DNA of 64,000 nucleotides, taken from assembly GCF_017352155.2 (NCBI RefSeq), contig NZ_CP084319.1, positions 124,001 through 188,000 on the forward strand. Direction: 5' to 3'. Below are positions 1-64,000 of the stretch, one piece after another; within the stretch, counting starts at the first letter, position 1; each line of letters opens with the position of its first letter. Below the pieces are notes generated by a model. The model searched no databases, was not told where the DNA came from, and worked only from the letters and a program-made list of their open reading frames with translations. Position numbers and translations under genes: made by a program. Source of the DNA: Haloterrigena alkaliphila. Lineage in GTDB: Archaea > Halobacteriota > Halobacteria > Halobacteriales > Natrialbaceae.

Positions 1-306
1 ACCGCCGAGGACGCCGATCACACCGTCGTATCGACCACCGTTGTACTGGCTATCGATGTGGGAGCCGAACATGACCGGGTCTGCGTCCTGCTCCGCCCCG
101 GGTCGCCGTCCGAAGATGTTCCCCATCTCGTCGATACGGACCGTCAGACCGGCCTCTCGAAACCAGTCGACGATGGTGTCTCGGGCCTCCTTGTTCTCGT
201 CGGACAAACTCGGGCGGTTCACCCCGCCGTTTTCGGTCGCCCCGATTTCGTTGAACTCGTCGAACCGTCGGCGGAATCGCTGCTCGTCGATACTCACTTT
301 GGCCAT
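1..306 (-). CDS. M20-family Zn amidohydrolase (N-carbamoyl amino acid / allantoate hydrolase type), N-terminus only
   Basis: The reading frame opens with ATG at 306 on the minus strand and runs off the left edge without a stop, giving the first 102 residues. They start MAKVSIDEQRF and contain ENGGVNRPSLSDEN, then GNIFGRR and VMFGSHIDSQYNGG. The last segment carries the His-x-Asp pair that binds the first metal in the M20 hydantoinase/carbamoylase subfamily. Known members remove a carbamoyl group from N-carbamoyl amino acids, allantoate or beta-ureidopropionate and act in the cytoplasm as dimers. The substrate cannot be read from this fragment. The nearby allantoinase-like and deacylase genes fit a ureide or hydantoin route. 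A relic transposon end lies about 45 bases upstream of the start. Confidence 0.85.
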   Translation of the reverse strand, partial: MAKVSIDEQRFRRRFDEFNEIGATENGGVNRPSLSDENKEARDTIVDWFREAGLTVRIDEMGNIFGRRPGAEQDADPVMFGSHIDSQYNGGRYDGVIGVLGG

Positions 307-350
307 GCGAGAACGCACCAGCGGGGCGAACTTTAACTTTTGCAAGCTAA

Positions 351-404
351 GTCCTCGTCCTCAAGGAGCAACGCAGTGAGCGGAGCGACCGAGTAGCGCA
401 ATAG
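351..404 (+). pseudogene. Relic of a TnpB C-terminus / transposon right end
   Basis: One frame reads VLVLKEQRSERSDRVAQ followed by TAG. It ends in a GGGCGGGG run. This matches the layout of the last codons of the intact tnpB just downstream (PTLKERPALVVSE, then TAG and GGGTGGGG at 1750-1795). I read it as the leftover right end of a second, lost IS1341-type element. No other part of that element is visible. Confidence 0.5.
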
Positions 405-472
405 GGCGGGGATACAGCGTACGCTCGTTGCAACCAAAACATTAAAATATTGATACGACTAACCAGCAAACA

Positions 473-1786
473 GTGGTCGAAGAAGCGTTCAAATACGCTG
501 CCGAGCCCGAGGACGCGACCACTGCCGAGAGTGCGTGGAAAGCGATTCAAACCTGTCGCGAAGTGTACAACCACGCACTCACCCAAGAGTACAAACCTGC
601 TCCTGATTACGACAAGCCATCGTACACGGCAATGCAGAACAAGCTTCCCGAGTGGAAGCGTGAGTGGTCTGAATGGGGCAACGTGTACTCGAAATGCCTT
701 CAAATGGCAGTGAGGCGCATCAAGCATTCGGGGACCATCCTCGGCAAACTGAAAGAACGTGGATTCGACGTAGGTAAACTCAGGTGGAAAGCACCGCGGG
801 GCTACCGTAGCATCACGTACAACCAGTCTGGCTTCGACGTGGATAGTAACACGGGTCAGATTGACCACGCTACGGTCGAACTCTCTAAAATCGGTACGTT
901 CCACGTGAATTTTCACCGACCCCTCCCAGACGACGCAGATATCAAAGAGGTCATCCTGAAAAAGCAGAAAACTGGTGACTGGACGGTCAGCATCATGGTT
1001 GAATACGATGCTGACTATCCAGAGAAACCTGCTGTCGCAGACATCGACGTTGAGGATACCGTTGGGATCGACCTCGGTATCACGAAGTTCATTCACGACT
1101 CGGACGGGCGAGCGTTCGCCCCGTTAGACGAAGAGGATGAGCGCGAACGTATCGACAAACGCCACCAATCTGTTTCTCGCAAGGAACACGAGTCGAACAA
1201 CTGGAACAAGGCGCGCCAACGCTTAGCGCGAGCATACGAGCGGTTATCGAACAAGCGCAAAGCGTATCGGGAAGCTCTTGCCAACTCGTATACAAAGCAA
1301 TACGATGCCGTGTTCCTCGAAGACCTGAACGTTGGTAGCATGATGCAACAGAACGGTAATAGTCGGACCATCGCGTCGATGTCGTGGTACGAGACACTGC
1401 AAACGTTCCAACGCTTCGGGAAGAAGAACGGCTGTCACGTTGTACTCGTCCCGCCTGAGGGGACGACGAAGCGGTGCGTTCAGTGTGGTGTCGAGTCGGA
1501 GAAACCGTTGTGGGTGCGCGAGCACTCATGCCCGTCGTGTGGGTTCACGACTGATCGTGACCAGAACGCTGCGTTGGAAGTACAGCGTCTTGGATTGCTC
1601 GAACTGGGAGTGGTTGAGAATGAGTCAGGATTAGGTCAGGAACTGGCCGAATCAACGCCTGCTGAGACTGGTACCTCTGCGGGGTCGCGCTCTAGCTCGT
1701 CTGGAGACGTGGTTCCTGCAAGTGCCGTCGTTGACACGGGAAGCCCCACCCTCAAGGAACGACCGGCGTTAGTCGTGAGCGAGTAG
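473..1786 (+). CDS. tnpB: RNA-guided endonuclease TnpB of IS1341-type element
   Basis: TnpB is the RNA-guided DNA nuclease of IS200/IS605 elements and the ancestor of Cas12. The RuvC site is split in the usual way: Asp200 in GIDLGITKF, Glu283 in FLEDLNV and the closing Asp in TDRDQNAA near 361-363. A zinc ribbon of CVQC (335-338) and CPSC (353-356) sits between the last two. The 437 residues are close to family size. No ATG lies in frame before the conserved region, so the GTG at 473 is used, and the first strand of the N-terminal domain may be missing. A TATA-like ACATTAAAATATT lies at 439-451. The catalytic residues are intact, so the nuclease could be active even though no partner transposase is present. 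Confidence 0.93.
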   Translation: MVEEAFKYAAEPEDATTAESAWKAIQTCREVYNHALTQEYKPAPDYDKPSYTAMQNKLPEWKREWSEWGNVYSKCLQMAVRRIKHSGTILGKLKERGFDVGKLRWKAPRGYRSITYNQSGFDVDSNTGQIDHATVELSKIGTFHVNFHRPLPDDADIKEVILKKQKTGDWTVSIMVEYDADYPEKPAVADIDVEDTVGIDLGITKFIHDSDGRAFAPLDEEDERERIDKRHQSVSRKEHESNNWNKARQRLARAYERLSNKRKAYREALANSYTKQYDAVFLEDLNVGSMMQQNGNSRTIASMSWYETLQTFQRFGKKNGCHVVLVPPEGTTKRCVQCGVESEKPLWVREHSCPSCGFTTDRDQNAALEVQRLGLLELGVVENESGLGQELAESTPAETGTSAGSRSSSSGDVVPASAVVDTGSPTLKERPALVVSE

Positions 1787-1800
1787 GGTGGGGTAGTTCA
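1640..1800 (+). ncRNA. Candidate omega-RNA (sotRNA) at the tnpB 3' end
   Basis: In TnpB elements the guide RNA is transcribed from the 3' end of tnpB through the right end, with the guide taken from flanking DNA. Sense overlapping transcripts of this kind have been reported for IS1341-type genes in Halobacterium. The tail of this gene codes for a low-complexity Ser/Glu/Thr stretch and then the conserved LKE tail, as expected where the DNA also has to encode RNA structure. If the right end is at about 1801, the guide would begin ATTCCGGAGAGG. The bounds are inferred, not seen. Confidence 0.35.
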
Positions 1801-1898
1801 CCATTCCGGAGAGGTCCACCGCGGTGGGCGGCCGAGCGCTACCAGACGCGGCGCAACCCACCGAAAGAATCAAACGGCCCATCCTCGAGAGTCGATAC

Positions 1899-3542
1899 AT
1901 GTCGTCTGTTAGCACGGGGTCCGTAGAGTTCCGGAACGCACGCGTTCTCGATGGCACCGGTGGGCCGGTCTTTACCGCACACGTCCTGGTCGATGACGGT
2001 CGAATCAAACGAATCAGCGACGATCCGGCTGGTGCTGACCGGCGCATCGACCTCGACGGATCGTATCTCGCCCCCGGGTTCGTGGACATGCACGCCCACT
2101 CGGAGCTGCGGCTGATCACCAATCCCACCGCCGAGGAGAAACTCACACAGGGGATTACGACCGAAGTCCTCGGACAGGACGGAGTCAGCGTCGCCCCCGT
2201 TCCGGAAGACATGAAGACGGAATGGGAGAACCGCATCCAGTCGTTAGACGGCACGCTCGACAGGAGATGGCCCTGGAGTTCCGTCTCCGAGTACCTCGAC
2301 GAGCTCGACGAGGCGGCGCCGGCCGTCAACGCTGCCCACTACGCCCCGCACGGGAACCTCCGATCGCACATCGCCGGCTTCGAGGACCGCGAACTCGCGA
2401 CAGGAGAAGTGGCTGAGCTACAGGACAGGCTCGAGCAGGCGATCGACGGCGGCGCGTTCGGACTGTCCACGGGAATGATCTACCCGCCGAGTTCCTACGG
2501 GCGCGACCCGGAACTCGAGGCGCTCGCCGAGACGCTCGCGACCCGGGACTCGTTTATGATCTCTCACGTGTGGAACGAGACCGACCGGGTCGTCGAATCG
2601 ATCGACCGCTATCTCGAACTCTGTCGGCGCGGCGGCTGTCACGCACACGTCTCACACCTGAAAGTGGGCGGCCAACAGAACTGGGGGAACTCCACGGATA
2701 TCCTCGATCTGTTCGACGACGCGATCGACGCGGGACAGCGGGTCTCGTTCGACCAGTACCCGTACACGGCGGGCTCGACGATGCTCACCGCGTTGTTGCC
2801 GCCGTGGGTGCGACGGGGCGAAACGGCGGACATCCTCGACCGGCTGCGACGGGCGGACGTCAGAGAGCGAATCGCCGAGGACATCTCGTCTCCCGGGGAG
2901 TGGGAAAATCTGGCTCGCGCGGCCGGCAGTTGGGACAACATCCTCATCACCCGGACCGCGAGCGGCGACTACCAGGGAGACACGATCGAGGAAATTGCGA
3001 CCGAGCGAAACCTCGACCCGGTCGATGCGATATGTGAACTCCTCGTCGAGGAGCACCTGGACGTGACGATGGCGGACTTCGTCATGTCGGAAGAAGACAT
3101 CGAGCGGTTCCTCGCGGACGACCGAGGAACGTTCTGTACGGACGGGATCTTCGGCGGGAAACCCCATCCGAGGGCCATCGGGACGTTCGGTCGCATCCTC
3201 GAGCGATACGTGCGCGAGCGCGATGTACTGTCTCTACCGCTCGTGGCGCGCAAGGCGGCCGGCCACCCCGCCGACATCCTCGGACTCGACGACCGGGGGT
3301 ACGTGAAGGAGGGATACGTCGCGGACCTCGTCGTCTTCGACCTCGACGCCGTGTCGGAGAACGCCACCTACGAGGACCCGTTCCAGCTCACCGACGGCTT
3401 CGAGTATATTCTCGTCAGCGGGGCGCTGGCCGTCGATGACGGGACGACGACGGGCGCTCGTAACGGTGAGGTTCTCCGCTCGACCGACGAGTGGGACGGG
3501 CCCGAACGGCCGGTGATCGACAGGTCGTCCAACGAGTCGTGA
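1899..3542 (+). CDS. N-acyl-D-amino-acid deacylase family amidohydrolase
   Basis: This is a 547-residue member of the D-aminoacylase branch of the amidohydrolase superfamily, which releases D-amino acids from N-acyl derivatives. Visible features are the metal-binding HAH in GFVDMHAHSE, ISHVWNE and HVSHLKVGG carrying later His ligands, and the C-terminal CTDGIFGGKPHPRAIGTFGR segment typical of the family. Where the well-studied bacterial enzyme has Cys in GNCG, this protein has Asp (GQDGVSVAP), so the metal site differs and the substrate should not be assumed. The ATG at 1899 is preferred over an upstream in-frame start because family similarity begins there. A stem-loop follows the stop, and an oxidoreductase gene lies 185 bases downstream on the same strand. 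Confidence 0.88.
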   Translation: MSSVSTGSVEFRNARVLDGTGGPVFTAHVLVDDGRIKRISDDPAGADRRIDLDGSYLAPGFVDMHAHSELRLITNPTAEEKLTQGITTEVLGQDGVSVAPVPEDMKTEWENRIQSLDGTLDRRWPWSSVSEYLDELDEAAPAVNAAHYAPHGNLRSHIAGFEDRELATGEVAELQDRLEQAIDGGAFGLSTGMIYPPSSYGRDPELEALAETLATRDSFMISHVWNETDRVVESIDRYLELCRRGGCHAHVSHLKVGGQQNWGNSTDILDLFDDAIDAGQRVSFDQYPYTAGSTMLTALLPPWVRRGETADILDRLRRADVRERIAEDISSPGEWENLARAAGSWDNILITRTASGDYQGDTIEEIATERNLDPVDAICELLVEEHLDVTMADFVMSEEDIERFLADDRGTFCTDGIFGGKPHPRAIGTFGRILERYVRERDVLSLPLVARKAAGHPADILGLDDRGYVKEGYVADLVVFDLDAVSENATYEDPFQLTDGFEYILVSGALAVDDGTTTGARNGEVLRSTDEWDGPERPVIDRSSNES

Positions 3543-3551
3543 CACACGATC

Positions 3552-3565
3552 TGTGCTGTGGCACA
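3552..3565 (+). terminator. Small stem-loop after the deacylase gene
   Basis: TGTGC and GCACA face each other across a TGTG loop ten bases past the stop codon. The short stem has no T-run, so a role in ending transcription is only possible. Confidence 0.25.
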
Positions 3566-3603
3566 TGATCGACACACGGACGCACCGATTCTGGACACTC
3601 CCG

Positions 3604-3645
3604 CAATCGGTCCGTACAGAACTCGCGCAATAGGTCCGTGCAGAT
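3604..3645. repeat. Two direct repeats in the oxidoreductase promoter region
   Basis: CAATCGGTCCGTACAGAA (3604-3621) and CAATAGGTCCGTGCAGAT (3628-3645) match at 15 of 18 positions and are offset by 24 bases. They lie about 45 bases upstream of the TATA-like element at 3689. Such a pair could be a regulator site for the oxidoreductase gene. Confidence 0.5.
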
Positions 3646-3688
3646 TTGCAGCCGTTTGTTCGCCATTGCCTGAGTTTATCACCCATAC

Positions 3689-3695
3689 TTATTTA
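3689..3695 (+). promoter_or_regulatory. TATA-like box for the luciferase-like oxidoreductase gene
   Basis: TTATTTA lies 33 bases before the ATG at 3728. This spacing fits an archaeal promoter with a very short leader. Confidence 0.45.
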
Positions 3696-3727
3696 GTAGC
3701 CGTCGGGTTACTTCTCAACGGATTCCA

Positions 3728-4765
3728 ATGAGCAGTAGCAAACAGGTGTTCGATAGAGGTGACCGTGTTGGTGTCTACCTGCAGGACAAACATTCGTTAC
3801 AGGAGAATCTCGAACTCGTCCAGTACGCGGAAGAGCAGGGGATCGACGAGATTTGGCAGGCGGAGTCTCGACTCGCACGCGACGGCATCACGCCGCTCGG
3901 GGCGTACGCGGCCGTCACGGATCAGATCAAACTCGGGACCGGCGTCATCAACAACTGGACGCGCAACACCGCACTCATCGCCCAGACGATGAGCACATTG
4001 GAGGAACTCGCCGGTCCGAACCGCATCCAGTGTGGAATCGGCGCCTGGTGGGACCCGCTGGCGGAGAAAGTCGGTATCGACCGAAGCGGTGCTCTCCGCG
4101 CGATGCGGGAGTGCGTCGAGGTCACGCAGGACCTCCTGGACATGGAGAACGTCACCTACGACGGCAAGTTCGTTCAGATGCGCGACGTGGAACTCGACGT
4201 CGTCCACGGCGACTCCGGACCGCGGACGGTGCCAGTGTACGTCGGCGGTACCGGATTCAAAATGCTCGAGCTCACGGGTCACTTCGCCGACGGCGCTGTG
4301 ATGAACTATCTCGTTAGCCCCGAGTACAACGACAAGGCACTCGACGCGCTCGCGACCGGCGCGGAGCGCGGTGGCCGGTCGCTCGAGGATATCGACCGAC
4401 CGCAACTGATCGTCTGTTCGATGGACCACGACGTCGACAAAGCCCTCGACAACGCGCGCGAACTCATTACGCAGTACCTGGGCCAGCAGCCCCACATCAT
4501 GAAGGCGAGCGGCGTCAGTCAGGACCTCATCGACGAGGTTGGTGAGGCGATCGGCGGCTGGCCGGCGGACAAGGAAGACATCCAGCAGGGAATGGAACTC
4601 ATTCCGGATGACGTCGTCCACAAGCTTACGGCCAGTGGGACTCCCGAACAGTGTCGCGAAAAAGTCCGCGAATACGCTGAGAGCGGCTGTCAGTGCCCGA
4701 TTCTCTATCCGCTCGGGGACGACCGCGAGCTGATGATCGACGAGTTCGCTGACGGCTACCTGTAG
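3728..4765 (+). CDS. Luciferase-like (LLM class) F420- or flavin-dependent oxidoreductase
   Basis: This 345-residue single-domain TIM-barrel protein belongs to the bacterial-luciferase-like family, which includes F420-dependent methylene-H4MPT reductase and many F420 or FMN oxidoreductases. Recognisable parts are the N-terminal VGVYLQDKHSLQENLELVQYA, the core LGTGVINNWTRN and GIGAWWDPL, and the central VPVYVGGTG loop that usually contacts the cofactor. The C-terminal TASGTPEQCREKVREYAESG is also typical. The substrate cannot be predicted. F420 use is suggested, but not proved, by the FO-synthase genes cofH and cofG in the same region. It is transcribed alone, with repeat motifs in front and convergent thrC behind. 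Confidence 0.88.
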   Translation: MSSSKQVFDRGDRVGVYLQDKHSLQENLELVQYAEEQGIDEIWQAESRLARDGITPLGAYAAVTDQIKLGTGVINNWTRNTALIAQTMSTLEELAGPNRIQCGIGAWWDPLAEKVGIDRSGALRAMRECVEVTQDLLDMENVTYDGKFVQMRDVELDVVHGDSGPRTVPVYVGGTGFKMLELTGHFADGAVMNYLVSPEYNDKALDALATGAERGGRSLEDIDRPQLIVCSMDHDVDKALDNARELITQYLGQQPHIMKASGVSQDLIDEVGEAIGGWPADKEDIQQGMELIPDDVVHKLTASGTPEQCREKVREYAESGCQCPILYPLGDDRELMIDEFADGYL

Positions 4766-4896
4766 CGATACGGCACGTACTCGTTCACGTTTCGGACGAG
4801 CGATGGCACCGCCTCTTCCGTTCGGCGTGTTTGTATTTTCCGTTCGAGAGTAGCATCCCGGATCGAGACGGACGTTCAGCGGCGCTCCGACGACGA

Positions 4897-6156
4897 TCAG
4901 TCGTCGGCAGCGGCGGCCTGGGCGTCCCCGAACAGCGCTTCCACTTCGGAGAGTTCGGGTTCGATTCGGTTAACGTCGCCCGTCGCTTTCTTCGCGCTCT
5001 CGGTATCCTTCAGGCCGAAGCCCGTCGAGACGACGACGACGGTTTCGTCCCGCTCGATGATACCTTGCTCCAGCGCCTCCTGAACGCCGGCGACCGGCGT
5101 TGCTCCTGCAGGTTCGGCGTAAATCCCCTCCGTGCTTCCGAGGAGCTTCTCGGCCTCGAGGATCTCCTCGTCGGAGACCAACACGGTGTCTCCGCCGCTC
5201 TCCTGGGGAGCGCGGCAGGCCTTGATCGTGTTGCGCGGCCGGCCGACGGCGATGCTGTCGGCGATGGTGTCTGCGATATCGTCGATATCCTCGTGGCCTT
5301 GGAACGCATCGTGGATCGCCGAGGCGCCTTCCGCCTGGACGCCGAGCATCTTCGGGTAGTCGTCGACGTAGCCGAGGTCGTAGAACTCCTTGAATCCCTT
5401 CCAGGCGCCGGCGATCGTACAGCCGTCACCCATCGAGAACACCACCCAGTCGGGAACCTCCCCGCGGACCACCGACTGTTCCGCGAGCTCGTGACCGACG
5501 GTTCGTTTCCCTTCCACCTGGAAGGGATTGATCGCCGCATTGCGGTTGTACCAGCCGTACTCGTCCGTGACCTCGACGCTCAGATCGTACGCTTCGTCGT
5601 ACGACCCGTTGACGGCGAGGACGTCGGCACCGTACACGAGCGGCTGAGCGAGCTTGCCGGCGGGCGCGGCTCCGGGAACGAAGATGCGACAGTCCAGACC
5701 ACCACGCGCCGCGTATCCGGACAGCGAAGCCGCCGCGTTCCCCGTCGACGCACACGTGATGATATTACGGCCAGCGTGTTTGGCCTTCGTCACCGCGATG
5801 GAACTGGCGCGGTCCTTGAAACAGCCGGTCGGATTGCGCCCGTCGTCCTTGACGAGCGTCTCGACACCGAGCTCCTCGCTCAGATTCGGGGCGTCGAACA
5901 GGTCCGTCCCGCCCTCGTTGAGGGTCACGACCGCTGCATCGTCGTTGACCGGGAGGAACGCTTCGTACTTCCACTGGCTCCGAATGTTTCCGTCGAGGTC
6001 GGCGTCGAAGTTGTCGTCGATGACGTCGTAATCGTACTTGACCTCGAGAATGCCTTTGACGCCCTCGTGTTCCGGACAGGTGTAAATAATTTGATCCGGG
6101 TCGTACTCCCTCTCACAAATCGTACACTCTAACGTAGTCACATGGTCCATTGCCAT
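4897..6156 (-). CDS. thrC: Threonine synthase
   Basis: A PLP enzyme of fold type II, expected to convert O-phosphohomoserine to threonine. The N-terminus holds a zinc-ribbon-like CTIC followed by YTCPEHEG. The PLP lysine is Lys114 in GCFKDRA, in place of the more usual SFKDR. ITCASTGNAAASLSGYAARGG is the phosphate or substrate loop, and SMGDGCTIAGAWKGF follows. At 419 residues it is of normal archaeal length. Two ATGs are possible at 6156 and 6150, both just before DHVTTLEC. Related enzymes (cysteate synthase, diaminopropionate-type enzymes) share this fold, so the reaction is likely but not certain. It is convergent with the oxidoreductase gene and divergent from cofH. Confidence 0.88.
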   Translation of the reverse strand: MAMDHVTTLECTICEREYDPDQIIYTCPEHEGVKGILEVKYDYDVIDDNFDADLDGNIRSQWKYEAFLPVNDDAAVVTLNEGGTDLFDAPNLSEELGVETLVKDDGRNPTGCFKDRASSIAVTKAKHAGRNIITCASTGNAAASLSGYAARGGLDCRIFVPGAAPAGKLAQPLVYGADVLAVNGSYDEAYDLSVEVTDEYGWYNRNAAINPFQVEGKRTVGHELAEQSVVRGEVPDWVVFSMGDGCTIAGAWKGFKEFYDLGYVDDYPKMLGVQAEGASAIHDAFQGHEDIDDIADTIADSIAVGRPRNTIKACRAPQESGGDTVLVSDEEILEAEKLLGSTEGIYAEPAGATPVAGVQEALEQGIIERDETVVVVSTGFGLKDTESAKKATGDVNRIEPELSEVEALFGDAQAAAADD

Positions 6157-6334
6157 ACGAGATATCAAGCGAGGCACCTACTAAAAGACACCGCACACCA
6201 TTCAAAACGGCTGGCGCCGACAGTGAGCCGCATTTTCGAGATACCGCAGAGCAATTTCTGTCACCGGCTGGCACATGACATCCAAACCCGTCACAAATGT
6301 CCCGGAGAGTCGTTCAGAACTCGGTGAGGGACAC

Positions 6335-6341
6335 ATTTATC
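6335..6341 (+). promoter_or_regulatory. TATA-like box for cofH
   Basis: ATTTATC lies 31 bases before the ATG at 6366, which predicts a leaderless or nearly leaderless transcript. It supports that start over upstream in-frame codons. Confidence 0.5.
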
Positions 6342-6365
6342 GTCGCGGCTGTACGTCTTCGTTTC

Positions 6366-7721
6366 ATGTCCGACGCGTTTCGAGCGGGGGTCACTGGACC
6401 CGCCGGTCGAATGGAATACAGCCACCGTCCAGACACGACGCAATCGTTCGAGAACGCGCTCGAAAAGGCCCGTAACGGGGAGCGATTAACCGTCGACGAC
6501 GGTGTCGAACTGCTCACCACGGGGACGGAAAGTCCTGAAATTGACCAGAGCCGCAAGGAGGAAGTGCTCCGGATCGCCGACTACCGACGCGCGGAGATGG
6601 TCGGTGAGGAGGTGACGTTCGTCGCCAATCTCAATAATAACGTGACGACGGCGTGTAACACGGGTTGCCAATTCTGTAACTTCAAGGATACCGCCAGCAA
6701 ATTCGAAACGGAATACTCCGAAGATCACGGGGGCTTCACGAAGACGCCGGAAGAATCTCGCGGGATAGTGCGAGACGCCGTCGAGCGAGGTATCTACGAA
6801 GTCTGTTCCGTGAGTGGGCTTCATCCGGCGTTCGCGCTCGACGATGAACACCGGGAACGACTGGAAGCATGCGATCGTAACGACCTCAATTACAAGTCTC
6901 CTGCCGCGTACACCGTCGATCCCGGGACGTACTGCGACCAGATGGAGGCGATGAGCGTCGACGGCGTCCACGTCCATTCGATGACTCCGGAGGAGGTCTA
7001 TCACGCCCGGCGCGGCACCAACTGGGAGTACGAGGAGGTGTATCGTCGTCTCCGTGACGCCGGCCTGGATTCCGTTCCCGGAACGGCCGCGGAGATCCTC
7101 GTGGACGAAGTCCGTGAGGTCATTTGCCCCGGGAAGATCGGAACCGACGAGTGGGTCGCCGCGATGGAAGCAGCTGCCGCCGTCGGTCTGCCGATGACGG
7201 CCACGATCATGTACGGCCACGTCGAAAACGAGATGCATCGCGTCCAGCATCTCGACGTCATTCGAGACCTGCAGGACAGGACGGAGAACATCACCGAATT
7301 CGTTCCGTTGTCGTTCGTGCACGAACAGACTCCACTTGCCGAACACGGCGTCGTCGAGTCGGGTGCCAGCACCGACGAAGACGAACTCATGATCGCCGTC
7401 TCGCGCCTGTTTCTCGACAACATCGAGAACGTCCAATCGTCGTGGGTGAAATACGGCGACGCCCAGGGGTTGAAGATGCTCAACTGCGGAGCGAACGATT
7501 TCATGGGGACGATTCTTTCCGAAGAGATCACCAAGCGCGCCGGTGGCAGTTACGGCCAGTTCCGTTCGTTCGAAGAGTACTGTGACATGCTTTCAGCGAT
7601 CGGACGGCCGCCGGTCGAACGCTCGTCGGACTACGAACAGCGCCGTCGCATCGACGTCGAGTCGGATCGAATCGGCCCCCGTCTCGGACCTGCCGCCGAC
7701 GGAACGCCGCTCGTCGAGTAA
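6366..7721 (+). CDS. cofH: FO synthase subunit 2, CofH (radical SAM)
   Basis: CofH joins an aminophenol-type radical fragment from tyrosine to the ribityl-pyrimidine. With CofG it makes FO, the deazaflavin core of coenzyme F420. The radical SAM motif is CNTGCQFC (Cys97, Cys101, Cys104), preceded by VTFVANLNNNVTTA. Also conserved are EVCSVSGLHP, VHVHSMTPEEV, PGTAAEILVDEVREVICPGK, MYGHVE and FVPLSF. The 451 residues match haloarchaeal CofH. The start at 6366 follows a TATA box at 6335. Its partner cofG lies 7.6 kb downstream rather than adjacent, with an NAD kinase fusion and hydrolases between. The N-terminal 20 residues (FRAGVTGPAGR) look like an added tail. Confidence 0.93.
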   Translation: MSDAFRAGVTGPAGRMEYSHRPDTTQSFENALEKARNGERLTVDDGVELLTTGTESPEIDQSRKEEVLRIADYRRAEMVGEEVTFVANLNNNVTTACNTGCQFCNFKDTASKFETEYSEDHGGFTKTPEESRGIVRDAVERGIYEVCSVSGLHPAFALDDEHRERLEACDRNDLNYKSPAAYTVDPGTYCDQMEAMSVDGVHVHSMTPEEVYHARRGTNWEYEEVYRRLRDAGLDSVPGTAAEILVDEVREVICPGKIGTDEWVAAMEAAAAVGLPMTATIMYGHVENEMHRVQHLDVIRDLQDRTENITEFVPLSFVHEQTPLAEHGVVESGASTDEDELMIAVSRLFLDNIENVQSSWVKYGDAQGLKMLNCGANDFMGTILSEEITKRAGGSYGQFRSFEEYCDMLSAIGRPPVERSSDYEQRRRIDVESDRIGPRLGPAADGTPLVE

Positions 7722-7937
7722 CTCCTCGTCGCGAGCTTCGTATCATACGGCTACTGCGTCGTCCGCCACACATCGAACGGACGAGCCACACTGGCAGCAC
7801 ACTCATGCCACACTCGTCGTGGCGTCAGTGCTTTTATACGGTAATCGACCGATGGTACGCTGGACGCTAGCATAGTCCACTACCGTCGGCCCGATCGCCG
7901 ATGATAGCGCACGGAGAGCTAGCGGTGAGTTACAACC

Positions 7938-9650
7938 ATGTACGGAAGACGCTTAGCGACAATAGAGGAGATCATCGCGCTCGTCAGCCCGGATAGTGAG
8001 GAAGAACTATCGACGCTCGAAACGTGGGCGGACGATCACGAGATACCCGTCCACACGGTCGAGGTTGGTGACGACATCGACGAGGTGTACACCCCGGAAC
8101 GCGAGTACTTGGGTGTCACTCTCGGCGGTGACGGGACGTACCTCGAAGGCGTCCGGCAGTTCAGCCCGAGGCAGGTTCCGATCCTCGGGATCAACGCCGG
8201 GACCCTCGCGTTCCTCGCGAGTATCTCTCCGGACGACCTCACGGACGCCCTCGACGAAACCCTTCGAGGTGGTGCGACGGTCGACCACCGCCAGCAGTTA
8301 CACGTCGAGGGCAACGGAGTCGACTGTACCGGTATCAACGACGTCATGATCGAACACGAGCCGCCGGAGAACCCCGTCGACAGGAAGATCACCGAGCTGG
8401 AGGTATTCGCGGACGGCGAGTTCGTCGGTGAGTACGAAGGGAGCGGACTCGCAGTATCGACGCCGACCGGTTCGACCGGCGTTTCACTGTCGGCTGGCGG
8501 CCCCGTCCACTATCCGATGAACAACTCGTCGTTACAGATCGTGCCGCTGCACACCCATCGGATGGGCATCCGTCCGCTCATCGTCGATGCTAACACCACC
8601 ATCGAAGTCGTCTCAGAGGGGCCTGCAAACCTCCTCGTGGACGGTGGACGCGCACAGACCCGTCTCGAGGAGGGCGATACGATCACTATCAAAGGTGCCG
8701 ACACGTCGGCACTCGTCGTCAACACGAGTTACGACGACGACTTCTTCACGTCCATCTCCGAGAAACTCGGCTGGAGCGTCCGTGAAGACAGACACGATCA
8801 AGGTGATACCGTCAGGGCAGTCGAGACCACCGAGGCGGAAGACGTCGTCCGCCGGGCCAAGCAGGTCGCGGAGGACGCTTCGAAGGCGGCCGGTGAGGCG
8901 CTCAGAGAACTCCACGGCCAGACGGAGTCCGTCGAGTACAAGTCCGATAAATCGGACATCGTCACCGAGGCCGACTACAAGGCGGACAACATCATTACGA
9001 CCGTCATCGAGAACGAGTTTCCCACCCACGGGATCCGGTCGGAGGAGAGCGACGAGAAAGTCGGGACGAGCGAGTACACCTGGCTGATCGATCCGCTCGA
9101 CGGTACGGGGAACTTCGCACACGGAAACCCGAATTACTCGATCTCCATCGGGCTTCTCGAGGACGAGGAACCCGTAATGGGCGTCGTCTACGCGCCGGAG
9201 ACGGACGAAATGTTCACTGCGATCGAAGGTGAAGGAGCGATGCTGGACGGCCTTCCGATTTCGACGACCGATCGAACGTCGCTGGACGAGTGTATGCTCC
9301 TCTCCGGTTACGATCCGAACGGAACGTTCCTCTCGCACTGCTATCAGGAAACTCGCGGTGTTCGAAGTATCGGTTCCGCCGCGCTGAACCTTTGCTTCCT
9401 GGCGGCCGGAAGCGCCGACGCGGTGTGGGAGTTCGATACGTATCCGTGGGACGTCGCTGCTGGGGTAGTTATCGCCCGCGAGGCCGGCGCCACGCTCACG
9501 AACGCGGACGGCGAGCAGTACGACCCGATCGCGGCACACGAGACGCGAAACGAACTCGTCGGATCGAACGGACCGGTCCACGAGGATCTGCTCCGCCATC
9601 TCGACGACGAACAGGAACTGCAAGCTCCGAAACAGAGCAGCGCGGACTGA
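7938..9650 (+). CDS. NAD kinase - inositol monophosphatase-type phosphatase fusion
   Basis: The 570-residue protein has two enzyme domains. Residues 1-275 are an NAD kinase: GGDGT at 63-67, GINDV at 132-136 and STPTGSTGVSLSAGGP near 174-189. Residues 300-570 are an IMPase-fold phosphatase with a metal site at EADYKAD, SEES near 368-371, DPLDGTGN at 385-392 and WDVAAG at 504-509. In Methanocaldococcus jannaschii MJ0917 the same two activities, NADP phosphatase and NAD kinase, are fused, but as I recall in the opposite order. The likely role is control of the NAD/NADP ratio. The phosphatase could instead act on inositol phosphate or fructose bisphosphate. The gene stands alone, with a leader of about 100 bases after a possible TTTATA at 7834. 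Confidence 0.88.
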   Translation: MYGRRLATIEEIIALVSPDSEEELSTLETWADDHEIPVHTVEVGDDIDEVYTPEREYLGVTLGGDGTYLEGVRQFSPRQVPILGINAGTLAFLASISPDDLTDALDETLRGGATVDHRQQLHVEGNGVDCTGINDVMIEHEPPENPVDRKITELEVFADGEFVGEYEGSGLAVSTPTGSTGVSLSAGGPVHYPMNNSSLQIVPLHTHRMGIRPLIVDANTTIEVVSEGPANLLVDGGRAQTRLEEGDTITIKGADTSALVVNTSYDDDFFTSISEKLGWSVREDRHDQGDTVRAVETTEAEDVVRRAKQVAEDASKAAGEALRELHGQTESVEYKSDKSDIVTEADYKADNIITTVIENEFPTHGIRSEESDEKVGTSEYTWLIDPLDGTGNFAHGNPNYSISIGLLEDEEPVMGVVYAPETDEMFTAIEGEGAMLDGLPISTTDRTSLDECMLLSGYDPNGTFLSHCYQETRGVRSIGSAALNLCFLAAGSADAVWEFDTYPWDVAAGVVIAREAGATLTNADGEQYDPIAAHETRNELVGSNGPVHEDLLRHLDDEQELQAPKQSSAD

Positions 9651-9749
9651 CGTACCGCGTCACGTTCTCTCTGGCTGCGCTGCTGCCATCCCTTTCTCGT
9701 TTCGGTTTTTCGACACTCAGTCGGAATCTACGCCCGTTTCAGTGGTGCG

Positions 9750-11087
9750 CTACGGCCGCGAGAGGAACTCACCCCGGCCGGGCGAAGACCGGACCTCGTG
9801 GTCGCTGGCGATAACGTCGCCGTTCGCAATGACCGTGTCGACGCGTGCGCTCCACTCGCGACCTTCGTACGGCGTCCAGCCGCCGACGTACTGAAGGTCG
9901 TCAGCCGAAACCGTAAACTGGTCTTCGCGAACGAGAACGATGTCCGCGTCGGTCCCCTCCTGGAGCGATCCCTTCCGCGGGTAGATACCGGCCTCGCGTG
10001 CTGGCCGCGAACAAACGAGTTCGTGAAGCCGTGTCCAGGAGAGTCGGTCCTCGTGAACGCCGGCACTGACGAGGAATTCGAGCATCGTTTCGATGCTGGG
10101 CAGTCCGGCGTACGGTTCCCAGATATTCTCCCAGCCGCGCTCTCGGTCTTCCCGGTAGGTCGGGAAGTGTTCGCTGGCGATGAGATCGATCGTCCCGTCG
10201 CGGACGGCGTCCCAGAGTCGATCGACCTCTGCGGGCGATTTGAGGCTCGGATTGACCTTCAGGAACGGTCCCTTCTCCTCGACGTCTTCCGTCGAGAACG
10301 CGAGGTAATGCGGACAGGTCTCGAGGGTCACCGGAACGTTCGACCGTGATTTGAACCGGCCGCCTTCGCGCGCCCCGCTCCCGCTAGAGACGTGGACGAC
10401 GTGCAGGGGACACCCAGCGTACTCGGCGAACCACCCCATTCGATTGATGGCGTCGAGTTCCGCTTCGAGCGGGCGGGACTCCATGTACACGTCCGGCGTC
10501 GTTTCGTCTATCGACGCTCGAGCGTGGTCGAGGATTCCTTGCGTTTCGCAGTGAACGCGGACTTTCCCGCCGGCGTTTCCGACGGCTTCCATCAGGGACA
10601 CGATCGTCTCGTCGGAGGCGAGGTACGGCTCGGCCGTGAACGTCTTGAAATCGCGCGTCCCCTCCGCCATGATCGCCTCGACGTCGATGTCCGCCTCTTC
10701 GACGTTCCCCGCGACCAGTCCGAAGTCGATGTGTGCGAGCTCGGCACATTCGTCCCTCTTCTTCCGGAACGCGTCCGGCGACGTGATCGGACTCTGCGTC
10801 GGGAGTTCGACGACGGTCGTCACGCCGCCGGCCGCGGCACTCGCCGTCTGCGACGCGAAGTCGATACCGTCCGGAAAGAGGTTCTGATCGTGCATATGAT
10901 TGTGAATATCCACGATACCCGGAAGAGCGATCTTTCCCGCAGCGTCGATCACGTCCGTCGCGTCGCCGTATTCGCTTGCTACGTTCGGGCCGACCGCCCG
11001 TATCTGGCCGTCGTCGATGGCGATAGATCCCGCTCGAACGCCGGTCGCACTCACGATACGCGCGTCTTCGATGAGACGATCAGTCAT
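9750..11087 (-). CDS. Allantoinase / dihydropyrimidinase-like cyclic amidohydrolase
   Basis: A 445-residue member of the dihydroorotase-allantoinase-hydantoinase group, which opens cyclic ureides. The metal ligands are the HNH of GIVDIHNHMHD, the lysine of FKTFTAEP (carbamylated in relatives), HCETQ and HVVHVSSGSG. The C-terminal half closely follows allantoinases (DDLQYVGGWTPYEGREW, then TVIANGDVI and GRGEFL). The metal-bridging Asp normally found in SDH is Glu here (ASEHFPT), an unusual change that could alter activity. The start at 11087 (MTDRLIEDARIV) is fixed by family alignment, although the frame stays open much further upstream. It is divergent from the SsnA-like gene across about 195 bases. 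It could act with the M20 hydrolase at the left edge. Confidence 0.85.
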   Translation of the reverse strand: MTDRLIEDARIVSATGVRAGSIAIDDGQIRAVGPNVASEYGDATDVIDAAGKIALPGIVDIHNHMHDQNLFPDGIDFASQTASAAAGGVTTVVELPTQSPITSPDAFRKKRDECAELAHIDFGLVAGNVEEADIDVEAIMAEGTRDFKTFTAEPYLASDETIVSLMEAVGNAGGKVRVHCETQGILDHARASIDETTPDVYMESRPLEAELDAINRMGWFAEYAGCPLHVVHVSSGSGAREGGRFKSRSNVPVTLETCPHYLAFSTEDVEEKGPFLKVNPSLKSPAEVDRLWDAVRDGTIDLIASEHFPTYREDRERGWENIWEPYAGLPSIETMLEFLVSAGVHEDRLSWTRLHELVCSRPAREAGIYPRKGSLQEGTDADIVLVREDQFTVSADDLQYVGGWTPYEGREWSARVDTVIANGDVIASDHEVRSSPGRGEFLSRP

Positions 11088-11282
11088 GAACGAAAGCGTA
11101 TCGCGAACGACCAAAACAGTTGGCGATGCAATCGATACCTTGTCACTTTCCGGCGTGTGGCGCCTCAGCTTCCGCGGCCACGCCGAGAACACGTTTGTGG
11201 CAGCGATGTGTCGCCACGTGGGGAACCGTCGACGAAGTCGACCAGAGGTACCTTTTTGTAGAACGACAGTATCTCCCATGGT

Positions 11283-12581
11283 GTGATACTGAACGCAGGC
11301 ACGCTCATCACGATGAACGATGAGCGCGAGGTCAGAGAGGAGGTCCACGTCGTCGTCGAGGACGGTGAAATCGTCGACATCGCCGACGGATACGAATCCG
11401 CCGGGGAGACGATCGACGCTCGCGACGAGGTCGTTATTCCCGGCCTCGTGAATTGCCACACGCACATGTACGCGCTTCCGATTCGCGGCGCGCCGCTGAC
11501 CGCGTCCCCGGAGAGTTTCTACGAAGCGCTCGTCGACATCTGGTGGGAAGTCGACGAAGCGTTCACGGAGCGTGACGCCCGGTACTCCGCCCTCGGATCG
11601 GCCGCCGAGATGGTGGAGAGCGGCGTCACGGCGTTCTGTGACAACTATTCCGGGCCGAACACGCTTCCCGGTGCGCTGGACGCCGTCGCCGACGGCGTCT
11701 CCCAGACGCCGATTCGGGGCATGATTTCGTTCGAAACGACCGCACGCAACTCCGAAGCGGAGGCCCTCGAGGGGATCGAAGAGAACCAGCGGTACATCCG
11801 GGAGGCAGAGGACGAATACGACGATATCTCCGGCCACTACTGCCTCCACACCCTGTTTACGAACACGGAGGACGTCGTCGACGGGTGTGTCGAGCGTGCG
11901 GTCCAGGACGACCGGCCGATCCAGATCCATCTGGAGGAGGGGCTGGTCGACGTCCACGAGTCGATCAAGGAGTACGGGGAACGGCCCGTTCCCGCGCTCG
12001 ACTCGATGGGGCTCTTCGAGGCAGACGTCATCGCCGCCCACTGCGTCCACTCCACGGAACGTGAACTCGAGATCCTCGCCGAAAACGACGTGAAGGTCGC
12101 GCACAACCCGTACTCGAATATCAACAACGCGGTCGGTATCGCCGACGTCGAGACGATGGAAGAACTCGACATGACGATCGGCATCGGCGACGACGGCTGG
12201 GACCCAGATATGTTCGAAACGATGCGGTCGGCCGTCGGCATCCACAAGTTGAAAAAGAACGATCCGAGCGGTTTCGACATGGCGAAAGCGCTCGAATGGG
12301 CGACTATCGGTAGCGCGGATGTCCTCGGAATGGAAGACCGGATCGGTAGCATCGAAGTCGGGAAACGCGGCGACTTCGTCACACTCGACCTCGGTCCGAA
12401 CCCCGTGCTCCCCGAGAGCGCGCCCTACTACGTCGTCAGTGCCGCAAGCAGGGCCGACGTGACGCGGACCGTCATCGACGGGAAAATCGCGTACAGTCCG
12501 GATCAGGGTGTTAGTGGTGTCGACGAGGTGGAACTGGAGGCCGTCGGTGAGGCGAGTGCCGAACTCTGGGACCGACTCTGA
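11283..12581 (+). CDS. SsnA/TrzN-like metal-dependent amidohydrolase or aminohydrolase
   Basis: This 432-residue amidohydrolase belongs to the chlorohydrolase/SsnA/guanine-deaminase-type branch. The metal motif is HTH in VNCHTHMYALP, followed by IQIHLEEG, IAAHCVHSTE and the catalytic Asp in GIGDDGWDPD. AHNPYSNINNAVGIA is the substrate-loop region, and the C-terminal MEDRIGSIEVGKRGDF is typical. DIWWEVDEAF resembles SsnA. Members deaminate or dehalogenate purines, triazines or other heterocycles, and the substrate here is unknown. It starts at GTG (VILNAGTLITM) because no ATG precedes the conserved region. Its divergent neighbour is an allantoinase-like gene, and a striking palindromic repeat pair lies 70 bases past its stop. 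Confidence 0.85.
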   Translation: MILNAGTLITMNDEREVREEVHVVVEDGEIVDIADGYESAGETIDARDEVVIPGLVNCHTHMYALPIRGAPLTASPESFYEALVDIWWEVDEAFTERDARYSALGSAAEMVESGVTAFCDNYSGPNTLPGALDAVADGVSQTPIRGMISFETTARNSEAEALEGIEENQRYIREAEDEYDDISGHYCLHTLFTNTEDVVDGCVERAVQDDRPIQIHLEEGLVDVHESIKEYGERPVPALDSMGLFEADVIAAHCVHSTERELEILAENDVKVAHNPYSNINNAVGIADVETMEELDMTIGIGDDGWDPDMFETMRSAVGIHKLKKNDPSGFDMAKALEWATIGSADVLGMEDRIGSIEVGKRGDFVTLDLGPNPVLPESAPYYVVSAASRADVTRTVIDGKIAYSPDQGVSGVDEVELEAVGEASAELWDRL

Positions 12582-12648
12582 ACAGACGGTCCTGACTGTC
12601 GGCCAGTGGTGTACTTTTTCACTGTCGGTAAAAAGACAGCTCCTCAAT

Positions 12649-12733
12649 TATAGTTAACAGACTTAGCTTGTTAACCACCCAATCGAATTCTCTCCGTCAG
12701 TATCCTTTAACAGGCTAAGCCTGTTAACTATAG
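12649..12733. repeat. Pair of 23-bp palindromes arranged as an inverted repeat
   Basis: GTTAACAGACTTAGCTTGTT followed by AAC (12653-12675) and TTTAACAGGCTAAGCCTGTT followed by AAC (12706-12728) are each near-perfect palindromes. They are also inverted copies of one another, with TATA flanking both outer ends. Together they form arms of about 28 bases around a 28-base spacer. They sit between the SsnA-like gene and the rdfA-like gene, about 90 bases before the latter. They could be a double operator for a dimeric regulator, a transcription-ending cruciform or the remnant of a small inverted-repeat element. Confidence 0.75.
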
Positions 12734-12824
12734 CTCGCACCAATCAAGCATCCAAGCGAAGAGGAGGTACGACACGTACACGCTTCGTCAAGATTTATCA
12801 CTGATGCCCGAGTAAGAATGGGTA

Positions 12825-13472
12825 ATGCCAACTGATCCCGGTTGCAAAGTGGATGCAGCCGTCAAACGGTACGGTTTGGAATCCGCCGATCCGATGTACG
12901 AATCGATCGATGAGGGACTCCTCGCCCGGTGGAGGGGGTTAGATGACCGGACACCAATGGGGTACCGACCGCTCACGGAGTGGTTCAACAAACGCCTCCT
13001 CAAACAGGTGTACGACGAGTACGGCCGTGATTCGCTGGGCGCTCGTGTCGATAGCGATTACGAGGCGCTACGCAGCGACGACGAACTCATCCGAGAGGAG
13101 ATGGTCGAGAGCCTATCGGCGGACGGAATCGACGCCGAACGGGTTCTCGAGGATATGGTATCGTACGGGACGATGAGAAATCACCTTCAGGAGTGTCTCG
13201 AGGGGGACAAAGAACCACAAACTGCCGAGACCGAGTGGGAACGCGAGAGCATCGAGGTAGCTCGTGAGGTCGCCAGAGAGAAAGCCGAACGAGCACTGTC
13301 GTCTCTGGAGACGAAAGGGCAGATCGATGGCGTCGAATCATCGTCGATCGAGGTCCAGATCCAACTGCGTTGCGAGTCCTGTCCGACTCGGATCCCGCTC
13401 GAAGTAGCGGTCGAGCAGGGCTACGTCTGTGAGAAGCACAACCAAGCACCCGCCACCTCACACCGATCATGA
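12825..13472 (+). CDS. rdfA: RdfA-like protein (rod-determining factor family)
   Basis: A 215-residue protein of the haloarchaeal RdfA family. It starts with the conserved GCKVDAAVKRYGL, then YRPLTEWFNKRLLKQVYDEYG, a helical middle, and a C-terminal CESCPTRIPLEVAVEQGYVC that looks like a zinc-binding knuckle. In Haloferax volcanii RdfA is required to form rod-shaped cells, and its gene lies next to that of an SMC-like protein, Sph3. The same pairing occurs here with a four-base ATGA overlap. Haloarchaea often carry several paralogues, so this copy may not be the main shape factor. The paired palindromes at 12649-12733 are the obvious candidate control site. Confidence 0.65.
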   Translation: MPTDPGCKVDAAVKRYGLESADPMYESIDEGLLARWRGLDDRTPMGYRPLTEWFNKRLLKQVYDEYGRDSLGARVDSDYEALRSDDELIREEMVESLSADGIDAERVLEDMVSYGTMRNHLQECLEGDKEPQTAETEWERESIEVAREVAREKAERALSSLETKGQIDGVESSSIEVQIQLRCESCPTRIPLEVAVEQGYVCEKHNQAPATSHRS

Positions 13473-15277
13473 CCTGGAATATCGAAATCGAAAACATCGC
13501 TGGAATACTCGACGGACGGACGACGATCGAGCCGGGATTGAACGCCGTTAGAGGTTCGAACTGGCAGGGGAAATCGAGTTTCATCGAAGCTATCAAGACC
13601 GCACTCGGAACGTCGACGGAACTCACCGAAAACAAGGACAGCGGGCGGGTGAACCTACAGACACCCGACCGCGATATCACGGTTACGCTCGCCCGCGAGA
13701 ACGGGACCGTCCGGCGGAGCGGTACTCCGTATCTCGAAAACGAGTACGACGTTATTCGGACGGAACTGTTCGCCTGTCTCGACGAGCGGAACGAGGTCCG
13801 CAGTGCCGTTCGCCAGGGCGAGAACTTGGAGGACGTACTCATGCGCCCGCTCGATTTTCAAAATATCGACGAGCAGATCTCCGATCTGAAACGCGAGCGC
13901 GAGCAGATACGGACGGAACTCTCACAGGCGAGAGAGGCGAAAAAACGCCTGCCCGGTGTCCAGGAACAGGTCACCCAACTCGAGAAAGAGATCGAGGAGT
14001 TACGCGAAAAGCGCGACGAAATAGCCGTCAGCGACTCTGACGAAGCAACTGGCGGAGACGAGACCGATGACGCGTCACCCCAGCAACGGTTGAGTAACGT
14101 ACAGACGGAACGGAGTCAAGCTGAAAATCAGATCGACAGATTAGAACGGACCATCGAACGGACCGAAGAACGTCTCCAGCAGCGAAGATCCGAACTCGAG
14201 TCGCTCGAAATCCCAGCGGACGACGATATCGAGGATAAACTTGCGGCCGCCCGGGACCAACTGCAACAAATCGAACGGGACTCCGAAGTGCTGCAGTCGG
14301 TATACTCGGCGAACGAGATGGTTCTAAAGGAGAACCGACTCGACCTCTTGACGGAGGTCGAGCGCGAATTAACCGAAGACAACGTGGTTTGTTGGACATG
14401 CGGAAACGAGGCCAAGCGCGAGGAACTGGAGGAACGACTCGACCACCTCGGTGACAAAATCACGGATCTGCGGGCACAGAAAGAGCGGTATCACGATAGA
14501 GTCCAAGAACTCGAAGCCCGACGCGAAGAGATCGATCAGGCGAAGCGTCGAAAGCGCGATCTGGAAAGTGAAATAACGGAACTGGAGGACACGCTCGCCG
14601 ATCGACGTCGGAGTCTCGACGAAGCGGAGGAACGATACCGAGATGCACAGGAACGGGCCGAAAAACTCTCAGATGCCGTCGACGAGACCGTCGAAGCGAT
14701 CTCCGACGTCGAGAGCAAAATAAAGTATCGGGAAGCCGAACTGAATGATGTCGAGGACGAGCTATCCCAGCTCGAAACTCGGGCCGAACAAGTCGAGATG
14801 CTCGAAGCCGAGAGCGCGGAGATACGGACCGAGATCGAAGAACTCCGGAATCGCAAAGACAGGATCAAACACCGCGCTCGAGAGGCGTTCGACGAAGCGA
14901 TGGATGAAATCCTTTCCCGGTTTGGAACGGGGTTCGAGACCGCTCGTCTCACCGCCGACTTCGATCTCGTCGTCGCACGTGACGGTCGAGAAGCAAGTCT
15001 CGATGCACTCAGTGAGGGAGAACTCGAACTTATCGGCTTCGTCGCAGCGCTTGCAGGCTACGAATCGTTCGACGTCGACGAGGCGGTGCCGCTTCTGCTC
15101 GTCGACGGTCTCGGCGGGCTAGCGGACGACAACCTGCACACTCTAGTCGAGTATCTTCACGAACGGACGGAATACCTCGTGTTCACCGCATATCCGGAGT
15201 ACACGGCGTTCGAGGGCCGGGAGATCGACCCCGGTAATTGGACCGTCGCGACGAACAGGCAGGCACTGACTGAGTAA
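13469..15277 (+). CDS. Archaea-specific SMC-related (Rad50/Sph3-like) coiled-coil ATPase
   Basis: A 602-residue SMC-like ATPase. Walker A is GSNWQGKS (29-36), the signature-like SEGE lies in LDALSEGELELIGF, and Walker B is LLLVDG (542-547). Between them are two long charged coiled coils (about 135-300 and 315-480). A CWTC zinc-hook-like motif at 308-311 joins the coils, as in Rad50. The head is short and the protein is half the length of a true SMC. In Haloferax such a gene (sph3) is paired with rdfA. The start overlaps the rdfA-like stop by four bases, so translation is probably coupled. It may act on DNA or as a scaffold in shape control. Confidence 0.85.
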   Translation: MTWNIEIENIAGILDGRTTIEPGLNAVRGSNWQGKSSFIEAIKTALGTSTELTENKDSGRVNLQTPDRDITVTLARENGTVRRSGTPYLENEYDVIRTELFACLDERNEVRSAVRQGENLEDVLMRPLDFQNIDEQISDLKREREQIRTELSQAREAKKRLPGVQEQVTQLEKEIEELREKRDEIAVSDSDEATGGDETDDASPQQRLSNVQTERSQAENQIDRLERTIERTEERLQQRRSELESLEIPADDDIEDKLAAARDQLQQIERDSEVLQSVYSANEMVLKENRLDLLTEVERELTEDNVVCWTCGNEAKREELEERLDHLGDKITDLRAQKERYHDRVQELEARREEIDQAKRRKRDLESEITELEDTLADRRRSLDEAEERYRDAQERAEKLSDAVDETVEAISDVESKIKYREAELNDVEDELSQLETRAEQVEMLEAESAEIRTEIEELRNRKDRIKHRAREAFDEAMDEILSRFGTGFETARLTADFDLVVARDGREASLDALSEGELELIGFVAALAGYESFDVDEAVPLLLVDGLGGLADDNLHTLVEYLHERTEYLVFTAYPEYTAFEGREIDPGNWTVATNRQALTE

Positions 15278-15349
15278 CCGTTCCTTCTCCCATCTTTGCG
15301 GTTCGTTCCGTCATAACTGTTTTATCCGGGCGCAGTGACGCGGGAGATG

Positions 15350-16495
15350 ATGGACACTGCGAACGATTCCCCGGGGTCGAGGCTTCAGTTCGGCGAAGAC
15401 GAAATCCGGATCCGGGAAAACGAGATCGAGGAACTCCTCTCCGTTTCCCCGGACGACGTCTCCTCGCCAGAGACGTTGTCCGTCGCGAAAAACGTCTTTC
15501 TGCCGCTGACGACGGCATGTCGGTACACCTGTACGTACTGCACGTTTTTCGATCCCCCGGGCGAAGCATCGATAATGTCTATGGACGAGATCCGAACAGT
15601 GCTTCGTCAGGGCGTCCGGGCCGACTGCACGGAAGCCCTGTTTACGTTCGGCGATAAACCGGACGATCGGTACACCGAGATCCACCACCAACTCGACGAA
15701 TGGGGATACGGATCCATCCACGAGTACCTCCACCGGGCTTGCGAAGTCGCGTTGGAGGAGGGCATCCTCCCACACAGCAATCCCGGTGATCTCACCCACG
15801 ATGAGATGGGGTATCTTTCATCGGTCAATGCGAGCATGGGTGTTATGTTAGAGACGACCGCTCCTGTCGACGCTCACGCGGGTAAACGACGGAAAACCCC
15901 GGAACAGCGTCTCCGGACTATTCAGGCCGCTGGTGAACTCGCCGTCCCGTTCACCACGGGGATTCTCGTCGGACTCGGTGAGACGTGGCGCGATCGTGCA
16001 GAGAGTATTCTCACGATCAAAGCGCTCCACGAGCGGTACGGTCACATTCAGGAGGTGATCGTACAGAACGTGGTCCCGAACGAGCGGTCCGAGTTCGAGT
16101 CGCCGTCGGTCGAAACCATGCGCCGTGTGACAGCGATGGCGAGGTACGGGCTGCCGGATGCGATCGAACTCCAAGTGCCACCGAACCTCTTCCCGGTCGA
16201 TGAACTCCTCGACTGCGGTATCGGTGATTTCGGCGGTGTATCTCCGATCACGCAGGACCATATCAATCCGAATTACGCGTGGCCGGAACTGCGGCGACTC
16301 GAAGAACTGGCGGATACTGCGGAGAGGCGCGTCGTTGAACGACTTCCGGTCTACGAACGGTATCTCGACGAAGAGCGAGAGATTCGCGGGCCACAACGCC
16401 TCGATCGACCGTGGGTGACGGAACCGGTTCGAAACACCATTAGATCGAACGACCACCTCGCCCGACTGACCTCGACGGTGAATTCGCCGTCGTGA
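15350..16495 (+). CDS. cofG: FO synthase subunit 1, CofG (radical SAM)
   Basis: CofG is the radical SAM partner of CofH in making the F420 chromophore FO. The cluster motif is CRYTCTYC (Cys58, Cys62, Cys65) in TTACRYTCTYCTFFDP. Later conserved parts are ALFTFGDKP, PHSNPGDLT, ASMGVMLETT, TTGILVGLGET, VPPNLFP and DFGGVSPITQDHINP. At 381 residues it is complete. Two neighbouring ATGs at 15350 and 15353 are possible, with a GTG further up at 15335. It follows the SMC-like gene after a 72-base gap and is in the same orientation as cofH. Confidence 0.93.
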   Translation: MDTANDSPGSRLQFGEDEIRIRENEIEELLSVSPDDVSSPETLSVAKNVFLPLTTACRYTCTYCTFFDPPGEASIMSMDEIRTVLRQGVRADCTEALFTFGDKPDDRYTEIHHQLDEWGYGSIHEYLHRACEVALEEGILPHSNPGDLTHDEMGYLSSVNASMGVMLETTAPVDAHAGKRRKTPEQRLRTIQAAGELAVPFTTGILVGLGETWRDRAESILTIKALHERYGHIQEVIVQNVVPNERSEFESPSVETMRRVTAMARYGLPDAIELQVPPNLFPVDELLDCGIGDFGGVSPITQDHINPNYAWPELRRLEELADTAERRVVERLPVYERYLDEEREIRGPQRLDRPWVTEPVRNTIRSNDHLARLTSTVNSPS

Positions 16496-16625
16496 ACCAC
16501 CGCTCTATACTTCGCCACACTGCCCTCTTCCCGCTCACTCCTCCCTGTACCGTGAGTTTGAGAACTTACCAGCAACAATCTCCGGTATGTAAACCAAATA
16601 ATGTGGCCGTGTCGAACCTTGTCAC

Positions 16626-17741
16626 ATGGGAGTTAGTGACGCATTTGGGGAACTAACTGCGGTACTCGAATACCTGGAGACGACCGACGCCGAGGTCAGG
16701 AACGTCGAAATCGGCGAGCAGGTGATCCAGGAACGCGATGAAATAACTGCGAACCTAACTGTCGGGGTACCGGTCCTCGCCGATGACGAGTTCCACGATG
16801 GAGTTTCGATCCGAGGAGACAACGTCGACCTCGAGGACAGATACGCGAATATCGATCTCTCGGTGACGCTATCGGTCGAGGAGTCACAGAGAGGCTACGG
16901 CTCTTCACCAACCGGCGTCGGCATATCCTCGAAACGGGCTAGCTCCAACGCTGTTCCAGCATACAAAGATCCAGATGCGTTACGGGACGTATACGAACGG
17001 TACGATACCTTCCCCGAGATGACCGAGGCGCTGGGTGTCGATGTCACCTCGGAGACGGTGCGACGATACATGGTCGAATACGATATCCACGACCCAAGCG
17101 ACACTAAACAGGTGCGAAACCATACTGCCCCCGATCAGAATACCCCCGACCCCTCGAGCGAAGACTTCGCAGAGGAAGGCGAATCTGAGAAGCCGAATGC
17201 GGCTCTCTCCGAGACGGTTGGGGGTGAGACTACCGCATCGTTCGGCGAAGATCAGTCAGCGGGATCGGTTGAGGACGGCGTTCCAGTAACCGCGACGAAG
17301 AAACGGCCAGCATCTATTGGAACCGATAACTCGGACGCTACGACCGGTACTAACGAGCATGGCACTGGCGAAAGCAGCCGTGACGATGCTCCCGAAGGCG
17401 GCATCGACGATGAGGCCTCATCGGAGAAAGACGATACGTCCGTGGCCGAACTCCTCGACGAGACGAACAGTGAAGGCAGTGACGACTCGCTCATCGCCGA
17501 TGGACACGGTATTCCCAAGGGGTTGACCGTCGGTGAACTCACAATGATCGTCAACGAGTCGAGCACCGTCTACGAGGTCAAAACCAAATTGGGTGTTAAC
17601 CAGGATCTCGCCCGGCGACTCCTCAAAGAAACTGCGCTGATAGACCTCGTCACACAGCGCCTCGGTGCCGAGCAGATTAGAGTCTCTCCGAGAGAGGTAC
17701 GGCGACGAATCGCTCCGAACGACCAGGATACTCCGCAGTAA
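16626..17741 (+). CDS. Unknown protein with HTH-like segments at both ends of an acidic linker
   Basis: I do not recognise this 371-residue protein. Residues 1-85 form a beta-rich domain (VEIGEQVIQERDEITANLTVGVPV). Residues 115-156 (DALRDVYERYDTFPEMTEAL, then VTSETVRRYMVEYDI) look like a helix-turn-helix. Residues 160-300 are a low-complexity, acidic Ser/Thr-rich linker. The last 65 residues (GLTVGELTMIVNESSTVYEV, then NQDLARRLLKETALI) again look like a winged or tri-helical DNA-binding unit. A role as a transcription or chromatin regulator is possible. It stands alone after cofG. Confidence 0.7.
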   Translation: MGVSDAFGELTAVLEYLETTDAEVRNVEIGEQVIQERDEITANLTVGVPVLADDEFHDGVSIRGDNVDLEDRYANIDLSVTLSVEESQRGYGSSPTGVGISSKRASSNAVPAYKDPDALRDVYERYDTFPEMTEALGVDVTSETVRRYMVEYDIHDPSDTKQVRNHTAPDQNTPDPSSEDFAEEGESEKPNAALSETVGGETTASFGEDQSAGSVEDGVPVTATKKRPASIGTDNSDATTGTNEHGTGESSRDDAPEGGIDDEASSEKDDTSVAELLDETNSEGSDDSLIADGHGIPKGLTVGELTMIVNESSTVYEVKTKLGVNQDLARRLLKETALIDLVTQRLGAEQIRVSPREVRRRIAPNDQDTPQ

Positions 17742-17939
17742 CTCCGCAGTGCCCGACGGACGTTCCGCGGGCCCAACAGCCGTTCGTAGCGTATTCTGTA
17801 CGGATGTAGCCGTGTAGGTGGCTAGTAATTCGTCTTCTCTTTGCTGCTAGCGCTGTCTCGTTTCACCTATTTATTTTACATGGTGATCTGGGAGAATAGA
17901 CGGGAAGCGTTATTTGGATGGGTGAGGAGTTCACACACA

Positions 17940-18752
17940 ATGGCAACAATCAGGGTACGAGATTGGACGAAAAAACAGATTGAAGAGATTCTCGAGAAGG
18001 AGTCTCACTCTTCACACGATTCGGTGATCAAAGCGCTGTTGAAGGACCGAGAACTAGCTAAATTTGCGGGGAAGGACATCGTGACCGAAGAGAGCACATC
18101 GAACGCAGATCAGCAGTCGCCCGAAGACAAAGCCTTCGACGAACTCACGGTCCTCAGTGAGATGTACCGCGCGGACAACGACGTTCTTTTCCTCTGGTGC
18201 CCGAACTGCGGGAAGGAACTCGTCCACCTTACCCTGGAAAACCCGGTAGATATCTCTATCTTCGAGATGGAATGCCAACGATGTCTCAATCACCTCGACC
18301 AGCATGCGATCATCGCGATCGAGATCGGCTATCCGATCGAAGAGAAACTCGTCGAAGACAACCTTCAGGCTGATCTGAAGGAGTGCACTATCGACTATTG
18401 GGACCGCCATCTCGAACAGTCGACCGAAAATACCGTCACTGAGGAGAGTGCGATCGAACAGTTGGTCTGGCAGTTCGATCAATATGTTCGGAACTTCCAG
18501 TGGGACTGGCCTGACGACGTTCCAGTCGTCGGTTTCGAAGCCGGAGATACGCTCCATAACAAAGTCGATGGTGAACTGATCGAGGTTATCGAACCGGTCA
18601 CGGAAAACCGGAACGCTCTCGATTCGTTCGAAGTAAAGCGGTATCCCGAGGGGACGGATCCGAACGAGGCCAGAACTGAAATCATGGACAGTAATACGAT
18701 CGCCAACCTCATTATCAACCGGAGTCTGTACCTCGTAGAGGATGAACCGTAA
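17940..18752 (+). CDS. Unknown protein with ribbon-helix-helix-like N-terminus and a CxxC zinc site
   Basis: The chosen ATG at 17940 gives 270 residues. The first 45 (MATIRVRDWTKKQIEEILEK, then SHDSVIKALLKDREL) resemble a ribbon-helix-helix DNA-binding domain. Residues near 78-105 contain CPNC and CQRC, likely one zinc site. The rest is acidic and has no recognised fold. An earlier ATG at 17880 exists but would add residues unlike an RHH start. It is convergent with ppc. A regulator is the best guess, at low certainty. Confidence 0.65.
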   Translation: MATIRVRDWTKKQIEEILEKESHSSHDSVIKALLKDRELAKFAGKDIVTEESTSNADQQSPEDKAFDELTVLSEMYRADNDVLFLWCPNCGKELVHLTLENPVDISIFEMECQRCLNHLDQHAIIAIEIGYPIEEKLVEDNLQADLKECTIDYWDRHLEQSTENTVTEESAIEQLVWQFDQYVRNFQWDWPDDVPVVGFEAGDTLHNKVDGELIEVIEPVTENRNALDSFEVKRYPEGTDPNEARTEIMDSNTIANLIINRSLYLVEDEP

Positions 18753-18823
18753 AGACGGTAACCCGTTTCGCTGAACGTGACTCGTTTTCTGGCCGTTCGT
18801 CTCACAGACGGGTGCTCGATATC

Positions 18824-21564
18824 CTATCCCGTATTCTTCATCCCAGCAGCGATTCCTTTGACCGTCAGCCGTAACGTCCGCTCTTCGATGCCCGTCCGAT
18901 CGGTCTGGTCGAGTAGGGACACCTGTAGTATATTCAGCGGGTCGACGTACGGATTCCGGAGTTCCAAGTTCTCACTGAGCCAATCGCGGGGGTGCAGACG
19001 GTCGCGCCGTCCGATCCCGGTCAGCAGGTCGGTCGCCCGCTCGTACTCGTCGGTCACGCGTGGGAAGAACCGCTCGCGAAGCTCCGCGTCGGCCAACTCC
19101 GCGTAGCGCTCGGCGATCTCGAGTTCGGTTCGCGACAGCGAGAGCGCGGCGTTGTCGAGCGTCGTCCGGAAGAACGGCCACTCGTCGTACATCGCCCGGA
19201 GCGTCTCCATCGAGCCGCCGTCGTCTCGCGTCCCCTCGCCGCTCGACTCTCCCGAGGAGCGTTGCTCCTCGTCCTCGAGATAGGCCTCGATGCCCGTCGC
19301 GACCGCGTACCAGCCCGGTAGGATACACCGCGACTGGGTCCACGAGAACACCCACGGAATCGCCCGCAGGTCCTCGACGGTGCGCTCGCCGCTGCGTGAG
19401 GCTGGCCGCGAGCCCAGATCGAGATCTTCGATGACCGTGATCGGCGTCGCCTGTTCGAAGTACTGCACGAAGCCGTCGCTCTCGAGCAGATCGCGGTACT
19501 CCCGCCGGGCGGCGTCGGCCATCGTCTCCATGGCCTCGAGCCACTCCTCCTGGATCTCCTCCTCGGGCCGTTCGATCGCCTGTTTGCGTGCTCGGAGCTG
19601 GGCGTTGAGCATCTGTTCGATGTTGCGCTCAGCGATGCGCGGATTGCCGTACTTCTCGGCGATGGCTTCACCCTGCTCGGTGAACTTTACCTGGCCCGTC
19701 ACCGTCGAGTTCGGTAGGGCCAGCAGCGCCTCGTTCATCGGGCCGCCACCGCGGGAGATCGAGCCGCCGCGGCCGTGGAACAGCCGCATCGTCACGTCGT
19801 GATCGTCACGGATCTCCCCCAGTCGGCGCTGGTTCTTGTACAGCGACCAGTTCGCGGCGAGGAAGCCGTTCTCCTTGTTCGAGTCCGAGTAGCCCAGCAT
19901 GATCTCCTGGGTCCGTCCCCGGGCCTCCAGCGCCTGTGCGTAAGCCTCGTTCTCGAACAGCGTCCCCATGATCCGGCGAGCCCCCGACAGCGCGTGCTCG
20001 GTCTCGAGGAGCGGCACGATATCGATCCCCGAATGCTCTGGAAGGGATACGACGCCGGCTTGGTCGGCCAGGAACAGCACCTCGAGGACGTGGCTGGGCT
20101 CTTCGGTCATCGAGATACAGTAGGTGTCGATCGCCTCGACACCGTACTCGGTCTGCCAGTCGGCGAGGCTGTCGAACAACTCGAGGACCCTCGCCGAGTC
20201 TTCCGAGAGCGGTTCGATATCCCAGAGATCGATCACAAGTTCGTCCTGCAACACGGCGTCGGTCAGGAACTCGACGCGCTCGTCCTCCGACAGACCGTGG
20301 TAGTCGATCCCCTTCGCTTCGAGGGCCTCGGCGATGGCGCCGGTGTGTTTCTGCTGGTGGTCCCGCAGATCGAGACTTGCGAGCGAGAAGCCGAAGGTCG
20401 CGACCTGTCGGCGGATCGGATCGACGTGGGACTCGACGATGCTCTCGGCCTCATTCTTGCGCAGACTCGTCGCGATGACCTCGAGGTCCTCGAGGAGGTC
20501 GTCGACCTCGGCGTAGCCGCCCGGCCGGACGTCACCGACGCGGCGGAGTCGCTCGCGCATGAGTTGGAGTTTCTGGCGATACGGCTCGCCGGGGTAGCGC
20601 TCCTCGGCCATACGTGCGCTACCTGGCAGCCGTTCACGATCGCGCTCCAGGGAGGCCTGAAACGCCGATCCGGCGTCGATCCGGCTCCCGTCCTGACTCA
20701 GGACGCCCGAGAGGCGTTTGAGCTGGTCGCGGTAGCGTTCCCTGATGATCTTGCGCTGGCGCTCGAGGTGTTAGCGGTCACCTCGGGGGTGACGTAGGGG
20801 TTGCCGTCGCGGTCGCTACCCGCCCACGAGCGGAACTCGAAGAACTTCGGAATGTCGAGGGTTCCGGGGACTTCAGCATCGATCGCTTCGTCGAACTCGT
20901 CGTAGACCTCGCCGACGACGTCGAACAGCGTGTTCTCGAGGTACCACTGGACGTTACGCGCCTCGTCTTCGGGCGCGGGCTGGCGGTTGCGGACCTGCGA
21001 GGTCTGCCAGAGACTCGTGATCTCTGCGTCGATTTCGCGCCAGACCTGCCTCTCTTCCTTGTCGGTCAGCAGCTGTTCGTCCAGCGTCTCGAGACACGTT
21101 GCAATCTCGCGAAGTTTGGATTTGACCGTCTTACGACGGGCTTCGGTCGGGTGAGCGGTGAACGTCGGTTCGATCAGCACATCGTTGAGAATCTGTCTGA
21201 CGGGTTCGATATCAGCTTCGCCGAGTTCTTCGGCCGCCGTCTCGAGACTATCGTCGAGGGTTCCTTCGTGAGATTCGGTTCGGATCGTCCGAACCCGCTC
21301 GCCCTCTTCGGCGAGGTTGATAAGTTCGAAATAGGTTGTAAACCCGCGAGCGACGATCTTCTGGTGATGAGACGACAGGTTTTCGAGCTCCGCGATCAGC
21401 GGTTTCCGGGACTTCCGGTCCCCGGATCGGTATTCGATCGAGGACCGACGAGACGATTCGACCGCTTCGAACGCTTTGCGAGAGGTCTGGTCCTCGAGAA
21501 TATCACCGAGAAACGTGCCGAGCTCGCGGACATCCTGGCGGACATCCCTGTTATGGAGTCCCAT
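18824..21564 (-). pseudogene. ppc: Phosphoenolpyruvate carboxylase, frameshifted
   Basis: Together the two frames make a full-length PEP carboxylase (about 912 residues), which adds bicarbonate to PEP to form oxaloacetate. The N-terminal part (21564-20767) holds the catalytic TAHPTEARR and GSDRDGNPYVTPEVTANT. The frame then breaks. The rest (about 20767-18824) holds RQVATFGFSLASLDLRDHQ, GYSDSNKENG, FHGRGGSISRGGGP and the terminal GIAAGMKNTG. One missing base at 20767-20768, where three G are expected in the GAGGTGTT context, explains the break. Family sequence reads ANTLERQR across it. All catalytic motifs are otherwise intact, so this is either a very recent mutation or a sequencing error. 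If real, the cell lacks this anaplerotic enzyme unless there is another copy. Confidence 0.9.
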
Positions 21565-21905
21565 AACCTAACTCTGTCGCTGTCGTCAAAAAGGACTAGG
21601 AGGGCGACTATCGTGGCAGACTGGGCAGTTTCACTATGGGGTGATCCGTCCGCCCCTCGAACGGCGGTTGCGCTAAACGGAAGGATCAACCACGAGTATG
21701 CGATCTGTGAGTAATGTGTGTGTGTGACACCGTGTGCCAAACGTCGAAGGGAGACACGATCTGTTACTCGTATGGTTTGTCCAAATACTGACCGCGAACC
21801 GTAACACGTCCCGAGAGGACCTCTGATGAAACCAATTCCGATTATACCTCGGTAAGTATGTTACCAACACTGGTTACTTATAACGGACCATCTCGAAGAG
21901 CCACT
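21565..21905. other. Intergenic region between ppc and the DUF2061 gene
   Basis: About 340 bases carry the divergent upstream regions. I see no gene. A TACCTCGGTAAGTATGTTACC stretch near 21845 is mildly palindromic. Confidence 0.5.
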
Positions 21906-22139
21906 ATGGTACGGCCTATCACCTCACGATCTGCGATTCAGGCTCAAAAGCGGGCGATCGTCAAAACGATTTGTTATCGACTGGTCATGCTTCTGATTAC
22001 AGTAACTGTTGCGTGGTCAGTGGTCGGTGACGTGAATGCCGCGTTAAATATCGGACTCGTCGCTAACCTCGTGAAGACCGGAACGTACTATATCTACGAG
22101 CGGACGTGGGATCGCATTATGTGGGGAGTCACAACCTGA
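21906..22139 (+). CDS. DUF2061 small membrane protein
   Basis: A 77-residue protein with two predicted membrane helices: TICYRLVMLLITVTVAWSVV and ALNIGLVANLVKTGTYYIY. It ends YERTWDRIMWG. This KTI.YR...ALNIGLVANL.KTGTYY.YER.WDR pattern defines DUF2061, a short integral membrane family of unknown function. The ATG at 21906 is chosen because family similarity starts at once. An upstream in-frame ATG (21858) would add unrelated residues. It appears monocistronic. Confidence 0.8.
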   Translation: MVRPITSRSAIQAQKRAIVKTICYRLVMLLITVTVAWSVVGDVNAALNIGLVANLVKTGTYYIYERTWDRIMWGVTT

Positions 22140-22232
22140 ATCCTACTACTCCGTCCCATCCAGTTGTATATTAGGAGATAATATACTAGGGCACAATAAA
22201 TATTATATCCGTGCGTATCACAGAACGTGGTG

Positions 22233-22376
22233 ATGTTTGACGGCCAAGATAATTCCGAAAATGAATCGGAGTATGAATGTTTACAGTGCGGTGAAATCAC
22301 ACGTTCAACGTCTCACCCTGGTAATTGTCCAAAGTGTAATAGGGTAATGCAGAACCGGGCAAATTCCCTCGAATAA
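22233..22376 (+). CDS. Small rubrerythrin-like zinc-ribbon protein
   Basis: A 47-residue reading frame (MFDGQDNSENESEYECLQCG...) ends NRANSLE. Its CLQC and CPKC pairs are 16 residues apart and form a rubredoxin/rubrerythrin-like knuckle that binds one metal. Very small proteins of this type are common in haloarchaea, and their role is not known. The start ATG overlaps TGA in the preceding TGATG, and an AT-rich AAATATTATATCC promoter-like stretch lies about 25 bases upstream. Confidence 0.7.
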   Translation: MFDGQDNSENESEYECLQCGEITRSTSHPGNCPKCNRVMQNRANSLE

Positions 22377-22732
22377 CGTTCAATCCTCGTTTCCAGCCTG
22401 CTATCTCTACGGGTAGCCAAAGCAGTAGGTATTGGACGTTATACGAAGAGAGAGACTCGTTATTTACACTCTGCTAACTCGATGGTGTCGCAGAACGTCA
22501 TGGTTTACGGCTGAGAGCGGTGTGTGGTACCGCTAGCTGGTGGGTGGAAATCTAGACGATCAATCTCTGAAACTCGAACTATTCGAGTCTACATACCGGT
22601 ATAAACTTTATTACAGTAGTATCTGCCCCAGATATGGCTTTAACTGCCGAAATAACCAGAATAGATGGTCGCGCTTAATACACTTGATTAGCATATCGTC
22701 AAGTGCTATTTTGCAAGAGTCCGTCCCCTCTC
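22377..22732. other. AT-rich stretch without a recognisable gene
   Basis: About 350 bases of lower GC content separate the zinc-ribbon gene from the truncated oxidoreductase. I find no coding similarity. The right end holds the near-repeat described at 22716. Confidence 0.5.
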
Positions 22733-22745
22733 CAAATCACGAGCG
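22716..22745 (+). repeat. Near-repeat, left copy (flanks the DAO fragment)
   Basis: AGAGTCCGTCCCCTCTCCAA followed by ATCACGAGCG resembles the segment at 23403-23431 with about four substitutions and a two-base gap. The copies bracket the truncated oxidoreductase and lie before a tyrosine recombinase gene. Confidence 0.4.
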
Positions 22746-23260
22746 TCGATGCGGAAAGTGGCAGCTACGAAGCACCGAACGTGGTGATCGCTGGCGGCGC
22801 GTGGTCGGGCCGATTCGGCGACCAGTTGGGGATCGAACTTCCGATTACGCCGGAGCGAGGGCAGATCGTTCACCTCCGTACCGATGCGTTCGACGATCAG
22901 ACGAACGAGTGGCCGATCGTGAACGCCTTCGGCGAACTATACGCCGTCTCCTGGCCCGACGGCCGTATCGCGATCGGTGCGACACGCGAGCAAGACAGCG
23001 GCTTCGACGCATATCCCACCGTCGAGGGCGTCGAGACGATACTGTCCGGGGCTACGAGACTCCTGCCGGGCGCCTCCGACGCAGAGTTCCTCGAGGTTCG
23101 CGTTGGGCTGCGGCCTGTCTCGAGCGACGGTCGGCCGATCATCGGCAACGTTCCCGGAGTAACTGGGGCGTTTATCGCCACCGGTCACGGCTCGACGGGA
23201 TTACATCTCGGTCCGTGTACCGGCCTGGTCGTTTCGGAACTGGTCAGGGGTCGTAAATAG
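22733..23260 (+). pseudogene. C-terminal fragment of a DAO-family FAD oxidoreductase
   Basis: About 175 residues from ITSVDAESGSYEAPNVVIAG to SELVRGRK match the second half of D-amino-acid dehydrogenase or glycine oxidase-type flavoproteins. Recognisable segments are VVIAGGAWSG, ITPERGQIVHL, VRVGLRPVSSDGRPIIG and the closing ATGHGSTGLHLGP. The N-terminal FAD-binding GxGxxG half is absent and the sequence before 22733 is unrelated. No proper start remains. A deletion or recombination end near the flanking near-repeat probably removed the rest. Confidence 0.85.
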
Positions 23261-23402
23261 CCGGTCGCCATCGAATCGTTCTCGCCGGAACGATTTACGG
23301 AAAGCTAAAGTATTGGACTCGTTTCGCTCCGATCGGAGTCAAGTCTGATTGTATTTCTATGAGTGACGCAGGAATAGCTAGTAATCAAGCGTAGTTTTAT
23401 GG

Positions 23403-23431
23403 GAGAGTGCCCCCTCTACGAATCACGAACG
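23403..23431 (+). repeat. Near-repeat, right copy
   Basis: AGAGTGCCCCCTCTACGAAT followed by CACGAACG pairs with 22716-22745. It lies 42 bases before the recombinase start, a common place for an attachment site. Confidence 0.4.
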
Positions 23432-23472
23432 ATGGAACGAAGTCGGAAATTGTCCCTCGAGGGTGAGCGAGC

Positions 23473-24612
23473 GTGAATTCCGAGTCGACATCGGTTGCGG
23501 AACCGCTAGAGGAGTTCCTTCGCTCGAAATCGAAGGGCGGTGACGATAGCGGAAACTACCGACGGAATCTCGAACGCTGCGTCGAGGATTTTCTCGAGTG
23601 GCTCGCGGACGATGCCCGATCAAACGGGACGTTCGGCGACCTCGACGAACGCACGTTCCGGCGATACGCCCGCGAACTGTCCGGTCGCGACCTCGCTCAG
23701 GGGACGATTCGGACGTACTACGCGCACGTCAGCGCCTACATCGGCTGGTGCGTTCGCGAGGGGCTCCTCGAAGCGAACTATGCCCAGCGAAACGTCGCGA
23801 AGGAGCCGCTCCCGGAGAACGACGGTCGGCGATCGGGCGATCAGCAGGCCTGGACCGACGAACATCGGCGACTGATCACGCGATACGTCGATCGACGAGC
23901 CCACGAGGCGGCCGACGAGAAGGGGTTCGACGCGATCCGGGAGTTCCGCGATCGCGCGCTCGTCTACGTCCTCTGTTACTCCGGGGTTCGCGGCGGGGAG
24001 ATCTTCGCGGATCCGAAGGACACGCGGCGGAACGGCCTACGATGGGATGACGTGTCGCTCGAGGACCGTACGATGACCGTTCTCGCGAAGAAACAGGACT
24101 GGTCCGACCGCTCGCTGACGAAACAAGCAGTTGGACCGATGGAACGATATCACGAACTCCTCGAGCCGGCGACCGACGAGTGGCCGGTCTTCCCGACCTT
24201 CCATCTCCCGTCGCTCTACGAAACGCTCCGGACTGGGCTCCGGGCGGAATACGATTGGTCGGACGACGAAATCGAGGGATTCGTCGACGACCTCACCGGG
24301 CAGACCGACGTTTTCGAAGCGCTGCGTGATTACGAGTTGACGCCGCCATCGATCAACACCGATGGCGCGCGCCGGATCATGCGCCGGCTCTGTTCGGAAG
24401 CCGATCTGGAACTCGAGGGAAAACACGACTATCTCGCCCCGCACGGCGGACGTCGTGGTGCGGGCGAGGTAATGGTTCGACAACGAGGGTTCACCGCTGC
24501 CGCTCGACTCCTGGATAACAGCGAAGAGGTCGTCCGAACGTCCTATTCTCATATCGAAGCTAAAGAGATGGCCAAAGATGCCGGTGACGCGTTTACCGAA
24601 CACGATTCGTGA
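23473..24612 (+). CDS. Tyrosine recombinase / phage-type integrase
   Basis: A 379-residue XerC/D-like recombinase. Residues 10-110 are the SAM-like core-binding domain (TFRRYARELSGRDLAQGTIR and YYAHVSAYIGWCV). The catalytic domain has Arg173 in YSGVRGGEIF, a Lys near 206, His324 and Arg327 in APHGGRRGAGE and the nucleophile Tyr358 in RTSYSHIE. All catalytic residues are present. GTG at 23473 is used as start; no better one precedes the conserved region. It may belong to an integrated plasmid or provirus, or it may be a stand-alone haloarchaeal recombinase. Excisionase and capsid genes are not seen nearby. Confidence 0.88.
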   Translation: MNSESTSVAEPLEEFLRSKSKGGDDSGNYRRNLERCVEDFLEWLADDARSNGTFGDLDERTFRRYARELSGRDLAQGTIRTYYAHVSAYIGWCVREGLLEANYAQRNVAKEPLPENDGRRSGDQQAWTDEHRRLITRYVDRRAHEAADEKGFDAIREFRDRALVYVLCYSGVRGGEIFADPKDTRRNGLRWDDVSLEDRTMTVLAKKQDWSDRSLTKQAVGPMERYHELLEPATDEWPVFPTFHLPSLYETLRTGLRAEYDWSDDEIEGFVDDLTGQTDVFEALRDYELTPPSINTDGARRIMRRLCSEADLELEGKHDYLAPHGGRRGAGEVMVRQRGFTAAARLLDNSEEVVRTSYSHIEAKEMAKDAGDAFTEHDS

Positions 24613-25635
24613 AGCGGCCGCGCCCATAGATCTTTCTTGAGGGCTTCCCCACTTCGGTTACTGGAGAAGTCTGCCTTTCCGGCACTGTCTAGTTTAGCGA
24701 ATTCTTTACATATCTATTAATTTATCGGTACGGCCGATGTGTGTTGTAGTAGTGTACAAACTATTCAATTCTTTCTCTAACACTCGCCCGACTGACCACC
24801 CACGAATTGTAGAAGCGATCAACATATATCTTGATGACATGAAACTGCCATTTGGTCAGACTATTATAAATATAATCAATATAATAAATAATCCGTAATG
24901 AGGAAGGGGAACCAGATATCTGTATCTATCGACGAGAAATACCTACTTGGAGAGATCGTGTTTCCCGTCGACTAATGCAGAAATGCAGCGGCTGGATCGG
25001 TCCCTCGTCATCCGAAGATTACACCATCACGAATCAACGTGAGTCTATGTTGATTGCATCATATACCCAAGACCAGTCGCCGTTGATCTTGATAGTGATC
25101 TTATCAACCGCGATCCGCGACGACTGCGCCGTCTTCGGAACGCTTCGTATTTTGATACTGTTCTGTGAACGTCTCCAACTGTGACTCAGCATCTATTCAA
25201 CTTGGCAATTTATTGATGGTTTCATATGGGATCTCGGTTTCGTTATTATCGAATGCCCGCTTTCATAGCCATGGTTTATATCGGGCATGTTTCTCCACCC
25301 CAATATACAAAAGTACAGTTGTAAAAGACTACTATCGTTTCGATTTGACCGCTCGGAAACCTGGTTGCTCCTCCCTTCGATATATGCGAACGAGTGGTCT
25401 CTAAACGCTAAGGCTCATTTCCCGAGACCTGTGATCGCTATTGACTGTGTTTAGCAGCAAAATTACCGATTTCCGTTATCAGTTATTGTAGGCGGTTACA
25501 GGTCGGAATGATAAATGAAAATCAGATCTCTATCGCCGACTGACATTATTATGGTGTGATATTCAGGGTTGAAATAACTGTCGTGGACCATTGAGGCGCA
25601 GAAGTGATTAAGTGTTGCATTCCGAACGCACCAAT
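24613..25635. other. One-kilobase AT-rich intergenic region
   Basis: GC content falls clearly compared with both neighbours (for example the TATTATAAATATAATCAATA run near 24863). Short open frames are present, but none has a recognisable family, a good start or haloarchaeal acidic composition. It looks like decayed or foreign DNA between the recombinase and the IclR gene. Confidence 0.6.
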
Positions 25636-26427
25636 ATGACATCTGACACCCCATCACGGCGGATCAAGTCAGTTAGACGAGCCTGTTTACTCTTGATACA
25701 TCTCCGAGAAGTCGGTCCGACGACGGTAACGGAACTCGCGGATGAGTTTGATCTCTCACCTGGAACCGTTCACGCGTACCTTGCGACGCTCTGTGAGGTG
25801 GGATTCGTCGAACAGAACGGTGACGAGTACGCGCTCGGGCTTGAACTCCTGCCACTGGGTGAACACGTCCGCATGCAGCGCTCGCTGTATCAAGCAGCGA
25901 GGGGAGAGGTGGATCGGCTCGCTTACGCGAGCGATGGCGTCGCCCACTTACTCACGGAGTATGACGGGCAACTGATCGTACTCTACGAGGTTTTCGGCGA
26001 GAACGCCGTTGGCCGGGACTTTCACGCTCGGAAGCGAGATCGACCGCGAGAGCACATCCACTGCACTGCTGGGGGAAAAGCGATTCTCTCCCGGTTACCT
26101 GAACGGCGCGTCAGAACGATTGTGGCGGAGTTCGGACTCCCGGAATTCACTGAAAACACGATCACGGATCTTTCCGAACTCCTGGACGAACTAGGCGAAA
26201 TCCGCGAGCGCGGCTATGCGCTGAACGATCAGGAACAGATGCGTGGTATCCGCGCTGTTGGAGCGCCGGTGATCGACAGCAGTGGTGGTATAATCGGCGC
26301 GATAAGCGTCTCCGGTGCCGCGAGCAACTGGCGGGGGTCGTACTTCCGCGACGAACTCCCAGAACTCGTGACTCGATCGGCGAACAACATCGAGATCAAC
26401 CTTCAGTCCGATCCCAACGGGCGGTAG
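25636..26427 (+). CDS. IclR-family transcriptional regulator
   Basis: A 263-residue regulator. The winged HTH (residues 8-70) contains VTELADEFDLSPGTVHAYLA TLCEVGFVEQ. The effector domain (80-255) has the typical HIHCTAGGKAILSRLPE, RERGYALNDQEQMRGIRAVG and GIIGAISVSGA. IclR proteins bind small aromatic or carboxylic effectors and usually control an adjacent catabolic operon. This gene lies 233 bases before the carboxylase-like operon and points the same way, so it is the natural candidate regulator. The ATG at 25636 is chosen over an upstream in-frame codon at 25612. Confidence 0.9.
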   Translation: MTSDTPSRRIKSVRRACLLLIHLREVGPTTVTELADEFDLSPGTVHAYLATLCEVGFVEQNGDEYALGLELLPLGEHVRMQRSLYQAARGEVDRLAYASDGVAHLLTEYDGQLIVLYEVFGENAVGRDFHARKRDRPREHIHCTAGGKAILSRLPERRVRTIVAEFGLPEFTENTITDLSELLDELGEIRERGYALNDQEQMRGIRAVGAPVIDSSGGIIGAISVSGAASNWRGSYFRDELPELVTRSANNIEINLQSDPNGR

Positions 26428-26617
26428 ACACAAGTTGTCGGTCAGTAGTGCTTTGAGTTGCTTCGCTTTGATACAGAACCAAGAATGTGCTTCCGCTATT
26501 GTCCGAAGCCACCGAGGGGGATTTCACTCGAGTCGTCGCTCTCTGTCCGGGAAGCCGTCAGTAACCGGTCGATGAAAACCGGCCATTCGTTGACAATGCA
26601 TGATGCCCTTATATAGG

Positions 26618-26631
26618 GGAAACATTTAAAT
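26618..26631 (+). promoter_or_regulatory. BRE/TATA promoter of the carboxylase-like operon
   Basis: GGAAACATTTAAAT combines a BRE-like GGAAAC with a TTTAAA box 30-37 bases before the ATG at 26661. It predicts a transcript with almost no leader. A short inverted repeat (CCCTTATATAGGGG) directly upstream at 26606-26619 could be a regulator site. Confidence 0.55.
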
Positions 26632-26660
26632 TCGATACTGACATCGGCATAGGGTGTGCG

Positions 26661-28688
26661 ATGCCAAGACAAGACACACACTACGTCAGTATCGATACTG
26701 GTGGGACGTTCACCGACGGGTACGTCTCGTATCCGGAGGGGTCTACTACGGTTAAGGTCCCGACGACAGATCACGACCTGACGGTCTGCTTCCGGAACTG
26801 TATCGATAAGGCAGCAGAGAAACTCGAGCGATCAACGGAAGAGTTGCTCATCGATACCAACGTCATCCGGTTCTCGACAACGATCGGGACGAACACGATC
26901 ATTGAGCGATCCGGTCCGCAGATCGGCCTGATCGTCACCGACGACCGGAAGGAGGAACTGTTCCAAGTGGAGACCGATGACGATGAGGGCGTCTCCGACC
27001 TGACCGACGAAAACCTCGTCACGGGAATCCCCGAACGGGTCGACTCGGACGGCGAAGTCGTCGATCCGGTCGAGCGTGAGGACGTCCTCGAAGCGGCAAA
27101 GACTCTGATGAACCGAGGGGCGAAGCTTCTCGTCATCAGCCTCGACAACTCGTTCTACAACGAGAAGAACGAGGAACGGGCCCGGCGGATCATCGAAACT
27201 GAGTATCCGCCCCATTATTTGGGACCAAATCAGGTACTGACCGCCAACGAAGTCACCAGTCGACCGGGCTACCTCGCGCGCTCGTCAACGGCGCTCATTA
27301 ACGCGTACATTCACCGGCCGATGGCCCGATCGCTGTACAAGGCCGAGGACGATGTTCGCGAGAGCGGCTACGGGAACCCGTTACTCGTCGGCCAGTCAAC
27401 CGGTGGCGTCGCCGGCGTCTCCAAGACGGTTGCGCTTCACACGTACAACTCCGGTCCGGTCGCCGGGGTCCTGGGTGCGAAGGCGTTTCGCGAACTGTAC
27501 GACCTCGAGTCGGTTATCAGCACGGACATGGGCGGTACAAGCATCGACATCGGAACGATCACCGATGACGGCGTCGATCGGGAACTCGAACCGACCGTCT
27601 CCGGGCTGCCAGTACACGTGCCGATGATCAACGTTCGAACGGCCGGCGCCGGCGGCGGAAGCATTGCCTCGGTTGACGACGGCGAGTTCACCGTCGGCCC
27701 GGAGAGCGCCGGCGCCGAGCCCGGTCCGGCCTGTTACGATCTCGGCGGGTTCGAACCGACGACTACCGACGCCGACGTCGTCCTCGGATACATCGATCCC
27801 GATTACTTCCTCGGCGGTGACAAGCAACTCAACGCTGACCGCGCTCGAGATGCGATCGAACGATCGGTCGCGGACCCGCTTGACGTTTCCGTCGCGGAGG
27901 CGGCGCTGCGCGTTCGGGAGCGCGTCGACGAGAACATCGCGGCATCGATCACGGACCAGCTTGACGAGGGAGCCGATCCGGCCGAGACGACGGTCATCGC
28001 GTACGGGGGTGCGGGACCGATGCACTGCTGTACGTTCGCTGAAAAGGCGGGGATCGAACGGATCATCACGGCACCGGCAGCCGCGGAGTTCAGCGCCTTC
28101 GGCGGGGCAACGCTCGACGTCGAACACCGATACACGGCAGCGTTCGGTAGCCGATCGACGATCGCCGAGCCGTCGGTCTCCGTTGATGCCTACAACGAGA
28201 CCGTCGAAGAACTCGAGACGGAGGCGACGAAGGACATGCGCGGCGAAGGGTTCGACGCCGACGAGATCATGTTCGACCTTACGATGCTCGTCCGATCGGA
28301 CGGCGATGTCGAGGAACGGTCCGTGCCGATCCGAATCGACAGCCCGGACGACCTCGCAGAGGCGCTTGAGGGGCTCGGCTCCGATCCCGAAGAGTCGATC
28401 GGTCTCGACACGCTGGTCCTCACGGCGATCGGCCCGGTCGCGACCGAGGGATTCACCGAACGAGAGCTCCAGGGGAGCGACCCCGAACACGCCTACAAGT
28501 CCACGCGGACGGCCTACTGGCCGGACGACGGCTGGGTCGAGACCGACGTCTACCAGCGTGAAGACCTTGAGCCGGGGAACGTCGTCAACGGCCGCGCGAT
28601 CATCGAGGCGACGGACACGACGTACGTGATCCCCGACGCCTGGACCTTCGAGATCGACGAGTACGAACACGGAATCATCGAACGATGA
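26661..28688 (+). CDS. HyuA-like ATPase subunit 1 of an acetophenone-carboxylase-type complex
   Basis: A 675-residue (~72 kDa) hydantoinase A/oxoprolinase-family protein with an actin-like ATP-binding core. Visible are the N-terminal phosphate loop IDTGGTFTDGYV, IRFSTTIGTNTIIERSGP and STALINAYIHRP. The second phosphate loop is STDMGGTSIDIG, followed by RTAGAGGGSIASV, GPESAGAEPGPACY, VIAYGGAGPMH and the C-terminal VNGRAIIEATDTTYVIP. It is the first gene of a five-gene operon and its stop overlaps the next start (ATGA). In acetophenone carboxylase two different proteins of this kind activate CO2 and the ketone by phosphorylation. A cyclic-amide hydrolase role is the main alternative. Confidence 0.88.
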   Translation: MPRQDTHYVSIDTGGTFTDGYVSYPEGSTTVKVPTTDHDLTVCFRNCIDKAAEKLERSTEELLIDTNVIRFSTTIGTNTIIERSGPQIGLIVTDDRKEELFQVETDDDEGVSDLTDENLVTGIPERVDSDGEVVDPVEREDVLEAAKTLMNRGAKLLVISLDNSFYNEKNEERARRIIETEYPPHYLGPNQVLTANEVTSRPGYLARSSTALINAYIHRPMARSLYKAEDDVRESGYGNPLLVGQSTGGVAGVSKTVALHTYNSGPVAGVLGAKAFRELYDLESVISTDMGGTSIDIGTITDDGVDRELEPTVSGLPVHVPMINVRTAGAGGGSIASVDDGEFTVGPESAGAEPGPACYDLGGFEPTTTDADVVLGYIDPDYFLGGDKQLNADRARDAIERSVADPLDVSVAEAALRVRERVDENIAASITDQLDEGADPAETTVIAYGGAGPMHCCTFAEKAGIERIITAPAAAEFSAFGGATLDVEHRYTAAFGSRSTIAEPSVSVDAYNETVEELETEATKDMRGEGFDADEIMFDLTMLVRSDGDVEERSVPIRIDSPDDLAEALEGLGSDPEESIGLDTLVLTAIGPVATEGFTERELQGSDPEHAYKSTRTAYWPDDGWVETDVYQREDLEPGNVVNGRAIIEATDTTYVIPDAWTFEIDEYEHGIIER

Positions 28689-29653
28689 GCGGGCGCAGTC
28701 AATCGGCCGTCGAGTACTTCCGCGGTCGCCAGGACGATCCCCGACCCTGGTTTCCGCTGATCGGGCGGCTCGCCGCATCGATCAACCAGGTCCCCCCGGA
28801 GATATTCCTCTCGAACGCCACGCAGCAGACCAACGGGATTCAGAGTGCGTATCGACTGTTCGAGCCCGATGCGGTCTGTACCGCGATCGATACGACGCTC
28901 GTCGCGGAGGCGCTGGGCGCGGCGGTCGAATGGAACGAGTCGACGGACTCGTTCGACGTAGTCGACCCCATCGCGTCACCCGACGAAGTGACAGATCCGT
29001 CGACGGTACAGGACCGCGGTCGGCTTCCGACGGTGACCGACGTCGGCGAGCGGCTCGCGACCAACCTCGACGAGCCCGCGGTCGTCGGCGTCGTTCCCGG
29101 TCCACTGACGACCCTGGAGGCGACGTTCGGCGCGGACGCCGCTCTCGAGACCGATCGCACTAAACCGATCCGGACGGCCATCGGCGAACTCGGCCGCGCG
29201 TTCGGGAAGGCGAACGTCGATGCTATCCTCGTCTACGAGGACGTCGATCGGCTCGACGAGGGTAGCGGGGACGCTGCGGACGTGACCGTCGAGACGCTGG
29301 AGATGCTCGACAATATAACCGGTTTCTACAACACGCCGCTCGTCGTCGCCCCGAACGGCTACGCGGACGCGACGATCGAGGCGGTCCTCGAGCGCGCTCA
29401 ACCTGCGGGCGTGTTGCTCGATACCGACGACCCGGCAGCGAGCGCCGAGCGTTACCCGGACGTTCGCGTCGGCGGCGGAATCACGGATGAACTACTGGAA
29501 GCGGAGCCGGACGAGATCCGGACGCGGGTCGAGGAACGGTGTGCCGACCTCCCGAACTCGGGATTCCTCGCCAGCGGTCGCGAAGTCCCGCCGGACATCC
29601 ATCCGACGGAGCTACAGGCAGTGAGCGACGGACGGCCGGAGACCGATGGATAG
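28685..29653 (+). CDS. ~34 kDa operon protein, possible epsilon-type subunit (UroD/methyltransferase-like fold)
   Basis: A 322-residue protein embedded in the operon with a four-base overlap to the gene before it. The sequence is weakly like the uroporphyrinogen decarboxylase/cobalamin-independent methyltransferase barrel: FPLIGRLAASINQVPPEIFL, TDVGERLATNLDEPAVVGVV PGPLTTLEA, ALGAAVEWNE and VGGGITDELLE. Acetophenone carboxylase of Aromatoleum needs a separate epsilon subunit of about 34 kDa besides its core, and this protein has that size and context. Whether they are homologous I cannot tell from sequence alone. Confidence 0.6.
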   Translation: MSGRSQSAVEYFRGRQDDPRPWFPLIGRLAASINQVPPEIFLSNATQQTNGIQSAYRLFEPDAVCTAIDTTLVAEALGAAVEWNESTDSFDVVDPIASPDEVTDPSTVQDRGRLPTVTDVGERLATNLDEPAVVGVVPGPLTTLEATFGADAALETDRTKPIRTAIGELGRAFGKANVDAILVYEDVDRLDEGSGDAADVTVETLEMLDNITGFYNTPLVVAPNGYADATIEAVLERAQPAGVLLDTDDPAASAERYPDVRVGGGITDELLEAEPDEIRTRVEERCADLPNSGFLASGREVPPDIHPTELQAVSDGRPETDG

Positions 29654-29694
29654 CACAATGACCGACGACATAAAACCAATACCGATCACGGAAC

Positions 29695-30051
29695 ATGGGA
29701 GAAACTGATACTACCACGAACCGAACGAAACGGGTCGCGGAATACCTGGAGGTCGATCTCACGAACGAACAGTGGCAGTGCGCCCGGTGTACGGAGACGC
29801 TGGGGCCGGCGAACGAGAACTACAAGCGCGGTTGTCTGGTGAACGAGCGCAACCCGCGCGAGGTTCATCCGCCGATCCTCGAGGACGAGGAGTACTCGTT
29901 CGCACCGGACCCCGATTGGGTTCGGATCGTCGAGTTCTACTGTCCCGGCTGCGGGACCATGATCGAGAACGAGTACCTCCCGCCGGGCCATCCGATCACG
30001 AACGACACGCAACTGGACCTCGAGAAACTGAAGGAGGAACACGACGGATGA
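29695..30051 (+). CDS. Small zinc subunit (acetone/acetophenone carboxylase gamma-like)
   Basis: A 118-residue (~13.6 kDa) protein. Two CxxC pairs, Cys29/Cys32 (QCARC) and Cys83/Cys86 (YCPGCGTMIE), flank an acidic middle with NYKRGCLV. A small protein with two such knuckles is the hallmark that separates ketone carboxylases from ordinary hydantoinases and oxoprolinases, which have only A and B subunits. The gene starts 41 bases after its upstream neighbour and its stop overlaps the next start (ATGA). An earlier ATG at 29659 is in another frame and leads only to a 16-codon frame. Confidence 0.75.
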   Translation: MGETDTTTNRTKRVAEYLEVDLTNEQWQCARCTETLGPANENYKRGCLVNERNPREVHPPILEDEEYSFAPDPDWVRIVEFYCPGCGTMIENEYLPPGHPITNDTQLDLEKLKEEHDG

Positions 30052-32195
30052 CCACCCAGATCAACATCGACGCGGGCGGAACGTTCACCGACTGCTTCAC
30101 GGTCCACGACGGCGAGGTGGTCTCGGCGAAGACGCCGACGACGGAGCACGACATGTCGGAATGTTTCTTCCGTGGTATCGAGAAGTGCGCCTCGCAACTC
30201 GGTCTCGGTCTCGAGGACCTCATCGGTGAGGTGGACTCGATCCGCTACTCGACGACGACAGCGATGAATCGGCTCATCGAGCGGAAGGGTCCCAAGCTCG
30301 GACTGCTCACCACCGCAGGCGTCCAAGACTATCCCCAGATCGGTCGCGGGCCGCGGTGGGCCGACGGTCTGACCGACAGCGAGCAGCGCAACATCTCGGA
30401 CGCGAAGAAACCGGAGTACCTCGTCCCGGACTCCCGAACCAACGGCATCCGCGAGCGCGTCGACAGTGAGGGGAACGTCCTACGACCGCTCGACGAGGAG
30501 CACGCCCGCGAGCAGATCCGCAATCTCGTCGATAAGGGCGCTCGGGCCATCGTAGTGAACCTCCTGTGGTCGTACGAGTATCCGGAGCACGAAAAGCGTC
30601 TCCGCGAACTCGTTCGGGAAGAGTACCCGCCCTCGTACCTCGGCAGCATCCCCGTGTTCCTCTCCTCGGAGGTCATGCCGACCAAGCAGGAGTACGAGCG
30701 GACCAACACTACGCTGCTGGACGCGTACCTCTCGGAGCTGATGCAGGAGCACATCGCTGACATCAAGGACCGCTTAGAGGTCCACGGCTACGAGGGCGAC
30801 ATTCAGATGCTCCACAACACCGGGGGAATGGCTGAGTCATACAAGACGACCGCCGTCGAGACGTTCAACGGCGGCCCGGTCGCCGGCCTGAAGGGCGGCG
30901 AGTACCTCTGCGACGTGCTCGGCTACGAGAAGGCCGTCGTGACCGACATGGGTGGTACGAGCTTCGACATCGGCATCCTCACCCAAGGCGGCGTCGAGTC
31001 CTACGAGTTCGAGCCGGTGATCGACCGCTGGCGCGTCTCCGGGACGATGATCGAATCGAAGTCGATCGGCGCCGGAGGCGGATCGATCGCGTCAGTCAAC
31101 GACGACCTCGGCGGGCGGATCGAGGTCGGTCCAGAGAGCGCCGGTGCCGACCCCGGGCCAGCCTGCTATAACCGTGGTGGCACGAAGCCGACAGTGACTG
31201 ACGCCGACGTCGTCCTCGGATTTATCGACCCGGAGAAGTTCTACGCGGGGAACCAGCGGCTGGCGGTTGAGCGCGCCGAGGAAACGATCGAGACCCACGT
31301 CGCTGATCCCGCGGGGATGGACGTCGAGGAGGCGGCCGCGAACATCCGGCGGATCGCCGACGGGAACATGGGCAACACCGTCCGGAAGGAGACGATGCTC
31401 CGCGGGCATGACCCACGGGAGTTCATGCTCTACAGCTTCGGCGGTGCAGGGCCGCTGCACGCCGCATCGTACTCATCGTATCTCGACATCGACACCGTCG
31501 TCACGACGCCGTACTCACCGGTGTTCTGCGCGATGGGATCGGCGACGATGGACACGCTGCACATCTACGAGCAGTCGCACTCGATGTACCTCCGCGAGTC
31601 CGGCGAACGAGCGGAGTACACGACCGACTACGAGGCATTCAACGAGGTCGTTGAGGGCCTGAAGGCGAAGGGGCGCCGCGATATCCGAAGTGAGGGCTAC
31701 GACCCGGACGACATCGAGTACGAACTCGAACTGGACATGCGCTTCGGCGGTCAGATCCACGTCGTCCGGGTGCAGTCACCCCGGATTGAACTGGGCGAGG
31801 CGGCAGACGTCGAGGCCCTCTGCGAGCATTTCATGGACCAGTATAAGGAGCGGTTCTCCTCGTACTCGGTCACGCCTGACCATGGAATCACCGTGGAGAA
31901 CTTCGCGCTGAAGTCACGAGTCGCCAGCCCCGACGTTGAACTACCCACTGCGTCGCTGAACGATACTGACCCCTCGCCGGCACGGACCGGCAGCCGTGAC
32001 ATTATGTGGACAGGGCGCGAGGAGTACGTCTCGACCCCGGTGTTCGAGTACGAGGATCTGCGCGCTGGGATGGAGATCGAAGGGCCCGCGGTCGTCGACG
32101 CCGATTACACGACGACGGCCGTCCCCGACGATTGGAGTTACCGCCTGGACGAATACCGCAACGGAATTCTCGAAACTGACGGAGACAACCAATGA
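30048..32195 (+). CDS. HyuA-like ATPase subunit 2 of an acetophenone-carboxylase-type complex
   Basis: A 715-residue (~79 kDa) second HyuA-family subunit, clearly a paralogue of the first but not a copy of it. The motifs are INIDAGGTFTDCFTV, IRYSTTTAMNRLIERKGP and TDMGGTSFDIGIL, then SIGAGGGSIASV, GPESAGADPGPACY, YSFGGAGPLHAA and VVDADYTTTAVP. Extra segments not in the first subunit include GRGPRWADGLTDSEQRNIS near residue 100. The reading frame is open about 90 codons further upstream, but the ATG at 30048 overlaps the preceding stop and starts exactly at the family N-terminus. Two unequal A subunits in one operon is the alpha/alpha' arrangement of acetophenone carboxylase. Confidence 0.88.
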   Translation: MTTQINIDAGGTFTDCFTVHDGEVVSAKTPTTEHDMSECFFRGIEKCASQLGLGLEDLIGEVDSIRYSTTTAMNRLIERKGPKLGLLTTAGVQDYPQIGRGPRWADGLTDSEQRNISDAKKPEYLVPDSRTNGIRERVDSEGNVLRPLDEEHAREQIRNLVDKGARAIVVNLLWSYEYPEHEKRLRELVREEYPPSYLGSIPVFLSSEVMPTKQEYERTNTTLLDAYLSELMQEHIADIKDRLEVHGYEGDIQMLHNTGGMAESYKTTAVETFNGGPVAGLKGGEYLCDVLGYEKAVVTDMGGTSFDIGILTQGGVESYEFEPVIDRWRVSGTMIESKSIGAGGGSIASVNDDLGGRIEVGPESAGADPGPACYNRGGTKPTVTDADVVLGFIDPEKFYAGNQRLAVERAEETIETHVADPAGMDVEEAAANIRRIADGNMGNTVRKETMLRGHDPREFMLYSFGGAGPLHAASYSSYLDIDTVVTTPYSPVFCAMGSATMDTLHIYEQSHSMYLRESGERAEYTTDYEAFNEVVEGLKAKGRRDIRSEGYDPDDIEYELELDMRFGGQIHVVRVQSPRIELGEAADVEALCEHFMDQYKERFSSYSVTPDHGITVENFALKSRVASPDVELPTASLNDTDPSPARTGSRDIMWTGREEYVSTPVFEYEDLRAGMEIEGPAVVDADYTTTAVPDDWSYRLDEYRNGILETDGDNQ

Positions 32196-34252
32196 CTGTC
32201 GACCGCGACCAACTGATCGACTGGCTCGACCTCGAAGAACCGTCCTCAGACGAACTGGCTTGCATGGACGACCTAGAACACGGCGACTATGAGATCTACT
32301 CCGAGCGCCTGCGGCTCATCCTCGACGAGGGGATGGACGTGTTCGTCCGCTCGGGCGTCTCGCAGTTCATCGCCGCTCGCGACCTCGCGGTCGCCATCTA
32401 CACGCCGGAGGGCGACCTCGTCGACTCCGCGGCCGGCGCGTACCTGCACGTCGTCACGGGCGTCCCACCGCTGAAGTACGTCATCAACAACTTCGCCGAC
32501 GACGAGACCGTCGGCGTCGAGCCCGGTGACGTATTCTACGCGAACGACGCGCTCTACGGCGGCATCCACAACCCCGACCAGATCGCGTTCATGCCCGTCT
32601 TCCACGACGGGGAGATCATGGCGTGGGTCTCCGCCGCCGCTCACACGACCGAGACTGGCGCCATCGAACCCGGCGGCATGCCGATTTCCGCTCGGACTCG
32701 CCACGACGAGGGGATGAAGCTCTCGCCGATCAAGATCGGCGAGGACTACAAGCTCAAAAGCGACATGGTGGAGATGCAGAAGAACTTCATCTCCCGCGCC
32801 CCCCGGATGCACGAGATTGACCTCAGGGCTCGCGTCACGACCTGCGATCGGGTCCGTCGACGCATCAAGGAACTCATCATCGATAAGAAGGGGCCGGACT
32901 TCTTCAAGGGACTCATTCGCCGAAACATCAAGGAGTCCCAAGAGGGTGCCAAGAGGCGCATCGATGAGTGGAACGACGGCACCTTCCAGACGGTCCACTT
33001 TGCGGACACGGTCGGCTACGAGGACGGCCTCTGGCGGCTGAAGGCGGAGATGGAGAAGGACGGTCCCGAGATACACATCGACTACAGTGGCACCTCGCCG
33101 GAGAACGATGGTTCGTTCAACACTCAACCGGTCGCCGCTATCGCTCACACCGCGAACTACATGTTCAGCGTCCCATTCCACGACCTGCCCAAGAGCAACG
33201 GGACCTACGACCTCATCGACTTCGACATCCCGAAGGGATCGATCCTCTACCCCGATCCGGAGGCGTCGACGGTCCAAGCGGTGATGGTCAACCAGGTGAT
33301 CATGGACTCGACGACGACACTGTTTTCGCGGTCGATGTACGACGAGGACAGCGAGAACGAGCACGTCACCGCACCGATGGCTAATACCGCACCCGGGTAC
33401 GCCTTCGGCGCCGAGAACCAGCACGGTGAGCCGGTCGCTGACCTCATGTCTCACGCGCTCAACACCGACGGTACTGGTGGGCAGGCCCGGCGCGACGGCG
33501 AGGACGAGGCAATCTTCCCATGGTGTCCGTTTGGCCATGCCTCGAACATGGAGTTCGTCGAGAACGAATACCCCTTCACGCATCAGTACTTCCGCCACGG
33601 GACCGACTCCTGTGGCCATGGCAAGCACCGCGGCGGAATCGGGATGCAGATCGCATACATGATGCACCACGTTCCCGTCGTCGAGTGGCTGTCGATCTGT
33701 CACAACTCGAAGCTCGTGACCGGACAGGGCCTGTTCGGCGGCTACGCGCCACGAACGATCCCTGGGATCACAATCACTGATTCGGATCTCAAGGAACGGA
33801 TGGCAAACGGGGAGTACGTCCCCGACGACCTCATCGAACTACTGCAGGACCGAACGCTGGACGCCGACTACAATATCACTAGCCACGTCCGCGAGTCGAA
33901 GCCCTACGAGAACGGCGACCTCTTCGTCGGTCACTCCGGTGGCGGCTGCGGATACGGTGACGCGCTTGAGCGCGATCCCGACGCTGTCATGGAGGACATC
34001 GAAAACGACCGCGTGACCCATCGGTCCGCGAAGGAGATCTACCAGATCGAGTACGACGAGGAGACGCTCACCGTCGACGAGGAAGCGACCGAACGCCGTC
34101 GAGAGGAATTCCGCCAGCAGCGACTCGAGGAAGCCCAGTCGTTCGGCGGATTCATCGACGAGTGGGAAGAAAAGCGACCCGACGACGAGATCCTCGAGAA
34201 CTACGGCAGCTGGCCAGATGGAGAGAAGACGGAACCAGTGATGCGACAGTAG
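32192..34252 (+). CDS. HyuB-like subunit of an acetophenone-carboxylase-type complex
   Basis: A 686-residue (~77 kDa) hydantoinase B/oxoprolinase-family protein. Hallmarks are the N-terminal EIYSERLRLILDEGMDVFVR, YTPEGDLVDSAAGAYLHV and GDVFYANDALYGGIHNPDQI. The core has AWVSAAAHTTETGAIEPGGM, IDYSGTSPENDGSFNTQP and FRHGTDSCGHGKHRGGIGM. The C-terminal GHSGGGCGYGDALERDPDAV is the usual glycine-rich end. In known complexes the B subunit carries the condensation or hydrolysis site fed by the ATPase subunits. Its start overlaps the stop of HyuA-like subunit 2 by four bases. It is the last gene of the operon, 105 bases from the convergent CoA ligase. Confidence 0.9.
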   Translation: MTVDRDQLIDWLDLEEPSSDELACMDDLEHGDYEIYSERLRLILDEGMDVFVRSGVSQFIAARDLAVAIYTPEGDLVDSAAGAYLHVVTGVPPLKYVINNFADDETVGVEPGDVFYANDALYGGIHNPDQIAFMPVFHDGEIMAWVSAAAHTTETGAIEPGGMPISARTRHDEGMKLSPIKIGEDYKLKSDMVEMQKNFISRAPRMHEIDLRARVTTCDRVRRRIKELIIDKKGPDFFKGLIRRNIKESQEGAKRRIDEWNDGTFQTVHFADTVGYEDGLWRLKAEMEKDGPEIHIDYSGTSPENDGSFNTQPVAAIAHTANYMFSVPFHDLPKSNGTYDLIDFDIPKGSILYPDPEASTVQAVMVNQVIMDSTTTLFSRSMYDEDSENEHVTAPMANTAPGYAFGAENQHGEPVADLMSHALNTDGTGGQARRDGEDEAIFPWCPFGHASNMEFVENEYPFTHQYFRHGTDSCGHGKHRGGIGMQIAYMMHHVPVVEWLSICHNSKLVTGQGLFGGYAPRTIPGITITDSDLKERMANGEYVPDDLIELLQDRTLDADYNITSHVRESKPYENGDLFVGHSGGGCGYGDALERDPDAVMEDIENDRVTHRSAKEIYQIEYDEETLTVDEEATERRREEFRQQRLEEAQSFGGFIDEWEEKRPDDEILENYGSWPDGEKTEPVMRQ

Positions 34253-34357
34253 CTCGCTCCCGTCAGATCGGGCGCACGCGACTCATTTCTTCGACTATCG
34301 CATCGGAGACCGGTCCGATAAGTACGCACTCTTCATGAGAACGTATGAATCGTGGAT

Positions 34358-35689
34358 TCAGTCGTCTTTAACTACTAGATCCGCCTTGTACTCCGAAAGT
34401 TCGATCGACTCGAGGTCGGCCGGGCGTGGATCGATTCGCACCTTCAATCGAGAGCGGACCATCGAGATCGCATCGTCGACGATTTTGTCCGTATCGCGAT
34501 TACTGTCCGGATCAACGACGACGCGAAGCGGAATTGGTTCCTCGAAGTGCACTTTGTCGGCATCGGGAACGACGACCTGTGCATGGGGCAGAAGCCCATC
34601 GACATCGGAGACGACGTCACGAAGCGCCGACGGGAAGACGTTCATCCCCTTGTAGATGAGCATATCATCCGTCCGTCCGATGCACTGGATCTTTGGGGAG
34701 GTCCGCCCGCAGGGACATTCTGTCCCAGTCACGCGGACGACGTCACCAGATCGGAATCGCAATAGCGGCGTCGCCTCCCGCTGCAAGGGCGTGTAGACGA
34801 GTTCGCCTTCAGTACCCTCTTCAAACGGAGTAACTTTCCCCGTCTCGGGATCGATCAGTTCGACGTGCACGTGTCCCTGTCCGTGATAGTGCATTCCATC
34901 TTCTTGATCACATTCGGCCCAGAGACAGGCGATGACGTCTCCCAGTCCCATGATCTCTCGAACCGTCGTCGCGTTCCACTCTTCGGCGAGTTCTCGGCGG
35001 ATCTCCGGATTCGCGATTCCGGGTCCGCCGCCGCCGATGAGTTTCGTGAGCGGGAGTTCGTCAACGTCGTGACCGAGCAGTTCCGGTGCGTTCTCCGAGA
35101 GATATCGGAGGTGAGAGGTCGTAGTAAAGAGCACGTCGCCCGAGAGGTCCGTGATCGCGGAGAGGAGTCGATCAGTGGTGCCGCCGCCTGCAGGGACGAC
35201 GTTGCAACCCAGTTCAGTGAGTCCCTCGAAATACGGCGTTCCACCTGGAACCATTGTCTGTCCAACGCCGAAGATCACGGTATCTTCCGGACGTATACCG
35301 GCGGTGTAGAAACAGCGCTGAAGCACCTCGTTCCACTTCCGCCGGTCGGCGTCCGTCAGCCCGAAGTACGTCGGCTTACCAGTCGTTCCGGAGGAAGAAA
35401 TGGTCCGGTTGAGAGCCTCAGTCGGCGCTGCCTGATGGTCTCCGAGCGGCCGCTCGGCATCGGTGTCCTCTTGACACGCGCGCTCGTCGTCCTTCGTCGT
35501 GAACGGAACGTCTCGTAACGCCTCGAGGGAGTCGATATCCGCCGGATCGATCTCCCACTCGTTGAACCGATCCCGATAGAAGCCTGACTCCGTCGCGAGG
35601 TACTCGATTTGTTCCGCGAGGAGGTCCTCGTGCAGCCGTTTGATCTCGGTCCACGGTCTGGTCTCTATCGAAGCATATGCGTCGCCCAT
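34358..35689 (-). CDS. PaaK-type AMP-forming acyl-CoA ligase
   Basis: A 443-residue ligase of the phenylacetate-CoA ligase family, which activates aryl or acyl acids with ATP and CoA. ATP-loop ISSSGTTGKPTYFGLT (around 95-110), IFGVGQTMVPGGTPYFEGL, GGGGPGIANPEIR, EIMGLGDVI and the FRSGDVVRVT...CPCGRTSPKI hinge region are present. The C-terminal domain begins GRTDDMLIYKGMNVFPSAL. The start at 35689 (MGDAYASIETRP) matches the family, and an AATTTATCATA box lies just upstream. In Aromatoleum the benzoylacetate from acetophenone carboxylase is activated by a dedicated CoA ligase, so this convergent neighbour may do the same. An unrelated aromatic acid is the alternative. Confidence 0.87.
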   Translation of the reverse strand: MGDAYASIETRPWTEIKRLHEDLLAEQIEYLATESGFYRDRFNEWEIDPADIDSLEALRDVPFTTKDDERACQEDTDAERPLGDHQAAPTEALNRTISSSGTTGKPTYFGLTDADRRKWNEVLQRCFYTAGIRPEDTVIFGVGQTMVPGGTPYFEGLTELGCNVVPAGGGTTDRLLSAITDLSGDVLFTTTSHLRYLSENAPELLGHDVDELPLTKLIGGGGPGIANPEIRRELAEEWNATTVREIMGLGDVIACLWAECDQEDGMHYHGQGHVHVELIDPETGKVTPFEEGTEGELVYTPLQREATPLLRFRSGDVVRVTGTECPCGRTSPKIQCIGRTDDMLIYKGMNVFPSALRDVVSDVDGLLPHAQVVVPDADKVHFEEPIPLRVVVDPDSNRDTDKIVDDAISMVRSRLKVRIDPRPADLESIELSEYKADLVVKDD

Positions 35690-35734
35690 AGCATCTCTCC
35701 ATATTACGAGAGATATGATAAATTCAGGGTGTGC

Positions 35735-36265
35735 TGAAATGGTCGTGTTGAGTTTGTAGCATTGTGCCAGACGGCGAAGGCTTGGAGCCACGATTCAGCT
35801 GTTGACGGTTGTGCGTGACTGAAACAGTTTGAGAACGAAGAAGTACGTCGTTTTATCTCACTGAAGACACGTTCAGCAGCGTTCCTATTTTTCATATCGA
35901 AATCGGAGCCTCGATTGACGGAGTACAGTTTAGAGATATTTTGCTCCATCGACGAGAAACACGGCATCATCGAGATCATGTTTCTCAGTGAGTTCCTGCA
36001 GGAACCGTTCTGTCAACGCGGTCGTAGTCGTTGACTACAGCCTCATATGGAGAATATTGTTCGTTTCTGGATCGACAGCAGTGTACAGCCAATAACGATA
36101 TTCGTTGAGTTGAATCACTGTCTCGTCGAGCGCGACGTGATTCGGCTTCTCGTCATCCGTTGGCTGTAGATTGCACTTGTGAATCCAATCGTGGACGGCC
36201 TTTCGACTCCGTTCGATACCGGACCTCTCTAATTCCCGAACTATATTAGAAGGTGAGAGGTTGGT
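35735..36265 (-). pseudogene. Relic of an IS6-family transposase
   Basis: Read on the minus strand, the remains give SRKAVHDWIHKCNLQP, KPNHVALDETVIQLNEYRYW, LYTAVDPETNNILHMRL then a stop, LTERFLQELTEKHDLDDAVF LVDGAKYL then a frameshift, and NRNAAERVFSEIKRRTSSFS followed by HAQPSTAESWLQAFAVWHN. This is the order and wording of haloarchaeal IS6-type DDE transposases. At least one nonsense codon and one frameshift show it is dead. Inverted repeats are not recognisable. Confidence 0.8.
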
Positions 36266-36744
36266 TAAATTCCGCTATCATTCCTCATAGTTGCCCAGCG
36301 GAGCCGATTGATGGGTGCCTCTAGAACAGGGCTGAAGTGTGACTCCCGTTTTACGAATAGGTACAATAAGTACAATAGGTGAAATAGAGCCAATAGGTGA
36401 AATAGGCCTAATTTGTATCTATCCCACAATTCTATCCGCGAGTCGGAGGTAGGAGCACATCTCAAAAACCATCTGTTGATGGTCAGTATAGCTGTCGTCT
36501 CTGCTTTTCGACGACCAGATAGTTCATTTCGCACAGGGGGTGTGGCATGTCGCCCTTTCCACAACCTATTGATTAGACCGCTCGCTAGTGATTGGTCGAA
36601 GAGCCTATTATCGCTGAGTAGATTCGCTATTGCCATCGTTTCCCGTCAACTATGTATCGTATGCGGCGTTGTCATCAGTCTCACAGTGACGGTCACGTGA
36701 GATCCATACAACTACGTTCGAACGGCCGATAGACGGACACTGCA
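36266..36744. other. Intergenic region with short tandem motifs
   Basis: No gene is recognised between the IS6 relic and the amidase. The segment contains the small repeats at 36349-36407 and a CACAGTGACGGTCACGTGA motif near 36680. Confidence 0.5.
36349..36407. repeat. Short tandem repeats of an AATAGGT motif
   Basis: CAATAGGTGAAATAGAGC (36373-36390) is followed directly by CAATAGGTGAAATAGGC (36391-36407). Related partial copies (GAATAGGTACAATAAGTA) lie just before. The two main units match at 16 of 17 positions. Confidence 0.7.
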
Positions 36745-38307
36745 ATGCCAAGAAGTGACAAACACGTCTTTCGCCGACCAGATGGAGAGACGCTCGAGTC
36801 GCTCGCGGCGGACATTGGACTCTCTCTAACGCCTAACGAACGCGACGACTATGAGACCCTAGTCTCCGGTGCGATCGACGGCTTGGCCGGGATTGAACAG
36901 GGACCGTCGTTCGATCCGGGCCTCGAACCGGTGACTCTCGACGGCAGGGAGCGGGGATACCGGCCGACTGTGGACGAGGATCCGCTGAACGCCTGGATCA
37001 CGAAAGGTGAGGTCCGCGGCGAGACGGACGGACCGCTGTCGGACGTCACCGTCGGCGTCAAGGACTCGATCGCCGTCGCCGGGTACGAGATGACGGCCGG
37101 ATCCAGAGTGCTCGAGGGGTTCGTTCCCCGGATCGACGCGTCCGTGGTCTCCCGCCTCCTCGAAGACGGTGCGACGATCGCTGGCAAGCTTAACATGGAG
37201 AGTTTCGCCTGGTCGGGTCGCGGTGATATCTCTGATTTCGGCCCGGTAGAGAACCCGCATGGGGAGAACCGGCTTCCCGGAGGCTCGTCCAGTGGATCGG
37301 CCGCGGCTCCCGCAAACGACGAGTGTGACGTCGCACTCGGAACCGATCAGGCCGGCTCGGTCCGCATTCCGAGCTCCTGGTGTGGACTCGTCGGACTGAA
37401 ACCCACTCACGGACTCGTTCCCTATACGGGTACGCTACCGCTCGAAGTGAGTCTCGATCACATCGGCCCGATGGCCCCGACCGTCGATCTCGTCGCCACT
37501 GCGCTCGATGCGATCGCCGGCGTCGACGTCGTTGACGGGATCCAGTTAGACCAGCGCCAGCCACGATCCCTCGAGACTGACTCGTACGCTGACTCCGTCG
37601 ACGACAACATCGAATCCCTCTCAATTGCGGTCCTCGAGGAGGGATTCGGCTGGGAATTCTCTGAATCCGAAGTCGACGACGCTGTTCGGGATACCGCAGC
37701 GACGTTCGAGGACCTCGGTGTCTCCTGTGAGACAGTTTCGGTGCCGATCCATCGACGAGGAGTGAGCGCATGGGCGGCCATCGCCTCACAGGGTGGACGG
37801 CGTCTCCTCCGAGAGGGCGGCGTCGGAACCAACCACACCGGCTGGACGTGGACTCGTCTTGCCAGAGCGCTCAAGTCGGCGCTCGACGCTCGGACAGACG
37901 AACTGCCACCGACGGTCAAACGGTCGCTCCTCGCAGGCGAGTTTCTGGCGGATACGTACGGTGTCGAACCGTACGCGAAAGGGCGCAACGTCGCAATGGC
38001 TGCGCGACAGATGTATGACGAGATCCTGGCGGAGCACGATGCTCTCCTCCTGCCGACGACGGCAACGCGTGCCTTCGAAGGGCCGGCGGCCTTCGATCGA
38101 GTCGACGCACTCGAGCGGGAGATACAGACGATCGTCAACACCTGTCCCTTCAACCTCACCGGCCATCCAGCCGTGTCGGTGCCGTGTGCGAAGCCGGACG
38201 GACTCCCGGTGGGTGCGATGCTCGTCGGCTCTCGGTTCGACGAGACGACGCTTCTGGCGCTAGCCGGAGCGTACGAACGTGCCACGGAGTGGGAGGATCA
38301 ACCGTAG
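36745..38307 (+). CDS. Amidase-signature family amidase
   Basis: A 520-residue member of the amidase signature family, which hydrolyses amides with a Ser-cisSer-Lys triad. The catalytic lysine is in TVGVKDSIAVAG, and the serines lie in LPGGSSSGSAAAPA and LGTDQAGSVRIPSSWCGLVG LKPTHG. A helical C-terminal region ends ATEWEDQP. The N-terminal 70 residues (LADDIGLSLTPNERDDYETL-like) resemble those of amidases found in nitrile and indoleacetamide operons. The substrate is unknown. It stands alone downstream of the IS6 relic and upstream of a broken sensor-kinase gene. GatA is an alternative family member, but no gatB or gatC partner is present. Confidence 0.88.
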   Translation: MPRSDKHVFRRPDGETLESLAADIGLSLTPNERDDYETLVSGAIDGLAGIEQGPSFDPGLEPVTLDGRERGYRPTVDEDPLNAWITKGEVRGETDGPLSDVTVGVKDSIAVAGYEMTAGSRVLEGFVPRIDASVVSRLLEDGATIAGKLNMESFAWSGRGDISDFGPVENPHGENRLPGGSSSGSAAAPANDECDVALGTDQAGSVRIPSSWCGLVGLKPTHGLVPYTGTLPLEVSLDHIGPMAPTVDLVATALDAIAGVDVVDGIQLDQRQPRSLETDSYADSVDDNIESLSIAVLEEGFGWEFSESEVDDAVRDTAATFEDLGVSCETVSVPIHRRGVSAWAAIASQGGRRLLREGGVGTNHTGWTWTRLARALKSALDARTDELPPTVKRSLLAGEFLADTYGVEPYAKGRNVAMAARQMYDEILAEHDALLLPTTATRAFEGPAAFDRVDALEREIQTIVNTCPFNLTGHPAVSVPCAKPDGLPVGAMLVGSRFDETTLLALAGAYERATEWEDQP

Positions 38308-38368
38308 CCGTCTGATTGCAGATCGACTATTGAGAGAGTCCGCTCGTCGATCCAACTATATATCGTTC

Positions 38369-38991
38369 CTACGTATCTACGTCGGGAAGTGTGAACGAGA
38401 ACGCCAACCCCTCTCCAGGCTCGGAATCCACCCAGATCTCGCCGCCATGGCGTTCGATGATCCGCTCACAGAGTACGAGTCCGATGCCGGTTCCTTCGTA
38501 CTCTTCGCGACTGTGCAGTCGGTCGAAGATGTCAAAGATCCGCTCTCGCTCGTCGTTGTCGATTCCAATTCCGTTGTCCTGTACTGAGATCACCCACATA
38601 TCCCTGTCTCGCTCTGCCGTTACCTGAATTCGCGGGGGTGTGTCCCCCGAGTACTTGATTGCGTTGCTCAAGAGGTTCTGAACGAGCTGTTGTAGTTGAT
38701 TGCTGTCGCCCGCTCACCGCGCTCGAGTCCTTGACGGATAAACGGGACAACGGCTGCGAACTGGTCCGCCTGCGACTCGTAGATCAGCGCGAAGTGATCA
38801 TTGCAGAAGTCCCCGTCCATCGGTTCGACGGGCCCGCAGAAGTGCGGACTCGACTGGAGGGCCTGAAGGGGGCTATCGAGGCTTAGGACGTCGCCTGCGG
38901 CGGGGTGGTTGGTCTTACTCACGAGGATCAGTATCAGAGAGAGCGGATCTGTAGGTATACGTTCCTTGGTCGTAATATGGTTGAATTTCAC
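38369..38991 (-). pseudogene. Sensor histidine kinase collapsed by an internal deletion
   Basis: Two ends of one kinase are joined in different frames. The 5' part (38991 to about 38706) encodes a MEDS-type sensor start: SPHFCGPVEPMDGDFCNDHF ALIYES, then FIRQGLERGERATAI. The 3' part (about 38708 to 38369) encodes QLQQLVQNLLSNAIKYSG, VQDNGIGIDNDERERIF and GTGIGLVLCERIIERHGGEI, the N, G1 and G2 boxes of the ATPase domain. The rest of MEDS, any PAS domains and the phospho-accepting His box are missing, so no working kinase can be made. Confidence 0.8.
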
Positions 38992-39309
38992 GAACTATCT
39001 GTGCAATCGGCGAGAGAACTTACTATGTGACAAAACCCAATTATAGACCAGTAACAACACAGGCAACCGATATCGCTATCCAAACCTTAGCAGGCTGTAT
39101 ACTGCCCTGTGACATTATGAGAACCAACTCTCAGAATGTGGGAGTCTGTCCGATAGCCGAATAGTCGCTCCACTACTACACAAATATACGTTTACGACTC
39201 GATGTGGGTCTAGCCTATTCCAGATTGAGAGATGTCCTCCTCGAACCAATACTCGATTTATGCTGTAACCATGTCCTGCTTTCACTATCTGTCAACCAAT
39301 GAATGAGCT
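38992..39309. other. Intergenic region before the CARDB protein gene
   Basis: About 320 bases of lower GC content. I see no gene and no clear regulatory element. Confidence 0.5.
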
Positions 39310-40947
39310 ATGTTTCCAACTCGACTCAACAGACGACCCCTTCTCAAAGGGGTCGCAGGGGTCGTTGCCGCGATCAGCGCCATCGGCACTGCGGGTGGCC
39401 AACAATCGGCGGAACACAGTCGGGTTCGCCCGCCAGACCCGTCGCTAACCGTTCAGCCCGGCACGTCTCTAATATTCGAGGTGACTCCAGTGTCCACGGG
39501 CGACCGCTATCAGTATCCAGAATGGTTCGTCGATGGGGAATCCACAGGGCTATCGATGGGGCCATGGTATAGTGCCTATCTCGAACATCAGAACGTACAA
39601 GTCTGGCAGCATGAAATCGAATCGGACTGCGAAGTGACGGCCGTTGTCGACCCCGAAGGAGGGAACCGCCGCACAACGTCATGGAACATTGCGACAAGTT
39701 CGGATGGAATCGCCCCACCCGCCGTCACTGATGCCCGGCCCTCCCCTGAAAATAGACGTCGACTCGAGGATGGCCAGACCTTCGAGTGTACACTTGACGT
39801 CCACGATCCCGATGGCAACCTCGACCGCGTCATTTGGTGGGCCCGCGCGGTGGACTATGTGATGGAGGTCACCTCGATCAGCGGCACCCACGCAACCGCC
39901 AGTATTTCGCCCAGCACCGAAGATATCGTCCAAGAAGGCGTGACCGCACTGGTCGTTACCGAAAACGGTGCGATCGCCGACGGCCCGATCTGGGAATTCG
40001 AACCCGTTCGACAGGACGCGTCGTTTACCGTCTCGAACGTGGACACCAACTCTCCGATCCCCGGCGGGGCAACACTAGATGTGACCGCCACAATCCAAAA
40101 CGAGGGCGGCGTGACCGGGACGACCAACGTCGACCTCATCGTCGGACACGATCCGGAACGCGCCGATACGACATCGGTCGACCTCTACGCGGGCGAATCG
40201 ACCGCCGTCCAACTCGAATTCGAAGCCGGACAGCCTGCGGGCGGTCGTGAAGAATTCCCGGGCCGAATCGAAACAGCCGATGACACCGCCGAATTCCAGA
40301 TCGTCGTCGACGACAGTAGCGGCGGGTCGGACCCCGCTGAATTCCGTGTCATGGGCCTGCAGACGAACTCTCCCGTGGGTGGCGGCGAAACACTCGAAGT
40401 CACTCCCACAATCCAAAACATCGGTGACGAAACCGGTCGCACGGACATTGAACTCGTTGTCGGCCACTCTCCATCCACCGAGGACAGCACGATGTTGACC
40501 CTCGACCCGGGAGAATCAGCGACCCCGACATTAACATTCCAAGCCGGACAGCCCGCGGGTGGGCGCGAAGAGTTCCCCGTCGTCATCGATACTGGGGCGG
40601 ACACGGCAACGCGAACGGTTGTCGTTGAAAATGATGAACCACGCCCGGCTACGTTTAACGTCATGGGGATGTCGACAAACTCCCCCGTCGGCCCCGGTGG
40701 CACGCTACAGGTGAACACAACGATCCAAAACGTTGGCGACGAAACCGGCCGCACTGATATCGAACTCGTTGTCGGGCACTCCCCATCCATCGAGGACAGT
40801 ACGATGTTGACGCTTGATCCCGATGAATCTGCCTCGCTCACACTCACGTTCCAAGCTGGACAGCCCACAGGCGGTCGGGAGGAGTTCCCTGTCGTAATCG
40901 ATACTGGTGCTGACACGGCGTCGGAATCCGTTGTGGTGGCGGACTGA
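39310..40947 (+). CDS. Exported CARDB-repeat surface protein
   Basis: A 545-residue protein starting with a twin-arginine-like signal (NRRPLLKGVAGVVAAISAIG TAGG), so it is probably exported folded. Residues 45-235 are an Ig-like region (VQPGTSLIFEVTP, HDPDGNLDRVIWW). Three CARDB-type beta-sandwich repeats follow at about 240-335, 343-435 and 445-545. Each has the pattern TNSPxxGGxTLxVTxTIQN, IELVVGHSP and FQAGQPAGGREEFPVVI. Repeats two and three are nearly identical even as DNA. No membrane anchor or PGF-CTERM motif is seen at the C-terminus. Likely roles are cell-surface binding or matrix; no enzymatic motif is visible. Confidence 0.8.
   Translation: MFPTRLNRRPLLKGVAGVVAAISAIGTAGGQQSAEHSRVRPPDPSLTVQPGTSLIFEVTPVSTGDRYQYPEWFVDGESTGLSMGPWYSAYLEHQNVQVWQHEIESDCEVTAVVDPEGGNRRTTSWNIATSSDGIAPPAVTDARPSPENRRRLEDGQTFECTLDVHDPDGNLDRVIWWARAVDYVMEVTSISGTHATASISPSTEDIVQEGVTALVVTENGAIADGPIWEFEPVRQDASFTVSNVDTNSPIPGGATLDVTATIQNEGGVTGTTNVDLIVGHDPERADTTSVDLYAGESTAVQLEFEAGQPAGGREEFPGRIETADDTAEFQIVVDDSSGGSDPAEFRVMGLQTNSPVGGGETLEVTPTIQNIGDETGRTDIELVVGHSPSTEDSTMLTLDPGESATPTLTFQAGQPAGGREEFPVVIDTGADTATRTVVVENDEPRPATFNVMGMSTNSPVGPGGTLQVNTTIQNVGDETGRTDIELVVGHSPSIEDSTMLTLDPDESASLTLTFQAGQPTGGREEFPVVIDTGADTASESVVVAD
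40341..40925 (+). repeat. Tandem duplication of a CARDB module
   Basis: The units at about 40341-40626 and 40656-40925 share long runs (for example GAACTCGTTGTCGG and GACAGNACGATGTTGAC) and differ mostly at third codon positions. They arose by duplication within the gene. Confidence 0.7.
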
Positions 40948-40990
40948 CGCCCGCTCTGGCCACGCCGTTCTATCGCAACTCAGTATTCCG

Positions 40991-41500
40991 TTAGCGATCG
41001 TTCGAGCGAAGATCCTCGATGAGCCGGAAGCCGTTCACGAACGTCACCGAGTCATCGTACCCTTCACTGGCCAGAACGGTTTCAGCCCCCTCGCCGGCCG
41101 CGGTATCCGTCGTGTAGATGTACACCTCGGTCGCCGTACCCGTACTGAGGTGCTGGGCAGCTAGCGCTGCGAGCGCGGCGTCGGCTCGCTCGACCTCGTC
41201 CGCAGGGCGGTCGTCGGCGTTTGCGATGTACCGCTGGACGCCATCCATCGCCCGCGAGACGATGGGCTCTGAAAACTCGAGCGGCGCTGCGACCGTCACC
41301 CACCCTTCGTCGATCGCGGCGTCGACGGGCGGTGGCTCGACGTCGGGGTCGTCGACGGTTAACTCCTCGTATACCCGCTCTGGCAGGACGAATGTGATGT
41401 CGTTCCGGCGGGCGAATCGACGAACTGCCTGGTACCGGTTGTTCGATGGCTGTCCTATTGCGACGAACAGGCCGGTGTCAGCGATGTGGAACGCGCTCAC
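40991..41500 (-). CDS. PIN-domain-like protein, putative toxin
   Basis: A 169-residue protein. It begins SAFHIADTGLFVAIGQPSNN, with the early Asp typical of PIN nucleases, then LPERVYEEL with a conserved Glu. The C-terminal half contains ERADAALAALAAQHL and VYIYTTDTAAGEGAETVL, with acidic residues that could complete a metal site. PIN proteins cut RNA and often serve as toxins. The start overlaps the stop of the HTH gene by four bases, the usual order for an antitoxin-toxin pair. The fold is inferred from motif spacing only. Confidence 0.7.
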   Translation of the reverse strand: MSAFHIADTGLFVAIGQPSNNRYQAVRRFARRNDITFVLPERVYEELTVDDPDVEPPPVDAAIDEGWVTVAAPLEFSEPIVSRAMDGVQRYIANADDRPADEVERADAALAALAAQHLSTGTATEVYIYTTDTAAGEGAETVLASEGYDDSVTFVNGFRLIEDLRSNDR

Positions 41501-42090
41501 GCGTCGTCAGCAGCGCCGTCGATGTCCAACTCGTCGAGCGACGCCCCTGATTCGTCGATGTCGTAGTGCTCATGGACGACGGGGCGGAGCGCCTGAAGGA
41601 TCATCTCTGCAGCCAGTGGTGAGATATCTAGATCCTCGGCCATCAGGCGGTGAGTCACCTCGCCACGTTCACGAGCGACAGCGTAGGTAAGTGCCGTCGC
41701 GAGGCCCGCGACGCCGTGGCGGTCGATGTAGGTGTCGATGTCGCCGTTCGTCTCGCGACGCCCGACTGCGTCGATCAGCGCCGGCGTGATCGTGTACTCC
41801 CGGTTGCCTGCGGCCGTCGTCACAGTCAGGTCGATCTCGCGGGCGGCGTATCGCCGGGGCTGCTCGTCGTGAGTGACCTCGAGGACGCCAGCGTCGACAA
41901 GCCGATTGACGTAGCTGTAGGCTGTGCCCTGGGCGAGCTCGAGTTCGTCCATCAGTTCCTGGACGGTGGCGCCGGGCTCACGAGCGAGATACGCGTACAG
42001 CCGGGCCAGCTGAGGCTCCTCCAGCAGGTCCGCGACCGAGAGGAAGTCACGGACGATGTCGCCGTCGGCGCGGTTTGAGGTGCGGGACAC
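41497..42090 (-). CDS. Winged-HTH regulator, putative antitoxin partner of the PIN-like protein
   Basis: A 197-residue protein. Residues 18-75 form a winged HTH (LARLYAYLAREPGATVQELM, ELAQGTAYSYVNRLVDAGVL). A middle wing and dimer region follows (ITPALIDAVGRRE), and the C-terminus is an acidic tail (ESGASLDELDIDGAADDA) suited to contact a toxin. It is co-transcribed with the PIN-like gene. A dyad lies just upstream of its start at 42110-42128, which fits self-repression. Confidence 0.75.
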   Translation of the reverse strand: MSRTSNRADGDIVRDFLSVADLLEEPQLARLYAYLAREPGATVQELMDELELAQGTAYSYVNRLVDAGVLEVTHDEQPRRYAAREIDLTVTTAAGNREYTITPALIDAVGRRETNGDIDTYIDRHGVAGLATALTYAVARERGEVTHRLMAEDLDISPLAAEMILQALRPVVHEHYDIDESGASLDELDIDGAADDA

Positions 42091-42109
42091 GGTTCGTTCC
42101 TAATTACAT

Positions 42110-42128
42110 TTTACAGTGAAACAGTAAA
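42110..42128. promoter_or_regulatory. Dyad upstream of the HTH/PIN pair
   Basis: TTTACAGTGAAACAGTAAA is an imperfect palindrome centred 29 bases before the HTH start codon at 42090, where the TATA box would be. It is a good candidate for an autoregulatory operator. Confidence 0.45.
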
Positions 42129-42271
42129 GAGTGTTTGGGTCACTCCGCTGGCGCCACGACGATGTGTTCCTCGAGGTTGCGTCCAGTGGGTGACTGGCTC
42201 GGGCTATAGCGGTCACAGAACTGGAGCGGGCCTTCAGGCTTGCCCGGTTCAAAGCAACCACGGGCAAAGCG

Positions 42272-42680
42272 CTACGACAGATGTCGCCGAACCGCCGCCG
42301 CAGCGTCGCAGACACACTCCTCAGCTGTCTCGATCACGTGCTCATTGAGCAGCGACGTCAGAACACGTTGAGTACAGAGGCGACCCGAGGTCGCATTGTT
42401 TCCGGCACCGAGCCACGTTGACGCCCCGCAGACGTAGAGATCTCTGACAAGTGTGCCGTACCTCGACCAGTTGGAGGACGGCCGCCACGAGAAATTCTAT
42501 CGGAGGTGGTGACTCCCGGCGACACTATCGCCGCCGACGAGGTTCGGGTTGAGTGGAGCGGGGATGTTCGAGCGAATTTCGAGCACCCATGAACCGTAAA
42601 CTCCCAACGCAGCCTCAACGGAGAGGTGGGATTCCACGGTGTTCACGCCGTGGAGGATGTCAATACCGTCCGCTGCCAAC
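42272..42680 (-). pseudogene. C-terminal relic of a phytoene-desaturase-like FAD oxidoreductase
   Basis: On the minus strand the frame gives APLNPNLVGGDSVAGSHHL, an in-frame TAG at 42499-42497, then SRYGTLVRDLYVCGASTWLG AGNNATSGRL, and stops at 42272. This is the FAD-closing C-terminus of the carotenoid/retinol oxidoreductase superfamily. The N-terminal two thirds are absent. The gene is dead. Confidence 0.75.
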
Positions 42681-42736
42681 TGCTATTCGTACGCTTGCTT
42701 GACGCGTTCGAACCGCCTCGCACATACATCCACTCG

Positions 42737-43378
42737 TTACTCCTCGGACGAGGTCGTAATCTCCTCGAGGACGGTATCGGTCAGTACGACGTCGCCGTAT
42801 TTCGCGTCGATATCGAAGAGATTCGCCCTATGCGGGCCTTCCGCTCTGTCGCCCACGGCGTCGGCCGGAACGATCGTTCGATAGCCGTGCTGGAGGCTGT
42901 CAACTGCCGTCGCACGGACGCAGCCGCTGGTAGTAACACCGACGAGTACGAGGGTATCGACGCGATTAGTTGTCAGCTCTGACTGGAGGTCGGTCCCGAA
43001 GAAGGCGCTGGCGTACTTCTTCAGGATGACCCGTTCGTCGGCGATCGGTTCGATGCGCTCGTCCACTTCAACGCGGTCAGTACCGAGTCGGAGTTCCTTG
43101 AGCGCAGGCACTTTTTCCACGAACATCCCCGCGTCGCCGTACGAATCCTCGAACGCGACGGTGGTGAAGTATCGGGGCAGGTTGTGTTCTCGGAACGCCT
43201 CGAGAAGCCGCTCCGTCTGCTCGAGGACGTCGTCGACGTCGGCCCCGAGGTTCGAACTCGGGTCGGTGAAGGCGTTGATGAGGTCTATAACGAGCAGCGC
43301 CGGTCGTTCCCCCATACCGACGCTCTCGCCGAACTCCAGGTCGTCGTAGCGGTCCTCCGTGTCGTCGATCCAATTCAT
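42737..43378 (-). CDS. Isochorismatase-like cysteine hydrolase (N-carbamoylsarcosine amidase type)
   Basis: A 213-residue hydrolase. The triad is Asp32 in LLVIDLINAF, a Lys at 120-121 in ILKKYASAFFGT and Cys153 in VGVTTSGCVRAT, followed by GYRTIVPADAVGDR. The family includes N-carbamoylsarcosine amidase, ureidoacrylate amidohydrolase and nicotinamidase. The gene lies 30 bases downstream of hyuB and in the same direction. A likely job is therefore hydrolysis of the linear N-carbamoyl compound made by the HyuAB enzyme (hydantoin to carbamoyl compound to amino acid). That is inferred from context. Confidence 0.88.
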   Translation of the reverse strand: MNWIDDTEDRYDDLEFGESVGMGERPALLVIDLINAFTDPSSNLGADVDDVLEQTERLLEAFREHNLPRYFTTVAFEDSYGDAGMFVEKVPALKELRLGTDRVEVDERIEPIADERVILKKYASAFFGTDLQSELTTNRVDTLVLVGVTTSGCVRATAVDSLQHGYRTIVPADAVGDRAEGPHRANLFDIDAKYGDVVLTDTVLEEITTSSEE

Positions 43379-43408
43379 AGCATGATAGGTGCGGTAGACG
43401 ATCGATCG

Positions 43409-45274
43409 TCAGTCGTGGCGATCCTCGAACTCGCGGCGCTCGTCGGCAATCTGGTCAGCGAGTTCCTCGTCGTCCGGGAGCGGCCCGTAATCGAACTCCG
43501 CGGGCTCACCACGGGTCTCGCGGCGGTTCTCACGAATTTCTTCGGTCGCGGCCTCGTCGACGGTGCCGTCTTCGAGGACGACGCCGTACTCCTCGCGGGC
43601 GGCATCGGCCGAGATGAGCCCCTGCCGGACCTCTTCAGCGACGAGTTCCGGGTCGCGTTCGAGGGGGTCGCCCAGTCCGCCGCCGCCGGCGGTCCGGAAG
43701 ACGAGCTTGTCGCCGGCCGAGACGGCGACGTTCTCGACCTTGGAAGGGAGTTCCTCCTCGGTGCCGTCCGTACGGATGAGCTTCTTCTCGCTGGTCTGGG
43801 CGTGTTTCCCGCCGTCGACGCCCCACGGGTAGGTGTGTGCCCGGTCGTCCTGAAACGTGATCGCGCCGTCTTCCTCGAAGGTGTAGACCTTCGTGATTCC
43901 GTGGCCGCCGCGGAATTGTCCGGCGCCGCCAGTATCGGTTCGCGTACTGTACTCGTCGATGGTAAGCGGATAGTAGGCCTCCTGATACTCGGCAGGGACA
44001 GTCCGGAACAGCGGCCACCAGGAGTGGCCGTCGAGGCCGTCACCGCCCGGTCGGGCGGGGATGCCGCCGTAGAGGATCTCGAGCATCTGGAAGTCGTTGC
44101 CCTCGGAGTCAGTACCGGCGTAGACCAAGTTTGGCGAGGTGCCGTAGCTGCCGGCGACGCTGAAGTCGTCGATGAGCTTCGAGAACGTCGCCTGCAGAAC
44201 GTCGAACTGTCGGGCCATCAGGGGCAGCCGGTTACCCAGGGCGGCCGGGAACTCCGGCTGAACGACGGTCCCTTCGGGCAGGTTGACCTCGAAGAGGTCG
44301 TAGTACCCGTCGTTGAACGTCAGCAGCGGGTCGAAGGCCATGATGAGGAAGACCCCGGTGAACATCTTGAACATCTTCTCGTTCAGGAGGAAGTTCACCG
44401 TGCCGGGGACCTGATCGTCGGTCCCCTCCCAGTCGAGGTGGACGGTGTCGCCCTCGCGGTAGATCTCGAGGTGGAGCTTGATGGGGCCGTTGCCCATCCC
44501 GTCGTCGTCGACGTAGTCCTCGAAGGTGTAGCGTTCGCCCTCGGGAACGAACTCGCGGATGAGGTCGATCATCCCGTCGCGAGTGCGGTCGAGAATGGCG
44601 TCACAGCCCTCGAGGTAGGTCTCCTTCCCGAACCGCTCACAGAGTTCCTGGACGCGGGATTCGGCGACGGCCGTGCCGGCTGCGAGCGCCTTGATGTCCG
44701 CCTCGGCGTGTTCGGGGAGCCGCGTGTTGTGCGCGAACGTCTCGAGGAGTTCGCTGTCGAACTCGCCGCCCTTGTAGAGTTTGACCGGCGGGAGTCGCAT
44801 CCCCTCTTCGAAGATGGTCGCCGCCTGGACGGGCATGCTGCCGGGGGTCTTCCCCCCGACGTCCATCAGGTTGCCCCACTGGCTGCCGAAGCCGACGAGG
44901 TCGCCCTCGTAGAAGATCGGCCGAAGCAACAGCATGTCCGGCGTGTGCGAGACCGCGCCGGCACACATGTAGGGATCGTTGGTCGCGATGACGTCGCCCT
45001 CGTTCAGTTCGTCCCAGCCGAAGGGAGCGTTCTCGATGATCGTGTCGATGGCGCTGCCGAACTGGCCCATGACCATCCGTCCCTGCGGGTCGGCGATCAG
45101 CGGGAACTGATCGGACTGTTCCCTGATGACCGGGCTGATCGCCGTCGTCTCGAGGACGCGGTCCATTTCGTGGCGCGTGTTCGAGAGCGTGTTCTCGATG
45201 ATGTCGAGGGTCGTCGCGTCGATGTCGTGATCCCCGACGAAATCGGGGGTAGCGTCGGCTGTGTGCTGGCTCAT
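43409..45274 (-). CDS. hyuB: Hydantoinase/oxoprolinase subunit B
   Basis: A 621-residue HyuB-family protein with DIIENTLSNTRHEMDRVLET at the N-terminus, DVIATNDPYMCAGAVSHTPD, LHLDWEGTDDQVPGTVNF and ARPGGDGLDGHSWWP. It ends with FRTAGGGGLGDPLERDPELV. It is shorter than the B subunit of the carboxylase-like operon and lacks that protein's extra segments. The start overlaps the hyuA stop by four bases. With HyuA it should hydrolyse a cyclic amide such as 5-oxoproline, hydantoin or N-methylhydantoin at the cost of ATP. Confidence 0.92.
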   Translation of the reverse strand: MSQHTADATPDFVGDHDIDATTLDIIENTLSNTRHEMDRVLETTAISPVIREQSDQFPLIADPQGRMVMGQFGSAIDTIIENAPFGWDELNEGDVIATNDPYMCAGAVSHTPDMLLLRPIFYEGDLVGFGSQWGNLMDVGGKTPGSMPVQAATIFEEGMRLPPVKLYKGGEFDSELLETFAHNTRLPEHAEADIKALAAGTAVAESRVQELCERFGKETYLEGCDAILDRTRDGMIDLIREFVPEGERYTFEDYVDDDGMGNGPIKLHLEIYREGDTVHLDWEGTDDQVPGTVNFLLNEKMFKMFTGVFLIMAFDPLLTFNDGYYDLFEVNLPEGTVVQPEFPAALGNRLPLMARQFDVLQATFSKLIDDFSVAGSYGTSPNLVYAGTDSEGNDFQMLEILYGGIPARPGGDGLDGHSWWPLFRTVPAEYQEAYYPLTIDEYSTRTDTGGAGQFRGGHGITKVYTFEEDGAITFQDDRAHTYPWGVDGGKHAQTSEKKLIRTDGTEEELPSKVENVAVSAGDKLVFRTAGGGGLGDPLERDPELVAEEVRQGLISADAAREEYGVVLEDGTVDEAATEEIRENRRETRGEPAEFDYGPLPDDEELADQIADERREFEDRHD

Positions 45275-47334
45275 TGTGAATCGCCTCGCGTTATCTCGAG
45301 GTTCGCGTACCGATCGACCGTGGCCGTGTGATCGGGCTGGACGACGACCGTCGAGTCGTCGTCGGTGACGATCGCCGGGCCGGCGATGGCGTTGCCTGGA
45401 CGCAACAGCGTTCGGTCGTAGATCGGCGTCTCGTGGTAGCTGTCGTCGAAGAAGACCTCCTGCGTGCCGACCTCGGCCTCGCTCGGATCCTCTCCGCCGA
45501 CCTCGCGCTCCTCGAGCGTGACGCCCTGGATCGTGCCCTTACCGATGACGCGGAGGTTCGCGATCTCCAGCGGGGCGTCGAGCGAGAAGCCGAAGCGCTG
45601 CTCGTGGCGCGCCTCGAAGTCGTCTTTGATCTCCGCAATTCCCTCGTCGGTCCGGAGGTTCGAAACATCGATCGGGATCGACATCTGGACGTCCTGACGG
45701 TAGTACCGGCAGTCGGCGTAGTACTCGAAGGCGTGGTTCTCCTCGCCCACGCCCTCGGAGACGAGCCAGTCGGTCGCCTCCTGCTTCAGTTCCTGATACG
45801 CGTCGTACACCGCTGCCCCGTCGACGTCCTGGTCCGTCTTCAGGTACGTCTCGGAGAACTCGTTTTGGACGTCGCTAGTCAGGAAGCCGAAGGCGCTCAT
45901 GACTCCCGGTCCCGGTGGGACGATCAGCGGGTAGGCGTCCATCACGTCCGCCAGCGCGTTGGCGTGCATCGGACCGGCACCGCCGAAGGCGACGAGTCCG
46001 AAGTCCCGCGGGTCGTAGCCGCGCTCGACGGAGACGACCCGAAGCGCACCGTACATGTTCTCGTTGACGATATCGAGGATCGCCTGTGCGGCCTCCTCGA
46101 CGGAACTGTCGCGCTCGTCCGCGACCGTTTGAATCGCGTCTCGAGCCGCGTCGCGGTCGAGGTCCATCGTCCCGCCGAGCTGGACGTTCGACGGAATCCG
46201 CCCGAGAACGACGTTCGCGTCGGTTACGGTAGGCTCCTCACCACCCTGCCCGTAACAGGCCGGTCCCGGATCCGCACCGGCGCTCTCGGGTCCGACCTGA
46301 AGCGATCCCGACAACTGGACGCGAGCGATGGAGCCACCGCCAGCACCGACCGTGTTCACGTCGACAGCTCGGGACTTGAACTCCCGATAACCGACTTTCG
46401 TCTGCCGCGTCGTCTCGGGCTTGCCGTCCTCGACCAGCGAGACGTCCGTCGAGGTGCCGCCCATGTCCAGGGTGAGCACGTCGGGAACGCCCTTCTTTTC
46501 GGCGATGGTCGCCGCGCCGACGACGCCGCCGGACGGCCCCGATAGGGCGAGTTCCACCGGCCGGTGTTTCGCGGCGTCGGAACTCATCAGTCCGCCGTCC
46601 GAGCGTACGACGTTCATTTTCGCGGTCGAGCCGGCGTCCTCGAGCGAGTCGTCGAGATCCTCGAGGTAGTCGATGACCTGCGGCCGGGCGTAGTCGTTAA
46701 TGACCGTCGTCAGCGTCCGCTCGTACTCGCCGTACTCCGGAACGATCTCTGCGGAGATCGATACCGGAAGGTCTGGACACTCGTCCTGAATGATGTCCCG
46801 GACCTCTCGCTCGTGAGTCGGGTTCAGATACGAGTTCAGGAGAGCGACGGTCAGCGACTCGACGCCCGAATCGGCGAGTTCCCGGACCGCCGCTCGGACC
46901 TCGGCCTCGTCGATCGGCTCCTGTTCGGCCCCCTCCGGCGAACCGATCCGGCCGCTGACGCTCCGCGTGTCTACGAGGTCCGCCAGCGGCGCCGGCTTCT
47001 CCATGTCCATCCAGCCGTAGAGCGGACCCGGCGTCCACGCACGTGCCAAGTGTAAGATGTCCTCGTGACCCTCGCTGGTGATCAGTCCCACTCGGGACCC
47101 CGTCTCCTCGAGCAACATGTTCGTCACTACTGTCGTTCCGTGGAACAGCAGGTTCAGGTCGCTGACGGTCGTTCCGGCCTTTTCGACGGCCTCTTCGACC
47201 CCGTCGATGACCCCCTCCGACGGGTTCGACGGTGTCGAGAGTACCTTGTCGGTCGTGAGTTCGTGGGTGTCCTCGTCGAAGACGATGACGTCGGTGAACG
47301 TCCCACCCACGTCCACTCCTAGGTTGTGTGGCAT
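45271..47334 (-). CDS. hyuA: Hydantoinase/oxoprolinase subunit A
   Basis: A 687-residue ATPase subunit with NLGVDVGGTFTDVIVFDEDT, LLFHGTTVVTNMLLEETGS, TVINDYARPQVIDYL and LDMGGTSTDVSLVEDG. NTVGAGGGSIARV, GPESAGADPGPACYGQGGEE and VAFGGAGPMHANALAD follow. ATG at 47334 is chosen because the family begins there; another ATG in frame at 47355 is possible. A minus-strand TATA (GTATATAAATG, 47398-47408) lies upstream. This A subunit is of the classical type and has no small zinc partner, so it is functionally distinct from the two A subunits at 26.7-32.2 kb. Confidence 0.92.
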   Translation of the reverse strand: MPHNLGVDVGGTFTDVIVFDEDTHELTTDKVLSTPSNPSEGVIDGVEEAVEKAGTTVSDLNLLFHGTTVVTNMLLEETGSRVGLITSEGHEDILHLARAWTPGPLYGWMDMEKPAPLADLVDTRSVSGRIGSPEGAEQEPIDEAEVRAAVRELADSGVESLTVALLNSYLNPTHEREVRDIIQDECPDLPVSISAEIVPEYGEYERTLTTVINDYARPQVIDYLEDLDDSLEDAGSTAKMNVVRSDGGLMSSDAAKHRPVELALSGPSGGVVGAATIAEKKGVPDVLTLDMGGTSTDVSLVEDGKPETTRQTKVGYREFKSRAVDVNTVGAGGGSIARVQLSGSLQVGPESAGADPGPACYGQGGEEPTVTDANVVLGRIPSNVQLGGTMDLDRDAARDAIQTVADERDSSVEEAAQAILDIVNENMYGALRVVSVERGYDPRDFGLVAFGGAGPMHANALADVMDAYPLIVPPGPGVMSAFGFLTSDVQNEFSETYLKTDQDVDGAAVYDAYQELKQEATDWLVSEGVGEENHAFEYYADCRYYRQDVQMSIPIDVSNLRTDEGIAEIKDDFEARHEQRFGFSLDAPLEIANLRVIGKGTIQGVTLEEREVGGEDPSEAEVGTQEVFFDDSYHETPIYDRTLLRPGNAIAGPAIVTDDDSTVVVQPDHTATVDRYANLEITRGDSQ

Positions 47335-47397
47335 ATGGTATCGTACGGGTACCATGACCGGAGCAGTTCGAGTAAGCGTTCTCCCAACCAGTGGTGG

Positions 47398-47408
47398 TCA
47401 TTTATATA
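47398..47408 (-). promoter_or_regulatory. TATA box of the hyuAB-isochorismatase operon
   Basis: On the minus strand GGTATATAAATGACC places a TATA box about 50-70 bases before the two possible hyuA start codons. Confidence 0.5.
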
Positions 47409-47621
47409 CCGGTCGCTCGCAGTTCGGTCAGACCCCATCGGTGACTCGTTCCGTCGCCGTCGACCTCGGTTTCTCTAAACGACGGTCTCGTTGCGCTGGT
47501 CAAGCGCTCGAACGAATCGAAATATACTCTAACGCGTTTTAGCGGCGGGGTCTCACGAACACGTATGCGTGCGGACTCGAGTCCGCATTCGGCTGGCTCG
47601 AGTCGACTACTACCGATGGAG

Positions 47622-47629
47622 TATATAAA
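47622..47629 (+). promoter_or_regulatory. TATA box of the CoA-transferase operon
   Basis: TATATAAA lies 56-63 bases before ATG 47685 and just downstream of an in-frame ATG at 47616. That earlier codon would therefore not be transcribed, which decides the start. Confidence 0.6.
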
Positions 47630-47684
47630 CAGCCAACACTGGGTGGAACAACTGTCTTTCGTCGCGGGGCTGTGGGTCAGGGAA

Positions 47685-48902
47685 ATGACGGCACGAGAAC
47701 GAACCGGTCCCCTCGACGGGCTCCGGGTCATCGACATGTCCGGGATGATAAGCGGCGCCTTCGCGACGACGATGATGGGCGATTTCGGCGCCGACGTCGT
47801 CATGGTCGAACATCCCGAGACCGGTGACCCGATCCGCGAGTGGCCCCAGAAGACCGAGGAGGGCGAATCGCTGGCCTGGAAGTCACTGGGCCGCAACAAG
47901 CGGTGTATCACGCTCGATCTCGGTTCCGAACGCGGACGCGAGATCGCCCTCCTGTTGATCGAGGACGCCGACGTCGTCTTCGAGAACTTCCGTCCGGGAA
48001 CGATGGAGCGGTGGGGACTCGGTCCCGACGACGTCCACGCGGTCAACGAGGAGGCGATCATGGTCCGGCTCTCGGGCTACGGCCAGACGGGCCCGAAGTC
48101 CCAGAAACCTGGATTCGGAACCATCGCGGAAGGCATCTCCGGGTGGGCTCACGCGAACGGCTTCCCCGACAGCGAACCGTTATTGCCCCCGATCAGCCTC
48201 GCGGACTTGACGGCAGCCCAGTTCGCGATGCAGGCCACCATGATGGCAATCTTCGAGCGTGACGTCGGCCGCGGCGGGAGCGGCGAGGGACAGGTGATCG
48301 ACGTCTCTCTCATCGAACCGCTCTGGCGGCTGTTCTTCGGCGAAGTCGAGGCCTATGATCGGATGGGACACGTCCGCGAACGGACCGGCAACCAGCACCC
48401 GAGTACCGCCCCGCGGAACATCTACGAGACCGCCGACGGCTACATGACGATGTCCGCGTCGAATCAGAAGATCTTCGAACGCGTCGCCGAAGCCATCGAC
48501 AAGCCCGAACTCATCGAAGACCCTCGCTTCGAGGACAACGAATCCCGCGTCGACAACAACGAACCCCTCAACGCGGCGATCGAGGAGTGGACGAAACAGC
48601 GGACGACCGAAGAGGCAACCGAAATCCTCGAGGCCCACGACGCCATTGTCGGCCCGGTCTACGATATGGCCGATATCTTCGCGGACGAGCAGTTCCAAGC
48701 GCGTGATAGCATCATCGAGGTCGAGGATCCGGATATCGGATCGATCAAGACCTTCGCACCCATCCCGAAGTTCTCTCGAACGCCCGGCGAGGTGGAGTTC
48801 CTCGGACCCGGACACGGCGAACACAACGCGGACGTCTATCAGGGCGAACTCGGAATGACCGACGAAGAGTACGCGGAACTGGAGGAGGAGGGGATCATAT
48901 AG
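47685..48902 (+). CDS. CaiB/BaiF family (class III) CoA-transferase
   Basis: A 405-residue class III CoA-transferase, which moves CoA between carboxylic acids. GPLDGLRVIDMSGMISGAFA, MGDFGADVVMVEHPETGDP, SLGRNKRCITLDLGSERGRE and the region VVFENFRPGTMERWGLG are typical. The nucleophilic Asp is expected in the segment corresponding to SLADLTAAQFA. It lies divergent from hyuAB and is followed immediately, with no gap, by the LeuA-like gene, so the two probably act on one carbon skeleton. The acid used cannot be predicted. Confidence 0.92.
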   Translation: MTARERTGPLDGLRVIDMSGMISGAFATTMMGDFGADVVMVEHPETGDPIREWPQKTEEGESLAWKSLGRNKRCITLDLGSERGREIALLLIEDADVVFENFRPGTMERWGLGPDDVHAVNEEAIMVRLSGYGQTGPKSQKPGFGTIAEGISGWAHANGFPDSEPLLPPISLADLTAAQFAMQATMMAIFERDVGRGGSGEGQVIDVSLIEPLWRLFFGEVEAYDRMGHVRERTGNQHPSTAPRNIYETADGYMTMSASNQKIFERVAEAIDKPELIEDPRFEDNESRVDNNEPLNAAIEEWTKQRTTEEATEILEAHDAIVGPVYDMADIFADEQFQARDSIIEVEDPDIGSIKTFAPIPKFSRTPGEVEFLGPGHGEHNADVYQGELGMTDEEYAELEEEGII

Positions 48903-49994
48903 ATGCAGCTTACTGACGTGACACTCCGAGAGGGCGATCAGATGCCGGGACGTGAGTACACCGCCGATCAGAAGATCGACAGCGTCCGGGCGCTCGACGA
49001 CCTCGGCGTACCGTTCATCCAACCCGCCTTCCCCGCGACGGGCGAGAAGGATCAGACTGTCGTCTCTGAACTGAGCGGGACGACCGACGCGAAGATCGTG
49101 GCACTGGCCCGCGCCCTCGAGCGGGATATCGATGCGGCGGTCGACGCAGGCGCTGATGTCGTCGAGACGTTCGTCTCGGTTTCCGACAGACACCTCGAAC
49201 ATCTCCTCAGCGCCTCCCGGGAGGAGATGCTAACGATGCTGACCGAAGCGGTCGATTACATCGACGAACGGGGTGCCACGCCCCACGTCACGCTCGCAGA
49301 CGCCTTCCGGACGGATCACGAGGACCTTGTCGAGGTATTCGAAACGATCCCCAAAGTCCCGTTCGTCACCCTCGCGGACTCCGTCGGCGCCCGGACGCCG
49401 GCGACCGTTAGATCGTCGCTCGATCGACTCGCCGATGACGTGGCCCTCTCCCGTGTCGGCGTTCACTTCCACGACGACATGGGCTGTGGGACGGCAAACG
49501 TTCTGGCGGCGTATCACGCCGGCGTCGCAAAGGCCGACGTGAGCGTCGCCTCTTTGGGCGAACGAGCGGGGAACAGTTCACTTGAGGAGGTCGTCGTCGC
49601 CAGCGCCGTCGATCTCGGGGACGACCTCGGCATCGAGACGGACGAACTCGTCCCCGCCTGCCGAGACTTACTCGACACGTTAAACGAGGAGTATGGCGAC
49701 CGGAAGGCAATCCTCGGCGAGGCGATCTCGGAACACGAATCGGGAATCCACACCGCAGCGATGCTGAGCGATCCCGCGACACTCGAGCCGTTCGACCCCG
49801 CGGCGTTCGGTGGTGAACGACGGCTCGTGTTCGGAAAACCGACCGGGAACGACGGCGCGCGCAAACTCCTCAAACGCGCCGGTCTCGAACCCGACGACGA
49901 GATGGTATCGTCGTTCAAAGCGACGCTGGCCGAACGCGGCCCACTGGAACTAGACGAGGCCCTCGCTCTCGCGAGCCGAGAGTTCGGTGATTGA
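48903..49994 (+). CDS. LeuA/citramalate-synthase-like DRE-TIM enzyme
   Basis: A 363-residue TIM-barrel enzyme of the DRE-TIM metallolyase family. The metal and proton-transfer motif is DVTLREGDQMPG. The His-x-His lies in VGVHFHDDMGCGTANVLAAY, the small-molecule loop is LGERAGNSSLEEVV, and a further His lies in EHESGIHTAAM. The GERAGN loop is typical of Claisen-condensing members (isopropylmalate, homocitrate and citramalate synthases) rather than HMG-CoA lyase. The regulatory C-terminal domain of LeuA is absent. It begins one base after the CoA-transferase stop. The pair could make or cleave a 2-hydroxy diacid or tri-acid, or its CoA ester. Confidence 0.85.
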   Translation: MQLTDVTLREGDQMPGREYTADQKIDSVRALDDLGVPFIQPAFPATGEKDQTVVSELSGTTDAKIVALARALERDIDAAVDAGADVVETFVSVSDRHLEHLLSASREEMLTMLTEAVDYIDERGATPHVTLADAFRTDHEDLVEVFETIPKVPFVTLADSVGARTPATVRSSLDRLADDVALSRVGVHFHDDMGCGTANVLAAYHAGVAKADVSVASLGERAGNSSLEEVVVASAVDLGDDLGIETDELVPACRDLLDTLNEEYGDRKAILGEAISEHESGIHTAAMLSDPATLEPFDPAAFGGERRLVFGKPTGNDGARKLLKRAGLEPDDEMVSSFKATLAERGPLELDEALALASREFGD

Positions 49995-50089
49995 GTCCGA
50001 TCGATCCTCGACTCGAGCCTCCATTGGTGGGTGGTACTTAGGCAAGTATTATGCGATGGGAGCAAGTACCACACGGTACGATCAGGTAG

Positions 50090-50725
50090 ATGTTCCAAGC
50101 TGAGATTCACCTTCAACAGGAGAAGTCCTGCGTACTCAGCGACTTCGCGGAGTACTTCGACACGTCGTTCGACGTCGACATCGAGGAACTTCACGACCAC
50201 CGCGTAACCTTTACCATTCGGATGGAGGAGCCTTGCGAGGAGTACATCGAGTTCTTCGAGGACGCCGAACAGGTCGACCACATCGAACGGCTCGACGAAG
50301 CAAACTACCTGATCACGAAGACGTCATGTGGGGCGTACTCCGCCGTCGACCGAAACCACGGCGTCCTTCGACGGCAGAGCCATGTCTTCGCGGACCGTCG
50401 CGTTTATACCGTTCTCTTCTTCCGCCGTGAGGATCTTCGGGCCATGATTGACGATTTCAATCAGATCGGCACCGTCACGCTCGGCAAGCTCACCGAATTC
50501 GAAGAGTCGAAATCGATGCTCACCGACCGTCAGCTCGAGGTCGTTACCTGTGCGCTCGAGGAGGGGTATTTCGAGTGGCCGCGGGGGATTAGTAGCGAAG
50601 AACTCGCCGACGAGTTGGGAATCAACCGAACGACGGCGCTCGAACATCTCCGGAAGGCCCAGTCAAAGCTCTTGACGAGCGCCATCAAGGAGAATAACCA
50701 CCTGAAGGGGCACGGTGAACCGTAG
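50090..50725 (+). CDS. Bacterio-opsin activator-type (HTH-10) regulator
   Basis: A 211-residue haloarchaeal regulator. Residues 1-150 are the variable sensor-like part (EYFDTSFDVDIEELHDHRVT F). Residues 155-205 form the HTH-10 domain: LTDRQLEVVTCALEEGYFEW PRGISSEELADELGINRTTA LEHLRKAQSKLL. It is the third gene in line with the CoA-transferase and LeuA-like genes, 95 bases downstream, and is a likely local regulator of them. Confidence 0.9.
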   Translation: MFQAEIHLQQEKSCVLSDFAEYFDTSFDVDIEELHDHRVTFTIRMEEPCEEYIEFFEDAEQVDHIERLDEANYLITKTSCGAYSAVDRNHGVLRRQSHVFADRRVYTVLFFRREDLRAMIDDFNQIGTVTLGKLTEFEESKSMLTDRQLEVVTCALEEGYFEWPRGISSEELADELGINRTTALEHLRKAQSKLLTSAIKENNHLKGHGEP

Positions 50726-50946
50726 GCGGCGGGCGGACACAAAATGATGCAATTTGGCAACTTGAAGAGAGATAGCATGTGATAGTCCCTTCTAAAAAAT
50801 AACTCGGCAACCTCTGAGGCAATCTCCGCTGCATCGACAGCGTGAAAATCCAAATGTATACCGCTACAGCCACTACTACTAGTACAGCCAGCTACCGAAC
50901 AAATAGCGCCTACAGAAACACACGAGATAAACGACCTTCTATTCAT
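50726..50946 (-). pseudogene. Truncated exported lipoprotein start
   Basis: The frame from ATG 50946 begins NRRSFISCVSVGAICSVAGC TSS, a Tat signal with a lipobox Cys at residue 21. About 30 plausible residues follow (LDFHAVDAAEIASEVAELFF). After that, composition becomes non-haloarchaeal and the frame runs into the 3' end of the HTH-10 gene on the other strand. It looks like the N-terminal stub of a lipoprotein gene. Confidence 0.5.
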
Positions 50947-51411
50947 GACAAGAAACTATCTATAACGGTTAAATTATTTGTGTATAAACCGGGTGATTCC
51001 ATAATGGTTCTCTTGGTCTAACTACACCCCGAATAGAGCAAAGAGTAGGCGTATTAGTCAATCATCATCGTCGTCCGAGAACCGTACTCGCTTCGCTCGC
51101 GTGCAGACCGGTGTTGGATTCATCCTCTCTACCGAACAATTTGAGTAGCGGCTATATGCGTCTCTACGCCGATGATAAATTGGTAGACAGAAACCTCGAG
51201 TACCCCTACCGCTGTCCACCGTCCTATTTGGCGAATCAATAGTGGGTAGAATCGGTTTTGTGGTCATTCATACTGCGTGGTAGGTGAGATTCTCTCTGGT
51301 GAACGCGAGAAACGATTTGCTATGTGCGTATGAGCAACGATGCATCTATTCATCTTGACGATGCGCTCACCGAATTCGAGGTCAATAACAATAGTTGATA
51401 ACACGGCTCCT
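50947..51411. other. Intergenic region with decayed fragments
   Basis: No family is recognised. A 22-codon frame at 51330-51398 (MSNDASIHLDDALTEFEVNN...) may be the start of a lost antitoxin-like gene. Confidence 0.4.
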
Positions 51412-51825
51412 TTATTCAGGGGTTAATTTGGGAGAAACCAGCGACATGATTTCCCATGAGAACTGCGCTGGGTTTTGTGCTTGGAACGTATGTGGTTCGT
51501 ATGTATATCCGGCGTCACCAGCGCGTTCCTGAAAATTCCTCCACCCATCGACATGCTCTTGTTCATGGTGGTGCCATCCGAAATCGGTCTCCTCATCGCT
51601 GTAATGAAACTCGAACTCAGGGCGTGCGTCCGGTGTCTCTCCCGCAAACCAGTGAACAGTCAGTGTTGCATTCTCACGTTCGATCTCCCATCGCTCTACC
51701 GCTAGGTCTGCCCGTAGTTCTGCGAACCCCTGTACGGCAGTAACTATTGGATGCCGTTCAAGCTCTTGCTGGATTGCACGAAGTGCTCGATGAGACGCTT
51801 CAGATGAATTGTATGAGTCAGCCAT
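51412..51825 (-). CDS. Unknown haloarchaeal protein, partner of the adjacent HTH gene
   Basis: A 137-residue acidic protein with many aromatic and His residues (VERWEIERENATLTVHWFAG, FHYSDEETDFGWHHHEQEHV). I know no function for it. It lies nine bases downstream of the HTH gene at 51835-52356, so the two are co-transcribed. The size and the order, regulator first, resemble a toxin-antitoxin or stress-response pair. No nuclease or transferase motif is visible. Confidence 0.65.
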   Translation of the reverse strand: MADSYNSSEASHRALRAIQQELERHPIVTAVQGFAELRADLAVERWEIERENATLTVHWFAGETPDARPEFEFHYSDEETDFGWHHHEQEHVDGWRNFQERAGDAGYTYEPHTFQAQNPAQFSWEIMSLVSPKLTPE

Positions 51826-51834
51826 TTGCCGGCG

Positions 51835-52356
51835 CTACGCGGATGTGCGAAAGTCGGTGGTGTACATTGCGTAGTTTTCGATCGCGTCCTCAAGAATTGA
51901 GAGACGATAGAGTGCGAGTTCCCAGTCACTTGCGGTTTTCTTGAGATTTCGCGTCTGCGAAGCGGTATCCGTCTCTGCAGCACGGGTACGGAGTTCGTCG
52001 GGAGAGCCCGCGTTATAGTCAGTTTCCCAGTCTTCGATTTTGGACTGTAACTCAATCTTCAAATCGATCAGCCCGTCGCGGTCATGCTCTTCGAGAAGGT
52101 CCCGAAGTGTTTGTATCCGTGTGTGAAGCGGGTCAGGGGAATAGAACGCGCCATCGTCGCGTTCTGTCTTCAGCAGTACGTTCAGGGCGACAAGTCGTTC
52201 AAGGTGGTCGCGTGCTGTATTCTCTGCGACGTGGGCCTCATCCGCGATATACGCTACCGGGCGCGGTTTAGAGACTGTAGTCGCAATTGATCGAACCCGG
52301 TCGAACGCTGTTGTGTGTTCTTTCCAGGCTTCAACACCCGGGCTCTGGTCGGTCAT
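51835..52356 (-). CDS. Winged-HTH transcriptional regulator
   Basis: A 173-residue protein counted from MTDQSPGVEAWKEHT. The HTH lies at about residues 30-75 (YIADEAHVAENTARDHLERL VALNVL). A helical dimerisation region follows (RIQTLRDLLEEHDRDGLIDL KIELQSKIEDWE). The ATG at 52356 is preferred. The longer frame to 52416 adds residues unlike haloarchaeal protein. It probably regulates itself and the downstream partner gene. Confidence 0.75.
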   Translation of the reverse strand: MTDQSPGVEAWKEHTTAFDRVRSIATTVSKPRPVAYIADEAHVAENTARDHLERLVALNVLLKTERDDGAFYSPDPLHTRIQTLRDLLEEHDRDGLIDLKIELQSKIEDWETDYNAGSPDELRTRAAETDTASQTRNLKKTASDWELALYRLSILEDAIENYAMYTTDFRTSA

Positions 52357-52557
52357 GGCTCCCCGTAATAGAGGCGGCGCAATAAATCTATCTCCAGATA
52401 ATATAATTGATACCATCTTTTCGACTGAAAAACTGAGTAAAGAACCGTAATACCAACTACTGCTAAGGATTCATGTTATGGGCACCCCCTGTACTGAGCG
52501 GCAACTACAGTTGCTTATGGAGCGTCTCGCTTAAAAGAAAGACGGAGGTTCGATTGG

Positions 52558-52686
52558 TCAGAGCGATATCGACCATTCGTGATCGCAATTTTGACAGACG
52601 AAATCCGCTATCGCCTTGCCGTCCGAGACGTATTTTGTAACTTTCTCTCCCAACCCTCCGTCACAATTCGGACACTCTGAGAGCAT
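52558..52686 (-). CDS. Small zinc-finger protein (42 aa)
   Basis: The frame MLSECPNCDGGLGEKVTKYV SDG... ends HEWSISL. It has two CxxC pairs (CPNC, CQNC) in an arrangement typical of tiny haloarchaeal zinc proteins, which can affect growth or biofilm behaviour. It stands alone. Confidence 0.65.
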   Translation of the reverse strand: MLSECPNCDGGLGEKVTKYVSDGKAIADFVCQNCDHEWSISL

Positions 52687-52766
52687 CCTCTGTGGAACGT
52701 TTTACTATTTAGGTGGATCAAAGTTGGGGATACTACATTCGTAAGTTGAGTATCGCTGGCTGTTCA

Positions 52767-53277
52767 CTACCTCTCGATGATCTCCGGAAGTTCCTTGTAG
52801 AGACGCACATCGATGACCTGTTCGTGTGAGCATCTCGATACGCGATCGCGTACGGCGCACACCGCATCAGGCTATCGTTGCCAGCGTTGTTGCCTTCCAT
52901 GCTCGCGCCTCCCACTCACGGTGGCCAGCCTCGTCCCACGATTCGCTGTTATCGATTCTCTGGAGTGCGCTTGAGGGCGGGATCCCAATGTCGAACGGAC
53001 CAGACTGCTTCCAGTCGACGAATCGGGCAGCGATGTCTTCAGGCTCGAATGTTCCGTGTTCCGCGAGGCTGCGAGTAATAGAGAGTGCCATTTCTGTGTC
53101 GTCGGTGACCGTTCCCGCAGGCTGCCCGTAGGTCCCGTGAGCGAGCATATCGGTTACCCGCCCGTGTGTTTCCTTGATTCGGTCTGGACCCTGAAATTCG
53201 ACTGGGCGTCCGAGTGCATCGCCACATGCCAGCCCCAGCAAGATTCCCTGTGCCCGTGATCGACAGTCGTTCGCCAT
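52767..53277 (-). pseudogene. ADP-ribosylglycohydrolase family relic, frameshifted and truncated
   Basis: The frame from ATG 53277 encodes the family start: RAQGILLGLACGDALGRPVE F, TVTDDTEMALSITRSLAEHG and FDIGIPPSSALQRI. Near 52895 the frame breaks, and the continuation GNNAGNDSLMRCAPYAIAYR D is found in another frame. After about 52830 the match ends and a different short coding tail (EQVIDVRLYKELPEIIER) follows. The metal-binding TDDTE is intact, but the C-terminal half of the enzyme is missing. It cannot be active as written. Confidence 0.75.
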
Positions 53278-53544
53278 ACGTGATACTCACACATTTGGTT
53301 GCTAACTATTGTGGTCTGGATATACTCGAAACGTCGTTGGTCCTTCGGTGTTTGCTCGTCGAACTCGCTGATGGCTGTAGGCGTGCGCATCAGTAGGTGC
53401 GCCGAGGAAGGTCAGCGTATTTGAGGACCGGTGGTGGACCCAACTAACGCTGTTTCAAATATTGGGCTGTCTCGGGTTGTCGTTACAAAAATATGTAAGA
53501 AGTAATGATTATCCCTTGGTGTCGACACCCGTAAGTTGCTTTAT

Positions 53545-54126
53545 CTATACTTGTTCTTGCCTCTCATCTGTCTTCGAATAGTTGGGGACACCATATCCGA
53601 CCTTCCGACCGACCGTGGCAAGAGCGGGGAATAATATTCGTTGAATCGAGACCGGTATATCAGCCGGTCGCATCTCATTGTGGAATTCATCGAGCAGCAC
53701 CGCTCCGACCAGCGGGTTGGCGGGCATCCCGTCAGAATCGAGACCGTCCTCCCGATCGAGTTCCACCATTGCCTGGAGGAACTCTTCGAACCGGAGTGCC
53801 GGCCGATGTTCAGTCGTCATATGGACTTTGTCATCTCCGGCGTTCCAAAACGTGTGCGGCGTTCCGGCGGATACCGATTTTTCGTCTCCCGGTTCCAACA
53901 AGACCTCGGAGTCCTCGAGGGCGACACCGAGTGTTCCCTCGTGAACGACGAATCGTTCGTTCTGCTTTGGATGGCTGTGAAGCGGTCGTCGTACACCAGG
54001 GTCGAGATACGTATCTATCCGTAACAGTTCCCCGTCCGTATCCGCAGCAGTATCTCGGAGTACGAACCGCTCCCCAAAAGTGGTTTCAAGTGCGGGTTCT
54101 GCTTTCCTGTGGTCTGGTGACACCAT
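53545..54126 (-). CDS. Cupin-domain protein
   Basis: A 193-residue protein with one cupin beta-barrel. Motif 1 is around RRPLHSHPKQNERFVVHEG (His, His and Glu metal ligands), and motif 2 is around VSAGTPHTFWNAGDDKVHMT. About 65 C-terminal residues form an amphipathic tail (IPVSIQRILFPALATVGRKV GYG). Cupins of this build serve as small dioxygenases, isomerases or sensors. No substrate can be proposed. The gene is isolated among relics. Confidence 0.8.
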   Translation of the reverse strand: MVSPDHRKAEPALETTFGERFVLRDTAADTDGELLRIDTYLDPGVRRPLHSHPKQNERFVVHEGTLGVALEDSEVLLEPGDEKSVSAGTPHTFWNAGDDKVHMTTEHRPALRFEEFLQAMVELDREDGLDSDGMPANPLVGAVLLDEFHNEMRPADIPVSIQRILFPALATVGRKVGYGVPNYSKTDERQEQV

Positions 54127-54653
54127 CGAGACTCACTCGTCATGTAATATGGTACCACAGACCAATATTTCTTACCTATTCATCTTTTAGACCACTTTTC
54201 GGATTAGACGAACGAAGAGAGGAACAGAGACATCAAGAATGGGACGGAACTGGACCGCTACGAAGTGGTCAGTTTGGAATCGATCGGCGCTTTCTACACG
54301 TCTCTCCCATCAGGTGAACTGCTCTGCGATCTGAGCAGCTAGCAATCGATTCTTGTCAGGGCCTCTCTGGATCGCACTTGAGGATGGCACGTCTACCGCT
54401 ACATCTTAGATTGGAGACCGACTATCATTGCTTCGTGATCTGAGAGCCACTAGCAGAGATACGGTCTTAGAATTGATAACCAAATATCTAGTGGCGAACA
54501 ACCCACGACCAAAGTTGTCGATCGCGCTTTCGAAGAGGAGACATATATCGCTGGTGTCGACTCACTCGCTTCTAGGTCGCCGGATTGAATTCACTCGCCG
54601 AAGACTCCGCCGGCAACAACACGTATTGGTGGCCAACGACCAATAAATACGAT
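54127..54653. other. Intergenic region with a coding relic
   Basis: Most is non-coding. One frame at about 54506-54578 reads TTKVVDRAFEEETYIAGVDS LASRSPD then stop. This has haloarchaeal protein composition and is probably the C-terminal stub of a lost gene. Confidence 0.4.
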
Positions 54654-54983
54654 ATGACCGATAGTTCGGATGTGCTGGACAGTGTAGAATTTCCGTCGGA
54701 CGCGCCTCGAGACGGCTGCTTCGACGCGATCGCCGCTGCACGTGAGTATATCCACGAACACGACGGCGCGACGAAGGACGAAATCATGAGCGATCTCGTT
54801 CCCGAGGAAAACTACCCGCTCGGCCATAACGGCGTCGCCGCGAGCGCCAAGGGATTCACTACTGGCTTTCGGGACTGGTGGTGGGGTGACATCGTCGCAC
54901 CTGGGCTACGGGCATTGCCTGATATCGACGCGCCAGAGGTTGAGGGCCGTCTCTGGCTCCCGACTGATCAGGACGATCACTGA
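54654..54983 (+). CDS. Small provirus/plasmid-type protein of unknown function
   Basis: A 109-residue acidic protein with AIAAAREYIHEHDGATKDEI MSDLVPEENYPLGH, a winged-helix-like segment, and a Trp-rich FRDWWWGDIVAPGLRALPDI. Proteins with this AREYIREHDGAT pattern recur in haloarchaeal proviruses and plasmids. The ATG at 54654 follows an AATAAATAC box. The role may be DNA binding. Confidence 0.65.
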   Translation: MTDSSDVLDSVEFPSDAPRDGCFDAIAAAREYIHEHDGATKDEIMSDLVPEENYPLGHNGVAASAKGFTTGFRDWWWGDIVAPGLRALPDIDAPEVEGRLWLPTDQDDH

Positions 54984-55098
54984 TGGGTTTCGGAAACCGA
55001 ACAAGTGCTACGAGAGAATACCGAGTCAGAAAGTAGGAACTCGGGGAATGCCAGCATCGCGCGAGTATGACGGCTGATTCGGGCGACTACGCCGTCGG

Positions 55099-55320
55099 TC
55101 AGACCCGAACTACTCGACGATCTTTCGGACCTCCTCGGATTTGAGGAAAGGCACCTGTGATTCGGTAGTCGATGTGGTCGTGAGCAGCGAGATAGGCAAC
55201 CATCGTCTCGATGCCTTCCGTGAGATCGGCGACGGGAATGCGAGCTTTGCTGGCAGCGCTCTGCTGCGTGTCGTTCTGATACTGTAGTTCGGTTGCGACC
55301 GGGATCAAGCTCTGGATCAC
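55099..55320 (-). CDS. Short unknown frame, possibly a relic
   Basis: 73 codons from ATG 55320 (MIQSLIPVATELQYQNDTQQ...) contain a plausible helical segment (VADLTEGIETMVAYLAAHDH I). I recognise no family, and the end of the frame looks random. It may be a decayed gene. Confidence 0.3.
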   Translation of the reverse strand: MIQSLIPVATELQYQNDTQQSAASKARIPVADLTEGIETMVAYLAAHDHIDYRITGAFPQIRGGPKDRRVVRV

Positions 55321-55348
55321 TATCTAAGTCAGGGCCTACAACCTACAG

Positions 55349-55438
55349 GTGCTCTCTGCACTGGTGACGATGGGACTCGCAGCAGCCGCCATCATCATGT
55401 TCTTCCGGACACGTGACGAGGTCGCCAGTAGTGGATAA
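55349..55438 (+). pseudogene. Membrane-helix tail of a lost gene
   Basis: The frame reads LSALVTMGLAAAAIIMFFRT RDEVASSG then TAA. It is a single membrane helix with a charged cytoplasmic end, preceded by a stop seven codons earlier. It could be a tiny membrane protein started by GTG 55349, but more likely it is a C-terminal remnant. Confidence 0.35.
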
Positions 55439-55618
55439 CCCGATCTCCCTCCAAACCTGACCTATAACCTCCTGCTTCCGCTCGTTCCAGTTTCACCCCG
55501 GTTGGATCGCCTATATACCGATCCGTGTACGATACTGAGTGGAGAGGGAGACGCTCACGTCACCCTGATACAGTCACACGCGCTCCCTCCCCTCATCAGA
55601 CATCATCTCCCTCAACTC

Positions 55619-55771
55619 ATGTCCACGGCAAACCCACCGTCTCTCGGTACGTGTCCGTTCTGCCATGCCGAGATCACAACATCCGATGTGATTCTCGAGT
55701 ACGAAACCGAGACCGGACCGGCAGTATATGCTGAGTGCCCGGAGTGCCGTGACGTCGTGAATCCGAAGTGA
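55619..55771 (+). CDS. Small zinc-binding protein (50 aa)
   Basis: MSTANPPSLGTCPFCHAEIT... has CPFC and CPEC pairs and ends DVVNPK. It is the first of three closely spaced small genes. Such CxxC mini-proteins are common in haloarchaeal viruses and plasmids and probably bind nucleic acid or protein partners. Confidence 0.65.
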   Translation: MSTANPPSLGTCPFCHAEITTSDVILEYETETGPAVYAECPECRDVVNPK

Positions 55772-55782
55772 TCCTCATATCC

Positions 55783-55935
55783 ATGATATTCGAAGGTATA
55801 GACAGGCTGCTGTCCCGGACAACCCAAGCAGAGATCGTATACGAGTGCCGACGCTGCGGAACCACCGTCGACAAAGATACTGAGATCTGTCCTGCCTGCG
55901 GCGCAGACACGATCGTCCAACACCGGATCCCCTGA
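55783..55935 (+). CDS. Small zinc-ribbon protein (50 aa)
   Basis: MIFEGIDRLLSRTTQAEIVY E is followed by CRRCG and CPACG, forming a zinc ribbon, and ends HRIP. It starts 11 bases after the previous stop, and its own stop is three bases before the next start, so the three genes form an operon. Confidence 0.65.
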   Translation: MIFEGIDRLLSRTTQAEIVYECRRCGTTVDKDTEICPACGADTIVQHRIP

Positions 55936-55938
55936 CCG

Positions 55939-56166
55939 ATGGCAGAGGAATCCGACCAGATTCTGGACGTTGTGGCGGAGAACCCGGGAGCCACCGTCGA
56001 GGAAATCACGGACCTGGTATCTGATCACGGCATCTCCAATACGGATGTCCCGAACCTCCTTTCGGAGGTAGTCACCAACGAGGATCTTCTCGTGTTTGAT
56101 AGCCGGTACTGGGTGATGCGGACAGGCAAGTATCAGTTTGATCGATACGACCACCCGAAAACCTGA
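55939..56166 (+). CDS. Small winged-helix protein
   Basis: 75 residues. DQILDVVAENPGATVEEITD LVSDHGISNTDVPNLLSEVV is a helix-turn-helix, with a beta-wing in LLVFDSRYWVMRTGKY. It is the third gene of the small-protein operon and a probable DNA-binding regulator of a mobile element. Confidence 0.7.
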   Translation: MAEESDQILDVVAENPGATVEEITDLVSDHGISNTDVPNLLSEVVTNEDLLVFDSRYWVMRTGKYQFDRYDHPKT

Positions 56167-56305
56167 GGTAGAGACTGGGAAACGCGTCTCTGTCGCTATT
56201 CCTACCTGATTCCCGTATCGCACAGGAATTTAGCCGCTCCACGACACCCGTATTTGGATCTGCGGCTGCTCGGGGAGCAGTCTCTACCTTGAATCTCTCA
56301 CGTCG

Positions 56306-56605
56306 CTATTCAGAGACGAGGTCGTCTACGTACTGGTCCTCCCAGTCGCGTCGCGCTTCAATCTCACGGGTGCCGCGGCGTGTGACTGAGTAGACGTTGG
56401 TACGGCGATCAGCCTCTCCTTTCTCAACTAGTCCCTTGTCGACGAGCGTGTCTAAGTTCGGGTAAAGTCGGCCGTGGTGGATCTCTTTCTCGTAGTAGTT
56501 CTCGAGTTCGTCCTTGATCGCTAATCCGTGCGGTTCCTCAAGACCTGCTACAACATACAACAGGTCGCGCTGAAACCCGGTCAGATCATACATATCAGTA
56601 CTCAT
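56306..56605 (-). CDS. PadR-family transcriptional regulator
   Basis: A 99-residue PadR-type winged helix: LTGFQRDLLYVVAGLEEPHG LAIKDELENYYEKEIHHGRL YPNLDTLVDKGLVEKGEADR RTNVYSVTRRG. This short form with the HGRLYPNLDTLV core is frequent in haloarchaeal proviruses and plasmids. It is convergent with the small-protein operon. The start is at 56605 (MSTDMYDL). Confidence 0.88.
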   Translation of the reverse strand: MSTDMYDLTGFQRDLLYVVAGLEEPHGLAIKDELENYYEKEIHHGRLYPNLDTLVDKGLVEKGEADRRTNVYSVTRRGTREIEARRDWEDQYVDDLVSE

Positions 56606-56843
56606 GGTTATCAGTGGCTTAAAAACACTGGTGGCAGCGTCAGTGCTGTTTCGTTAAGCGTGAAAAGTGAGGTGGTAAGATTTTGCGGTTCTACTCCCGA
56701 AAACCGACCGTCTCAGCGGGTAGAGCGACTGGATCGATTTGAGTTTTGTGGAGAGAGAGCCGACACCGCGTCAACTGATGGAGCTCTGTATTCGACTCCA
56801 TCTTGATGGTCTCTCGCTTTCGAAGAACGTTCGAGGATATCTG

Positions 56844-57125
56844 TCACCGAAGGAAGGTTCCATGTAGAGCCGGAACAAGCCTGGTCCGTATATCGAAGTT
56901 GGTACGGCGCACATGCCTGGAACCCTCTCCGTCGGCCTGCAGATTTGCTGCATAACAGACTCCGTCAACTCTGGTATTTTCAAACGTCATGCTTTCGGTG
57001 AAAGTAGCACCCGCAAGTTCGAGATCTCCTTCGAAAGTAGCATCGACGAATCCACCTTTCAAGACGAGATCACAACAGGCAACTCTGAAGAATAGGCCAC
57101 CAGTCTGCTCGGTTTTCAATATCAA
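56844..57125 (-). pseudogene. Pentapeptide-repeat protein relic
   Basis: The frame contains LKGGFVDATFEGDLELAGAT FTESMTFENTRVDGVCYAAN LQADGEG, with the A(D/T)(L/F)xx five-residue periodicity of pentapeptide-repeat proteins. Only about eight turns remain and both ends are cut, so it is a fragment. Confidence 0.55.
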
Positions 57126-57195
57126 AGATGCGGTTCCTCCATCACCCCGTTCAGTTCGAATGTATGGGCTCTTTTGCTAATCCCAACCGGTAGTT

Positions 57196-58584
57196 CTACT
57201 TTGACTCACCTGGGTCAACGATTCGTTTGAGAGTGAACAACTGCAGGTCGTCACGGTCCGACGCTTCATCACGAACAGATTGTGTGAACCCGTTTCGCGC
57301 GAACAGGGCATACTGGTGTTCTACCTCATCATCGGGCGACCATCGGATCTCCTCTGTGTGGTCTTCAAGCGAGGCAAGCGCACCGTAATCAAGTGGCGCG
57401 GACGTGAACTTGCACTCACCCGTTACCATCGTCCCGTCTGCATCAAACCCAACTACATCCACTTCGTACTCGTTGTACCACCAGCGGCCGATATCGGTGA
57501 ACATCAGCTCAGGGTAGAGATCCGGGAGGATGTCCTGACAGCGGTTTTCAAACTCCTGACTCACGAAATCCGCCAGTTCCGGTTCGATAACCGTCTCGTA
57601 GGCGTCGGCACCCAATCGCTCGTAGCGGTCTTCGTTCCCGTAGACGAACCGGAACCAAAACCTGAACAACGGATCGAGAATCCGGTACCGCCCTCGGCGT
57701 GACTTTGTCTTGTCCTCTGTCACCGGAACCTCACGTTCGACCAGTCGCAGCCGCTCCAGTTTCTGCGTGTACGTCGAAATCTGTTTGCCATCGATCCCGA
57801 CTGTTTGTGCGATCTCGTTCGACGTGGTATTCCCGGCGGCAATCGCTTTCAGGATGGCGAAGTATCGATTCGGCTCCGTCAGCTCAGTACGGAGCACGTA
57901 TTCCGGTTCGTCATGCAAGAATCCCTGCCGTGACAGCAACGACTGCTGGATGACTGTTCCGAGGTCACTACCCAGGTCGATGCCGTCCAAATAGTACGGT
58001 GTCCCGCCAAACACGCCCCACGCGAACAGCAACTGTTCGGGGCTATAGCTCTCGGGAAAGAACGTCCGCACGGCAGCAAAGTCGAGTTGGCGGAGATCGA
58101 TCTTCTCGGTGAATCGGCCATACAACGGACTGTTTCCGAGGAGTGTTGCCTCCTCCATCATACTGATCGAGGATCCCACGAGCACGAGCGTCACGCCCGT
58201 GTCACGCAACTCCTGATCCCAGAGTCGCTGGATAACCGACGGAAGACTCTCGTCGGCGTCAATCAGGTACGGGAACTCGTCCAGCACGATGACTGCATCT
58301 TGGTCGGCGAGATACCCGAGTAGGGATTCCCACTCGCTCTCAATCCGGTCGATACCCGGAAACGACTCAGCCGCTACGTCTACGAACGCGTCCAGTTGGA
58401 TCTGCCGAGTCGTCTCAGTCGCTTGGTACAGAACGGCGTCATCACGGTTTGTTAGTGACTCGCGGACGAGTTCGGTTTTCCCGAGACGGCGACGCCCGAA
58501 AATCACGACCATATCAGCGTCGTCTGACTCGTAGCAGTCTCGAAGCCGACTGAGTTCATTCTCCCGGTCCACGAATCGCTCCAT
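57196..58584 (-). CDS. Archaeal ATPase with DUF234-type C-terminal domain
   Basis: A 462-residue STAND-type archaeal ATPase. Walker A is GRRRLGKT (30-37) and Walker B is VIVLDEFPYL (around 98-107), followed by a sensor LVLVGSSISMM. A winged helix (NTTSNEIAQTVGIDGKQIST YTQKLERLRLVERE) lies near 265-305. The C-terminal DUF234-like region (LDPLFRFWFRFVYGN, YNEYEVDVVGFDADGTMVTG ECKF) contains a nuclease-like D...E-x-K pattern. Such proteins are widespread in archaea and are thought to act in defence or mobile-element biology, without a fixed function. Three 15-bp repeats precede the start. Confidence 0.88.
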   Translation of the reverse strand: MERFVDRENELSRLRDCYESDDADMVVIFGRRRLGKTELVRESLTNRDDAVLYQATETTRQIQLDAFVDVAAESFPGIDRIESEWESLLGYLADQDAVIVLDEFPYLIDADESLPSVIQRLWDQELRDTGVTLVLVGSSISMMEEATLLGNSPLYGRFTEKIDLRQLDFAAVRTFFPESYSPEQLLFAWGVFGGTPYYLDGIDLGSDLGTVIQQSLLSRQGFLHDEPEYVLRTELTEPNRYFAILKAIAAGNTTSNEIAQTVGIDGKQISTYTQKLERLRLVEREVPVTEDKTKSRRGRYRILDPLFRFWFRFVYGNEDRYERLGADAYETVIEPELADFVSQEFENRCQDILPDLYPELMFTDIGRWWYNEYEVDVVGFDADGTMVTGECKFTSAPLDYGALASLEDHTEEIRWSPDDEVEHQYALFARNGFTQSVRDEASDRDDLQLFTLKRIVDPGESK

Positions 58585-58619
58585 ATCCTTTGACTGCCGC
58601 CCAGCCAGATAAAACTCTC

Positions 58620-58664
58620 GAATAGACTAACACAGAATAGGCTAATTGAGAATAGACTAACTGG
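58620..58664. repeat. Three tandem 15-bp repeats upstream of the ATPase gene
   Basis: GAATAGACTAACACA, GAATAGGCTAATTGA and GAATAGACTAACTGG follow one another without gaps, 36 bases before the ATPase start. A GAATAGNCTAA core is shared by all. They could be iterated regulator sites. Confidence 0.7.
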
Positions 58665-58684
58665 AGATTGTCTTCAGATATAAT

Positions 58685-59101
58685 TCAGTGACAGCAGAAA
58701 CAGCCCACTATTGCCGTGGTGACTTCAAGGACGGCTAATGTCTCGCTTCCGACCGGCGGCTCCTGTGTGTCGCTTATCCGTCGTCTTGCTCGGTAGTCCA
58801 GTACTTGACTGGCATACCCGGCATCGTCCCGATCGCTCTCTGCAACAGCTTCGAACGATTTGCGCGAAATCTGCTCTATCAGCAACTCCCCGTCTTCAAT
58901 CCGCCACGCAAACGGCTCGGTAGGATCTATCCCCCGCTCTTGCAATATCTCTCCATCCACGCGTAAAGACATCACGAGCTCGTCACCATAGTCACGTGCC
59001 TGGTCACGGTTCAACACCAAGTTATCCAGATACCCATCACCACCTGGCGTAGGTGTCGCCCACTCGACTGTCCATTCAGATCCCACGTGATGTACAGACA
59101 T
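58685..59101 (-). CDS. Unknown protein, third gene of a small operon
   Basis: A 138-residue protein from ATG 59101 (MSVHHVGSEWTVEWATPTPG G). An earlier TTG at 59134 is less likely. It looks globular (LVMSLRVDGEILQERGIDPT EPFAWRIEDGELLIEQISR) and ends in an odd CysPheCysCysHis. I know no family. It follows the 77-residue gene by about 40 bases. Confidence 0.55.
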   Translation of the reverse strand: MSVHHVGSEWTVEWATPTPGGDGYLDNLVLNRDQARDYGDELVMSLRVDGEILQERGIDPTEPFAWRIEDGELLIEQISRKSFEAVAESDRDDAGYASQVLDYRARRRISDTQEPPVGSETLAVLEVTTAIVGCFCCH

Positions 59102-59140
59102 ACCAAGCGATAGGTTGTGGGGGAAGAAAATCAACAGGGC

Positions 59141-59374
59141 CTATTCTGTGGATAGATGCGGTAAGCGCTCTTGGATGGTGACGAGTACATCGCTCCGTTC
59201 ATCAGTTGGGGTCACAGCAACCACTTCGTAGGTGTCCTCGTCGTAGTTGAGTAGTCGAAGCAGGTAGTGTGTTCGGGAATGCCAGTTCGTCTTTCGGCTC
59301 CTCTCATAGTCGAAATCCACAGCTTCGACAGCGTGGTTCACGGTCTTCTCATTGAACTGCTGTTCGTTCGCCAT
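59141..59374 (-). CDS. Unknown 77-residue protein, second gene of a small operon
   Basis: The product is MANEQQFNEKTVNHAVEAVD F... with RSRKTNWHSRTHYLLRLLNY. It is a compact mixed alpha/beta protein without a known family. It starts three bases after the upstream stop, so translation is probably coupled. Confidence 0.6.
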   Translation of the reverse strand: MANEQQFNEKTVNHAVEAVDFDYERSRKTNWHSRTHYLLRLLNYDEDTYEVVAVTPTDERSDVLVTIQERLPHLSTE

Positions 59375-59377
59375 GTA

Positions 59378-59542
59378 TTATTCGTAGGTCCACGCGTCAA
59401 TTTCACCGGCGGCAACGAGGAACCAATCGACAGGAACGCGATGAGTGTATCTGTCGATAGTGTACGTGGTTTGTTCTCGCTTCACTGGCTCAGTGAAATG
59501 CGGTTCTGTCGTCTGCGGGGCGATCTCGTCATTTAGAGCCAT
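59378..59542 (-). CDS. Unknown 54-residue protein, first gene of a small operon
   Basis: The frame from ATG 59542 reads MALNDEIAPQTTEPHFTEPV K... and ends EIDAWTYE. The acidic composition and the three-base gap to the next gene support it as real. It is too short to classify. Confidence 0.55.
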   Translation of the reverse strand: MALNDEIAPQTTEPHFTEPVKREQTTYTIDRYTHRVPVDWFLVAAGEIDAWTYE

Positions 59543-59563
59543 AGAGATGAGTATGACGAGTAC

Positions 59564-61126
59564 CTACCGGATCGGGAGGGTTAGCTCAGCTAGATGGCCT
59601 CGGTTGTTCTGGAGAACTGCTCCAGATGGGTGTTCTCCATCAACGTAAAAGCCAGTCTCAGGCGTGTAAGGGGCTACTGTGAGATGTGAATCCCTGGTAG
59701 TGATCGCTAACTGTAGTGAGTCACCATTGTCGAGGACTTCATGGACCGTTGGCAATTCGAGTTCAAGACGAGTCGGTTTATCCACTTCTACAGCAGTGAT
59801 CTGCTCTTTGATGAGCGATGTAGACCCATCTGATACTTTTTCAAGCCCGGCAACGAGCCGTGTTGTTTTCCCTGTTGGTACAACTCGCATCGACAGTTTC
59901 GGTGTCCCAAGGATTTCCGATACGTCCTCCACCGGCACATCAATACGGACTACCTCACGGTCAGGATCCGGTTCATTGCGGAGTTGAACCTTCCAGCCCT
60001 GCGGCCTATCACTTGACAGCTGGTACGTCTCCTCAGTCACGTCACTGGGTGGGAACTGATCGGCTTGTTCGAACGTATCCTCTTCTTCATTGTACAGATT
60101 GACCTTAGCTAATCCATGGTCACCGTCACCCTTCAGATGTGCATCCAGCCAGTTGAGAACGGCTTCTGAAACAAACCTGTTCTGAGTCTCTGCCTGGTCA
60201 TCAGTCTCGTCGATTTCTCCAAGGAAATGGCCACTATGATTATCGATTATAAGACCATCCTCAACTTCGTCCGAGAGACCTTGGAAATTTGCTACCGCTT
60301 CGTTCGGGAAGAACAGTCGATCATACCATCCATGGACAATGAGTGTTGGTGTAGATACCTGATCCAAGTAAGAAATCGGAGACCGGGTGCGATAGTACTT
60401 CCGTGCCTCCTCGTTCATTTCCATAGTATTCTGTATACTGTTGGATATTTCCTGATGTTCAGGATGGATCTCTCGGCCTTGGACTGCCAGTACGAGTGGG
60501 TAATACCAACCCCACTTCAGCACACCATTTGGAGCAAGCGAATAAGCCAGATTATGCCAGGTGATGCGTGGAATTATTGCATCAAGTCGGTTGTCGAAGG
60601 CAGCCGTTCGGAACTGAATACCGCCGCCGTACGAACCGCCATCCATCCCGATCCGAGGATTGTCCTCACTATCTGTGATCACCTGATCGTGGCCTGCAAG
60701 CCACGTGATTAGTTGACTTGCATCTTTCTGATGCCGCTCACTTGTGGAGGCTACTTTTCCTTCGGAGTCACCGAAGCCACGGGAATCGTAGACTAGCACC
60801 ACGTACCCGTTCGCAGCGTAGTACTCGGCAAGCTCCTGCTCCCCGTCCCCTTTTCGAGATCCTCCCCACCCATGGGTCATTAGAATCGCTGGGTGAGGAC
60901 CTTCTTCTGTAGGTTTGTAGAGAGAGGCTTTAATTTTTATCCCATCGAACGATTTAATACCGACGTCTTTGTCTTTGGTGTATTTCTCGCTGCTGACCGA
61001 GGGTGCTGCACGAACTGGTGTCGTAATCTGATCAAGAGCAACTGGACCACCAACTGCTCCGGTAGCAGCGATTCCGAGGAATTTCAATACTGTACGCCTG
61101 TTTAGTGGGTCTCCTTTCTCTGTCAT
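59564..61126 (-). CDS. Exported CocE/NonD-type alpha/beta hydrolase
   Basis: A 520-residue hydrolase counted from MTEKGDPLNRR. The N-terminus is a Tat signal (NRRTVLKFLGIAATGAVGGP). The alpha/beta hydrolase domain has HGWGGSRKGDGEQELAEYYA, VLVYDSRGFGDSEG, the nucleophile elbow GMDGGSYGGGI and an Asp/His pair in LIVHGWYDRLFFPNEA and IIDNHSGHFLG. The last 150 residues form the jelly-roll domain of X-Pro dipeptidyl-peptidase and CocE relatives. Likely substrates are peptides or esters outside the cell. A longer start at 61171 is possible but would put the signal too far from the end. Confidence 0.85.
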   Translation of the reverse strand: MTEKGDPLNRRTVLKFLGIAATGAVGGPVALDQITTPVRAAPSVSSEKYTKDKDVGIKSFDGIKIKASLYKPTEEGPHPAILMTHGWGGSRKGDGEQELAEYYAANGYVVLVYDSRGFGDSEGKVASTSERHQKDASQLITWLAGHDQVITDSEDNPRIGMDGGSYGGGIQFRTAAFDNRLDAIIPRITWHNLAYSLAPNGVLKWGWYYPLVLAVQGREIHPEHQEISNSIQNTMEMNEEARKYYRTRSPISYLDQVSTPTLIVHGWYDRLFFPNEAVANFQGLSDEVEDGLIIDNHSGHFLGEIDETDDQAETQNRFVSEAVLNWLDAHLKGDGDHGLAKVNLYNEEEDTFEQADQFPPSDVTEETYQLSSDRPQGWKVQLRNEPDPDREVVRIDVPVEDVSEILGTPKLSMRVVPTGKTTRLVAGLEKVSDGSTSLIKEQITAVEVDKPTRLELELPTVHEVLDNGDSLQLAITTRDSHLTVAPYTPETGFYVDGEHPSGAVLQNNRGHLAELTLPIR

Positions 61127-61236
61127 GTGAGCCACACCATCTGATTGGTGTTGCTTGTTACCCATAGCCAAAGCACCAATTGTTTTTTCGCTGTTAATTC
61201 TTGTTAGAGTGTGGTTTATGGATAATAAGTGGTAGG

Positions 61237-61509
61237 TCAGGCCTCAAGATCGTGAGGCTCTGGCTCAAAGAAGAACACTGTCTCGATGTGGATATTCTCG
61301 GTCAGTGCTTCAAAGCCAACGTAGAACGCTACCAGGATGAGAAGTACGAGGGGAGCAGATTCCTGATACTGCAGGCTCACTGGGTCAATTGCGTGCTTGA
61401 GCTGGGAGTCGTATGGGAGTCCAAGGGTATTCTCTGTGTTCCCGATTATGAGGCCGATTCCGAGCAGGATCAGTTTCTGCAGCCACTCTGCTTCCTCTGC
61501 TCTGTTCAC
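61237..61509 (-). CDS. Small two-helix membrane protein
   Basis: 90 residues starting with GTG (MNRAEEAEWLQKLILLGIGL IIGN). Two hydrophobic segments are present: LQKLILLGIGLIIG and PLVLLILVAFYVGFEAL. The start overlaps the TGA of the upstream remnant frame (GTGA). The function is unknown. The insertion sequence at 61666 separates this pair from its former upstream region. Confidence 0.5.
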   Translation of the reverse strand: MNRAEEAEWLQKLILLGIGLIIGNTENTLGLPYDSQLKHAIDPVSLQYQESAPLVLLILVAFYVGFEALTENIHIETVFFFEPEPHDLEA

Positions 61510-61656
61510 TCTATATCACCGGCATTTTCTCTGATGTCTTGGGTCCAAGTTTCGATCTGGTCGTGAGTGGCGTAGAATCCAAGCTCTGTGAGTTCCTCGT
61601 AAATCTCTTCGATGACTTCCTCCTTCGAATTCAGATCATCTGGTTCGTAGGACTTT
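61506..61656 (-). pseudogene. Small frame cut off from its 5' region by the insertion sequence
   Basis: The frame reads KKSYEPDDLNSKEEVIEEIY EELTELGFYATHDQIETWTQ DIREN and stops at 61506. The composition is typical of a real haloarchaeal protein, but no start codon remains before the IS end. When the two flanks are rejoined at the target duplication, the frame meets a TGA. The gene was either already decayed or uses an unusual start. Confidence 0.45.
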
Positions 61657-61665
61657 TTGTTGATA

Positions 61666-62666
61666 CGCTCTTGTGTAGCACTTTGTTGATTTCACAGCGT
61701 AGCTTTGACAGCATGTTTGAGGGCTTCTCTCCCTGGTTTCCGCAGTAGCTTGCGTCGAAGTTGAAACGCTCGGAGATACTGTGTAAGCTTATCTTTTGAG
61801 ATGCCTCGATGAGGCGAGAGCCACGGTCGCAGCAGCGATCCGTGGCTCTCGCAGGTGTTGACGTGTACGTTTTCGTCAGCGTATTCGCCGTCGCCGTGGA
61901 CGACGTATTCGCGGTCGAATGCGTCGTCCTCGGCAAGTGGATCGTAGGCGCGAAATCCGTCAGTGTAGACGGTCAGTGGCTCCTTCTCGCGGTTTGCGAG
62001 AAGGAGCCGAATCGTCGATTCATCGGCTGATTTCGCTGGGATCACGTATCGATCGCCGGTGCCACGATCGACGATCGTGAACACCGGCGTTTTGTCCTGA
62101 TCGTACGATCCTCGTCCACGTGTGGACAGGCCACGCGAGCGCGACTCTTGGTCGCGCTCGCGGCCTTTTAGCCCTGCAGAAACGTAGACTTCGTCGATTT
62201 CGACCGGACCAACGAGGTCGAGCGAAGGCGCGTCGAGCGCCTTCGTAAAGCGCTCGACGCGCTGGTAGATCGTTTTGTACTGGACGTCGATCTCTAGCTG
62301 AAGTTGGCGAAGACTCGTGTTAAACCGAAGAAACGCATAAATCGAGAACAGCCACTTTCTGAGTGCGACTTTCGAGTGGGCGAAGATTGTGCCGGTCTTA
62401 TCGTTGAACGTGCGGTCGCAATTCTTACAGAGATAGCGCTGAAAGTGCCCATAGCTGCCGTTCTTGACCGCCAGGTCAGAACGGCAGCGAGGGCAAGTAA
62501 CACCGTTACGCCAGCGAACCTGCGCCAACAGGTCCGCTGCGACCGATTCCGACCCAAACACATCTAGCGGAATCATGCTTAACGGACACCGCTGACGCGG
62601 TGTCCTTGCTCTCTTCGATTCCACAGCGATAGCTGAGCAGTATCAACAATCTCCTACAGAAGAGCG
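61666..62666 (-). mobile_element. IS1595-family insertion sequence (ISH4-like), apparently complete
   Basis: The element spans about 1001 bp. Its ends are CGCTCTTGTGTAGCACTTTG (left) and, read inwards, CGCTCTTCTGTAGGAGATTG (right). With the following TTGAT they match at 21 of 25 positions. A direct duplication of TTGTTGATA lies at 61657-61665 and 62667-62675. The transposase gene fills the interior. The intact ends, duplication and gene show recent and possibly active transposition. Confidence 0.85.
61692..62576 (-). CDS. IS1595-family DDE transposase
   Basis: The likely start at 62576 (MIPLDVFGSESVAADLLAQV RW) gives 294 residues; the frame is open to 62624. An N-terminal zinc ribbon has CPRC and CKNC (YLCKNCDRTFNDKTGTIFAH S). 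The DDE-type catalytic domain has VGPVEIDEVYVSAGLKGRE, LTVYTDGFRAYD and HVNTCESHGSLLRPWLSPHR GISKDKL. Its C-terminal stop lies 26 bases inside the left end of the element. No frameshift is seen. Confidence 0.92.
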   Translation of the reverse strand: MIPLDVFGSESVAADLLAQVRWRNGVTCPRCRSDLAVKNGSYGHFQRYLCKNCDRTFNDKTGTIFAHSKVALRKWLFSIYAFLRFNTSLRQLQLEIDVQYKTIYQRVERFTKALDAPSLDLVGPVEIDEVYVSAGLKGRERDQESRSRGLSTRGRGSYDQDKTPVFTIVDRGTGDRYVIPAKSADESTIRLLLANREKEPLTVYTDGFRAYDPLAEDDAFDREYVVHGDGEYADENVHVNTCESHGSLLRPWLSPHRGISKDKLTQYLRAFQLRRKLLRKPGREALKHAVKATL

Positions 62667-62886
62667 TTGTTGATAATTCATTGGATGTCAGTTAGGCGTT
62701 TCGGGGTCTCGTGGTCGCTTATTTCTCAACCGCTTTCCTGTGTGAAGTAGATAAAGGGAGCAGATCCGGATCCATTCACTCACCGCATTGTGGAAACGCA
62801 AATCAGAACCTCGATGAGAGCCTTTCTATTGAACTCTTCGAAGCTCTTCTCAACTAGTCCTAACCAAATGAGGGATCCGTGGTCTA
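62667..62886. other. Short intergenic stretch right of the IS
   Basis: The 220 bases contain the right target duplication and no recognisable gene. Confidence 0.5.
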
Positions 62887-64000
62887 CTATGACCGTTTGT
62901 TAGCCACCGCTACGAGCTCTGCTTTCGACAAGGGACTGATCTCGACTCGATCGTCTTCGGCCGTATAGAAGATCGATACAGTGACGGGACGATCACTGAA
63001 CCATTCTTCGAGGACGTGATAGTAGACGCTGAGCTGGATTCGAAACTGGGACTCGGCATGCCGACTGAGATCCGTTTTGAAGTCGACGATCTCGACCACT
63101 TCGTCGGTCACGTGAACCAGGTCGATAATCCCGGAGAGCGTGATCCGTTCACCGTCGACCTCAAGCGGGAGGTACGCTCGCTCTTCGACGCGCAGCTCTC
63201 CCGGCAGACTGTCGAGGAACGCTTCGATGTGTTCTTCGTCGTCACTCCCAGGAGTCACGTCCTTGCCGAGCGCGTAGTCCTCGGCGAACTCGTGGACCTG
63301 TGAGCCGAAATCCTTCCCTCTTCCGTCCGAAACATCCTCGAAGATACTGTCGTCCATCAGCGAGTGTGGCGAGTACCCGTCCGGTCCCGCTGGATCGGGA
63401 ACGTTGACATTGAGTTGCGTATGACTTTCCTCATCGATATCGACTGCCGAAATGGCCGGCTCGAGTAATTCGACATCGACCGGCAACTCCTCGAGGAAGG
63501 TATTCGGTTCGTCGCCTCCTGCGAACAGGAGGTGGTTTTCCGCCCGCGTCATCGCGACGTAGAGCAGGCGCCGTTCCTCGTCGTGCTCGGTCGGCCGGCA
63601 CTTGCGGAGGACGTCGGCTCGCCAGTTGTCGTAGACGTGGGGGTCACCGTGGGCGTCGGCGTAGCACTTCCGCTGGCGAAGCCCCGTCGTTTCGGAGTAC
63701 GTGATCGTGCCCGCGGAGCCGCCACCGGGCGGGAACTTGCCGCTGTTCATGTTCCCGAGGATCACGATCGGATACTCGAGTCCTTTGACCGAGTGAATCG
63801 TCTGGACGATAACTGAATCAGCACCTGCGGCGGCCTGCACCTCTTCAGTGTAGCCATTCTCGACACCCCGTTCGATGATCCGAACCAGGTCGCCACGCGT
63901 CATCGTCGTCGACTCGTGGATCGACTGGATCGTCGTGAGGACGACGTCCGCCGTCGTCCCGTCGTAGCCGTACCGATCGAACACGCGGCGAGTGACCGCC
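62887..64000 (-). CDS. UvrD/RecB-type helicase with C-terminal PD-(D/E)XK nuclease, C-terminal part
   Basis: The frame is open to the right edge (first complete codons AVTRRVFDRYGY), so the N-terminal ATPase half lies outside. Helicase motif V is VQTIHSVKGLEYPIVILGN and motif VI is EERRLLYVAMTRAENHLLFA. The C-terminal 170 residues form a RecB-like nuclease: GSQVHEFAEDYALG, SGIIDLVHVTDEVVEIVDFK TD with the D...D-x-K pattern, and the following QFRIQLSVYYHVL. Enzymes of this build process DNA ends (RecBCD/AddAB-like). Pairing with an AddB-like protein cannot be checked here. Confidence 0.88.
   Translation of the reverse strand, partial: AVTRRVFDRYGYDGTTADVVLTTIQSIHESTTMTRGDLVRIIERGVENGYTEEVQAAAGADSVIVQTIHSVKGLEYPIVILGNMNSGKFPPGGGSAGTITYSETTGLRQRKCYADAHGDPHVYDNWRADVLRKCRPTEHDEERRLLYVAMTRAENHLLFAGGDEPNTFLEELPVDVELLEPAISAVDIDEESHTQLNVNVPDPAGPDGYSPHSLMDDSIFEDVSDGRGKDFGSQVHEFAEDYALGKDVTPGSDDEEHIEAFLDSLPGELRVEERAYLPLEVDGERITLSGIIDLVHVTDEVVEIVDFKTDLSRHAESQFRIQLSVYYHVLEEWFSDRPVTVSIFYTAEDDRVEISPLSKAELVAVANKRS

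Follow-up and report, generated by a model that had tools for sequence, protein, structure and literature searches.

Which enzyme does a five-gene operon on a large secondary replicon of Haloterrigena alkaliphila encode, and what does that enzyme act on? Our window was the whole 64,000 nt stretch analysed (assembly GCF_017352155.2, contig NZ_CP084319.1, positions 124,001-188,000, forward strand), for which a sequence-only reading had claimed an operon with the subunit set of acetophenone carboxylase (Apc). In agreement with this reading, we found five open frames at exactly the proposed span (26661-34252, forward strand), in the order A-E-gamma-C-D. Three junctions (A/E, gamma/C, and C/D) are ATGA overlaps, as had been noted for most of the genes, and a gap of 41 bases separates E and gamma. 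The encoded proteins are strongly acidic (pI 4.1-4.6) and match the Pfam families Hydantoinase_A (N- and C-terminal domains, E about 1e-76 and 1e-77), Hydantoinase_B (4e-88), Acetone_carb_G (3e-33), and URO-D (3e-13). These family scores, together with same-order copies in five other haloarchaeal genomes whose subunits are 46-91% identical, exclude chance as an explanation for the five-gene set.

Table. Features of the operon and its surroundings (positions refer to the window)
Feature	Position	Strand	Details
IclR-family transcription regulator	25612..26427	+	Pfam IclR_C 3e-28
Possible TATA box TTATATA	26609..26615	+	From sequence, 52 bases 5' of first start codon; putative role
alpha' (ApcA-like ASKHA ATPase; proposed bicarbonate kinase)	26661..28688	+	675 aa, 72.9 kDa
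epsilon (ApcE-like, uroporphyrinogen-decarboxylase fold)	28685..29653	+	322 aa, 34.3 kDa
gamma (ApcB-like, four-cysteine zinc site)	29695..30051	+	118 aa, 13.6 kDa
alpha (ApcC-like ASKHA ATPase; proposed ketone/enol kinase)	30048..32195	+	715 aa, 79.1 kDa
beta (ApcD-like; proposed C-C bond-forming subunit)	32192..34252	+	686 aa, 77.1 kDa
PaaK-type acyl-CoA ligase	34358..35689	-	NCBIfam paak_haloarch 3.6e-82, below family cut-off
Amidase	36745-38307	+	Window neighbour
Isochorismatase-HyuB-HyuA set	42737-47355	-	Window neighbour

In a maximum-likelihood tree of 60 proteins, alpha' falls within the ApcA clade (23 rows, support 100/100) and alpha groups with ApcC of Aromatoleum and Desulfobacula (99/98), both being separate from acetone carboxylase and from caprolactamase/N-methylhydantoinase. 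In the corresponding beta tree, the beta subunit is the neighbour of Aromatoleum ApcD (98/91) within an Apc clade supported at 100/99, apart from the Acx and hydantoinase/lactamase clades. The A and B subunits thus lie outside the oxoprolinase and hydantoinase groups, where the sequence-only reading had looked for a possible refutation. Structural matches point the same way for alpha (PDB chain 5l9w_B, E 4.5e-211), for beta (5l9w_A, E 2.2e-180; 684 aa in Aromatoleum), and for gamma (5l9w_C, 1.5e-39 over the full length), and the last of these, with the Acetone_carb_G match, assigns the small subunit to the carboxylase gamma family. The two CxxC pairs reported for this protein are present (C29/C32 and C83/C86) and align with the zinc cysteines C22, C25, C75, and C78 of ApcB, while the putative metal ligands of beta (D64, H126, D129, H151) correspond to D65, H123, D126, and H148 of ApcD. 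The ATP motifs DTGGTFTD, DMGGT, and GAEPGP are found in alpha', in which one further site reads NDD versus EDK, NDD being the usual reading in the Apc branch. The fingerprint is RERVDSEG in alpha and PERVDSDG in alpha', a weak contrast, since alpha' lacks only the first R/K. A gamma-like subunit also accompanies hydantoinase-like alpha/beta pairs in haloarchaea, so that gamma alone is no proof of carboxylation.

The 34 kDa protein, which had been likened to the epsilon subunit, is a uroporphyrinogen-decarboxylase (UROD)-fold homologue of ApcE. It matches NCBIfam ApcE (6e-8), PDB 9fou (ApcE; 7.5e-5), and, in profile comparison, epsilon subunits encoded in bacterial apc operons (probability 99.8, E 2.5e-28); its URO-D domain reaches 49.9 bits in Pfam against a cut-off of 23.9. 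A structure model from six haloarchaeal sequences alone had a pLDDT of 58 and was not used, whereas the addition of three bacterial epsilons gave a pLDDT of 89 and a fold matching both ApcE 9fou and UROD (Z 33 for the latter). The second place of its gene, also remarked on earlier, is real but not special, as epsilon moves about in bacterial operons of the Apc branch (E-A-gamma-C-D, A-gamma-E-C-D, gamma-C-D-E-A).

Compared subunit by subunit through trees, families, and epsilon homology, the operon therefore carries the proposed set, and it is well supported as a real archaeal member of the Apc branch. Its closest known system is ApcABCDE of Aromatoleum aromaticum EbN1 (PDB 5l9w for the core, 9fou for epsilon), with the same five subunit types, full-length homology in alpha, beta, and gamma, and shared ATP motifs, zinc cysteines, putative metal ligands, epsilon fold, and a nearby CoA ligase gene. 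The two differ in gene order (A-gamma-C-D-E in Aromatoleum, with E last) and in regulation (IclR here, two-component regulators there); the ligase here is of PaaK type, the proteins are archaeal and strongly acidic, scores fall below the equivalog cut-offs, and the pocket has ES for QT. Bacterial Apc-like operons (L037-L050; Desulfosporosinus, Desulfobacula, Desulfobacterales, Gaiellales, Emcibacter, and others) share alpha', gamma, alpha, and beta but belong to other sub-branches, and a homologous epsilon is present in some, and not found or located elsewhere in others. An Apc-like operon of Halorientalis marina (L068) is likewise haloarchaeal, plasmid-borne, and ordered alpha'-gamma-alpha-beta, yet it falls in a different sub-branch with relatives from Rhodococcus, Neorhizobium, and Cupriavidus. 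No relation to ApcE was seen for the fifth protein of the operons from Halorientalis, Rhodococcus, and Neorhizobium (profile probability 1.4, no family matches), and all three were rejected as its homologues. AMP-binding ligase and thiolase genes accompany the Halorientalis operon.

The block IclR-A-E-gamma-C-D is kept in all six haloarchaeal genomes, and from the regulator lying directly upstream in the five related operons (48-76% identical) we infer that the IclR protein probably regulates the operon. The PaaK-type ligase lies beside the block in five of the six carriers, namely the source genome, Halobellus, and three Halopenitus-group genomes (65-78% identical); a close copy was not found in the genome of the remaining carrier (G094). 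We set the ligase start at 35689 to match the 443 aa of the Halobellus copy (the frame is open to 35791 with GTG). Halobellus inordinatus and Halopenitus malekzadehii are among the carriers. Since a free beta-keto acid requires a CoA ligase, this linkage fits a carboxylase, and in Aromatoleum the bal CoA ligase serves apc (PMC4729919). No thiolase gene was identified adjoining the operon. Apart from IclR, the five subunit genes, and the ligase, no neighbour is common to all six clusters, so the neighbours do not name the substrate.

An amidase and an isochorismatase-HyuB-HyuA set lie within about 13 kb of the operon. They could mark an amide-degrading island, with the operon encoding an ATP-dependent lactamase or hydantoinase that has gained extra subunits. 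Caprolactamase CapAB (6yra) and N-methylhydantoinase (7hk5) belong to the same superfamily, have homologous alpha and beta, and activate a carbonyl with ATP; bicarbonate dependence is also known for caprolactamase (PMC8453981), and some hydantoinase-like pairs carry a gamma-like subunit, as noted above. We nevertheless consider such a hydrolase improbable. These enzymes hydrolyse, consist of two subunits or one fused chain, and occupy separate clades, as does the second HyuAB of the window; characterised hydrolases of the family lack alpha' and epsilon (PMC5214803), and it is the CoA ligase that adjoins the operon in related haloarchaea, where neither the amidase nor the second HyuAB was seen beside it. 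A variant of acetone carboxylase AcxABC (5svb, 5m45) would share alpha, beta, and gamma homologues, the Acetone_carb_G family, and ATP- and bicarbonate-dependent ketone carboxylation, and true acetone carboxylases do occur in other haloarchaea. It is extremely unlikely here, as the alpha and beta trees separate the operon from Acx at full support, alpha' and epsilon are absent from AcxABC, and the lengths differ (gamma 118 aa versus 168, beta 686 aa versus 776). Both the acetone carboxylase and the hydantoinase readings were thus rejected on the alpha and beta trees; the presence of five subunit genes also speaks against the hydantoinase type, which has two kinds of subunit.

The operon product is therefore likely, judging from sequence and analogy, to be a five-subunit, biotin-free Apc-type ketone carboxylase that would spend two ATP on joining bicarbonate to an inert ketone and deliver a beta-keto acid to be converted to a CoA ester. 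Five-subunit homology, clade membership, zinc and putative metal ligands, ATP motifs, block conservation, and the CoA ligase linkage form the observed basis, from which we infer the chemistry and the formation of a complex. By analogy with Aromatoleum, alpha would phosphorylate the enol of the ketone with one ATP and alpha' bicarbonate with the second; beta, partnered by the zinc-stabilised gamma, would join both phosphorylated intermediates into the beta-keto acid, and epsilon may be required for the reaction to be completed or coupled. The PaaK-type ligase could then form the beta-ketoacyl-CoA, and thiolysis would yield acetyl-CoA plus acyl- or aroyl-CoA.

For the substrate, our guess is a methyl or alkyl ketone of moderate hydrophobicity, possibly an aromatic one. 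None of the subunits reaches an NCBIfam acetophenone carboxylase equivalog cut-off (755/1500, 681/1500, 156/250, and 32/450 bits), so the substrate may well differ from acetophenone. The pocket residues are MFNPIES versus LFNPIQT in Aromatoleum, three of seven positions being different, and two of the changes, Q344E and T345S, lie near the reactive end. Given the missed cut-offs and these two residues, the name acetophenone carboxylase is unsuitable; a single Apc has been characterised so far, and its authors advise caution in transferring its function to distant relatives (PMC5214803). Among the rows compared, the pocket is unlike that of the acetone carboxylases, and Phe281 is common only to Aromatoleum, Desulfobacula, and the present haloarchaeal clade. 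PaaK-type ligases prefer aryl acids. In addition, every one of the six carriers has a gentisate dioxygenase, compared with 37 among the 242 haloarchaea sampled (P about 9e-6 on the assumption of independent genomes), or by genus in 4/4 versus 19/73 (P about 0.004), this being a single comparison chosen for the aromatic hypothesis; two carrier genera (g29 and g32) have the enzyme generally. Aromatic ring catabolism is thus available to the carriers.

Within the carboxylase reading, more than one kind of ketone can be considered. A non-aromatic substrate such as acetone, butanone, or a longer aliphatic or terpenoid-derived ketone has a substantial chance, if somewhat less than even: the missed cut-offs, the altered pocket, and the lack of a recognised ethylbenzene or 1-phenylethanol dehydrogenase among the neighbours examined would fit it, while Phe281, the difference from acetone carboxylase pockets, the ligase preference, and gentisate ring cleavage in every carrier argue for an aromatic one. 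A strict acetophenone carboxylase, with benzoylacetyl-CoA and then benzoyl-CoA feeding gentisate, we regard as rather doubtful. It would agree with Aromatoleum Apc being the nearest characterised relative of the alpha, beta, gamma, and epsilon subunits, with Phe281 and the CoA ligase, with a gentisate cluster that includes an FAD monooxygenase and a ligase of acyl/aryl-CoA type, and with haloarchaeal benzoate degradation via gentisate (PMC4005966); against it stand the scores, the replacement of Q344 and T345, and the failure to recognise upstream acetophenone-forming genes near the operon. Returning to the Apc-type carboxylase, we tentatively envisage a complete archaeal aryl-ketone route, possible though on the unlikely side, in which a (hydroxy)acetophenone-like ketone would become an aroyl-acetate, ligase and thiolase would produce aroyl-CoA, and the gentisate cluster would open the ring. 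Epsilon would here be an active part and not a mere assembly factor, either as a decarboxylase-fold protein working in the carboxylating direction or as a guard of the CO2/carboxyphosphate channel.

The sequence-only reading knew of no described case in archaea. A 2011 paper (PMC3236060) already lists a gene resembling acetophenone carboxylase from Dead Sea fosmids, which means that the gene had not gone entirely unmentioned, but for the archaeal operon and its function the statement stood: in the open-licence literature, we found no papers combining acetophenone or acetone carboxylase with haloarchaea, haloarchaeal, or halophilic archaea, and none on carboxylation for acetophenone with haloarchaea. 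In Apc, the two kinase sites lie about 50 angstroms apart, and their cooperation and the role of epsilon are unsettled (PMC5214803). The six near-complete operons of the haloarchaeal clade, most of them with a ligase and regulator of their own, offer a second case, and Haloferax volcanii a genetic host system in which epsilon could be deleted, swapped, or mutated. With the adjoining CoA ligase as a possible next step for the product, ketones, perhaps including aromatic ones, may serve this archaeon as a food source. If the substrate is indeed a ketone, ATP-driven Apc-type carboxylation would reach an archaeal lineage and extend to the degradation of hydrocarbons and plant matter in hypersaline environments.

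The five operon genes claimed by the sequence-only reading are present as reading frames of matching size at the positions it gave, and the 34 kDa (epsilon) gene does lie second, not last. At three of the four junctions the genes overlap by ATGA; 41 bases separate the epsilon and gamma genes, and a TTATATA box lies 52 bases 5′ of the first start codon. With pI values of 4.1-4.6, the proteins show the strong acidity expected of a haloarchaeon. Pfam assigned hydantoinase A domains to genes 1 and 4, hydantoinase B to gene 5, Acetone_carb_G to gene 3 and URO-D to gene 2. In NCBIfam, the top matches of genes 2, 3, 4 and 5 were the corresponding subunits of acetophenone carboxylase (ApcE, ApcB, ApcC and ApcD), and gene 1 matched both ApcC and ApcA; none of the five proteins passed the Apc equivalog cut-offs. 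Against solved structures, gene 4 matched Aromatoleum ApcC (4.5e-211) far above acetone carboxylase (5.8e-110), gene 5 matched ApcD (2.2e-180; acetone carboxylase, 2.9e-50), and gene 3 matched ApcB (1.5e-39) with all four zinc cysteines kept.

Since pairwise scores left gene 1 ambiguous, we built trees from relatives fetched for this analysis and solved reference chains. One part of the alpha tree (60 rows) united all alpha' subunits with Aromatoleum ApcA and gene 1 (100/100). The other comprised the alpha subunits, where gene 4 grouped with ApcC of Aromatoleum and Desulfobacula (99/98), and the alphas of acetone carboxylases and of lactamases/hydantoinases stood separate. In the beta tree (37 rows), gene 5 adjoined Aromatoleum ApcD (98/91) within the Apc clade (100/99). 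The references labelled 6yra (696 and 581 aa) have the same lengths as CapA and CapB of the P. jessenii caprolactamase (PMC8453981). Seven pocket positions have been described in Aromatoleum alpha (PMC5214803); gene 4 carries MFNPIES there, versus LFNPIQT in Aromatoleum, and Phe281 was confined, among the rows compared, to Aromatoleum, Desulfobacula and the haloarchaeal operon clade. The alpha' site is NDD in gene 1, as in most of the branch, and EDK in Aromatoleum, and gene 5 keeps counterparts of all four putative metal ligands of the beta subunit ApcD (D65, H123, D126, H148). From these comparisons, the machinery is intact on paper, with a pocket related but not identical to that of Aromatoleum.

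Epsilon varied most of the five subunits, its haloarchaeal copies being 46-65% identical versus 87-91% for alpha and beta, in agreement with a published remark that it is the most divergent Apc subunit (PMC5214803). Its family profile matched epsilons encoded within apc operons of bacteria (probability 99.8, E 2.5e-28). The structure model (pLDDT 89) showed a UROD barrel, and its fold matches included ApcE (9fou, released December 2025; E 2.6e-10; Z 25, rmsd 3.3 over 291 residues). That a carboxylation requires a decarboxylase-fold protein invites the idea that epsilon could be catalytic or channel CO2.

The order IclR-A-E-gamma-C-D was identical in Halobellus inordinatus (L036), three Halopenitus-group genomes (L046, L055, L056) and G094 (L057), and a PaaK-type ligase followed the block in each of these five related genomes except G094. 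This lineage occurred in only 6 of 391 sampled haloarchaeal genomes, the window's included, and was absent from five genomes of the same genus. In one of these five, G197, a copy of the operon's CoA ligase (about 71-77% identical) survives, truncated and frame-broken, with no apc genes, probably the remnant of a unit once present and then lost. In the trees, haloarchaeal sequences lie nested among those of bacteria, so the operon was likely acquired from bacteria. The window covers bases 124001-188000 of a 285-kb contig (genome 4.27 Mb, three contigs). An integrase-like ORF shortly upstream of the IclR gene, weakly matching Phage_integrase and Phage_int_SAM_5, hints at a mobile setting. Elsewhere in the window, a phosphoenolpyruvate carboxylase is split around 20600-20800 into two ORFs in different frames, either a pseudogene or a sequencing error.

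No neighbouring gene names the substrate. The adjacent ligase implies that the carboxylase would yield a free acid, by analogy with the apc-bal operon (PMC4729919). A gene resembling gentisate 1,2-dioxygenase (E about 1e-60, below the curated cut-off) was found in all six carriers, and hits as strong came from 37 of the 242 haloarchaea sampled; counted by genus, the association weakens (P about 0.004). The copy in the window's genome is accompanied by an acyl/aryl-CoA-type ligase, an FAD monooxygenase and an IclR regulator. Given such a gene in every carrier, and since haloarchaea degrade benzoates and 3-phenylpropionate via gentisate (PMC4005966), an aromatic ketone is a plausible substrate.

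The same genome encodes a three-gene set in acetone carboxylase order (L052), with sisters in four other haloarchaea (L061-L064). Its alpha and beta fall beside hydantoinases in trees, not beside acetone carboxylases, and the set runs against the published rule that complexes of the hydantoinase type have no gamma; such sets may form an uncharacterised enzyme group. Acetone carboxylases (alpha, beta, gamma) occur in other haloarchaea (L058-L060, L066, L067), on which no paper was found among open-licence literature. Within the window, a hydrolase with a HyuB/HyuA pair and an amidase possibly constitute a cyclic amide degradation set, and a CoA transferase directly followed by a synthase-like gene is an unusual pair.

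Coordinates of the operon and of other loci
Feature	Location	Positions	Strand
Five-gene operon	window	26661-34252	+
Integrase-like ORF	window	23473-24612	+
Phosphoenolpyruvate carboxylase, split	window	18824-21564	-
Amidase	window	36745-38307	+
Isochorismatase-like hydrolase, HyuB/HyuA pair of hydantoinase/lactamase type	window	42737-47355	-
CaiB/BaiF-type CoA transferase, isopropylmalate/homocitrate synthase-like gene (363 aa)	window	47565-49994	+
Alpha-beta-gamma set	L052 (contig C2, about 46491-50998)	8491-12998	+
Ligase copy of G197	L081	10190-11277	-
Second, independent Apc-like operon	L068 (Halorientalis marina plasmid NZ_CP095488.1)	7948-22504	

The proposal of an acetophenone carboxylase in a haloarchaeon thus stands as membership of the Apc branch, by trees and subunit matches, but not in the strict sense, given the equivalog cut-offs. 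Its supposed novelty holds in part: a 2011 lateral-transfer study had already listed, for Dead Sea fosmids, an 'acetophenone carboxylase' gene with 45% identity to Azoarcus, although its main text gives neither operon nor function (PMC3236060). The Halorientalis marina operon has the canonical order, in contrast to the shifted epsilon gene of the window's operon. It includes two AMP-binding ligases, a thiolase and an OB-fold protein, and its fifth protein matched no Pfam or NCBIfam family, nor ApcE. With this separate operon, haloarchaea have at least two Apc-type lineages. The window's operon represents one of them; its epsilon gene displaced, it adds a new archaeal member to the Apc branch and no new kind of enzyme.

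Follow-up and report, generated by a model that had tools for sequence, protein, structure and literature searches.

Does the gene for a PaaK-type acyl-CoA ligase beside an acetophenone carboxylase (Apc)-like operon of Haloterrigena alkaliphila encode the CoA-activating partner of that carboxylase, and would the ketone degraded by the pair be an aromatic one? The carboxylation of a ketone costs two ATP and is followed by CoA activation and thiolysis, a route that has been characterised for aromatic ketones in one bacterium. In Aromatoleum aromaticum, the apcABCDE-bal cluster encodes acetophenone carboxylase together with a benzoylacetate-CoA ligase, Bal (accessible part of PMC4729919), and only one enzyme of the Apc branch had been characterised as of 2017, according to the accessible text of a structural paper (PMC5214803). 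The carboxylase itself is already known from hypersaline settings, since an acetophenone carboxylase gene was tabulated in 2011 from Dead Sea fosmids, as a lateral-transfer match to Azoarcus at 45% (accessible part of PMC3236060). Within the accessible portions of the open-access literature, we found no description of this ligase, or of an Apc-ligase pairing, in archaea. Here we analysed a stretch of 64,000 nucleotides (the window) from the 285,490-base replicon C2 of H. alkaliphila, which, compared with a main contig of 3.82 Mb, indicates that the window lies on a plasmid-like replicon. Our results suggest that the ligase is probably the CoA-activating partner of the adjoining five-subunit Apc-type ketone carboxylase.

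The window carries genes for all five types of Apc subunit, epsilon being recognised by remote similarity only, and they are preceded by a gene for an IclR-family regulator (Table 1). For every carboxylase gene the best NCBIfam models are those of Apc subunits, with all scores below the equivalog cut-offs, and among solved structures the alpha-, beta- and gamma-like proteins are closest to Apc. In particular, the alpha-like protein matches 5l9w_B at 4.5e-211 and the acetone carboxylase chain 5svb_B at 6e-110, and the beta-like protein matches 5l9w_A at 2e-180 and acetone carboxylase at 3e-50. The alpha fingerprint R/KERiDsxG is present as RERVDSEG, and the four zinc cysteines of gamma are retained as both CxxC pairs in an alignment with 5l9w_C inspected by eye. 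The epsilon-like sequence matches the recently solved ApcE structure 9fou weakly (7.5e-5), and its model (pLDDT 92.4) shows a URO-D fold that is farther from 9fou (Z 24.9, rmsd 3.2 over 286 residues) than from URO-D and a methyltransferase (Z ~32).

The alpha-prime-like protein departs from the known enzyme in several respects. It scores higher with the alpha model (ApcC, 465.6 bits) than with the alpha-prime model (ApcA, 422.6 bits), neither score reaching the equivalog cut-off, and it matches 5l9w_B at 1.8e-129 and 5l9w_b at 4e-104. It also contains the sequence PERVDSDG in the fingerprint segment, which the accessible text of the structural paper describes as not conserved in alpha-prime (PMC5214803), and it has Asn/Asp/Asp at the proposed bicarbonate site Glu248/Asp274/Lys281, without the Glu and the Lys. 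In addition, the order of alpha-prime, gamma, alpha and beta is retained, and epsilon, which stands last in apcABCD(E), is second, after alpha-prime and before gamma; this holds for the window as well as for the five other haloarchaeal operons described below. Judged by these differing alpha-prime residues and by the position of epsilon, the operon classes as an Apc-like variant, with a predicted carboxylase chemistry. Acetone carboxylase (5svb, 5m45) likewise has homologous alpha, beta and gamma subunits and catalyses an ATP-dependent ketone carboxylation; however, it consists of three subunits, lacks alpha-prime and epsilon, and gives far weaker matches. A closer look-alike of acetone carboxylase lies elsewhere on the same replicon, outside the window, where an alpha-beta-gamma set at C2:46638-52619 (L031:6639-12620) has an AMP-forming acyl-CoA ligase gene directly downstream and forms a second ketone-carboxylase and ligase pair.

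Table 1. Features of the ligase-operon region, in positions of the window
Feature	Position	Strand	Basis
IclR-family regulator, first gene of the conserved block	25612..26427	+	PF01614 3e-28, PF09339
Apc alpha-prime-like subunit, HyuA type (apcA position)	26661..28688	+	NCBIfam, 5l9w
Apc epsilon-like subunit, URO-D fold	28685..29653	+	PF01208 3e-13; NCBIfam ApcE 6e-8
Apc gamma-like Zn-ribbon subunit (apcB product)	29695..30051	+	PF08882 3e-33; 5l9w_C 1.5e-39
Apc alpha-like subunit (apcC product), proposed ketone kinase	30048..32195	+	NCBIfam ApcC 755 bits
Apc beta-like subunit, HyuB type (apcD product)	32192..34252	+	NCBIfam ApcD 681 bits
PaaK-type AMP-forming acyl-CoA ligase, proposed beta-keto acid:CoA ligase	34358..35689	-	family models, alignment, neighbourhood
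IS6-family insertion-sequence remnant, between ligase and amidase	35741..36260		blastn
Amidase, candidate pathway member	36745..38307	+	PF01425 2e-88; PRK07235 569.7 bits (cut-off 545)

The ligase gene is an intact, stop-free reading frame of 443 amino acids that begins with an ATG. A sequence-only reading of this region had placed a PaaK-type ligase gene 105 bases from the end of the operon and convergent with it, which is exact according to the coordinates of the reading frames and the family models. As ligase and operon are convergent in this organism, they do not form one transcript. An IS6 remnant, for which blastn gives up to 87% identity with annotated IS6 family transposase sequences of haloarchaeal plasmids, begins some 50 bases upstream of the start of the ligase gene, which makes expression of the ligase in this strain uncertain.

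The top NCBIfam models for the ligase are those of PaaK; nevertheless, its scores of 276.6 bits with NF041878 (cut-off 700) and 199.7 bits with TIGR02155 (cut-off 646.3) would class it as a PaaK-type protein that is clearly no PaaK equivalog. Its nearest solved structures are the phenylacetate-CoA ligases 4r1l (7e-49) and 2y27 (4e-47), and the next structural relative is the 2-hydroxyisobutyryl-CoA synthetase 6hdw (5e-34). A PaaK-like sequence and the ANL motifs place it in the PaaK-type ligase superfamily: the ATP loop SSSGTTGKPT, CPCGRTSP and GRTDDMLIYKGMNVFP are all intact, and SSGTTG, CxCGRT and GRxDxMxI are conserved across a 16-row alignment of ligases. Thus it shares family, length, ATP loop and signature motifs with PaaK (2y27, 2y4o, 4r1l and the haloarchaeal PaaK of NF041878), but differs from PaaK in belonging to a separate clade and in having ketone carboxylase genes instead of paa genes as neighbours. 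In a maximum-likelihood tree of 41 ligases, the window ligase grouped with other haloarchaeal ligases in a clade whose sister group consists of two actinobacterial ligases (100/99), and together the haloarchaeal ligases and those of the Actinomycetota MAG BP_132 were well separated from haloarchaeal PaaK; the Apc-linked haloarchaeal ligases formed no supported group that excludes those without an operon. An AlphaFold model intended for inspection of the ligase pocket was unusable (5-row alignment, pLDDT 40.9) and supports no claim about the pocket.

Among 392 haloarchaeal genomes drawn from the order, an orthologous operon, defined by an ApcA identity of at least 72%, was found in six, namely H. 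alkaliphila itself, Halobellus inordinatus (G260), Halopenitus malekzadehii (G264), Halopenitus persicus (G206) and two further genomes (G168 and G141); three of the six belong to one genus-level group (g62). The block iclR-apcA-apcE-apcB-apcC-apcD is whole in all six, with the IclR-family gene always upstream of apcA. Directly after apcD, five of the six carry the ligase gene (68-78% identity), so the neighbourhood on which the sequence-only reading had built is conserved in these genomes, and the ligase is encoded with an Apc-type carboxylase there as Bal is. The ligase gene is convergent in two of the five, with gaps of 105 bases in the window and 84 bases in Halobellus, and is the last co-directional gene, with gaps of 46-82 bases, in the three g62 genomes, two of which are Halopenitus. 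This recurrence in five of six operon-bearing haloarchaea shows that the adjacency of ligase and operon is beyond chance.

Some observations count against the pairing of carboxylase and ligase. First, a search of the whole genome of G168, in which an amidohydrolase gene follows apcD, revealed no PaaK-type ligase at E 1e-10. Second, an intact ligase of the window clade (at least 53% identity) occurs in 14 of the 392 haloarchaea, and in nine of these 14 no operon adjoins it. The operon-free ligases of the clade have as neighbours genes for a GMC oxidoreductase, alcohol and aldehyde dehydrogenases, an SDR, an enoyl-CoA hydratase, IclR regulators and ABC transporters or, in another context, a thiolase-like and an OB-fold protein; a Halosolutus relative from a different genome collection is included here. 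Second ligase copies (53-54%) lie distant from the operon in H. persicus and G141, and on a plasmid of Haloterrigena sp. KLK7, of the same genus, the ligase copy is broken and is the only one. A shared operator of ligase and operon was considered and rejected: the palindrome TTTGGTAATACCAAA upstream of apcA in H. persicus is not well matched anywhere near the window operon, its three 3-mismatch matches in the window being at 56970-60510. In a separate set of loci from Marine Group IV/Halobacteriales MAGs (L028, L027 and L029), an apcD-like gene, an SDR-clustering gene, an apcB-like gene and an apcC-like gene stand in a row, with no alpha-prime gene within the cluster; three of these MAGs have an ApcA-like match on a different contig.

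The pairing extends to bacteria. Searching 84,980 species genomes with the beta-like subunit as query yielded 17 loci, none from Aromatoleum, of which one (L112) is a plain hydantoinase-like match and two (L111 and L106) come from one MAG, BP_132; the reading frames of retrieved loci, the haloarchaeal ones included, were called by simple in-house scripts, not taken from annotation. L106 carries, codirectional from apcD onwards, apcD, an epsilon-like gene, a gene for a ligase 43% identical to the window ligase, an enoyl-CoA hydratase gene and PaaA/PaaC-like genes; its epsilon-like protein has no NCBIfam match and was named from position and a weak alignment, and its PaaB- and PaaD-like genes were identified by eye. 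L111 contains part of apcA, then apcB, apcC and the beginning of apcD; its overlap with L106, judged by eye, is about 55 bases long with a single mismatch, and across the two contigs the order is apcA-B-C-D-E-ligase, like that of apcABCDE-bal. Similarly, a second BP_132 contig carries apcE-like, ligase, thiolase-like and amidase genes, and G622 has the order apcC-apcD-apcE-like-ligase-thiolase-amidase, with a thiolase that matches 4dd5 at 1.2e-39; the thiolase of L154 was read by eye, and the L160 relative was identified by search. In G619, the ligase gene is on the same strand 6.3 kb from apcD and is not adjacent to it. Among 296 genomes of the class of BP_132, three, BP_132 included, have the ligase at E 1e-80. 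The flanking stretches examined at the other bacterial Apc-like loci contain no close PaaK-type gene; at L109 an acetate/propionate-CoA-ligase-type gene is divergent beside apcA, and at L113 a family III CoA-transferase gene precedes apcA.

Activating a beta-keto acid would require such a succession of ligase and thiolase; both the substrate of the ligase and the order of the reactions are inferred. The carboxylase would drive the carboxylation of a methyl (or methylene) ketone with ATP to yield a beta-keto acid, the ligase would adenylate this acid and then transfer it to CoA, and a thiolase encoded elsewhere would cleave the beta-ketoacyl-CoA, releasing acetyl-CoA and a shorter acyl-CoA. Given the linkage in haloarchaea and the clusters in Actinomycetota, a partnership of ligase and carboxylase with subsequent thiolysis is well supported, and the conserved linkage in two domains of life supports a carboxylase-ligase pair for ketone breakdown. 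Accordingly, the proposal that the carboxylase has a CoA ligase dedicated to it was borne out in five of six haloarchaea and in the actinobacterial clusters, two of which have a thiolase gene next. The further proposal that the ligase completes a route from ketone to acyl-CoA goes too far for this organism: no thiolase gene adjoins the window operon, and searches of the window genome detected no BoxB and no PaaA-like protein. Four thiolase-type proteins are encoded elsewhere in this genome (1e-20). The amidase is a candidate member of the pathway: amidase genes follow ligase and thiolase in two actinobacterial clusters, with about 30% identity to the window amidase, and it has no match in the stretches around the five other haloarchaeal orthologous operons.

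It is plausible that the system is an archaeal variant of the Aromatoleum apc-bal pathway. Both cluster five types of carboxylase subunit with a CoA ligase, Bal being compared by gene context alone; in contrast to apcABCDE-bal, the haloarchaeal order is alpha-prime, epsilon, gamma, alpha, beta, followed by a convergent or last co-directional ligase gene. A conserved archaeal version of the carboxylase with a linked ligase amounts to a concrete pathway in Halobellus inordinatus, Halopenitus persicus and H. malekzadehii.

Whether the ketone is aromatic has to be decided on other grounds than the family of the ligase. The sequence-only reading had argued from a preference of this family for aryl acids to an aromatic ketone, an argument that fails in view of same-family ligases with aliphatic substrates or in aliphatic operons. 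Among these, 6hdw, a relative of PaaK1 and PaaK2, activates the aliphatic substrate 2-hydroxyisobutyrate in Aquincola (accessible part of PMC8388817); it belongs to the PaaK-like ligase family and is more distant from the window ligase than PaaK is. In addition, ligase relatives of 40-41% identity are found in Nitratireductor and Roseovarius operons together with genes for acyl-CoA dehydrogenase, enoyl-CoA hydratase, biotin carboxylase and HMG-CoA lyase. "PaaK-type" alone is therefore no warrant for "aryl acid", and the same relatives speak for the strongest alternative, in which the two-step route would be the same, the ketone would be aliphatic or branched, and the ligase would activate an aliphatic beta-keto acid. 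Consistent with this alternative are also the missing ring-attacking CoA oxygenase (BoxB or PaaA-like) in the window genome and the FGVGQTMVPGG stretch of the ligase, in which the alignment places Val at the positions of the PaaK1 Tyr and Phe that we presume to line the phenyl pocket.

Against an aliphatic ketone stand the residues of the carboxylase: at the alpha ketone site, four of the seven residues listed in the accessible text of the structural paper (PMC5214803) are the same as in Apc (F281, N282, P285 and I333), whereas acetone carboxylase shares two (L81 and P285). The acetone-carboxylase-like set with its own AMP-forming ligase on the same replicon also argues against it, as does a link to PaaA-like oxygenases in BP_132 and four of the six operon-bearing haloarchaea. 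The PaaA-like oxygenase of L106 is 48-52% identical to proteins in these four genomes, and PaaA-like proteins occur in 42 of the 392 haloarchaea overall, so that four of six is an excess (Fisher p 0.0015, uncorrected for phylogeny), three of the four positives being of one genus-level group. The haloarchaeal genes are at a locus apart from the operon, together with PaaC-like and DUF59-type genes and, in g62, with an enoyl-CoA hydratase gene whose product is 46% identical to that of L106. Near them is a benzoate-CoA-ligase-family protein, which scores 410 bits in Halobellus, above the cut-off of 375.25, and 371.7 bits in H. persicus, just short of it. Apc-type residues and PaaA-like link thus back aromaticity with moderate strength and separately from the ligase family; we lean slightly towards an aromatic, acetophenone-like ketone, and we regard an aliphatic one as a serious contender that is nonetheless rather unlikely.

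The known ring-opening systems were considered for the operon-bearing haloarchaea and rejected: BoxB, and with it ring opening by BoxAB, was found in none of the six at E 1e-3, and the matches to PaaA in four of the six are every one below the PaaA cut-off. The PaaA/PaaC-like oxygenases below the PaaA cut-offs form a subfamily (for example, L123:7335-9696 and L122:7583-9855), which is present in 42 of the 392 haloarchaea, is accompanied in the four loci inspected by a benzoate-CoA-ligase-family-like protein and is a candidate for an unrecognised aryl-CoA oxygenase. We tentatively propose, with rather less than even confidence, that haloarchaea and some actinobacteria share an aerobic aryl-ketone route of Apc-type carboxylase, PaaK-type ligase, thiolase and PaaA-like aryl-CoA oxygenase, in which the PaaA-like subfamily would be neither PaaA nor BoxB and would travel with the benzoate-CoA-ligase-family protein in haloarchaea. 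If so, this would be an archaeal carboxylation-dependent ketone pathway with a hint of another benzoyl-CoA-type epoxidase, of which the window organism would carry the upper half only, on a plasmid-like replicon. A starting point for finding the ring-opening step is the oxygenase of PaaA-like type encoded next to the actinobacterial cluster.

A different chemistry is conceivable for the complex, which could be an ATP-dependent lactam or imide hydrolase whose freed acid the ligase would activate. Two-subunit hydantoinases are homologues, an amidase gene lies 1.06 kb from the ligase start, a HyuA/HyuB pair is encoded at 43409-47355 of the window, and the window alpha-prime is without the Glu and Lys of the proposed bicarbonate site. 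The same direction is indicated by two bacterial loci, an Actinomycetes MAG (L103:2108-12019) in which an Apc-like operon comes right after genes for a cytosine/allantoin-type permease and urocanase, and a Tectomicrobia MAG (L155:6903-10195) in which a PaaK-type ligase gene comes after a HyuB-like gene on the same strand. The L103 context suggests N-heterocycles, histidine-derived or other, as substrates of some Apc-like complexes, and its urocanase gene is a warning against taking every such complex for a ketone carboxylase. However, the window operon encodes a gamma Zn-ribbon subunit, which is absent from hydantoinases according to the accessible text of PMC5214803, as well as alpha-prime and epsilon-like subunits, and the thiolase gene right after the ligase gene in two actinobacterial clusters fits a beta-ketoacyl-CoA, so that we consider a hydrolase improbable and retain the ketone carboxylase. 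Least probable is that the ligase serves another pathway, as an ordinary CoA ligase for phenylacetate or an aryl acid, and lies beside the operon by chance. The PaaK-type call of the family models, the nine of 14 genomes without an adjoining operon and the paa-like genes by the L106 ligase gene, possibly a plain paa cluster, could be cited for this reading, but it is hard to reconcile with scores far under the PaaK equivalog cut-offs, a place outside the haloarchaeal PaaK clade and a position beside apcD that recurs, with two orientations, in five of six haloarchaea and also in three actinobacterial clusters.

Two other groups of genes in the window were observed in passing. At 43409-49994, the genes of a two-subunit hydantoinase (HyuB and HyuA, minus strand) are divergent from those of a family III CoA-transferase and an isopropylmalate-synthase-like HMGL protein. 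In addition, a phosphoenolpyruvate carboxylase gene on the minus strand appears to be split into N- and C-terminal reading frames (18824-20611 and 20698-21564), possibly by a frameshift or as a pseudogene.
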